Below, piece by piece: positions 1 through 34,450 of a DNA stretch of 34,450 bases (positions within the stretch are counted from its first letter, which is position 1; each line of letters begins with the position of its first letter). A program made the translations under genes and the position numbers. The stretch comes from Deltaproteobacteria bacterium (GTDB taxonomy: Bacteria > Desulfobacterota > Syntrophia > Syntrophales > Smithellaceae): positions 1-34,450 of the forward strand of contig JANYAY010000047.1 in assembly GCA_025361065.1 (NCBI GenBank). Direction: 5' to 3'. The notes beneath the pieces were generated by a model that was not told where the DNA came from, did no database searches, and worked only from the letters and a program-made list of their open reading frames with translations.

Positions 1-2
1 GA

Positions 3-707
3 GCACAGTTTCTTGCAGTAATGGGAACTGATCCCAGCGATACAACTATTTCCATGGGGCTCAATGATCCGGTACAACAGGCAAACTGGTACCATGCCAT
101 CGCCTTCTGTAACAAACTGAGCATTGCTGAAGGCCTGACGCCTGTGTACAGTGTAGCTGGCGTTAACTTTACGACCTTGACGTATGGGGACATTCCTACC
201 AGCAGTGATGCGGCCTGGAATGCCGCTAGCGCCAACTGGGCTGCCAATGGTTATCGCCTGCCGACAGAGATGGAATGGATGTGGGCGGCTATGGGCGCAA
301 CCAGTGACCGTTCCAATGGATATACCGGAACAGGCACAAACACTACAGGCTATACAAAAGGCTATGCCGGCAGCACAGAAACAGGCGGCACGCAGGTAAA
401 TATTGATGATTATGCCTGGACATGGGAAAACGCCACTTCAACTCACCAGGTAGGCACAGCGGGACATCCTAATGAACTAGGCCTTTATGACATAAGCGGT
501 AATGTTTGGGAGTGGGTTTGGGACAGGAATGGCGCCTATCCCGCGGGAACACAGACCGACTATAGGGGAGCGGCTTCGGGCACGGACCGTGTCGTCCGCG
601 GCGGCAGTTGGAACTACTTTGCGTCTTTCGCCTCGGTTGTTTTTCGTAACCACTTCCTCCCGAGTGACGTGCACGAAGGTATCGGTTTCCGGGTTGTGCG
701 CCCCTGA
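3..707 (+). CDS. Formylglycine-generating-enzyme (SUMF1)-like protein, 5' end missing
   Basis: The reading frame is open from the first base, so the gene is cut by the window edge. The first ATG (base 21) lies inside the usual N-terminal family pattern (AQFLAVMGTDPS) and is not the true start. Family marks are YRLPTEMEWMWAAMG in the middle, GNVWEWVWD near the C-terminus, then RVVRGGSWN and a final IGFRVVRP. This is the FGE/sulfatase-modifying fold, related to C-type lectins. Members include sulfatase activators but also many secreted or surface proteins of unknown role. No clear FGE active-site cysteine pair was seen in the visible part, so sulfatase activation is not claimed. The stretch between GGSWN and IGFR is unusual: positions that are commonly Asn, Arg or Ser in relatives are Tyr, Phe, Ser, Val, His and Leu here. 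That pattern resembles the variable region of a diversity-generating retroelement target. Confidence 0.85.
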   Translation, partial: AQFLAVMGTDPSDTTISMGLNDPVQQANWYHAIAFCNKLSIAEGLTPVYSVAGVNFTTLTYGDIPTSSDAAWNAASANWAANGYRLPTEMEWMWAAMGATSDRSNGYTGTGTNTTGYTKGYAGSTETGGTQVNIDDYAWTWENATSTHQVGTAGHPNELGLYDISGNVWEWVWDRNGAYPAGTQTDYRGAASGTDRVVRGGSWNYFASFASVVFRNHFLPSDVHEGIGFRVVRP

Positions 708-784
708 GCCCTGCGGCATGAACCTCAAGCATCTGCAGAACCAGGCAGCTTCATGTGGCTCTATAGCCGCGAATATCGAGTTAT

Positions 785-828
785 ACCTTCCTGCCGGTAC
801 CAAACGGGAAAGCCGGAAGGTGTTTTTT
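785..828 (+). terminator. Probable rho-independent terminator after the FGE-like gene
   Basis: ACCTTCC (785-791) pairs with GGAAGGT (815-821), and a run of six T follows at 823-828. It lies about 78 bases after the FGE-like stop codon and before kefF. The loop is long, so the strength is uncertain. Confidence 0.5.
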
Positions 829-919
829 GGGGGGTTGAAGCTAAACATTGCGGAGCAATCAAGGGCGGTTGTATGCCAGGTAATTACTCCAGCAAAATGT
901 TTTAAAAAAGTTGAAGAAC

Positions 920-971
920 AATGTCATTAAATGTGATAAAAGTTATCATTAAATTATCAATTGGTGACATT
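920..971 (+). promoter_or_regulatory. Nested inverted repeats just upstream of kefF
   Basis: An outer perfect repeat AATGTCA (920-926) / TGACATT (965-971) encloses an inner perfect palindrome TGATAA-AAG-TTATCA (934-948). The right outer arm overlaps the weak ribosome binding site GGTGA (963-967) of kefF (ATG at 974). It could be an operator for a dimeric repressor or an mRNA hairpin hiding the ribosome binding site. Both readings are inference. Confidence 0.4.
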
Positions 972-973
972 CT

Positions 974-1585
974 ATGAACAAGATTCTTATCCTTTTTGCT
1001 CATCCGCGTTTTGAGAAATCAAAAACTAACCGCGCGTTGCTCCATAATGTCGAGCAGCGTCAAGGTGTAACTTTAAACGATTTGTATGAGCAATATCCGG
1101 ATTTCAATATCGATGTTGATCGTGAAAAAGAACTGCTTACTTCCCATCAGATTATTATCTGGCATCATCCTTTATATATGTACAGCGCTCCCGCTCTGCT
1201 CAAACAGTGGATTGATCTGGTGCTGGAATATGGCTGGGCGCATGGTAAAGACGGTAATTTTCTTAAAAGTAAAATTATCTTTAATGTTATAACTACGGGC
1301 GGAACCAGAGAGGTTTATGCTCTCGGCGGTTACAATCGTTACACTATTAAAGAGTTCTTATTTCCTTTTGAGCAAACAGCAACTTTGTGTAAAATGGTTT
1401 ATTTGCCGCCTTTTGCTGTGCAGGGGACGCATTTGCTGACTGACGAGAAGCTGAAAGATCATGTGACAATGTATCACACCCTTTTAGAAAAAATGATTGC
1501 GGGTGATTTTGATATCGAAGCAATGAAGAAAGTTGAATTTCTTAACGACTGGCTTTTATCGGGAACAGGACTTATAAAACCATGA
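974..1585 (+). CDS. kefF: KefF/KefG-type flavodoxin-fold NAD(P)H oxidoreductase, ancillary to potassium efflux
   Basis: This 203-residue protein has the KefF/KefG/MdaB pattern: an N-terminal beta strand and turn (KILILFAHPR), the motif HHPLYMYSAPALLKQWID followed by a GWAHG segment, and TTGG near residue 112. Known members bind FMN and NAD(P)H, reduce quinones, and sit on the cytoplasmic domain of a KefB/KefC antiporter to activate it. Here the stop codon overlaps the start of the antiporter gene by four bases (ATGA), which strongly supports a paired function. It is slightly longer than the E. coli proteins (about 176-184 residues). KefF and KefG cannot be told apart from sequence reading alone; the symbol follows the KefC-like partner. 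The ribosome binding site is weak (GGTGA) and lies in an inverted repeat, so translation may be controlled. Confidence 0.85.
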   Translation: MNKILILFAHPRFEKSKTNRALLHNVEQRQGVTLNDLYEQYPDFNIDVDREKELLTSHQIIIWHHPLYMYSAPALLKQWIDLVLEYGWAHGKDGNFLKSKIIFNVITTGGTREVYALGGYNRYTIKEFLFPFEQTATLCKMVYLPPFAVQGTHLLTDEKLKDHVTMYHTLLEKMIAGDFDIEAMKKVEFLNDWLLSGTGLIKP

Positions 1586-3465
1586 GCAATGTTTTTTTAC
1601 ATGACGCATTAATCTATCTGGCGGCCGCTGTGCTCTTTGTTCCTATTGCCAAAAAACTGGGAATGGGATCTGTATTGGGATATCTAATGGGCGGAATAAT
1701 TATCGGTCCTTTTTTTCTTAATTTTATCGGTCAGGAAGGAAAGGACATTATGCATTTTGCCGAATTCGGCGTGGTGATGATGCTGTTCCTCATTGGATTG
1801 GAACTGGAGCCTTCCCACTTCTGGCGCATGCGCAATCTCATTTTGGGAACAGGTTCCGTGCAGCTGGGCGCAACAACGATACTTGTTTTTGCGGTTTTTC
1901 TGTTTGTCGGATTTAGCTGGCAGGCGGCACTGGCTTGCGGTCTGGCCATGGCCATGTCGTCTACCGCCATTGTCATGCAGACGCTGCGGGAAAAAGGTTT
2001 AACCAGGACAGAATCGGGAAAGAGTTCCTTCGCCGTACTTCTTTTTCAGGATATCGCCGTCATTCCTATTTTAGCGCTGCTGCCGCTCTTAGCTATTTCC
2101 GCTGTTCACGCGTCGGGTGCCGGAGCGATCACGCTTATTTCAGGGCAACCCGGTTGGGTGCAAACTTTAACAGTGCTGGGCGCGGTGGGGGTAGTAATAT
2201 TGAGTGGGCGCTTTGTGATTGTTCCCTTTCTGCGCTTCATTGCACGGATTCATTTGCGGGAATTGTTTACGGCGGCGGCTCTGTTGATCATCATCGGTAC
2301 TGCCTCTATCATGATGCTTGTGGGTTTGAGTCCCGCATTGGGGACGTTTCTTGCAGGAGTAGTGCTGGCCAACAGTGAATTCCGGCATGAACTGGAAAGT
2401 GATATCGAACCGTTTAAGGGAATTCTGCTCGGTTTGTTTTTTATTTCTGTGGGCGCCTCGATTAACTTTAGTTTGATTGTCGATAACCCGTTGAAAATAG
2501 CTGCCCTGGTCTGCAGCATCATCGTGATCAAGGCGAGCGTGCTGTTTTTTACCGGCAAACTTGTACGGCTCAGTTTTGATCAAAATCTTTTATTTACTTT
2601 GGGGTTGGCGCAGGTTGGCGAATTTGCCTTTGTTCTCTTTGCCTTCATTTCTCAACTCAATATTCTGCCTGTCCGGCAGACTGATATGATGATGGGTGTT
2701 ACAGCGATCAGCATGACGGTAACGCCTTTGCTTCTGCTAATTAATGAGAGATTTATTGAGCCGCGTTGCGGTACAAAGGCCAAAGAAGAAAAAGAAGCTG
2801 ATGAAATTGATGTTTCCAACCTTGTGATAATTGCGGGGTTCGGTCATTTTGGTTCTACTCTTGGCCGGTTTTTACGAGCAAATGGAATTTCCGCTACAAT
2901 TCTGGATAATGATTCTGATCGCGTAGATCTTTTAAGAAAAATGGGGTTTAAAGTTTTCTATGGTGACGCGACGCGCATTGATATCCTGAAATCAGCCGGG
3001 GCCGATGAAGCCAGAATTTTGATTGCCGCGATTGATTCACCAGAGACTAATTACGATCTGGTTGAAAAAACGAAAAAATTGTTTCCCAACCTTACAATCA
3101 TGGTGCGTGCCAAAAGTCGTCTGGATGCCTATGAACTAATCGATATGGGAGTAAAAGATATCTATCGGGAATCACTAGATACATCAGTAAGACTGGGCAT
3201 TGATGTTCTTACCAAACTGGGTATACGCAAGTACGCTGCCACTCGTGCCGGCCAGAACTTTATCAAGTACGATGAAACGGCTCTGGATCAGCTTGCCTCG
3301 CACAGGCATGATCAGGATACATATATTTTCAACAGCCGCGAGCAGATTCAACTCCAGGAACAACTATTAACTAACGACAGAGAGGTTAACCCAACTCTTC
3401 ATGATCATGCCTGGGATAGTGACCAAATGGCCAATGAATATGAAGGCGATGGTTCGAAATACTGA
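1582..3465 (+). CDS. kefC: KefB/KefC-type monovalent cation:proton antiporter with RCK domain
   Basis: The 627-residue protein has an N-terminal CPA2 antiporter domain (about residues 5-390, with a dozen or so hydrophobic segments, including GLELEPSHFWRMR and the GLSPALGTFLAGVVLANS region). A C-terminal RCK/TrkA-N Rossmann domain follows (about 413-530, with GFGHFGSTLGRFL and an acidic residue at the end of strand two, ILDNDSDRVDLL). This is the layout of glutathione-gated potassium efflux systems that acidify the cytoplasm during electrophile stress. The KefC-like Q/IYRES segment after the Rossmann fold is present. The C-terminal tail (about 560-627) is hydrophilic and poorly conserved. The gene is coupled to kefF by a four-base overlap. 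Whether it responds to glutathione, which many strict anaerobes lack, cannot be seen in the sequence. Confidence 0.9.
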   Translation: MSNVFLHDALIYLAAAVLFVPIAKKLGMGSVLGYLMGGIIIGPFFLNFIGQEGKDIMHFAEFGVVMMLFLIGLELEPSHFWRMRNLILGTGSVQLGATTILVFAVFLFVGFSWQAALACGLAMAMSSTAIVMQTLREKGLTRTESGKSSFAVLLFQDIAVIPILALLPLLAISAVHASGAGAITLISGQPGWVQTLTVLGAVGVVILSGRFVIVPFLRFIARIHLRELFTAAALLIIIGTASIMMLVGLSPALGTFLAGVVLANSEFRHELESDIEPFKGILLGLFFISVGASINFSLIVDNPLKIAALVCSIIVIKASVLFFTGKLVRLSFDQNLLFTLGLAQVGEFAFVLFAFISQLNILPVRQTDMMMGVTAISMTVTPLLLLINERFIEPRCGTKAKEEKEADEIDVSNLVIIAGFGHFGSTLGRFLRANGISATILDNDSDRVDLLRKMGFKVFYGDATRIDILKSAGADEARILIAAIDSPETNYDLVEKTKKLFPNLTIMVRAKSRLDAYELIDMGVKDIYRESLDTSVRLGIDVLTKLGIRKYAATRAGQNFIKYDETALDQLASHRHDQDTYIFNSREQIQLQEQLLTNDREVNPTLHDHAWDSDQMANEYEGDGSKY

Positions 3466-3565
3466 TCTGTCTCGCGCAAAAAAACTGGAGAATTCTTGAA
3501 TTAAATGTGTTAAAAATGTGATCAGTTCCAGTTGTAACGTTGTTGTTGCTTCGCTGGATATCCAC

Positions 3566-3582
3566 GGGCATCTGAAATGCCC
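3566..3582 (+). terminator. Hairpin downstream of kefC
   Basis: GGGCAT (3566-3571) and ATGCCC (3577-3582) form a perfect six-base stem with a five-base loop, 100 bases after the kefC stop. No T-run follows, so it is a weak terminator at best. Confidence 0.3.
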
Positions 3583-3610
3583 TCTGTCTGCTGCGGGATA
3601 ATTCGACTAA

Positions 3611-3642
3611 CAAATATTACCGCACTATGTTTGTAATATTTG
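3611..3642 (+). promoter_or_regulatory. Perfect 10-bp inverted repeat upstream of the cysteine-rich protein gene
   Basis: CAAATATTAC (3611-3620) and GTAATATTTG (3633-3642) are exact reverse complements with a 12-base spacer. The repeat ends 10 bases before the ribosome binding site AAAGGAGGG (3652-3660). It could be an operator or a 5' leader hairpin. Confidence 0.4.
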
Positions 3643-3663
3643 AGTCTCAATAAAGGAGGGTTT

Positions 3664-4035
3664 ATGAAAACATCAAGAATGGCGTTAATTGTTGCTGTAC
3701 TTTTCTGGCTGGTTCCATCAATTGCTCAAACTCAGGAAGTAAACAGAAAAGGACCGTGCAGGGCCGATATTGAAAAATATTGTAAAGATGTGAATCCTGG
3801 GCAGGGAAGAATAGTCAATTGCATACGGCAGCATGAAGGTGAATTATCGCCGGCATGCAAGAATTATATTGCCGAAGAAAAAGAAAAGCAGAAAGAATTT
3901 GTAAGAGATTGTAACGCAGATGCTTCTAAACTTTGCAAGGATGTGAAACCTGGCGGTGGCCGTATTGTTCATTGTTTGAAACAACATCAAACGGAGTTAT
4001 CCGCGGGGTGTAATGCTCACTTCCTAAAGAAATAA
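3664..4035 (+). CDS. Secreted cysteine-rich repeat protein (GLG1-like)
   Basis: The start is set at 3664, because AAAGGAGGG lies 4 bases upstream; the in-frame codon at 3640 has no such site. The product is 123 residues: a signal peptide (about 1-25, MALIVAVLFWLVPSIAQTQ) and two tandem repeats of about 45 residues. Each repeat carries C..D..K.CKDV.PG.GRIV.C..QH..ELS..C, giving four cysteines per repeat. This is the pattern of the cysteine-rich GLG1-type repeat found in periplasmic or outer-surface proteins of many Proteobacteria. The cysteines are probably disulfide bonded after export. No enzymatic function is known for the bacterial members. A lysine-rich helix (about 62-74) links the repeats. 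It stands alone, with its own upstream inverted repeat and a strong terminator behind it. Confidence 0.8.
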   Translation: MKTSRMALIVAVLFWLVPSIAQTQEVNRKGPCRADIEKYCKDVNPGQGRIVNCIRQHEGELSPACKNYIAEEKEKQKEFVRDCNADASKLCKDVKPGGGRIVHCLKQHQTELSAGCNAHFLKK

Positions 4036-4059
4036 AGCTTCCCAAATTGTACCTAAAAG

Positions 4060-4095
4060 TAGAGCCCTTCCTTAATAGAATGAGGAAGGGCTCTA
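4060..4095. terminator. Strong bidirectional terminator between convergent genes
   Basis: A 13-bp perfect stem, TAGAGCCCTTCCT (4060-4072) against AGGAAGGGCTCTA (4083-4095), has a 10-base loop. It lies between the plus-strand cysteine-rich gene and the minus-strand hydrolase-like gene. It is flanked by A-rich sequence on the left and T-rich sequence on the right, so it can serve both strands. Confidence 0.8.
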
Positions 4096-4132
4096 GTAAT
4101 TTTACCAACGTAATTTACTATTAGAATTGGTA

Positions 4133-5104
4133 TTACTTTGTGGCGCGTCTGAAATCATAAAACCAGTCAGCCTTCATATGATTTTCATGTTGCTCTCCGT
4201 AAAGATAGGTCTCATAATTTTTGTCGCCATCCAGATAAAACTTCATCCAGGAGGTTATATATACTTTGGCGTGCATTTGATTGACTGGGTCACCAGAATT
4301 GATCCAATCCGTATGGGGAAAGTTTTTGAAATAAGCGAGCGCCTTCTCGAAAGAAAAATCTTTGTACATACTGACAACTTTGCCCGGAGGCGAGTTATCA
4401 TCGTTTCTGCCGGCGTAACATATTGTTGCCGATTTAATATCGTCCAGATCGTAACCTGAGTCCATATAGGGAGCCAATGCCTGAGTGGACTTCACTTCCG
4501 AACCTAAATTGGTTGCGGCGAGTAACGCTCCGCCTCCGCCCTTACCGTAGCCCATGAGTTGGAGTTTGTTAATATCGACAAGACCTTTAATTTTGCTATC
4601 GCTGCGGATATTTTCGGTTTTGAGCATCGCGATACCGGCTTTATGGGCATCTGTCCATAGCGGAGTATTGCCCATGACATCTGTAGGCGTCATGGCAAAG
4701 ATGATATATCCGTGGGTGACAAGGTGGTAGGCAAGCCACCTTATGTCGTCATGAGAATTAAAAAAGCCGGACATCAAAGTTGTTGCGGCAAATGGACCCT
4801 TGGCCGTTTCACACGGGTACCACACTTCCGCTGCTAAGTAAGCTGGATTGGGGGGTGGTTTGTAGGAACATCTGGTAAACGCGCCCTTCAGTGCTGGATC
4901 AACTGTGACAGGCAAAGTTACGGCAGGGGCAGTTGCAGCAGGAGTAGCTGCTGTAGGCACGTCTGTAGCAGGTACAGCAGCAGGAATGGTTGCGGCAGGC
5001 ACAGTTTTGACAGGTTCCGCTGCGGTTGCATATGCCCCTGCAAAAAGCATAGTCAGAATACCTAATAAAGCCAATGCTCTAGGAAATAATTTTTTTTCTT
5101 TCAT
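4133..5104 (-). CDS. Secreted cutinase/PETase-like alpha/beta-hydrolase fold protein lacking the nucleophile serine
   Basis: The 323-residue protein starts after a good ribosome binding site (AGGAGG, inside the palindrome GAGGTTAACCTC). It has a signal peptide (about 1-29), an Ala/Pro/Thr/Val-rich linker (about 30-68) and an alpha/beta-hydrolase domain. The order of motifs follows the cutinase/polyester hydrolase (PETase-like, dienelactone hydrolase clan) family: AEVWYP, SGFFNSHDDIRWLAYHLVTHGY, MGYGKGGGGALLAAT, GRNDDNSPP, FPHTDW and a WMKFYLDGD C-terminal helix. The nucleophile elbow G-x-S-x-G reads G-Y-G-K-G, with Gly187 (codon GGT) where serine is expected. The acid (Asp235 or Asp236) and histidine (His264) positions are kept. 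It should therefore be inactive as a serine hydrolase, unless it uses another chemistry or serves as a binding protein. The linker suggests it is displayed away from the membrane. Confidence 0.75.
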   Translation of the reverse strand: MKEKKLFPRALALLGILTMLFAGAYATAAEPVKTVPAATIPAAVPATDVPTAATPAATAPAVTLPVTVDPALKGAFTRCSYKPPPNPAYLAAEVWYPCETAKGPFAATTLMSGFFNSHDDIRWLAYHLVTHGYIIFAMTPTDVMGNTPLWTDAHKAGIAMLKTENIRSDSKIKGLVDINKLQLMGYGKGGGGALLAATNLGSEVKSTQALAPYMDSGYDLDDIKSATICYAGRNDDNSPPGKVVSMYKDFSFEKALAYFKNFPHTDWINSGDPVNQMHAKVYITSWMKFYLDGDKNYETYLYGEQHENHMKADWFYDFRRATK

Positions 5105-5324
5105 AATGAGGTTAACCTCCTACTTTTAGAAATAGTTTAGATTGGTTTTAATCGATCTATGGACAATATTGTTTATACTTATACTTTTTTTATCAAAAAT
5201 CAATATTGAATTTCGGCTGAAAAAAATTCGCCTTGAAATATTTTTCTGCTTTAATCTAGCATCGTAAAATTTTTATACCAATTTGTCAGCGAAAGGTATA
5301 ATACATCAAATCACAGGAGTTAAA

Positions 5325-5738
5325 ATGAACATAATAAAAAAAATAGCGGTTTATTTTGCCCGGAAAGAATTTTGCAGAAATGCAATATCCGAGAAGGCTG
5401 ATCTGAGTGTTTTTGAGAAAAAACTTACAGCAAAAGTAATTACCGGTTTAGTTTTGATTTTTGTTAGTTATCTGATAGGTCTCCCTACTGCTGTTATTAT
5501 AGGTGGAATTGCAGGAGCTAAATTTAATGCTTCAATTGCCGCTTTCATTATTACTGTGATTTATGGTATTTCTTGGCTTATTCTTATGCTGGGAGCGTAC
5601 CTTGCCGGCCCTAAATATGGAAAGGCGATAAGCCGTTGGGCAGTGCGGGTTGTTTTGGAAAAAATACTCGGGGCTGAGGCGAAAAAAATCGCGGCTTTAC
5701 CGGTGCAAAATCCGCAAAGATCGGACACAAAAAAATAA
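5325..5738 (+). CDS. Small two-helix membrane protein of unknown function
   Basis: The start at 5325 is chosen because AGGAG (5315-5319) precedes the ATG; the in-frame TTG at 5283 has no such site. The 137-residue product has a basic N-terminus, one membrane segment around residues 36-62 (ITGLVLIFVSYLIGLPTAVII), and a second around 68-92 (SIAAFIITVIYGISWLILMLGAYLAG). An amphipathic, lysine-rich C-terminus follows. I do not recognise the family. It runs in the same direction as the lipid cluster and ends 39 bases before the first acyl carrier protein gene. It could be the first gene of that operon or an unrelated neighbour. A short GGCG...GCGCC hairpin in the gap is too weak to settle this. 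Confidence 0.65.
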   Translation: MNIIKKIAVYFARKEFCRNAISEKADLSVFEKKLTAKVITGLVLIFVSYLIGLPTAVIIGGIAGAKFNASIAAFIITVIYGISWLILMLGAYLAGPKYGKAISRWAVRVVLEKILGAEAKKIAALPVQNPQRSDTKK

Positions 5739-5777
5739 GGCGTTTTTAAAAGCGCCGGATTAAAAATGAGGTGTTAA

Positions 5778-6050
5778 ATGATTCAGATTGAAGAATTAGT
5801 TAGTGAACTTAAAGTTAATATTATTAAAACACTGGGTTTGATAGACGTTACTCCTGAAGACATTAAAGATGATGCTGTGCTTGTTGGCGGCGATACGGGA
5901 ATTGATTCTATTGATGTGCTGGAACTGGTAATGATGATTGAAAAAGATTATGGCGTTAAAATTGACAGCAAAGAACTTGGCGCCAAAGTATTCGCGTCAG
6001 TACGCGCGCTGGCTACTCATATTTTCAATAATCAGAGGCAGAAAGCTTAA
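5778..6050 (+). CDS. Acyl carrier protein (first of two in the lipid cluster)
   Basis: This 90-residue acidic four-helix protein has the phosphopantetheine motif G-I-D-S-I-D, with Ser44 as the attachment site. It should carry the growing acyl chain as a thioester in the cytoplasm. The sequence is diverged from housekeeping AcpP, which has DSLDTVELVMALEE after the serine; here it reads DSIDVLELVMMIEKDYGV, still a clear match. GAGGTG precedes the ATG. It opens the radical SAM/ketosynthase cluster, and a second, quite different carrier protein (8921-9193) is in the same cluster. This suggests two dedicated carriers, perhaps for different stages or partner enzymes. Confidence 0.88.
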   Translation: MIQIEELVSELKVNIIKTLGLIDVTPEDIKDDAVLVGGDTGIDSIDVLELVMMIEKDYGVKIDSKELGAKVFASVRALATHIFNNQRQKA

Positions 6051-6078
6051 TACCAAGGCGCTTTCTTAGGTTAACTTT

Positions 6079-6105
6079 GCCGATCTCGCTTTTAGCGGGA
6101 TCGGC
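6079..6105 (+). terminator. Hairpin between ACP and B12 radical SAM genes
   Basis: GCCGATCTCGC (6079-6089) pairs with GCGGGATCGGC (6095-6105) with one mismatch and a five-base loop, 28 bases after the carrier protein stop. No T-run follows, so it may be an attenuating or mRNA-processing hairpin rather than a full terminator. The gap to the next gene (6051-6232) shows nothing else clear. Confidence 0.35.
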
Positions 6106-6232
6106 TCATCCAATCACACTAAAGCGTAACCAGTCGGAGTCTCCTTCTTGGAGAATTGTTATCCATTGGAATCGAAATGGTATAAGGTGGCAAACAAAAA
6201 CAATCCTATAGAATTTTGAGCATTTTACCCCT

Positions 6233-7585
6233 ATGACGAAAGTATTGCTAATCTCTGCAAACACTTTGAGAATGCCCTATCCGGTATATCCACTGGGGCT
6301 TGACTATGTTGCCGGTTCTCTGGATTCCCGTTATTCGACAAAAATAGTAGATTTGAACACTGTTTTAGATCTGGATGAAGTGGGTGCGATTATTCGAGAA
6401 TTTTCTCCCGATTTTGTCGGGATATCAATTCGAAATGTAGATAATACCGATACAATGAATAGTCGCGCTTTTTTATCCGATTATCAAAACCTTGTACGCG
6501 AGATTCGGAAAAATTCACAAGCGAAATTGATATTAGGCGGTAGCGGTTATACAGTTTTTCCTGTTGAATTTTTACAGGCGCTGGATGCCGATTACGGCAT
6601 TGCCGGCGAAGGAGAAAGATTATCTTTACTTCTGGATGCATTGGAAAAGAATGAAAGTGTGCAATTCATGCCCGGAGTTGTGACTAAGGAGACTGTAACT
6701 GTTTCTTATGATCCATGGGGCGGTGACGTCCAAAGACGTTTTGATCCCGAAGGTGTAAACACCGGTTTTTATCTTTCCTACGGGGGGATGCTTAACCTGC
6801 AAACAAAAAGGGGCTGTCCCTTCCGCTGCAGCTATTGCACCTATCCGCATATTGAAGGCAGCCGGATGCGGTTTTTCCCCGCCCGCGAAATAGCCCAAAA
6901 AGCCCGCGAATTGCAGGATGCCGGAGCTAAATATATATTCATCACCGATTCCGCCTTTAATGCCAGTTATGACCACAGCAGGCTTGTCGCCGAGGCTTTT
7001 ATTGCAGCTCACGTATCGATTCCTTGGGGTGGATTCTTTGCTCCCACCATATCTCCCGCAGATTATTATAAGTTACTGGCTGATGCGGGGCTCACGCATG
7101 TGGAATTTGGGACGGAATCTTTATCCGATACAATGCTCACAAATTTGCAAAAACCTTTTGCCTCCCGAGATGTTTTTGCCGCTCATAAGCAAGCGCTGAA
7201 AGCTAATCTGCATATTGCCCATTATTTCCTTTTAGGTGGTCCCGGTGAAAACGCTCAGACACTTCAGGACACACTAAATGGAGTGGATACACTGGAAAAA
7301 TCAGTTTTTTTCTTTTTTTGCGGTATTCGGATTTACCCTCATACCGCCCTATATGATGTAGCCTTGAAGGAAGGCCAAATTTCGCACTCTCAAAGTCTTT
7401 TGCATCCTGTATTTTACTCCTCCCCGCATATATCTGGCAAAGAAATTATGCAAGCAGTAGAGAATCATGCCAATGGCCGTTTTAATTGGATAGTTGGTTC
7501 CGGTGAAAATAAAGCAACCCGTGTTTTGCCCAAGCTCTATGAACGGGGATTTACAGGGCCACTTTGGGAACATTTGATTCAGTGA
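6233..7585 (+). CDS. B12-binding-domain radical SAM protein of the lipid cluster
   Basis: This 450-residue protein has an N-terminal cobalamin-binding-type Rossmann domain (about 1-140: VLLISANT, YPLGLDYVAGSL, FVGISIRN, LILGGSGYTVFP). A radical SAM barrel follows, with the 4Fe-4S motif C195-PFR-C199-SY-C202 and a downstream FITDSAFN strand. The classic DxHxxG cobalamin ligand is not present, as in many class B radical SAM enzymes. Family members do methylations, cyclisations and other difficult C-C chemistry. In anammox and Desulfobacterota clusters, similar genes sit beside fatty-acid genes and have been proposed to act in ladderane-type lipid formation. Here it lies between a carrier protein and a deacetylase, so a carrier-bound acyl substrate is likely (inference). 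No clear ribosome binding site precedes the ATG. Confidence 0.82.
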   Translation: MTKVLLISANTLRMPYPVYPLGLDYVAGSLDSRYSTKIVDLNTVLDLDEVGAIIREFSPDFVGISIRNVDNTDTMNSRAFLSDYQNLVREIRKNSQAKLILGGSGYTVFPVEFLQALDADYGIAGEGERLSLLLDALEKNESVQFMPGVVTKETVTVSYDPWGGDVQRRFDPEGVNTGFYLSYGGMLNLQTKRGCPFRCSYCTYPHIEGSRMRFFPAREIAQKARELQDAGAKYIFITDSAFNASYDHSRLVAEAFIAAHVSIPWGGFFAPTISPADYYKLLADAGLTHVEFGTESLSDTMLTNLQKPFASRDVFAAHKQALKANLHIAHYFLLGGPGENAQTLQDTLNGVDTLEKSVFFFFCGIRIYPHTALYDVALKEGQISHSQSLLHPVFYSSPHISGKEIMQAVENHANGRFNWIVGSGENKATRVLPKLYERGFTGPLWEHLIQ

Positions 7586-7595
7586 GGGCGACTTG

Positions 7596-8405
7596 ATGAA
7601 ACGAAAGCTGCTTTCTAGCAATCCGGCTGTAGTTACGGGAATAGTTCTCCTGGCTGTCAGCGCCCTGGTATTTGCGGTTAATCCTCTATTTGCTGCGGCT
7701 ATTGCCCTTTTTTATATTCTTCTTTGCGTCAGCGCATGTTTTTTGCCGCAAACCAATTTTCTCCTGCCCGAGATCAGCCGTGGTCAAACCGGCAAAAATC
7801 TGGTTGCGCTCACTTTTGACGATGGCCCCGCCGAACCGACAACAAGGCAAATACTTGATTTGCTCGACAAGTATTCAGTTAAGGCGACTTTCTTTGTTTC
7901 CGGTATCAATGCCTTGCGCTATCCCGAAATCATCAAAGAAATAGTTTCCCGTGGCCATAGTATTGGTAATCATTCGTTTAGCCATAATCCTTTTTTGATG
8001 CTGACAAACTTTAATAATCTGTATCGGGAGATTTCTATGGCTCAGGAAATATTACGGAAAATGGGTATAAACACAAAGGCATTTCGGCCGCCGGTAGGTA
8101 TTGTGAACCCCAAGCTGTCCCCAATTCTGGATAAATTAGGGATGTTTTGTCTGACCTTTAGTTGTCGCGCTTTTGATGCCGGTAATTTCCATGTAAAAGA
8201 AATTGGTTCTAAAATCCTGAGAAAAGTTAAGGCCGATGATATTATCCTGCTTCACGATGTGCCGCCCCGCAGGAAAGAAGACAGTGCGTTTTTTTTGCCG
8301 GAGATTGAGCGGCTGCTTAACGGAATTATTGCTAAAGGTTTATGTATTGTTCCTCTTGCCGATTTGATCAATCAAGAAGTCATGAACAGGAGTGATAATC
8401 TTTAG
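7596..8405 (+). CDS. Membrane-anchored NodB-type polysaccharide deacetylase family protein
   Basis: The start is placed at ATG 7596 with GAGGG seven bases upstream; the TTG at 7593 is the alternative. The 269-residue protein has two hydrophobic segments near the N-terminus (about 10-50) and a NodB domain. Motif 1 is TFDDGP (Asp75/Asp76), motif 2 is NHSFSH (metal ligands His126 and His130), motif 3 is FRPPVG, and the last motif is ILLHDV. All metal-binding and catalytic positions of carbohydrate esterase family 4 appear intact. Known members remove N- or O-acetyl groups from peptidoglycan, chitin or exopolysaccharide, usually outside the membrane. Its place inside a fatty-acid cluster is unusual. 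It might deacetylate a lipid-linked sugar head group or an intermediate, but the substrate is not visible from sequence. Confidence 0.85.
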   Translation: MKRKLLSSNPAVVTGIVLLAVSALVFAVNPLFAAAIALFYILLCVSACFLPQTNFLLPEISRGQTGKNLVALTFDDGPAEPTTRQILDLLDKYSVKATFFVSGINALRYPEIIKEIVSRGHSIGNHSFSHNPFLMLTNFNNLYREISMAQEILRKMGINTKAFRPPVGIVNPKLSPILDKLGMFCLTFSCRAFDAGNFHVKEIGSKILRKVKADDIILLHDVPPRRKEDSAFFLPEIERLLNGIIAKGLCIVPLADLINQEVMNRSDNL

Positions 8406-8507
8406 GAAATAAATAATCATTGACCTAATAAAATATTTTTTGATTGAAAAAATAATCAGTGATATATAATAAAATTACTGATATGCATTTTAATTGGCAA
8501 GCGAACA

Positions 8508-8897
8508 GTGAAGGGATATGATTTGAAAGATTCAAGGCAATTGCTCAGGGAGGTTAATTCAATTACTCCCAATAAGATCGAAGCGTTAGCTTATGTGCCA
8601 ATTGATTCGTCCTGGTTTCTGGGTCATTTTCCCAATGAGCCGATTCTTCCGGGGATAGCTTTAGTTGATATGGTCCAGCAGGCCATTATTCAGGATGCCG
8701 TTGCCAAGGGCGAAGAAATTACTTTTTTAGCTCTAAAAAGAGTTAGGTTTACCCAACCTGTTCGTCCCGGTGAATCTTTAAAGATGACTGTAACTCGGGG
8801 GGAAGCAGGCGAAGAAACCATATTTACCTTTAAAGTAGCTCATGAGCAAAATATTGTCTGCAGCGGGCAAATCGTCGCGAAGAAGAAAAAAAGATAA
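8508..8897 (+). CDS. FabZ/FabA-type hotdog dehydratase (3-hydroxyacyl-ACP dehydratase)
   Basis: The protein is 129 residues from GTG 8508. A TTG at 8523 with AAGGGA in front is an alternative start. The hotdog motif GHFPNEPILPG is present with catalytic His40. The second catalytic position, Glu in FabZ (VEAMAQ), is Asp54 here (LVDMVQQ), which is the FabA choice. The length fits FabZ (about 140-150) better than FabA (about 170). It should dehydrate 3-hydroxyacyl-ACP to the enoyl form. The FabA-like Asp raises the possibility of an added double-bond shift, but one residue cannot prove this. It lies 24 bases before the second carrier protein, with which it probably works. Confidence 0.85.
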   Translation: MKGYDLKDSRQLLREVNSITPNKIEALAYVPIDSSWFLGHFPNEPILPGIALVDMVQQAIIQDAVAKGEEITFLALKRVRFTQPVRPGESLKMTVTRGEAGEETIFTFKVAHEQNIVCSGQIVAKKKKR

Positions 8898-8920
8898 ACA
8901 AATATATAAGGAGGGAAGAG

Positions 8921-9193
8921 ATGCCTGAAACAAATGATATACAGGGCATTATAAGGAAGGTAGCTGAAATTATCATTGGAGAACTGAAGCTGGAAGATGT
9001 TACAGTAGATACGTTCAGTCCGGAGATGGATTTGGTTGATGAATTGGGTATTGACAGTATGGATTTGGCGACAATCGCTCTGGTTCTGCAAGATGAATAC
9101 AAAATTGTGATTGACGAAGACGATTATCCGAAATTAAAATCCATTCGCATGATAGCTGAATATATTTCCGAAAAACTTACCGCGAAGGGTTAA
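8921..9193 (+). CDS. Acyl carrier protein (second of the lipid cluster)
   Basis: The 90-residue acidic protein has the motif L-G-I-D-S-M-D-L with Ser46 as the phosphopantetheine site. A strong ribosome binding site (AAGGAGGG) precedes the ATG. It differs clearly from the carrier at 5778, with a longer N-terminal helix and a Met in place of Ile or Leu after the serine. It lies between the dehydratase and the first of two sister radical SAM genes, so it may be the form on which radical chemistry takes place (inference). Confidence 0.88.
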   Translation: MPETNDIQGIIRKVAEIIIGELKLEDVTVDTFSPEMDLVDELGIDSMDLATIALVLQDEYKIVIDEDDYPKLKSIRMIAEYISEKLTAKG

Positions 9194-9213
9194 TTTACAG
9201 AAGATAATTGTCT

Positions 9214-10299
9214 ATGACCATTAACAATAAAACAGTTTCTGAAACAGCCAAACCAAAATTCGCCGAACTTTTAGCAAATCCTGCGGTGAGAGCTCGCTGG
9301 GAAAAAGTAAGAAAATATTTTTTTCTGCGGGAATCCACGTACGACATGAGTAACCGTTGCAATATACGATGTGACGGCTGCTATTACTACGAAGGAGAAA
9401 AGCAGTTTGCGCCGGAGAATTTGGACGCACAGGCATGGCGCAAGCTTATGCAGGATGAAAAGGCCCGCGGCATTACTTACGTGGTATTGGCCGGCGCTGA
9501 ACCGTCACTGGTACCGGAGCTCCTCGATGTTTGCTATTCGGAAATGCCGCTGGGAAGTATTGCCACCAATGGATTTAAAAAAATACCGGAATCTGTCGGT
9601 TACAAGATTCATATTTCAGTTTGGGGAAACGATGAAACCAGCCTGCGCGTGAGAAAAGCCAGGAATCTTTTGTCAAAACAAATCGAGAACTATCAGAATG
9701 ATCCACGTGCTGTCTTTGTTTACACATTTACACGGGAAAATATTGAAGAAGCATATGAAGTTGCCGGAAAGCTCGGTGCGAGCAGTTGCAAACTGACTTT
9801 TAACGTATTTTCTTCTCCGGTAGGTTATACCGGTCCTTTGCGTCATAACGAAGAGTCGCTTCAAAAAGTTCAGTCAACAATGATCGCGCTACTTAAAAAA
9901 TATCCGCAAAATGTTATTTTTTCCGTTTACAATGCTGTAGCCCATGCGCACAAGGGATCCTTGCATGATCTCTACAGTTGTTCTTATCCCCGGCAAAACA
10001 GTTCACAGGACATCGGGTTAGGAAGATCATTCCGGCAATATCGAACGGACTTAAACTGGGACAGGTCGGTTGCCTGCTGCGTGCCGGATACGGACTGTGC
10101 TGATTGCCGGCATTATGCTGCTGGTTCGGCAGTTGTTACCGCCCGACTTTACCGTCATGTAAGTAATCTGGCCACATTTCAATCATGGCTTGATTATGTA
10201 GATACTTATCTGGCGGTTTGGGTAATGGGTTATGAAAAGGGAAAAAATCTCTGCGGGGAGTTGGTCAGCCCACCTTGTTTTGCAGACAGAGCCGGCTGA
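9214..10299 (+). CDS. Radical SAM protein A of the lipid cluster, with C-terminal cysteine cluster
   Basis: ATG 9214 is preferred over the in-frame TTG at 9208. The 361-residue protein has a radical SAM core with C49-NIR-C53-DG-C56, then a glycine-rich AGAEPSL segment that probably binds SAM and an ISVWGNDE strand. Near the C-terminus there is a cysteine-rich patch (CSYPR, then ACCVPDTDCADC), which could hold a second iron-sulfur cluster, though it does not match a textbook SPASM spacing. The next gene encodes a clear paralogue with the same order of motifs, so this pair arose by duplication. Known radical SAM enzymes of this shape mostly modify peptides or small molecules. Here the setting of carrier proteins and ketosynthases points to an acyl chain as substrate (inference). 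Confidence 0.82.
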   Translation: MTINNKTVSETAKPKFAELLANPAVRARWEKVRKYFFLRESTYDMSNRCNIRCDGCYYYEGEKQFAPENLDAQAWRKLMQDEKARGITYVVLAGAEPSLVPELLDVCYSEMPLGSIATNGFKKIPESVGYKIHISVWGNDETSLRVRKARNLLSKQIENYQNDPRAVFVYTFTRENIEEAYEVAGKLGASSCKLTFNVFSSPVGYTGPLRHNEESLQKVQSTMIALLKKYPQNVIFSVYNAVAHAHKGSLHDLYSCSYPRQNSSQDIGLGRSFRQYRTDLNWDRSVACCVPDTDCADCRHYAAGSAVVTARLYRHVSNLATFQSWLDYVDTYLAVWVMGYEKGKNLCGELVSPPCFADRAG

Positions 10300-10334
10300 T
10301 AAAAGATATCGATAACTGTAAAAGGGCAGTCTGA

Positions 10335-11333
10335 ATGATAACTATAAGCTCATTGTTGGATAAAGAATGGCACGAACGTTATAAACGCATCGCCAATCTT
10401 AATATTCGCAGTTCCATATATGATGTTACCAATAGATGCAATTTGCGTTGCAAAGGATGTTTTTTCTTTTCTTCCGGTGAACATGAGGCAGCCCGGGAAG
10501 AAATGGATATAAAAAAATGGGAGAATTTTATTGACAGCGAAAAGGCACGCGGTGTCAACCTGGCCATTTTAATCGGTGGTGAGCCGACACTATGCATGGA
10601 TCGGGTGGAAGCTTTTTACAAGCGGCTGCCAACTTATTGCGCCTCTAATGGACTCATCAAAGTCGACCGTGCAAAATTTCCGGATATGATGGTGGGAATT
10701 TCTTTGTGGGGCGACGGTGAAGATGAAAAGATTCTCCGCGGTCGCGATACTTTTGCCATTTCCAGTGCCAATTATGCCGGAGATCCTTATACCTATTATC
10801 TCTATACGATTACTCCGAAGCAATTAGGGAAAATAGAAACCATAATCAGAAAAATTGCAGATGTCGGATTGAAAGTGCATTTGCAGCTCTTGTCGAACGA
10901 TGAGGGTGTTGACGGCTTTTCCTGGAAGGAAGGCGAACTTGCAGATTTACGCCACGAAATGGATGAGGCACTGGATAAATATCCGCAGACTGTAATTTCC
11001 AGCAAATATTACCATGAAGTAATCACGTCAGGACAAATGCTGGGACGTACTTTTGGCTGGCCGGAATGTCCTTCCGTAACTGAGGCGCTGGACACAAGAT
11101 CGCCGCGGCCACGCCGTTTGATTCATTTCGCCCGCTGGGCTTCCGATTTAAAGACCGTTCATCGCTGCTGTACCTCGGCAACACGCGATTGCTCCACTTG
11201 CAAAGATGGCGCAGCACACATGAGCTGGATTATGGTGAATAAACAAAGTCACATCAAAACAACCGGGGATTTGCAAAACTGGATCGAAATCTATGAGATG
11301 TTTGCTAAGCTGTATCGTCTTATTCCCTGGTAA
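10335..11333 (+). CDS. Radical SAM protein B of the lipid cluster, paralogue of the preceding gene
   Basis: The 332-residue protein carries C35-NLR-C39-KG-C42, an IGGEPTL glycine-rich motif, an ISLWGDGE strand and a C-terminal cysteine patch (HRCCTSATRDCSTCKDG). These match protein A block by block: YD.(S/T)NRCN, EKARG(I/V), (A/S)NG(F/L)(K/I)K and GDP.. . The main differences are a shorter N-terminus and a shorter middle region. It follows its paralogue by 35 bases. Keeping two copies with full cysteine sets suggests two successive or hetero-dimeric radical steps. No specific reaction can be assigned. Confidence 0.82.
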   Translation: MITISSLLDKEWHERYKRIANLNIRSSIYDVTNRCNLRCKGCFFFSSGEHEAAREEMDIKKWENFIDSEKARGVNLAILIGGEPTLCMDRVEAFYKRLPTYCASNGLIKVDRAKFPDMMVGISLWGDGEDEKILRGRDTFAISSANYAGDPYTYYLYTITPKQLGKIETIIRKIADVGLKVHLQLLSNDEGVDGFSWKEGELADLRHEMDEALDKYPQTVISSKYYHEVITSGQMLGRTFGWPECPSVTEALDTRSPRPRRLIHFARWASDLKTVHRCCTSATRDCSTCKDGAAHMSWIMVNKQSHIKTTGDLQNWIEIYEMFAKLYRLIPW

Positions 11334-11357
11334 TACTTAAGTTGCATTTATGTTTTG

Positions 11358-11523
11358 AGAGCTTTGCATAACTAAATTAAACTAACAATTGTGTCATTCC
11401 GTGCAAGCGAAGCGCGACGAAGAGCCTGCCCCGTACTCGATACGGGGGAATCCAGTATTCTCAATTGCTTCCTGGATACCGGCCTTTGCCGGTAAGACAA
11501 TTAGAGTGGTTGTGCAAAGCTCT
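11358..11523. repeat. MITE-like palindromic repeat element (166 bp) between radical SAM and ketosynthase genes
   Basis: The ends are an inverted repeat matching at 14 of 15 bases: AGAGCTTTGCATAAC (11358-11372) and the reverse complement of 11509-11523. Inside are further stems: CCCGTA/TACGGG (11430-11446), ATCCAG/CTGGAT (about 11450 and 11472-11477), and ACCGGC/GCCGGT (11478-11493). The inner part starts with GTCATTCCG and contains GGGGAATCCAG and CTGGATACCGGC. This is the dispersed GTCATTCC...GGAATCCAG intergenic repeat type common in deltaproteobacterial and related genomes. No target duplication is obvious. A short reading frame over it (11389-11580) is not a gene. The exact 11-mer of the right end recurs at 16572-16582. 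Confidence 0.7.
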
Positions 11524-11581
11524 TATTTTATCAATTTCCTCAAGTGCAAAATGCGGGTAATTCTATATTTTCGGGACTAAT

Positions 11582-12832
11582 ATGACTTCTAAGAAAGCAG
11601 TGATTTTAGGATATGATGCTGTTTCCTCTTTGGGTACAGATTTAGAAATTCAATGGCAGCGTGCAGAACAGGGCGAATGCGGTATTGCCAATCTGACCAG
11701 GTTCCCAATGAACGCCGATTTCCCGGTGCGCATAGCCGGTGAAGTGGCCGAAGTTGACGGGCGTCCCTATCCTTTTTTACAGCCCCGGGAGATGGCTCAC
11801 TGGACATCGCCGATTTTCAAATATGCCCTGCTGGTGGTTCACCGCGCTCTGGCTAAAAGCAAAATTATCATTACTCGGGAGATGGCGCCGCGTGTGGCCA
11901 TAACTTTCAGTTCAGCCGTAGGCGGCCTGGATGCCGTGCTCCACGCCGACAGACTGATGAAAGCGGAAGGCAAGATGCCGCATCCCTTTACCAATCCGAA
12001 TTCCTGCATTAACATGGTCGGCGGCAAGGTTTCTATTCTTACAGGCGCTACCGGGCCGATCTGTTCAACAATTACCGCTTGTGCCACAGGTATTACGTCG
12101 CTGATCATCGGCGAGATGTTCTTGCAGAGGGGGCTGGCGGATGTTGTTATTGCCGGCGCCGTTGATTTTCCCCTGGTTGAACCTATTGTTGCCGGGTTTG
12201 CCACAATGAACGGCGCGTACCGGCCGAAAGAAGGCCAGCCCGCAGAATTGCCGCAAAAAACCAGCCGGCCCTTTTCCATCAATAGAAGAGGCTTCGTTGT
12301 TTCCGAAGGCGCCGGGTGTATTATCCTGACATCTGCTGAATTTGCCGAAGCTCACGGTTTGCAGCCTGACTGTGAATTGGCCGGTTGGGGAATGACTTCG
12401 GATGCCAGCCATTTTGTTTCGCCCAATTTATCAACTGTGCAGCGATGCATGGAAGAAACTATCATTCATGCCGGATTGCAGCCGGAAGATATCGATGCTG
12501 TTAATGCTCATGCCACATCGACAAGAGTGGGCGATAAAGTGGAAGCCGCCGCCCTGAATAATATTTTCGGCAAAAATATTCCGCCGGTTTCAGCAAATAA
12601 ATCACAATTGGGACACGCCATGGGCGCGTCGAGCGCCATTGAAGCAATCCTGGCCATGGAGGGAATGGTCAGGGATACATTGCTCCCGACAATTAATTAT
12701 CTTCCGGACCCCGCAATTGAGATTGATTGTGTCGCTGAAGGAGCCAGAAAATTGCGCCAGGAGTTTGTACTGAAGAATGCTTTTGGCTTTGGCGGATGCA
12801 ATTCTTGTGTTATATTGCGCCGTATCTCTTGA
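11582..12832 (+). CDS. Beta-ketoacyl-ACP synthase (FabF-like), first of two
   Basis: The 416-residue thiolase-fold protein has a complete FabF/KAS-II-type catalytic set: Cys167 in TACATG, His310 in NAHATST, and His345 in NKSQLGH with Lys340. The C-terminal GFGG.NS motif is present. It should condense an acyl-enzyme with malonyl-ACP. NAHATST replaces the more usual NAHGTST. It is followed 18 bases later by a second ketosynthase. Both keep the catalytic Cys, so this is not a ketosynthase/chain-length-factor pair, which lacks it in one partner. The ribosome binding site is weak. The gene starts 58 bases after the repeat element. Confidence 0.9.
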   Translation: MTSKKAVILGYDAVSSLGTDLEIQWQRAEQGECGIANLTRFPMNADFPVRIAGEVAEVDGRPYPFLQPREMAHWTSPIFKYALLVVHRALAKSKIIITREMAPRVAITFSSAVGGLDAVLHADRLMKAEGKMPHPFTNPNSCINMVGGKVSILTGATGPICSTITACATGITSLIIGEMFLQRGLADVVIAGAVDFPLVEPIVAGFATMNGAYRPKEGQPAELPQKTSRPFSINRRGFVVSEGAGCIILTSAEFAEAHGLQPDCELAGWGMTSDASHFVSPNLSTVQRCMEETIIHAGLQPEDIDAVNAHATSTRVGDKVEAAALNNIFGKNIPPVSANKSQLGHAMGASSAIEAILAMEGMVRDTLLPTINYLPDPAIEIDCVAEGARKLRQEFVLKNAFGFGGCNSCVILRRIS

Positions 12833-12850
12833 ATAACAGATGGTAGATTT

Positions 12851-14116
12851 ATGAAAGCACCGCAAAACAGAAGAGTATTTGTTATAGGTTATGGGGCGGC
12901 AACTCCCCTGGGCAGGACGTTTGAATCTACATGGAAGCGCGCCGTCAAAGGCGAAGCCGGTTTCCGGAAAGTAACGCGTTGCAAAGTGGAATCGGCTTGC
13001 GATATTGTCGGTGAAATACCTGATTGGTATCCGCTGGAACTTGATTTTACCGATGCCAAAGAAGTTTATAACTGGAATGCCTCTTTCGTGATTCTGACGA
13101 TGGCAGTCTGCAAGGAAGCAATTGAGCATTCCGGAATTGTCATCGACAGACAAACTGCGCCGCGGATGGCCTGCCTTATCGGTTCGGCACTCAACGGCAC
13201 CGATGCCTTTCGTATTGCCATGCACGACCTGGAACATCGCGGACCGCTAAGGGTAAGCCCTTATTTGCTGCCGAATCTGTGTGCCAATTTACCTTCCGGG
13301 AAAGCGGGAATGCTCCTGAAATTTACCGGGCCGATATTTTCGCCGCAGGGCGCCTGCGCTTCGGGTAACTATGCCATCGGCATCGGAGCGAGAATGATCC
13401 GTGACGGCGATTGTGATTTTGTTCTGGCCGGTGGCGCTGATGCCCCCATTCTGCCGGAGCTGATTCATGGTTTTGCCAATATGAATGCGACGATTAAAGT
13501 TCATCCGCCGGATCGTGCCTGGGCCGATCCGGCACAGGCTTCCCGGCCTTTCAGCGCCGATCGCCGGGGGTTTGTCCTCTCGGAAGGGGCGGGTGTTGTA
13601 GTTCTGGCCGCCGAAGATGCCATTTGCGCTCATGGTCTTACACCCAAAGCGGAAGTGCTGGGTATTGGCTGGACTTCCGATGCTTATCATTACACTACTC
13701 CCAATCCGGCAACGATTATCTGCGCTATGCGCCAAGCTCTTGATGATGCCGGATTGCAACCGGAAGATATTCAGTATGTCAATGCCCACGGTACATCCAC
13801 ACCCAAGGGTGACCGTACGGAAATAAAATGCCTGCGCGAAGTATTCGGTAAAAAAATGGAGAAACTTCCGGTGTCCTCCAATAAGTCGCAGTTGGGGCAT
13901 ACGCTGGGAGCAACGGCGGCCATTGAAGCTGCTTTAACCATTGAAGGTATGAAGAGGGGTATTATCCTGCCGACAATCAATCATGTTCCTGATCCCGAAT
14001 TAGCAGGCATTGATGTTGTTCCCAATGTTGCCCGCAAACAGAAATATGAGATTGCGCTTTCTAATGCCTTCGGTTTTGGCGGAACAAATTGCTGTGTTGT
14101 TTTTCGGGGAGTATAG
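12851..14116 (+). CDS. Beta-ketoacyl-ACP synthase (FabF-like), second of two
   Basis: The 421-residue protein has Cys169 in GACASG, His313 in NAHGTST, His350 in SNKSQLGH and GFGGTN near the C-terminus, so it is a full condensing enzyme. It is a paralogue of the preceding gene but clearly diverged, including around the nucleophile (ACASG against ACATG) and in the region between 120 and 165 that helps shape the acyl pocket. Two active ketosynthases suggest different chain-length or substrate ranges, or a hetero-dimer. The thioesterase gene starts 2 bases after the stop, so the genes are tightly coupled. Confidence 0.9.
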   Translation: MKAPQNRRVFVIGYGAATPLGRTFESTWKRAVKGEAGFRKVTRCKVESACDIVGEIPDWYPLELDFTDAKEVYNWNASFVILTMAVCKEAIEHSGIVIDRQTAPRMACLIGSALNGTDAFRIAMHDLEHRGPLRVSPYLLPNLCANLPSGKAGMLLKFTGPIFSPQGACASGNYAIGIGARMIRDGDCDFVLAGGADAPILPELIHGFANMNATIKVHPPDRAWADPAQASRPFSADRRGFVLSEGAGVVVLAAEDAICAHGLTPKAEVLGIGWTSDAYHYTTPNPATIICAMRQALDDAGLQPEDIQYVNAHGTSTPKGDRTEIKCLREVFGKKMEKLPVSSNKSQLGHTLGATAAIEAALTIEGMKRGIILPTINHVPDPELAGIDVVPNVARKQKYEIALSNAFGFGGTNCCVVFRGV

Positions 14117-14118
14117 CC

Positions 14119-14598
14119 ATGAAGCCCAAGCCCTTTAAGCCGGAAATATTCAATAATGATCAGCATTTTGTGCGTGATTCTTCAGCGGGGCTGGTCTGGC
14201 ACCTCTGTGAGTACCGGACCTTATATGCGGATACCGACCGGTCAGAAATTGTTTATCATGCTAATTACCTGCGCTATTTTGAATTCGGCCGGACGTCTTT
14301 AATGCGCGATGTTGCTTATTCCTACAAGGAAATTGAACTAAGCGGCTACGTTTATCCGATTATCGATATGGGCATAAGTTTTTATCAGCCGCTGTATTAT
14401 GACGACCTGATGTATATACATACAAGGCCGACACATCTGGAGCGCGTGCGTTTGCAGTTTGATTACATAATAACACATGCGGAAAAAGGCCATATAATTT
14501 GCAAGGGCTTTACCAAGCATTGTGCTTTAAATGCGGCAGGCAATCCTGTGGCTGTCGATCCGAAAACGGTTCACTTATGGAAAACGTTTCCCACTTAA
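14119..14598 (+). CDS. YbgC-like hotdog acyl thioesterase
   Basis: ATG 14119 is chosen, with GGGGAG upstream; the in-frame ATG at 14089 lies inside the ketosynthase gene. The 159-residue protein matches the 4-hydroxybenzoyl-CoA thioesterase/YbgC family: YADTDRSEIVYHANYLRYFEFGR, with the nucleophilic or base Asp in DTD (Asp38/Asp40) and His47. It would release an acyl chain from a carrier protein or CoA. Because a PlsY-type acyltransferase ends the same operon, the enzyme may instead edit or recycle blocked chains. It overlaps the next gene by 22 bases. Confidence 0.82.
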   Translation: MKPKPFKPEIFNNDQHFVRDSSAGLVWHLCEYRTLYADTDRSEIVYHANYLRYFEFGRTSLMRDVAYSYKEIELSGYVYPIIDMGISFYQPLYYDDLMYIHTRPTHLERVRLQFDYIITHAEKGHIICKGFTKHCALNAAGNPVAVDPKTVHLWKTFPT

Positions 14599-15446
14599 CC
14601 TGCCCAATAAGTCAACCCTGGGCAATCAAGATATATCCTTATTTATATGATCATCATTTAGAGGGGAAAGCCGTATTTCCCGCTGCCGAAGCGCTGATTG
14701 AGCTGGCCCGGGCTGTTAAAATTAATTTCCCTCAGGCTGCTGTTAATAATTTGCGGGGCGCTGTTTTTTCGCGTTTTCTGTCCATTCCGGAGGAGGTAAA
14801 GGTTATGGCGGCATCTGTCAATATAGAGATCGACGAGGCAAATGAAATCGCCGCAGCTTTATTTACTTCTGTAAAATCGAAAACAGGAAATATTCGCCGC
14901 AGCGTTGAACATGCCCGGGTGAAATTTTCCGGAATTCAAGGTCGGCAATTGCCGGAGCATCCTTTTCGTGATTTCACAAAACTGGAAGGAGAATGCCTGA
15001 ATGTGACGGCAGCGGCTATTTATAGTGAGCTCGTGCCTTTCGGAAAAGCATATCAAAATATTTCCGGTGATTTGTCTCTTGCGCCAGCCGGCGCGCAGGC
15101 CCATATTTCCGGAGGGAATACGGAATCCGACGATGATCTGCTGGGTTCGCCGTATCCTTTTGATGCAATACTGCATATGGCCTGTGTCTGGGCGCAGCGT
15201 TTTACCGGTGTCGTCTCTTTTCCCGTTGGTTTTGCCGGAAGAACTATTTATCAAAAGACAAAAAAACAGATTACCTATCTGGGCCGGATAGTGCCGGTAA
15301 TCTTTACCCGGAAACCATTTGTTTTCGATGCCTGGATTTATGATTTGCAGGGATCTGTCTGCGAAGTAATTACCGGGATACAGATGGTGGATGTGAGCCG
15401 GGGGCGGATGAGACCGCCGGATTGGATTAAGGCGACAACCTTGTAA
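14577..15446 (+). CDS. Stand-alone polyketide-synthase-type double-hotdog dehydratase
   Basis: ATG 14577 overlaps the thioesterase end; an upstream ATG at 14499 would overlap by 100 bases and is less likely. The 289-residue protein looks like a free-standing PKS dehydratase (PS-DH). The first hotdog has DHHLEGKAVFPAAEALIELA, with His26 or His27 as the catalytic histidine. The second begins with YSELVPFGKAYQNI and has SPYPFDAILHMACVW, with Asp196 in the place of the catalytic aspartate in the usual HP.LLDAAL motif. Such domains are normally part of large polyketide or PUFA synthases. A separate gene next to a FabZ-type enzyme gives the cluster two different dehydratases, which fits repeated or positional unsaturation of the chain (inference). 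The protein as a whole is divergent. Confidence 0.7.
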   Translation: MENVSHLTCPISQPWAIKIYPYLYDHHLEGKAVFPAAEALIELARAVKINFPQAAVNNLRGAVFSRFLSIPEEVKVMAASVNIEIDEANEIAAALFTSVKSKTGNIRRSVEHARVKFSGIQGRQLPEHPFRDFTKLEGECLNVTAAAIYSELVPFGKAYQNISGDLSLAPAGAQAHISGGNTESDDDLLGSPYPFDAILHMACVWAQRFTGVVSFPVGFAGRTIYQKTKKQITYLGRIVPVIFTRKPFVFDAWIYDLQGSVCEVITGIQMVDVSRGRMRPPDWIKATTL

Positions 15447-15454
15447 GGGAAACT

Positions 15455-16045
15455 ATGGGAAAGCTGATATTAGTTTGTGCTATTGCTTATCTGGCTGGTT
15501 CGGTTAATTTTGCCATCATTTTTTTTCGGCTTACCGGCAAGACTGATCCGCGGTTGAGTTTCAGTGGCAATGCCGGAACGACAAATGTTTACCGTCAGGC
15601 AGGTATAGTTTGGGCGGGGATTGTTTTTCTGCTGGACATAGGCCGGGCAATAGCCGTCGCCGCTCTGGCAGTTTACTTCCTGCCTGCATCTTTAGTTCCG
15701 TGGGCGGGCTTCTTCCTTGTTTCGGGAAACAGTTATCCCTGCTTTCATAGATTTTACGGCGGCAAGGGTGTGGCCAACTATCTGGGCTTTTCGTTATTTG
15801 TTGTACCCTGGGCGGCCGGCCTTTCCGCAATAGCCTGGCTTGCTGTTTATGGTATCTTTCGTATTCCGTTTATTGCCTCTTTCTTTATGATATTTACTTT
15901 GGCAGTAGGACAGGCCTATTTTTTCGGTTGGGCATTTGGTGCCGTAGCCGGTGCAACCGCAACATTTGCGCTTATCTTATTAAATCACAGAAAAAATATT
16001 AGCGAAATCTGGAAAAGCAGAAAGACGATAAGGCCGGCTGAATAA
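15455..16045 (+). CDS. plsY: PlsY-type acyl-phosphate:glycerol-3-phosphate acyltransferase
   Basis: The 196-residue membrane protein has about five hydrophobic segments and all three PlsY motifs: SGNAGTTNVYR (about 37-47), GNSYPCFHRFYGGKGVANY (about 90-108), and NHRKNI near the C-terminus. PlsY moves an acyl group from acyl-phosphate to position 1 of glycerol-3-phosphate, the first step of phospholipid synthesis. Two positions differ from the usual form: SGNPGATN reads SGNAGTTN, and the His of GH.FP..L.FKGGKGVA is Asn. A copy at the end of a lipid cluster suggests a specialised enzyme that prefers the cluster's acyl product. Whether the genome has another, standard plsY cannot be seen. AAGGGA precedes the ATG. 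Confidence 0.88.
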   Translation: MGKLILVCAIAYLAGSVNFAIIFFRLTGKTDPRLSFSGNAGTTNVYRQAGIVWAGIVFLLDIGRAIAVAALAVYFLPASLVPWAGFFLVSGNSYPCFHRFYGGKGVANYLGFSLFVVPWAAGLSAIAWLAVYGIFRIPFIASFFMIFTLAVGQAYFFGWAFGAVAGATATFALILLNHRKNISEIWKSRKTIRPAE

Positions 16046-16312
16046 TGAAAATAGCTCTCCTCATCGTATAAGATCCGGTAGGACTTCAAATACTAAGAGA
16101 GAGTTTGGGAGATTTGGCTAGTTCATTGATAACGGCTTGAAACGTGCAGATTTTCGAACCTGGTATTTTAGGATGATGTGCTATTTGTGTCTTCCTGAAA
16201 GTCACAACGCACGTCTTGTGCAAATTTGCAAGAGTTCGATTGGTTATGCTCACCTTGTGCGTTCTATTCGGGCCAGAGTGGGTAAGTATCCGTATGTATA
16301 TAGAAAAAAGGA
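16046..16312. other. Intergenic region after the lipid cluster, no gene supported
   Basis: A short frame at 16137-16358 (73 codons) has no ribosome binding site and no recognisable pattern. CTCTCC near 16056 and GAGAGAG near 16098 could pair weakly, but no T-run follows. Otherwise nothing was seen. Confidence 0.5.
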
Positions 16313-16432
16313 AGTGTCGGATATTCTTACAAGTCAGAAAAATGAATATACGTATTAATTACATATCGTTAAGCTAAATATGATGACTAGACACCACTTT
16401 TTGCCGCCAGTTAGTGTCGGATATCTTTACAA
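16313..16432 (+). promoter_or_regulatory. Two near-identical 20-mers 100 bp apart upstream of the PEP-CTERM gene
   Basis: Copies at 16313-16332 and 16413-16432 share AGTGTCGGATAT and CTTACAA or TTTACAA, differing only by a TC/CT swap (18 of 20 identical). The spacing start to start is exactly 100 bases. Similar TGTCGGA...TTTACA boxes precede PEP-CTERM genes in other bacteria, where a PrsK/PrsR-type system with sigma-54 is known to control such genes. A weak sigma-54-like TGGCA-N10-TC is at 16494-16509, well below consensus. The regulatory role here is inference. Confidence 0.55.
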
Positions 16433-16571
16433 TGCATTATTATGATACGGGCAACGGGGATTTCATTTCATTAAACAAAAATATTCTTAACACTGGCAAA
16501 CCATTATCTATCAAGGGTCGGAGAAGAACATTCAATAAATTAAAGTAATTTTAATTTATTGGAATAAATCA

Positions 16572-16592
16572 TGCAAAGCTCTTCAGAGCTTT
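16572..16592. repeat. Palindrome sharing the MITE-end 11-mer
   Basis: TGCAAAGCTCT (16572-16582) is identical to the right end of the element at 11513-11523. It continues into a perfect palindrome, AAAGCTCT-TC-AGAGCTTT (16575-16592), 51 bases before the PEP-CTERM start. It may be a solo end of the same element or chance. Confidence 0.4.
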
Positions 16593-16642
16593 CGAGCGTG
16601 CTTTTATCAGCTATAATAATGAATGCAAAAGGAAGGTACAAA

Positions 16643-17383
16643 ATGAAAAATCGGAACAGAAATAGTTTAAGTCTACTTTTAGCAAGTATAACTCTCAGTA
16701 TAATCATTTTCTGTGCTACGACTCAAGCTGTGGCGTATCAGATCAGCGCGGATCTCTCACTTACACTCTTTGGGCAGCATGATTTCGTAGGAGGGACGAG
16801 CTTTCATGAAACGGTGTCAAATCAAGCTGGGACAGCCTCTGGCGTGGCAGACTTTTATTCCGTGCCGCCCATTTCCGTCAGTGTCTCAACAAATGTAGGC
16901 TATGGAGCCTTTGCCAGATCCTCCCTCACCGATTATTTAACATTTCATGTTGCAGATGGCGGTTCCGCTGATGTTAATATCATTATGGCGGGAACCTGGC
17001 AGGCGCAAGGGAATGGGTTTCCGCAAGGGAATGGATGGGCACAGGCTACACTCAGCTTTGGCCCTGCCTCTGATTTTCCAATATTGTACCACAATCAGTC
17101 ATTATCCGCTGATCATACTTATAGTATTAACAAGACATATACCATAACGGATAATCAAATTTACGGTTTGTTTATTGGTGTATATGTGCAGGCGAGCGAT
17201 GGAGGCAGCGCTTACATGGACGACCCGCTTACAATTGATCTGCCCCCCGGCGTGACGTTTACTTCGCTTTCGACAAGTCAATATTCTGATGTCCCCTCTG
17301 GCGTTCCCGAACCAGCAACCATGTTGCTTCTTGGACTTGGTCTGATGGGGTTGGCAGGAATCAGGAGAAAGTTTAAGAAATAA
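16643..17383 (+). CDS. PEP-CTERM sorting-domain secreted protein
   Basis: ATG 16643 with GGAAGG upstream gives 246 residues; earlier in-frame starts at 16571 and 16619 lack a site, and 16571 falls in a palindrome. There is a signal peptide (about 1-33), then a beta-rich region with many Ser, Thr, Gly and aromatic residues. The C-terminal sorting tail is VPEPATMLLLGLGLMGLAG followed by IRRKFKK. The tail is recognised by exosortase, which cleaves it and releases or anchors the protein at the surface, often with extracellular polysaccharide. No exosortase or EPS genes lie in the window. The passenger domain is not recognised. A terminator follows. Confidence 0.88.
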   Translation: MKNRNRNSLSLLLASITLSIIIFCATTQAVAYQISADLSLTLFGQHDFVGGTSFHETVSNQAGTASGVADFYSVPPISVSVSTNVGYGAFARSSLTDYLTFHVADGGSADVNIIMAGTWQAQGNGFPQGNGWAQATLSFGPASDFPILYHNQSLSADHTYSINKTYTITDNQIYGLFIGVYVQASDGGSAYMDDPLTIDLPPGVTFTSLSTSQYSDVPSGVPEPATMLLLGLGLMGLAGIRRKFKK

Positions 17384-17414
17384 CGAAAAACATAAGCAGT
17401 TTAATTGCAGAGAG

Positions 17415-17443
17415 GCAGGGTTCAGAAATGGCCCTGCTTTTTT
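17415..17443 (+). terminator. Rho-independent terminator of the PEP-CTERM gene
   Basis: GCAGGG (17415-17420) pairs with CCCTGC (17432-17437), followed by six T. It lies 32 bases after the stop codon. Confidence 0.75.
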
Positions 17444-17464
17444 ATTTAGTTCTTTCAGTAATAA

Positions 17465-17662
17465 TCACTTTTTACCCTCGCATCTCCCTAACACTTTGTA
17501 GGTGCTATCGATGTCCAGTGCATTTAATTTTTCTTTGATTACTCTTACACAGTAGGGGTGGAAAGCTGCTATACATTCGCTTTTTTCACAAATCTCGAAT
17601 ACAATAAGTAATGGGTAATATCTCAGGACAATCAAGAGTGTTGATAGGTATGTTATGGTCAT
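17465..17662 (-). CDS. Possible small cysteine-containing protein, unrecognised
   Basis: A 65-codon frame runs on the minus strand with a hydrophobic N-terminal third and four cysteines (CEKSEC, YC, RC). No ribosome binding site precedes its ATG, and no family is recognised. It fills most of the 376-base gap between the PEP-CTERM gene and the hybrid kinase. It is more likely noise than a gene but cannot be excluded. Outside it, the gap holds only the terminator at 17415 and the promoter at 17670. Confidence 0.22.
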   Translation of the reverse strand: MTITYLSTLLIVLRYYPLLIVFEICEKSECIAAFHPYCVRVIKEKLNALDIDSTYKVLGRCEGKK

Positions 17663-17669
17663 TATTTCA

Positions 17670-17698
17670 TTGACAGGTAAGGACGTTCTTCTTATACT
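17670..17698 (+). promoter_or_regulatory. Near-consensus sigma-70 promoter of the hybrid kinase operon
   Basis: TTGACA (17670-17675), a 17-base spacer and TATACT (17693-17698) match the housekeeping consensus at 11 of 12 bases. It lies about 60 bases before the hybrid kinase ATG, which has GAGGTGA upstream. Confidence 0.7.
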
Positions 17699-17759
17699 CT
17701 TTTAGTAAAAAGCAATCTTTTATCAATTTGCAGTAGCCTTCTCTATGCAGAGGTGAACC

Positions 17760-20534
17760 ATGTCTAAGAAAAATCTTGATTCCACCGCCATCGGAGGTCA
17801 GATGGATGTCATTGCCAATGGTCGACGGCAGGAGGATCTGCTTAGAGTGGGGGCTTTGCAGACCGCAATATTCAACAGCGCGAACTTCTCGAGTATTGCC
17901 ACGGATGCGAAGGGCGTCATCCAGATATTCAACGTCGGCGCCGAACGCATGCTGGGCTACACCGCCGCCGAAGTGATGAACAAGATTACCCCGGCCGATA
18001 TTTCCGATCCGCAGGAAGTGATAGCGCGCGCCGAAGCTTTAAGCATCGAGCTTGCCACCCCGATCGCCCCGGGATTCGAGGCCCTGGTCTTCAAAGCCTC
18101 GCGCGGGATCGAAGACATCTATGAGTTGACTTACATCCGCAAAGACGGCAGCCGCTTCCCGGCAGTCGTATCGGTTACCGCCCTGCGCGACGATCAGGAC
18201 GCCATCATCGGTTACCTGCTGATCGGCACCGATAATACTGCACGCAAAGAGGTTGAAGAGGAACGGATAAAGCTTGACCAGCGCCTCCGCGACCAGCAGT
18301 TTTACACGCGCTCTCTCTTTGAATCCAATATCGACCCGCTCATGACCACCGATCCGCAAGGCATCATCACCGACGTCAACAAGCAGATGGAGGCACTCAC
18401 CGGTTGTACGCGTGATGAACTGATCGGCGCACCTTTCAAGAAATACTTCACCGATCCGAAACGGGCCGAGGCGAGCATCAAGCAGGTGCTGGCTGAAGGC
18501 AAGATCACCAACTACGAACTCACCGCACGCTCCTGGGACGGCAGTCAGACAGTGGTGCCCTACAATGCGACCACCTTCTATGACCGGGACAGAAAGCTCC
18601 AAGGCGTGTTCGCCGCCGCACGCGACGTCACGGAGCGCAAACGACTGGACCACGCGCTGGAAGAGGCCAAGGAAGCCGCCGAGGACGCCAACAGCGCTAA
18701 GAGCGACTTTCTTGCCCGCATGAGTCACGAGATTCGGACGCCGATGAACGCCATCATCGGTATGGCGGACTTGCTGTGGGATACATCATTGACCTCGGAT
18801 CAGCGCGAGTACGTCCGGATTTTCAAGAAGGCGGGAAGCCAGCTCCTGGACTTGATCAATGACATCCTGGATCTTTCCAAAGTGGAGTCCGGTTATCTGT
18901 CGCTCGAGAGCATCGCCTTTGATCTCGGCGAGGTCCTCGACAAGACGCTCGAGATGATGGCGATTCGCGCCCACGAGAAGGGGCTTGAGCTGGCTCTCCG
19001 CATCGCTCCGGAGATCCCCACCGAGCTTATCGGCGACCCGGCCCGGCTCCGGCAGGTCCTCATCAATCTCATTGGAAACGCCATCAAGTTTACGGAGAAG
19101 GGCGAGGTGATCGTACGGGTCGAGCCCGACCCCGAGGATGCCGCCGCCGGTGCACTGCGGTTCTCGGTGGTCGACACCGGGATCGGGGTTCCCGATCAGA
19201 CGCGCGAGTTGATCTTTGCCCCCTATTCCCAGGTCGACACCTCCACCACGCGCAAGTTCGGCGGGACCGGCCTCGGACTTACCATCTCGCGACGTCTCGT
19301 CGAGATGATGCAGGGGCGGATCTGGGTGGAAAGCCGGATCGGCGCCGGCAGTACGTTCTACTTCACTGCCCGGTTTGCGGTCGGCGGCAAGCCTCTGCCC
19401 AGGGTCCTCTCCGAGCCAATGGATCTCCAGGACGTGAAGACCCTGATAATCGACGATAACGCAACGAACCGGTTGATCCTCAGGGAGATGCTCTCGCGCT
19501 GGGGAGCCGTGGTTACTGAAGCAGAAGGGGGCGAGCAGGGAATAGCAGAGTTGCTGCAGGCAAGGCAGGGCGATCTGCCTTATACCCTGGTATTGCTGGA
19601 CTGCCGCATGCCCGGAGTCGACGGCTTCCAGGTGGCCGAACAGGTTTTTAATGAGCCCGCCATTGCCGGTACGATTATCCTGATGCTCAGTTCGGACAAC
19701 CGCGCCGGGGATGTCGCCCGTGGCCGCGAACTGGGGGTTGCGGCGTACCTGATAAAACCTGTGAAGCAGGCCGAACTGCGAGAAGCGATCCAGGAGGCCT
19801 GTGCCGGCAAGGCACCTCAGGTGGAGCATCCCGCAGCGCAAACTGGAGATTTACTGGAAGTCGTGCCGGGGCTGCGAATCCTCCTGGCTGAGGATTCACC
19901 GGATAACGTACTGCTGATCCAGGCTTACCTTAAAGGCAGCGGGTGCAGCTTGGACCTGGCCGGCAATGGTGAGGTCGCCCTGCAGAAGGTCATCTCCGGC
20001 AAGTACGACATCGTGCTCATGGATGTCCAGATGCCGGTCATGGACGGTTACTCCGCCACACGCCGGATACGTCAGTGGGAAAGCGAAAACAGAGCCAGGC
20101 CGGTTCCGATCCTGGCGCTGACAGCTCATGCGCTGCCGGAGGAGGTCCGCAAGAGCCTCGATGCCGGCTGCACGGCCCATCTTACCAAACCCATCCGCAA
20201 GGCGACGCTTCTGCGGGCCATCAAAGAGTATACCAGGGGTCGCATATGCGTCCGCGTGGACTCTAGTCTTGCGGAGTTGGTTCCCGGTTTCCTGCAAAAC
20301 CGGCACAGCGACATCGCGGCGATTGAGGAAGCACTCGAACAGGCAAATTTTGAAAAAGTGCGCATCCTGGGCCACAACATGAAGGGATCCGGCGCCGGCT
20401 ATGGCTTTGACCGTATTACGGAAATCGGCGCATTCCTGGAGCAGTCAGCCGGGCGCCAGGCAGCAGGAGAGATCCGCGAGCAGGCCGCGGATCTAGTCCG
20501 CTACCTTGATGATCTTGAGGTGGAATACGAATAG
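17760..20534 (+). CDS. Soluble hybrid sensor histidine kinase: PAS-PAS-HisKA-HATPase-REC-REC-Hpt
   Basis: This 924-residue protein has no membrane segment. In order, it has PAS 1 (about 32-165), PAS 2 (about 180-295), a coiled-coil link, HisKA (MSHEIRTP, phospho-acceptor His323), HATPase (N box around Asn440, DTGIGVP, GGTGLGLTIS), receiver 1 (Asp614 in LLDCRMPG), receiver 2 (Asp755 in LMDVQMPVMDG) and a C-terminal Hpt domain (His872 in GHNMKGSG). Each phospho-transfer residue is in place, so a full internal His-Asp-His relay is possible, as in BarA/ArcB-like kinases. The output is probably the receiver fused to a hydrolase in the next gene, 8 bases downstream. Base composition is visibly GC-richer than both flanks, which suggests acquisition by transfer. 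Confidence 0.92.
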   Translation: MSKKNLDSTAIGGQMDVIANGRRQEDLLRVGALQTAIFNSANFSSIATDAKGVIQIFNVGAERMLGYTAAEVMNKITPADISDPQEVIARAEALSIELATPIAPGFEALVFKASRGIEDIYELTYIRKDGSRFPAVVSVTALRDDQDAIIGYLLIGTDNTARKEVEEERIKLDQRLRDQQFYTRSLFESNIDPLMTTDPQGIITDVNKQMEALTGCTRDELIGAPFKKYFTDPKRAEASIKQVLAEGKITNYELTARSWDGSQTVVPYNATTFYDRDRKLQGVFAAARDVTERKRLDHALEEAKEAAEDANSAKSDFLARMSHEIRTPMNAIIGMADLLWDTSLTSDQREYVRIFKKAGSQLLDLINDILDLSKVESGYLSLESIAFDLGEVLDKTLEMMAIRAHEKGLELALRIAPEIPTELIGDPARLRQVLINLIGNAIKFTEKGEVIVRVEPDPEDAAAGALRFSVVDTGIGVPDQTRELIFAPYSQVDTSTTRKFGGTGLGLTISRRLVEMMQGRIWVESRIGAGSTFYFTARFAVGGKPLPRVLSEPMDLQDVKTLIIDDNATNRLILREMLSRWGAVVTEAEGGEQGIAELLQARQGDLPYTLVLLDCRMPGVDGFQVAEQVFNEPAIAGTIILMLSSDNRAGDVARGRELGVAAYLIKPVKQAELREAIQEACAGKAPQVEHPAAQTGDLLEVVPGLRILLAEDSPDNVLLIQAYLKGSGCSLDLAGNGEVALQKVISGKYDIVLMDVQMPVMDGYSATRRIRQWESENRARPVPILALTAHALPEEVRKSLDAGCTAHLTKPIRKATLLRAIKEYTRGRICVRVDSSLAELVPGFLQNRHSDIAAIEEALEQANFEKVRILGHNMKGSGAGYGFDRITEIGAFLEQSAGRQAAGEIREQAADLVRYLDDLEVEYE

Positions 20535-20542
20535 GAGGAAGT

Positions 20543-21871
20543 ATGCGAGTAAGATTTTGGGGCACCCGAGGATCGATTGCCACGCCGGGCCCGGACACCG
20601 TCCGTTTTGGCGGTAACACCGCATGCATAGAAGTGACAACGGACGCCGGTGCCTGTTTTATATTTGATTGCGGGACCGGAGCGCGCGCTCTCGGCGCGTC
20701 GCTCATGGCACACGCGCCCAAACCCATCTCGGCTACGATCTTGCTCAGCCACACCCACTGGGATCACATCCAGGGCTTTCCCTTCTTCGCCCCGCTCTTT
20801 GGTCCCGGGAACCGGATCACAGTCTGCGGTCCGGAAGGAAGCGGGCGCTCTCTGCGCGAAGTTCTCTCCGGCCAGATGGAGTTCACCTACTTCCCCATCG
20901 AGATCGGCCAGCTTCCGGCAACGATCACCTTCCAGGAGCTCGGAGAAGGAACGCACGAGATCGGCGGCGCGCGAATAATTGCACAGTACCTCCATCACCC
21001 GGCGATGACGCTGGGGTACCGCATTGAGGCTGACGGTGCGGCCGTTGTGTATTTATGCGATCATGAGCCCTTCTCCGAAACGTTCTGGCATGACAGCCCG
21101 GCAGCCGGGCACGCCGAATCCATCGTGCACGACGGGGACCGGCGCCACGCGCGGTTCATGGCGGGCGCCGGCCTGGTGATCCATGACGGTCAGTACACTC
21201 CGGAGGAGTATCCATCCAAAAAGAATTGGGGCCACAGTACCTACGAGTATGCCGTGGGGATGGCCGCTGCCGCAGGGGTGCGTCAACTAGTTCTCACCCA
21301 CCACGATCCTATCCACGACGATGCTTTCGTTGAGGAGGTCGAAAAGCGCGCCTGCGGGTATGCCAGGCAGCGCGGTTACAATGTACAGGTCTGCTGCGCC
21401 TTTGAAGGCCAGGATCTGGCCATAGAACCGCACGGCGTCCCGCAACTGACACCTCCGGTTCCACATTCGGGCCGTGATACCCTGCAAAGCAGACGTATCC
21501 TGGTCGTGGACGACGATCCGGACATACGCGCTCTCGCGAATAAAGCCCTGAGTCAGGACGGGCACATCGTAACCGAAGCGGGAAGCGGCAGAGAGGCACT
21601 GGCGTTGATTGATAAGCAGGCGCCCGATCTTCTCGTGCTGGACCTGCTGATGCCGGTACAGGGAGGTCTGGACGTGCTGAAGATCCTTCGTTCCAGGCCG
21701 GCAACGGCAGCTTTGCCGGTCGTCGTATTGACGGCCATGGATGACGAGGTTACCACTCGTGCCAGCTTTGAGTTCGGCGCAACGGACTACCTGACCAAGC
21801 CCTTCTCGATCCCGCAGCTCGCGGCGCGCGTGCGTGCCTGCCTCGCACGCACCGGAAGTGATGTGACCTGA
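20543..21871 (+). CDS. Metallo-beta-lactamase-fold hydrolase fused to a receiver domain
   Basis: The 442-residue protein has an N-terminal metallo-beta-lactamase domain (about 1-290) starting WGTRGSIATPGP. The metal motif is SHTHWDH (His70, His72, Asp74, His75), with His151/152, Asp173 and the late His253/254, so a two-metal site looks complete. This domain resembles the phosphodiesterase and RNase Z-like branch (PhnP, CpdA type II) rather than lactamases. A C-terminal receiver domain (about 317-440) has the acidic patch VVDDDPD, Asp367 in VLDLLMPVQGG, Thr397 and Lys419. The layout suggests hydrolysis of a phosphodiester, perhaps a signal nucleotide, switched by phosphorylation from the adjacent Hpt-ending kinase. 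The substrate is unknown. AGGAGG precedes the ATG, and its GC content matches that of the kinase gene. Confidence 0.88.
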   Translation: MRVRFWGTRGSIATPGPDTVRFGGNTACIEVTTDAGACFIFDCGTGARALGASLMAHAPKPISATILLSHTHWDHIQGFPFFAPLFGPGNRITVCGPEGSGRSLREVLSGQMEFTYFPIEIGQLPATITFQELGEGTHEIGGARIIAQYLHHPAMTLGYRIEADGAAVVYLCDHEPFSETFWHDSPAAGHAESIVHDGDRRHARFMAGAGLVIHDGQYTPEEYPSKKNWGHSTYEYAVGMAAAAGVRQLVLTHHDPIHDDAFVEEVEKRACGYARQRGYNVQVCCAFEGQDLAIEPHGVPQLTPPVPHSGRDTLQSRRILVVDDDPDIRALANKALSQDGHIVTEAGSGREALALIDKQAPDLLVLDLLMPVQGGLDVLKILRSRPATAALPVVVLTAMDDEVTTRASFEFGATDYLTKPFSIPQLAARVRACLARTGSDVT

Positions 21872-21888
21872 CCGGCAACAAAAGCCGG
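21872..21888. terminator. Small hairpin between convergent genes
   Basis: CCGGC (21872-21876) and GCCGG (21884-21888) form a five-base stem in the 36-base gap between the MBL-receiver gene and the minus-strand WD40 gene. T-rich sequence follows on the plus strand. It is weak. Confidence 0.4.
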
Positions 21889-21907
21889 AACATCAAATTT
21901 CTGTTTC

Positions 21908-24900
21908 TTATTTTAAATTATATAACGGATAATCTTTGCCAAAATCAATTATCAGCGGGGTCTGGGCATGACCCATGCTCCGGGATATTTCCGCAGTTTT
22001 CAGCCGGGTGTATTCTCCCAGTTCCGCAATGCTGATTTTATTATCTTTGTTCAGGTCGGCCTCTGCTTTGTTATTCAAGCCGTCGAGCAGAGTATAAGTA
22101 AATAAACCGTTGTTTTTGTATCCATCCAATGCCGCCTGAATGGAATTGGCTGAGGCGTAAATGTGCAATCCCATTTTCCTGGCCAGGACGGACATGCGGG
22201 CGTCATATAATCCGCTGACGATGTAATCCACTCCGCCGGCATGATAGGTATCAAATATGAAAAGCTGGCTCAGTGATTTGATCTTTTTGGATATCTCTAC
22301 TATTTCGTTGGAACTGATCAGGGTATTTTCCCTGACCAGGCCGTTGAAATCTCTTGTGAGCATATAATATTGATTTTCGAGAAGTACGCCGTGACCGGCG
22401 ACAAAGAGGATGAAGCTGTCGGCGGGTTTAATGATCCGGGCAAGTTTATTGATTTCACCCATGATATTTATCTTGGTTGCTTCATTATCCTGCAATATTA
22501 CGCTTTGAATGTTTTGCGGCTTAAATAGTGTTGCGGACTGCAGCAATAATTTTTCTTTGATATCGGTCGCATCTTTTACCGCGTATTTCAGATTAACACT
22601 GGTATCCTGATAATTATTGATGCCGATGGTGAGGATGTATAGATGAGGTTCTGTTTTGGGAAGCAGGGCATTAAAAGTTACCGTTTTCAGGTAACTCTGG
22701 ACAGTGTTGCTGCCGTTAAAAGCGGAGAGGGAAACTTCGTTTTCTCCGGGGACAGCCTCGAATTCCTGACAATCTTCTCGCACGTCTCCGTGCGGCTTGC
22801 TGGGGGAGGGACCCTGCAGAGCGATTTCCTTGATGGAGATACTTCTCATTTCAGCATAAATAGCTTTTCCATTGAGCGCGGTAACCGGCGTGTCTGCGGG
22901 GAAAGTTTTAGCCAGGTCTTTGTAAAACCCGTCGGACTGTATCAATTTACCGTTGTGGAATAACCTCACTTCGCCGATTCCGCCGCCGGTGCTTAACACT
23001 CGATAGCATGCTTTGTTTATGGGTGTGGTGGTTTCTTTGGGCATCATGGTAAAGGCAACAGTCGGCGGCGGGTTCTTAATCGCATCAGCTATTGTCAGTG
23101 TAATCAGCGAGGCGATATTCTCTCCTCGTAATTTTGTCGTCACGATATCGGGACGGTAAAAAACATCATAAAACTGGTCAATACCATAAACACTGTTGTC
23201 CATGCGGATGTTGAGATATTTGTGGCCGTTTTGTGAAGAGTTGTAATAGCCTTCAGGTGTGATGACAATCCATTCACCGTCAATGAAACCGATAAACTGT
23301 GCAATTTCTTTGCCCGAAGCAGTGTCCCAGATTCGGGAAGTGCCGTCGCCGCTGCCGGTCATAATATATTTGCCGTCGGGGAAGAAAACACCTGCATAGA
23401 CGGTTAACGCATGTCCCTCCAGTGCAGTTATCCTTTTGCCGGTGGATACATCAACGAGGCTGGGGCTGTTAGAGAAGCCGCAAGTCAAAAGAAGCCGGCC
23501 GTCGGGAGAGAAGGTAAGTGAATTGACCGGTGTGCTTTTAATAGTTTTTATTTCCAGGCCCGTCCTCACCTGCCAGAGTTTGATGATGCCGTCGCCGCTG
23601 CCTGCCGCCGCATATTCTCCGTCCGGAGAAAAGGCTACAGAAGATACCGGATACCGGTGCCCGGTAAATGTATTTAATTCTTTGCCGGTTTGCAGATTCC
23701 ACAGCTTGACGCTTTTATCATTGCTTCCCGACAGAACAAACCTGCCGTCAGCCGAAATGGCCACAGAGGTTATCTTATCGGCATGTCCGAAGAAATTTAC
23801 TGCCTCACGGCCGGTTTTCGTATCCCGGAGCGAGATAGTGTTGTTGACACCGCCGGACAGGATGAATCCGCCGTCCGGCGAAAAAACAGCGGCTTTCTGA
23901 CCAGCCATTTGCCGGATTTCTTTTCCTGATTCTCTCTCCCATAATTTTACGGGTCCTTCAAAACCCGCCGACAGGAAATATTTACTATCCGGGGAAAAAG
24001 CCAGCGCTGTAACGCGGTCGTTATGGCCTTGGAACGTTTTGATCTGCCGTCCGGAAGCCACTTCCCAGAGGTTGATCATCCCGTTTGAATAACCCGACAA
24101 AGCATATTTTCCATCAGCAGAAATGGCGGCGGCAAAAACCCAGTTGACATTTCCTTCCAGAGACCGCACTTCTTTCCCGGCAATTATATCCCAAAGCTTC
24201 ATGTTTCTGCTTCCGGATAAAACGTGTTTCCCATCGGGGGAGAAAGCACCGGAAAATACCGGTTCCCTGATAATAAGAGTTTTTAGCTGTGTCCCCTGAT
24301 TTATATCCCATAACCGGATTGTCTTGTCCTGTCCTCCGGATAATGCATATTTCCCGTCCGGCGAAAAGGCCACGGAATTGACCTGACCCGTATGCCCGGT
24401 AAGCGATTGGCTTTGTGTCCCTGTGGCAATGTTCCAGACTTTAACCACGTTGTCAGAGCCGCCGGAAATAATATATTTGCCATCCGGCGAAAAAGATACC
24501 GAGTTGACGCCTTTGCTATGCCCCTGAAAAGTTTTAATTTCACGGCCTGTGGCGCTATCCCGAAGCAAGATGGTGCTATCCCAGCTTCCCGAAGCAAACA
24601 TATTGCCGTCGGGTGAAAAGGCTACGGACCGGACAACATTCTCCTGTCCGGTGAAAGTTCGTATTACCCGTCCTGTCCGGATGTCCCAGAGTATTAATGT
24701 TTTATCCATGCTTCCGGAGATGAAAGTTCTGCCGTCCGGGGCAAAAGCAACTGAGAATACTCCTGCTTTATGTCCGGTAAATGTTTTAACAAGCCCGCCT
24801 GTGGATAAGTCCCAGAGGATGATCTTTCTATCCATGCCGCCGGAAATTGCATAGCGCTGATCAGGAGAAAGGGCGACGGAACTGACATAGGCGACATGTC

Positions 24901-25129
24901 CGGTAAAAGTTTTTATTTCCCGACCGGTTGCCACATCCCAGAGCTTAACCGTCTTATCGCCGCCGGAGAGTGCCTGTTTTCCATCGGGAGAGAAGACAAT
25001 GGAGTTTACACCGGAGTGTCCCAGTTGAACAAATATTTCCGCTTTGTCCTGTGCCGCAGAGTTGCCGGAAATTACCGCAATTACAGTGAACACGATCAAT
25101 GTCTTTAAAACAAAAAATGTTGCCTTCAT
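21908..25129 (-). CDS. Secreted 14-blade WD40 protein with C-terminal caspase-like domain lacking the catalytic cysteine
   Basis: The 1073-residue protein starts after AGAGG and has a signal peptide (about 1-26). Fourteen WD40 repeats follow (about 35-630; typical unit V.SVAFSPDGKY..SGS.DKT.KLWD..TG), enough for two seven-bladed propellers. After a linker (about 630-850) comes a caspase-fold (peptidase C14, p20) domain. Its histidine is kept (His913 in FVAGHGV), but the position of the cysteine in the usual D-x-C-H-(S/A)-G motif is Tyr962 (DTYHAGG, codon TAT). A perfect EF-hand loop, D-L-N-K-D-N-K-I-S-I-A-E, lies at 1025-1036. Active bacterial caspase-like proteases need the Cys, so this is probably a pseudo-protease that binds partners or calcium. 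It stands alone and is read from its own promoter. Confidence 0.88.
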   Translation of the reverse strand: MKATFFVLKTLIVFTVIAVISGNSAAQDKAEIFVQLGHSGVNSIVFSPDGKQALSGGDKTVKLWDVATGREIKTFTGHVAYVSSVALSPDQRYAISGGMDRKIILWDLSTGGLVKTFTGHKAGVFSVAFAPDGRTFISGSMDKTLILWDIRTGRVIRTFTGQENVVRSVAFSPDGNMFASGSWDSTILLRDSATGREIKTFQGHSKGVNSVSFSPDGKYIISGGSDNVVKVWNIATGTQSQSLTGHTGQVNSVAFSPDGKYALSGGQDKTIRLWDINQGTQLKTLIIREPVFSGAFSPDGKHVLSGSRNMKLWDIIAGKEVRSLEGNVNWVFAAAISADGKYALSGYSNGMINLWEVASGRQIKTFQGHNDRVTALAFSPDSKYFLSAGFEGPVKLWERESGKEIRQMAGQKAAVFSPDGGFILSGGVNNTISLRDTKTGREAVNFFGHADKITSVAISADGRFVLSGSNDKSVKLWNLQTGKELNTFTGHRYPVSSVAFSPDGEYAAAGSGDGIIKLWQVRTGLEIKTIKSTPVNSLTFSPDGRLLLTCGFSNSPSLVDVSTGKRITALEGHALTVYAGVFFPDGKYIMTGSGDGTSRIWDTASGKEIAQFIGFIDGEWIVITPEGYYNSSQNGHKYLNIRMDNSVYGIDQFYDVFYRPDIVTTKLRGENIASLITLTIADAIKNPPPTVAFTMMPKETTTPINKACYRVLSTGGGIGEVRLFHNGKLIQSDGFYKDLAKTFPADTPVTALNGKAIYAEMRSISIKEIALQGPSPSKPHGDVREDCQEFEAVPGENEVSLSAFNGSNTVQSYLKTVTFNALLPKTEPHLYILTIGINNYQDTSVNLKYAVKDATDIKEKLLLQSATLFKPQNIQSVILQDNEATKINIMGEINKLARIIKPADSFILFVAGHGVLLENQYYMLTRDFNGLVRENTLISSNEIVEISKKIKSLSQLFIFDTYHAGGVDYIVSGLYDARMSVLARKMGLHIYASANSIQAALDGYKNNGLFTYTLLDGLNNKAEADLNKDNKISIAELGEYTRLKTAEISRSMGHAQTPLIIDFGKDYPLYNLK

Positions 25130-25197
25130 GGGTTACCTCTTGGTGTAGTCATGGATAGTCGTAAGATCTAAATCTGCCCGTCTAAATTGAGTGGGTT

Positions 25198-25226
25198 TTT
25201 ATCTTACGAATCAAATTTAATGTCAA
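25198..25226 (-). promoter_or_regulatory. Candidate sigma-70 promoter of the WD40-caspase gene
   Basis: On the minus strand, TTGACA (25226-25221), a 17-base spacer and GATAAA (25203-25198) lie about 70 bases before the start codon. The -35 box is perfect, and the -10 box matches 4 of 6. Confidence 0.5.
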
Positions 25227-25347
25227 TTCGTTTATAATTCCCGGGAATCATTTAAGCAATGGATTTTAACCGGCAGCTTATAGCAAACACAGCTGAAGTA
25301 TCGTCTTGCTAATGTAATTTCTCCGGCAGACATCTGAAAAGATTTGT

Positions 25348-25375
25348 TTGACTTCTTTAGTCCTGGTGCGATAAT
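25348..25375 (+). promoter_or_regulatory. Candidate sigma-70 promoter of the kinase/NtrC operon
   Basis: TTGACT (25348-25353), a 16-base spacer and GATAAT (25370-25375) lie about 100 bases before the kinase ATG. Each box has one mismatch. The rest of the 349-base divergent gap (25130-25478) holds only this and the opposing promoter at 25198-25226. Confidence 0.5.
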
Positions 25376-25478
25376 TACTTACAATTAATTATTATGGTAA
25401 TGCATTTAGCGTCACCTGCGGGCCGGATTCATAAAACGGATTCATGTCATTTCTCAAGACGAACTGAAGGACGGAATC

Positions 25479-27701
25479 ATGAAGGACAGGCAAAATAGCG
25501 ATGACCGCGATACTTCCAAGATCCAGGCCAACCGCCTGCATCTTCAACAATCACAGCAACCAGCTGTAAAAACAAAACGCACAAAAAAAGCCCTTACCGA
25601 AAGCGAACAGCGCCTCCACAGTATTATCGGCGGATCGCCCATTCCCGCCTTCATGATTGGTAAAGATCACCGGATTATATATTGGAATAAGGCGCTGGAG
25701 GAAGTGAGCAGAATAAAAGCGCGGAAGGTTATCGGCACAAATCAGCATTGGCGGGCATTTTACAAAAAAAAACGTCCCTGCATGGCTGATCTTCTGGTGG
25801 ATCATCAGATTGATGATGTTTCCCGATGGTATAAGGGGAAATATATCAAATCCAATCTCCTCGATGAAGCTTATGAGGCGACGGATTTTTTTCCGGAACT
25901 GGGTGAAAAAGGCAAATGGCTCCGTTTTACGGCGGCCATTATTCGTGACACGGCGGGGCATCTGGTCGGCGCCATTGAAACGCTGGAAGACATCACGGAA
26001 CGGAAAAAAGCCGAAGCGGCTCTGCTGCAGGCCCATGATGATCTGGAGCATAGAGTTCAAGACAGAACCAGAGAACTGGCCCAGGCCAATGAAGCGCTGC
26101 TTACAGAACTTATGGAGCGTCACAGGACTCAGCAGGCGCTGAAGGAAACAACGGATCATCTTTCCCTGATACTGGAATCACTGCCGATCGTTTCTTATAC
26201 ACGGAAAGCCGGCGGCGATTTCGAAATCACTTTTGTCAGCAATACCATCGAGGAGATTACCGGTTATCCGGCACGTTGTTTTCTGGAAGAAAAAGATTTC
26301 TGGAAGGATCACATTCATCCGGATGATTGTCAACGGGTTATCTCGGAGCTGCAGACTGACCGGCCGAAAAGCACTCATCGTGTCGGTTACCGGTTTAGGG
26401 TCATGGATGATTCTTATCGCTGGTTTTCCGATTACTGGCGGGTTATTCCGCTGCCCGCCAGTTTATCAACGTATATTGTCGGCGCCTGGCAGGACGTAAC
26501 GGAAGATAAGAGAGTCCGGCAGGAAGGAGAATTACGCCTCCAGCAGATGATGCAAACCCACAAGCTCACGGCATTGGGAGAAGTTGTCGCGGGTGTCGCC
26601 CATGAGATCAACAATCCCATCAGCTTTATTGCCTATAACGTCCCGGTACTGGAAGATATCTGGAGCAACGTTGAGGCAATCCTCACTGATAATGAGGTAA
26701 CCCATGACGTCTGGAAGAAAAAAGGACTCAGTCAGCAGGATGTTTTTCAGCACATGCGGGAAATTATTCAGGCTTTCAAAATTGGCGGTAACCGGATCAC
26801 CCGGATTATCTCTCATTTGAAGGAATTCTCCCGTTCTGATGAAATGACCCGTAAAAAATCAGTGGCTATCAAGGATGTTATCCAGGGGGCGCTCCTCATT
26901 GTCGGAGCCCAGGTGAGAAGCACCGTATCAAAAATAGATTTGAGAATCGACGAAGGCATCCCTCCCACCTATGGACATTTTCAAAAGATTGAACAGGTGA
27001 TTACCAATCTCATGATGAACGCTCATCAGGCCATTGCCGCCGGGAAAAAAGGCCGGATGATTGTCCGTTGCCGGTATATTGAGCGATTGAATGCTGTCGT
27101 TGTAGATATCGAGGATAATGGCAAAGGCATTGAGCGGGAGATCATTGATCATATTTTCGATCCCTTTTTTACGACGCGCCGGGAAAGGGGTGGAACCGGT
27201 CTGGGGCTCTCGATATCCTATGGTCTGATCAAGGAGCACGGTGGGATTATCGGTGTCCTTTCCCGGCCCGGGATTGGCAGCCGTTTCTCTGTTTTTCTGC
27301 CTGTGGACGGAGAAACAAACATCAGCCTTTATCCGGCTATTCTCTTCATTGATCATAATGTAAAATATCTGAAGCAACTGAAGACAAACTTTGTCGATGC
27401 TGTGATTTGGAGGTCGGAGCCTGATGACAAAGTAGAGAATATTATCGGTTTTTTAGAGGAATACCCTGAGGTAGATATAGTAGTCTCGGAAATTCAATTA
27501 AAGGGCTTTAACGGCTGGAATCTTCTGGCGCAGGTTAAGAGCCGTTTCCCCCTGATGCCCGTTATCCTTTATTCGAGTGATAAAAAAGCGATCAAGCCGC
27601 CGGCGGAGATTGCCTCTGTTCCGGATCTGACGCTGCAAAAACCATTCAACATCGATAAACTGCAAAAAATTATCCATGATCTGGGGAGACAAAGGCTATG
27701 A
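25479..27701 (+). CDS. Soluble PAS-PAS sensor histidine kinase with a degenerate C-terminal receiver
   Basis: The 740-residue protein has no membrane segments. It has PAS 1 (about 42-175), a coiled coil (about 176-225), PAS 2 (about 226-345, with the HPDD and W.D(V/I)TE marks), an NtrB-type HisKA domain (phospho-acceptor His375 in AGVAHEINNP), and an HATPase domain (N box around Asn514, DNGKGI, FFTTR, GGTGLGLSIS). A C-terminal receiver-like domain (about 618-735) follows, in which the phospho-acceptor Asp is Glu671 (VVSEIQLKGFNG). The Lys of the receiver (Lys721, QKPF) is kept. A Glu there can mimic the phosphorylated state. The kinase overlaps the NtrC-type regulator gene by four bases (ATGA), so the two form a system. 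The signal is cytoplasmic and unknown. Confidence 0.9.
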   Translation: MKDRQNSDDRDTSKIQANRLHLQQSQQPAVKTKRTKKALTESEQRLHSIIGGSPIPAFMIGKDHRIIYWNKALEEVSRIKARKVIGTNQHWRAFYKKKRPCMADLLVDHQIDDVSRWYKGKYIKSNLLDEAYEATDFFPELGEKGKWLRFTAAIIRDTAGHLVGAIETLEDITERKKAEAALLQAHDDLEHRVQDRTRELAQANEALLTELMERHRTQQALKETTDHLSLILESLPIVSYTRKAGGDFEITFVSNTIEEITGYPARCFLEEKDFWKDHIHPDDCQRVISELQTDRPKSTHRVGYRFRVMDDSYRWFSDYWRVIPLPASLSTYIVGAWQDVTEDKRVRQEGELRLQQMMQTHKLTALGEVVAGVAHEINNPISFIAYNVPVLEDIWSNVEAILTDNEVTHDVWKKKGLSQQDVFQHMREIIQAFKIGGNRITRIISHLKEFSRSDEMTRKKSVAIKDVIQGALLIVGAQVRSTVSKIDLRIDEGIPPTYGHFQKIEQVITNLMMNAHQAIAAGKKGRMIVRCRYIERLNAVVVDIEDNGKGIEREIIDHIFDPFFTTRRERGGTGLGLSISYGLIKEHGGIIGVLSRPGIGSRFSVFLPVDGETNISLYPAILFIDHNVKYLKQLKTNFVDAVIWRSEPDDKVENIIGFLEEYPEVDIVVSEIQLKGFNGWNLLAQVKSRFPLMPVILYSSDKKAIKPPAEIASVPDLTLQKPFNIDKLQKIIHDLGRQRL

Positions 27702-29044
27702 GAATATTAATTGTCGATGATGAAAAGGTTTCGCTCACTTCGGTACGGAGAATTCTGCAATGGCGGGGAATCAGTGATGTGGAAATCTGCGACAACGGCA
27801 AGGATGCAATCAAAAGGATACAGGAAGAGGATTTCGATATCGTCCTGCTGGACCTGTTAATGCCCGACGTGGACGGAATGCAGGTTTTGGAATCCACCAA
27901 ATCATTCCGGCCACGGACGGAATTTATCATCCTGACGGCGGTTGATGATATTGCAACAACTGTCAAGGCTATCCGCCTGGGAGCTTATGATTACCTCGTC
28001 AAGCCTGTGGACAATGAGCTTCTCTTCCTGTCCATTGACAGAGCTTATGAACGGAAAGGTCTTCTGGCGGGACTTTCCGCTACGGCAAGTTTTGATGCCG
28101 GCGATGTCCCCGCTGCTTTTTCCGGGATAGTTACCCGGAATCCGCGAATGAAAGCCCTCATTTCCTATGCACAGATCATGGCTCGCAGCGGCAATCCGGT
28201 AATGATCACCGGAGAATCCGGAACAGGCAAGGAATTAATGGCCCGCGGAATCCATCGCGCGGGTCCTGCCCCTGATGGTCCCTTCGTGCCGGTAAATGTT
28301 TCGGCGATCCCGGCAACGATGTTTGAAAGCCAATTCTTCGGTCATGCCAGAGGAGCATTCACCGGAGCTGAAAACCATCATCAGGGCTTGTTTGAACAGG
28401 CCGACGGCGGTACTCTGTTTCTCGACGAAATCGGCGAGCTGCCTATAGGGTTGCAATCGAAACTTTTACGCGTTTTGGAAGATAAGACTTTTACTCCTCT
28501 GGGAGGCTCAAAGGCCATCTTGGTTGATATCCGGCTTATCTCGGCCACCAATGCCGATATTGATCGCGCCTGTCAGGAAGGAAAATTCAGAATAGACCTG
28601 CTCTACCGGCTGAAATCGGCCTGCATTCATCTGCCGCCGCTGCGGGAAAAAAAAGATGATATTCCTGAACTGGCTTTACATTTCCTGCAAAAATCCTGTC
28701 TGCGGCACGGGAAAAAAATATTGAGTTTCAGCCCGGAGGCCATGGATATTTTAATTCACAAAGATTATCCGGGTAACATCCGGGAGATATCCCAAATAGT
28801 GGAGAACGCTGTTATTATGGCCGATGATTCCGCTATTCTACCCGTTCACCTAGGCGAGCTAAGAAAACCGCTGGCGCTTTCTGCTGGTTCTAGACTTTGC
28901 ACGTTGAAAGAAAATTATGATCGCCATCTGTCCTTTGTCTTGAATTTCACCAAGGGAGACCGCCGCGAGGCTGCCCGTATTCTGGGGATTACAGTAAGGC
29001 AGCTGCAAAGGAAATTGGCCCAGCGGAAACAGGAAGCCGGATGA
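27698..29044 (+). CDS. NtrC-family sigma-54-dependent response regulator
   Basis: The 448-residue protein has a receiver (about 1-118, Asp52 in LLDLLMPDVDG, Lys102), an AAA+ sigma-54 interaction domain (about 140-375) and a Fis-type helix-turn-helix (about 420-445, EAARILGITVRQLQRKL). The AAA+ domain has Walker A GESGTGKE near residue 172, the sigma-54 contact loop GAFTGA near 219, and a Walker B LFLDEIGEL. It should bind upstream sites, be switched on by the overlapping kinase, and open sigma-54 promoters. A full-consensus sigma-54 promoter lies 392 bases downstream, in front of the N-ATPase operon, which is a natural target (inference). Autoregulation is also possible. Confidence 0.93.
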   Translation: MRILIVDDEKVSLTSVRRILQWRGISDVEICDNGKDAIKRIQEEDFDIVLLDLLMPDVDGMQVLESTKSFRPRTEFIILTAVDDIATTVKAIRLGAYDYLVKPVDNELLFLSIDRAYERKGLLAGLSATASFDAGDVPAAFSGIVTRNPRMKALISYAQIMARSGNPVMITGESGTGKELMARGIHRAGPAPDGPFVPVNVSAIPATMFESQFFGHARGAFTGAENHHQGLFEQADGGTLFLDEIGELPIGLQSKLLRVLEDKTFTPLGGSKAILVDIRLISATNADIDRACQEGKFRIDLLYRLKSACIHLPPLREKKDDIPELALHFLQKSCLRHGKKILSFSPEAMDILIHKDYPGNIREISQIVENAVIMADDSAILPVHLGELRKPLALSAGSRLCTLKENYDRHLSFVLNFTKGDRREAARILGITVRQLQRKLAQRKQEAG

Positions 29045-29050
29045 CGTTTA

Positions 29051-29079
29051 TGTCGCAGCCAGCGACCAAATAGTCGCAG
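29051..29079 (+). promoter_or_regulatory. Candidate activator-binding half-sites downstream of the NtrC-type gene
   Basis: Three copies of the half-site GTCGC occur in 30 bases: plus strand at 29052-29056 and 29073-29077, and reversed (GCGAC) at 29062-29066. The first two form a dyad with a five-base spacer, and the two plus-strand copies are 21 bases, or two helical turns, apart. Two GAATATTTC boxes (29189-29197 and 29257-29265) are weaker alternatives. The 467-base gap 29045-29511 holds no gene I can support. Confidence 0.35.
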
Positions 29080-29435
29080 ATCTCATTCGCCTGTATTTAC
29101 TAAATATTCTGCGCATTGCCGGAGAGAAAGTAAATAATGAGACGACTTCAAGTTCATCTTTGAGTATTGGTTCCCAGGCTGCCATCTTGAATATTTCAGA
29201 AAACACAACTCACCTTATAGACCATTTTTATATCATTTCAATTGCCCAGTGACGGGGAATATTTCCTTTTATCGGCATAGCGTTAGATTTCTCGCTGTGC
29301 TCCGAGGCCCTGTAAACACTGCAAAGTAGGACTAGGGATATTATTTTTGTGGCGGAAGCAGAGTTGGTTGAGTGGTGGATACTGGGAACAAGGTGGGGTT
29401 CATTTAAGGTTCCGGATAAATATTTTTCCACCCGG

Positions 29436-29451
29436 TGGCACGTCTGTTGCT
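29436..29451 (+). promoter_or_regulatory. Full-consensus sigma-54 promoter of the N-ATPase operon
   Basis: TGGCACG-TCTG-TTGCT (29436-29451) matches the -24/-12 consensus at every fixed base. The predicted transcription start is near 29462, giving a leader of about 50 bases before the ATG at 29512, which has AAAGGAG in front. The adjacent upstream gene encodes a sigma-54 activator. Confidence 0.85.
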
Positions 29452-29511
29452 CTAATTGAAGAGAAAAATTGATTACATTGGTAAATCTTTCTCTGGGGAA
29501 AGGAGAAATGT

Positions 29512-31740
<2,229 letters not shown>

Positions 31741-31778
31741 CTGTGTTTACACGCTGCATAAAAGAATGAGGTTTAAAA

Positions 31779-32111
31779 ATGGTTGAAATAAAACGAACAT
31801 CCAATTCACGGCGCCGAAAGGCCGCGGATCATTTCACCGAAAAGGTCGCCCAAAGAGAGGCTCTGCGAATCAAAGGCCTTAAGCATAAGGATGAAACGGT
31901 CTGGTTTGGTTTGGGGATGTTCGGTATTATCGGATGGGCGGTGGCCATTCCCACACTTATTGGAATTGCCCTGGGGCTCTGGATAGACCGGAGCTGGCCC
32001 ACCAAGTATTCCTGGGCTCTGATGTTTCTCGTCGTTGGCGTTATCATCGGATGCATCAATGCCGCCTATTGGGTCAGAAAAATACGCAGCAGGATTATTG
32101 AAGAGGATTGA
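31779..32111 (+). CDS. atpQ: N-ATPase AtpQ (AtpI-like, Gene 1 type) membrane protein
   Basis: The 110-residue protein has a basic N-terminal region (RRRKAADHFTEKVAQRE) and two membrane segments (about 43-69 with PTLIGIALGLWID, and about 77-96). This is the AtpI/Gene1-like small membrane protein that N-ATPase operons carry as AtpQ. It may help c-ring assembly or magnesium supply, but its function is not settled. It is 38 bases after atpC and 1 base before atpR. Confidence 0.82.
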   Translation: MVEIKRTSNSRRRKAADHFTEKVAQREALRIKGLKHKDETVWFGLGMFGIIGWAVAIPTLIGIALGLWIDRSWPTKYSWALMFLVVGVIIGCINAAYWVRKIRSRIIEED

Positions 32112-32112
32112 A

Positions 32113-32412
32113 ATGAATATGGACACGATGTTTATCCTCTCCCTGATGTTTATGGCGGGACTGGCGCTGGGGGCTTTCTACTTTATCAGTCTGTGGCTGA
32201 CTTTGCGGAGCCTGGCGCAGACTGAAAACCGCGCGAGCCTTCTCCTTACCAGTTATGTATTGCGGCTGGCAGTTGTTTTAACAGCGTTTTACTTTCTGAT
32301 GGACGGACATTGGGAGCGACTGGCGGTAGCTATGATCGGCTTTTTGGTGGTTCGCAGGATAATAACATATCATTTCAGGCCGCAAAAGACGATGGCAGTC
32401 GTTCATGAATAG
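32113..32412 (+). CDS. atpR: N-ATPase AtpR membrane protein
   Basis: The 99-residue protein starts at ATG 32113 with AAGAGG upstream. It has three hydrophobic segments (about 5-30, 43-65 and 69-85), with Arg in the second and third (YVLRLAVV, VVRRIITY). AtpR is the other N-ATPase-specific small membrane protein; its Arg residues have been proposed to aid c-ring assembly. It directly follows atpQ and precedes atpB by 35 bases. Confidence 0.82.
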   Translation: MNMDTMFILSLMFMAGLALGAFYFISLWLTLRSLAQTENRASLLLTSYVLRLAVVLTAFYFLMDGHWERLAVAMIGFLVVRRIITYHFRPQKTMAVVHE

Positions 32413-32447
32413 AGGGCGGGTATTGATCAACCGTTAAAGGAGTTTAT

Positions 32448-33173
32448 ATGGAAGTCGTATCTCTCAATCAAATCAGCCCGGATCAGGTGATCATCTGGAG
32501 TTGGGGGGTTATTATCCTCAATGTGACCATCCTTTATACATGGCTGGTGATGGCCATCCTGGTTGTAGGTTCCTGGCTCGTCACACGCAATCTTTCCTCG
32601 GGAATGAATGTCTCGCGCTGGCAGCATTTCCTGGAAGTGCTTATTTCCATTATTCGAGGCGAAATCAGAGAGATGACGAAAAAAGGTGCGGATAATTATG
32701 TTCCTCTGATTGGTACGCTCTTTCTGTTTATCTGTGTGTCCAATGTGCTGGTGATTGTGCCGGGGTTTGTCGCGCCGACGTCGTCCATAACAACCACAGC
32801 GGCACTGGCCACCTGTGTATTTATCGCCGTCCCCTTCTATGGCATATCCCGCAATGGTCTTTTTCATTACATTAAGGAATATTTTCAACCCACTTTTATA
32901 TTTTTCCCGTTTCATGTCATGGGCGAATTGTCCCGGACGCTGGCCCTGACCGTTCGTCTTTTCGGCAACATTATGAGTCATGAAAAAGTTATCGGAATAT
33001 TGCTCGCGGTCACTCCTTTCCTGTTCCCGGTTGTGATGCAGATTCTGGGTCTTTTGATCGGCGTGATTCAGGCGTACATTTTTGCGATTCTTTCCATGGT
33101 TTATATAGCCTCCGCGATTAGCGCCGAGGATAACGTTCACGAAGAAGTAAAGAAAGAAGGCTCTCCAGCCTGA
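32448..33173 (+). CDS. atpB: N-ATPase subunit a
   Basis: The 241-residue membrane protein has five to six membrane segments. The essential stator arginine is Arg170 in LALTVRLFGN, in the same setting as Arg210 of the E. coli protein. A QILGLLIGVIQAYIFAILSMVY segment near the C-terminus matches the last helices of subunit a. It forms the ion half-channels against the c-ring. AAAGGAG precedes the ATG. Confidence 0.9.
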   Translation: MEVVSLNQISPDQVIIWSWGVIILNVTILYTWLVMAILVVGSWLVTRNLSSGMNVSRWQHFLEVLISIIRGEIREMTKKGADNYVPLIGTLFLFICVSNVLVIVPGFVAPTSSITTTAALATCVFIAVPFYGISRNGLFHYIKEYFQPTFIFFPFHVMGELSRTLALTVRLFGNIMSHEKVIGILLAVTPFLFPVVMQILGLLIGVIQAYIFAILSMVYIASAISAEDNVHEEVKKEGSPA

Positions 33174-33200
33174 TAAAATTGAATTAAAGGAGGAGTATTT

Positions 33201-33467
33201 ATGGACAGTGTAAGTCTCGTCGCGATGGCCTCGATTATTGGTGCGGGTTTGGCAATGGGGATCGGTTCAATTGGCCCCGGTTTGGGTATGGGACAGGCAA
33301 TCGCCCAGGCGCTGTCAGCAATTGCCCAGCAGCCGGATGAGAGGAATTCTCTCACCAGAACGCTTTTTGTCGGATTGGCCATGATTGAATCCATTGCCAT
33401 CTACTGCTTTGTTATTTCCATGATTCTGATTTTTGCCAATCCGTTCTGGAGTTTCATTATAAAGTGA
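33201..33467 (+). CDS. atpE: N-ATPase subunit c (ring subunit)
   Basis: The 88-residue protein is two helices joined by an IAQQPDERNS loop. The ion-binding residues of helix two are Glu63, Ser64 and Tyr68 (IESIAIY), as in sodium-type c subunits. In helix one, however, the position of the sodium-ligand Gln (Gln32 of Ilyobacter tartaricus) aligns with Met30 (GPGLGMGQ), with a Gln two residues later. The LTRTLFVGLAMIES and CFVISMILIFANPFW stretches are typical of N-ATPase c subunits. Ion choice (sodium or proton) is therefore uncertain. AAAGGAGGAG precedes the ATG. Confidence 0.9.
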   Translation: MDSVSLVAMASIIGAGLAMGIGSIGPGLGMGQAIAQALSAIAQQPDERNSLTRTLFVGLAMIESIAIYCFVISMILIFANPFWSFIIK

Positions 33468-33479
33468 GGGGGATGATCC

Positions 33480-34250
33480 ATGCATATTGACTGGTTTGTT
33501 TTATTAGCGCAAATCTTTAATTTCCTCCTGCTCATGTACTTGCTGAAACGCTTTCTTTACGGGCGGATCATCAAGGCGATGGATGACCGGGAAGCAAAAA
33601 TTGCCGCGCGTTTTGCCGAAGCCGATGAGCTGAAAGTTCAGGCCAATGAGGCAGCCGAGCTTTATGAAAAGCGCAACCAGTTACTCAATGAGAAGAAAGA
33701 ACAGCTGCTCAACGAGGCAACGATGGCCGCCGACGCCAAGCGCAAGGAACTGATGGAAAAAGTCCGTGTGGAAGTCGATCAAGTCAAGCTGCGCTGGCAG
33801 GATATGCTGATCCGGGAAAAGGAAGCTTTTTTTTACGATCTGCGGCAGCGGGCGGCAAAGCAGTTATATGCCACGGCGCGCAAGGCGCTCGCCGATCTGG
33901 CCGATGCCGATCTGGAGGAGAGGATTGTCGATGAATTTCTCCGTCGCGTAAAAATGCTGGATGCGGAAAAAAGTATCCAGATCCGTAAAGCCATCAGCGG
34001 CGGCGGCAACAATGTAACCATCCAGAGCGCTTTTACTATTTCCGCCTCGAGACAGACGCAAATTGAAGAAGTCCTGAAGAAGCAGATCACTAATGGCTTC
34101 ACGTTAAGGTATCTGCGTGAGCCGGATATTGTGTCGGGCATTGAATTGCGGGTGAACGGGCATAAGATCGCCTGGAGTCTCAATGAGTATCTGGAAACCC
34201 TTGTGGAAAGTTTGACGGAAACTCTCCAGAAAGAGGCTCATGCGGCGTAA
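33480..34250 (+). CDS. atpF: N-ATPase subunit b with delta-like C-terminal extension
   Basis: The 256-residue protein is longer than a standard b subunit (about 156). It has an N-terminal membrane anchor (about 3-25, HIDWFVLLAQIFNFLLLMYLL), a long charged coiled coil (about 30-150) and a C-terminal part (about 150-250) resembling the end of delta: EPDIVSGIELRVNGHKIAWSLNEYLETL. This b-delta fusion is a hallmark of N-ATPases, which have no separate delta gene. GAGGGGG precedes the ATG. It is the last intact gene of the operon in the window. Confidence 0.88.
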   Translation: MHIDWFVLLAQIFNFLLLMYLLKRFLYGRIIKAMDDREAKIAARFAEADELKVQANEAAELYEKRNQLLNEKKEQLLNEATMAADAKRKELMEKVRVEVDQVKLRWQDMLIREKEAFFYDLRQRAAKQLYATARKALADLADADLEERIVDEFLRRVKMLDAEKSIQIRKAISGGGNNVTIQSAFTISASRQTQIEEVLKKQITNGFTLRYLREPDIVSGIELRVNGHKIAWSLNEYLETLVESLTETLQKEAHAA

Positions 34251-34302
34251 GGCGTAAGGCCTCAGGAGTGAGGATAGGAGACGAAACCCGGCAGAAGGAA
34301 AG

Positions 34303-34312
34303 ATGGCCAATA
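34303..34312 (+). pseudogene. Possible disrupted start of atpA (alpha subunit)
   Basis: GAAGGA (34294-34299) precedes ATG GCC AAT at 34303-34311, 52 bases after the atpF stop, where atpA is expected in an N-ATPase operon. The frame then meets AGG TAG. The sequence from about 34313 looks like the end of an inserted element. Ten bases cannot identify a gene, so this rests on position alone. Confidence 0.3.
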
Positions 34313-34450
34313 GGTAGTGTCAAAAGTTTTATGAAAACTAGCACGGATAAATGAAAAGAGAGATAGGATTTGGTTCGGGAGTAAAAGCAAGAGCCATTTG
34401 ACATAGCGATAATGTTTGTCGGAAGATTTCAGGCAAACTTAGGCCATAAA
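34313..34450 (-). mobile_element. Possible insertion sequence end with the 3' part of a minus-strand reading frame
   Basis: The left edge GGTAGTGTCAAAAG (34313-34326) with AGTTTT-ATG-AAAACT (34325-34339) has the look of an IS terminal repeat. A minus-strand frame with stop TAG at 34340-34338 is open to the window edge (about 36 codons, ending NPISLFIYPC), as the end of a transposase gene might be. No transposase motif is visible in this short piece, and no second end is in the window. Confidence 0.25.

Follow-up and report, generated by a model that had tools for sequence, protein, structure and literature searches.

The nearest solved sequence to the protein described here is that of GlacPETase (8x6v), which is cited as active on PET (PMC13234336). 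One PETase motif, M5, consists of a Met following the catalytic Ser together with a C-terminal DxDxR..FxC (PMC12224614). The same source (Alam et al. 2025) also describes "pseudo-PETases", PETase-like proteins without PET activity, some of which are incomplete and miss key residues. Since these are set apart by their missing PETase activity, mostly with another substrate specificity, they differ from the case presented here, and the passages on them in PMC12224614 do not include a clade-wide change of Ser to Gly with selection acting on the remaining protein. Outside the bacteria, neuroligin, gliotactin, glutactin and neurotactin have an extracytoplasmic alpha/beta-hydrolase domain in which triad residues are missing, and act by binding (PMC9958613, PMC2570956). 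A literature search, with most subscription journals outside its reach, found no description of a Ser-less PF12740 clade.

Here, we describe a PETase-family gene without the nucleophilic Ser, encoded in a 34,450-nucleotide contig of a Deltaproteobacteria bacterium (JANYAY010000047.1), the whole of which is referred to as the window. From sequence comparison, we consider it likely that its product is a maintained, probably secreted PF12740 pseudoenzyme, with binding as the most likely role.

Gene, protein and family assignment

The gene occupies 4133..5104 on the minus strand and encodes 323 amino acids plus a stop from an ATG start, with a ribosome-binding-like AGGAGG upstream of it (5114..5119, minus strand). 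An earlier note on this DNA had called the product a PETase/cutinase-like protein, and this assignment is borne out: the match to the PETase profile PF12740 scores 85.5 bits, with the cut-off at 28, spanning profile positions 38-251 of 263, and GlacPETase is the nearest solved sequence, with 204.8 bits, an E-value of 1.5e-59 and 100 identical residues among 247 aligned (40.5%). Both proteins have a GGGG elbow, the acid, the His and two N-terminal Cys (C79 and C98 in the window protein). This identity to a solved member implies that the window protein would adopt the alpha/beta-hydrolase fold. AlphaFold2, run on two-row alignments of the window protein and its orthologue, gave a mean pLDDT of 35.0 for the full length and of 36.4 for residues 67-323. 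Against the model of the bis(hydroxyethyl) terephthalate hydrolase BdeA (NF051441), the protein scores 65.7 bits, short of the equivalog score of 520. The same genome holds no further copies, the two other matches having E-values of only 0.29 and 0.41.

Read by eye from the translation, residues 1-29 (5018..5104, minus strand) resemble a signal peptide, with a basic start, a hydrophobic stretch and an AxA before EP, and the protein is probably secreted. A spacer rich in Ala, Pro and Thr follows at about residues 35-68 (4901..5002, minus strand), in which TRF detected no tandem repeat.

The nucleophile elbow and the catalytic triad

The elbow, G-Y-G-K-G-G-G-G, comprises residues 185-192 (4529..4552, minus strand) in the context L-M-G185-Y186-G187-K188-G-G-G-G, with the codons GGC TAC GGT AAG GGC GGA GGC GGA. 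In alignments to GlacPETase, LipIAF5-2 and PETase chains, Gly187 (GGT, 4544..4546, minus strand) takes the place of the Ser in GxSxG, and Asp235 (GAT, 4400..4402, minus strand) that of the catalytic acid, while His264 (CAT, 4313..4315, minus strand) aligns with the His of GlacPETase, whose own elbow reads G-F-S-M-G. The replacement of Ser by Gly that had been noticed from the sequence is thereby upheld, and the alignments to solved chains leave no alternative Ser within the elbow. Thus, from the residues expected of a PF12740 serine hydrolase, the window protein has the Asp and the His and lacks the Ser of GxSxG. The M5 motif is absent as well, with Lys188 instead of Met after the nucleophile position and a C-terminus reading D292-G-D-K-N-Y-E-T-Y-L-Y. 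Two aromatic residues are kept, F114 at the oxyanion-loop position and Y213 at the clamp position.

An orthologue with the same substitution

A scan of genome contigs retrieved a single relative, on contig PLNU01000077.1 of the metagenome-assembled genome (MAG) Syntrophaceae bacterium fen_1160. The same protein is encoded by G012:C174, so that both records were counted as one genome, referred to here as G012. This orthologue is 86.2% identical to the window protein and has the same G-Y-G-K-G elbow with the same GGT codon, and its ATG is likewise preceded by AGGAGG. The next relatives, G021 and G105, have Ser. The conservation of acid and His claimed in the earlier note holds in full for the window protein and only in part for the orthologue, which keeps the Asp and has Tyr (TAT) in place of the catalytic His (CAT in the window).

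The first 34 residues of both proteins align with 67.6% identity over 34 codons. The spacer corresponds to a 34-residue gap in the orthologue, and its absence there weakens the suggestion that signal peptide and spacer point to surface display. The neighbourhoods are also alike: flavodoxin-like, KefC-like, PETase-like (reversed), transmembrane (TM) protein, ACP, radical SAM and deacetylase genes follow one another in both contigs, and the window is collinear with the orthologue's contig from 974 to 8405 except for the gene adjoining KefC, which encodes a Cys-rich protein in the window and a UspA-like protein in the other contig.

Distribution and history of the Ser loss

The 155 genomes searched for the order, which are also those covered by the class search, yielded 19 PF12740 matches at E<=1e-8, spread over 13 genomes. 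Four of these matches are partial and do not cover the elbow; in the remaining 15, the nucleophile position is Ser in 13 and Gly in two, the window protein and its orthologue. Asp stands at the acid position in 17 of 17 and His at its own position in 16 of 17, the sole Tyr being that of the orthologue. A phylum sample of 395 genomes added nine places outside the order, several of them weak and distant matches, all with Ser. No Gly member beyond this pair was found among the 155 order genomes or, at E<=1e-40, in the phylum sample. The same-genus genomes G001-G003 gave no match, and neither did plasmids or phages at E<=1e-5; pattern scans of viral contigs matched 20 and 67 stretches, none of which encodes a relative. 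In another genome of the set (G244), two PETase domains with intact GHSMGGGG elbows lie in open frames of 676 and 708 amino acids (L075 and L081), which are possibly fusions.

In a tree built from 15 of the 19 order matches, after dropping the four short ones, the Gly pair forms one clade (100/100), sister to the Ser-bearing protein of G021 (97/98). Since the pair is nested beside a Ser protein, Ser was lost rather than gained. A long stem, 0.65 compared with 0.33 for the G021 tip, leads to the Gly clade. The codons also bear on the timing of the loss: the earlier note points out that GGT is one base from AGT, but all 12 Ser genes whose codon was read (of 13 in the order) use TCN, which places GGT two base changes away and makes the distance to AGT no sign of recency. 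The Lys after the nucleophile position occurs in the Ser relatives G021, G105, G107 and G055 too, and therefore predates the loss of Ser.

Three Ser proteins agree in 82 columns, and both Gly proteins depart from them in 20 of these, among them positions 111, 112 and 117 of the oxyanion loop and 186 and 187 of the elbow. The excess of such stem changes in the active-site loops is not significant (7/20 versus 13/62 elsewhere; Fisher p 0.24, post hoc).

The Ser-bearing proteins of G021 (L006) and G105 (L018) have 53.6% and 46.3% core identity to the window protein, respectively, and share with it the Lys and the stretch GGGGALLA. They keep all of Ser, Asp and His, and their genes lie away from the operon found in the window.

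Selection after the loss of Ser

Over the 289 codons shared by the window gene and its orthologue, the NG86 method gives a dN of 0.065, a dS of 0.520 and a dN/dS of 0.126 (0.080-0.201 in 200 bootstraps), with 0.101 for the core and 0.289 for residues 1-65. Among the neighbouring genes, the ratio is 0.098 for KefC, 0.114 for the flavodoxin-like gene, 0.128 for ACP and 0.143 for radical SAM, with higher values for the deacetylase (0.236) and the TM protein (0.367). Purifying selection on the Gly pair is thus as strong as on neighbouring housekeeping-type genes. Neither gene contains a stop or a frameshift. The 113 base differences between them produce 40 residue differences, whereas 2000 neutral simulations yielded a mean of 77.2 residue changes and a minimum of 63, none being as low as 40, and only 35 of the 2000 outcomes were free of stops. 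The low dN/dS and the deficit of residue changes relative to neutral evolution indicate that the protein has been kept after the loss of Ser. It thereby combines a missing catalytic motif with purifying selection, as in the definition of pseudoenzymes applied here (PMC10211241).

Function of the Ser-less protein and competing explanations

The earlier note had left the choice between a recently inactivated enzyme and a binding protein built on a polyester-hydrolase fold. The former is disfavoured by the Gly and GGT shared at a dS of 0.52, by purifying selection and by the TCN codons of the Ser relatives. The latter fits a maintained protein without Ser, the binding itself being inferred from what has been retained. 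In such a protein, acyl-enzyme hydrolysis would be absent, and an ester-rich or hydrophobic ligand, such as a lipid, a polyester chain or a partner protein, would be bound rather than cut outside the cytoplasm. What speaks for this role is that the nucleophile of the acyl-enzyme is gone from a protein that has preserved its fold core, GGGG elbow, F114, Y213 and acid. The Gly state is known from two sequences, and the loss of His in one of them could be a first step of decay.

Some alpha/beta-hydrolase-fold enzymes function without the usual Ser, and the window protein might still be an enzyme with another chemistry, in which Asp235 and His264, or Lys188, activate water or another nucleophile. 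Asp235 and His264 are present, Lys188 follows the nucleophile position directly in both Gly proteins, and selection is strongly purifying. However, a His-dependent reaction would not be common to both proteins, as the orthologue has Tyr for His at 86.2% identity and a dN/dS of 0.126, and the Lys is older than the Ser loss, which makes this alternative unlikely. Less probable still is early gene decay, in which Ser had disappeared by the time of the common ancestor, His is now disappearing and the function is gone. Even though the orthologue lacks two of the three triad residues, the stem of the clade is long, the spacer and the N-terminus vary and G001-G003 are without a match, decay would hardly leave such a dN/dS across the divergence that followed the Ser loss, nor two copies free of stops and frameshifts and more conserved than any of the neutral simulations. 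As for a base error or an assembly artefact at codon 187, the sequence does come from a MAG and its contig is mosaic, with a junction around 10.2-10.4 kb, but the occurrence of the identical codon in another species, on an independent contig and at a dS of 0.52, and the collinearity of the gene and its neighbours with that contig, save for the gene beside KefC, render this explanation scarcely credible.

Going beyond the maintained, probably secreted pseudoenzyme that we favour, a tentative and more specific scenario, whose chances we rate as rather low, would be that, in a lineage of the order holding the Syntrophaceae MAG, a polyester hydrolase resembling GlacPETase evolved into a secreted protein acting as receptor or carrier of an ester-rich polymer or lipid, losing Ser first and His later while the binding groove was kept. 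If true, bacteria would have an equivalent of the animal cholinesterase-like adhesion molecules, which belong to the animal carboxyl/cholinesterase family and resemble the window protein by analogy only. With the Ser relatives G021 and G105 at 46-54% identity, the transition from enzyme to non-enzyme can be put to the test. Were the protein a binder that does not cut, it would offer itself as a natural candidate module for binding polyesters or lipids without hydrolysis. The search for plastic degradation collects PETase-family genes by their sequence scores, and since the window protein passes the Pfam cut-off without a nucleophile, catalogues based on scores should check the triad.

Genomic surroundings and contig mosaic

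Between the PETase-like gene and the gene converging on it lies a 15-pair hairpin (4060..4095, assigned to no strand), a possible terminator that may end both genes; with two terminator-like sites against a shuffle mean of 1.8, the region does not exceed its shuffles. On the other side, a lipid- or polyketide-like cluster extends over 5283-16045, with ACP, a B12-binding radical SAM protein and two more radical SAM proteins, a FabA-like dehydratase, two ketosynthases, a thioesterase, PS-DH and a glycerol-3-phosphate acyltransferase. Its radical SAM is present in 41 of 59 relatives. We considered the divergent operon (TM, ACP, radical SAM, deacetylase and others) as a functional partner and rejected it. 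TM, ACP and radical SAM genes occur together in all 12 relatives compared other than G012, as well as in G001, G003 and G000:C81, and in those relatives the 4-11 kb of sequence available upstream of the TM gene contain no PETase-like gene; only in the window and in G012 are the two linked. Being common in the family without the PETase-like gene, the operon is no evidence of function.

The window resembles different relatives along its length. From 970 to about 10,200 it is 80-88% identical to G012; 11,591-13,110 is 85.7% identical to G003, with 76.5% identity to G012 over 11,581-14,708; and 25,479-29,044 is nearer to G001 (84%) and G003 (81%) than to G012 (78%). The switch from a G012-like profile on the left to a G001/G003-like one on the right falls at 10200-10400, between two radical SAM genes. 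G000:C81 (L061), a contig from the same genome as the window, carries the operon's left half once more, at 71% identity. The junction is either a real recombination or transfer or the mark of a chimeric contig, and the gene is real in either case. The host of the PETase-like gene may belong to the genus of G000 or, as the left part resembles the sister lineage G012, be related to G012 instead.

Elsewhere in the window, G+C is 0.59-0.60 at 18001-22000, over a hybrid histidine kinase/response-regulator region, compared with 0.41-0.52 in the rest. A 1073-aa protein made up largely of WD40 repeats is encoded at 21908-25129 on the minus strand, and ATP synthase genes occupy 29985-34250 on the plus strand, including one for an AtpR subunit, as in N-ATPases.
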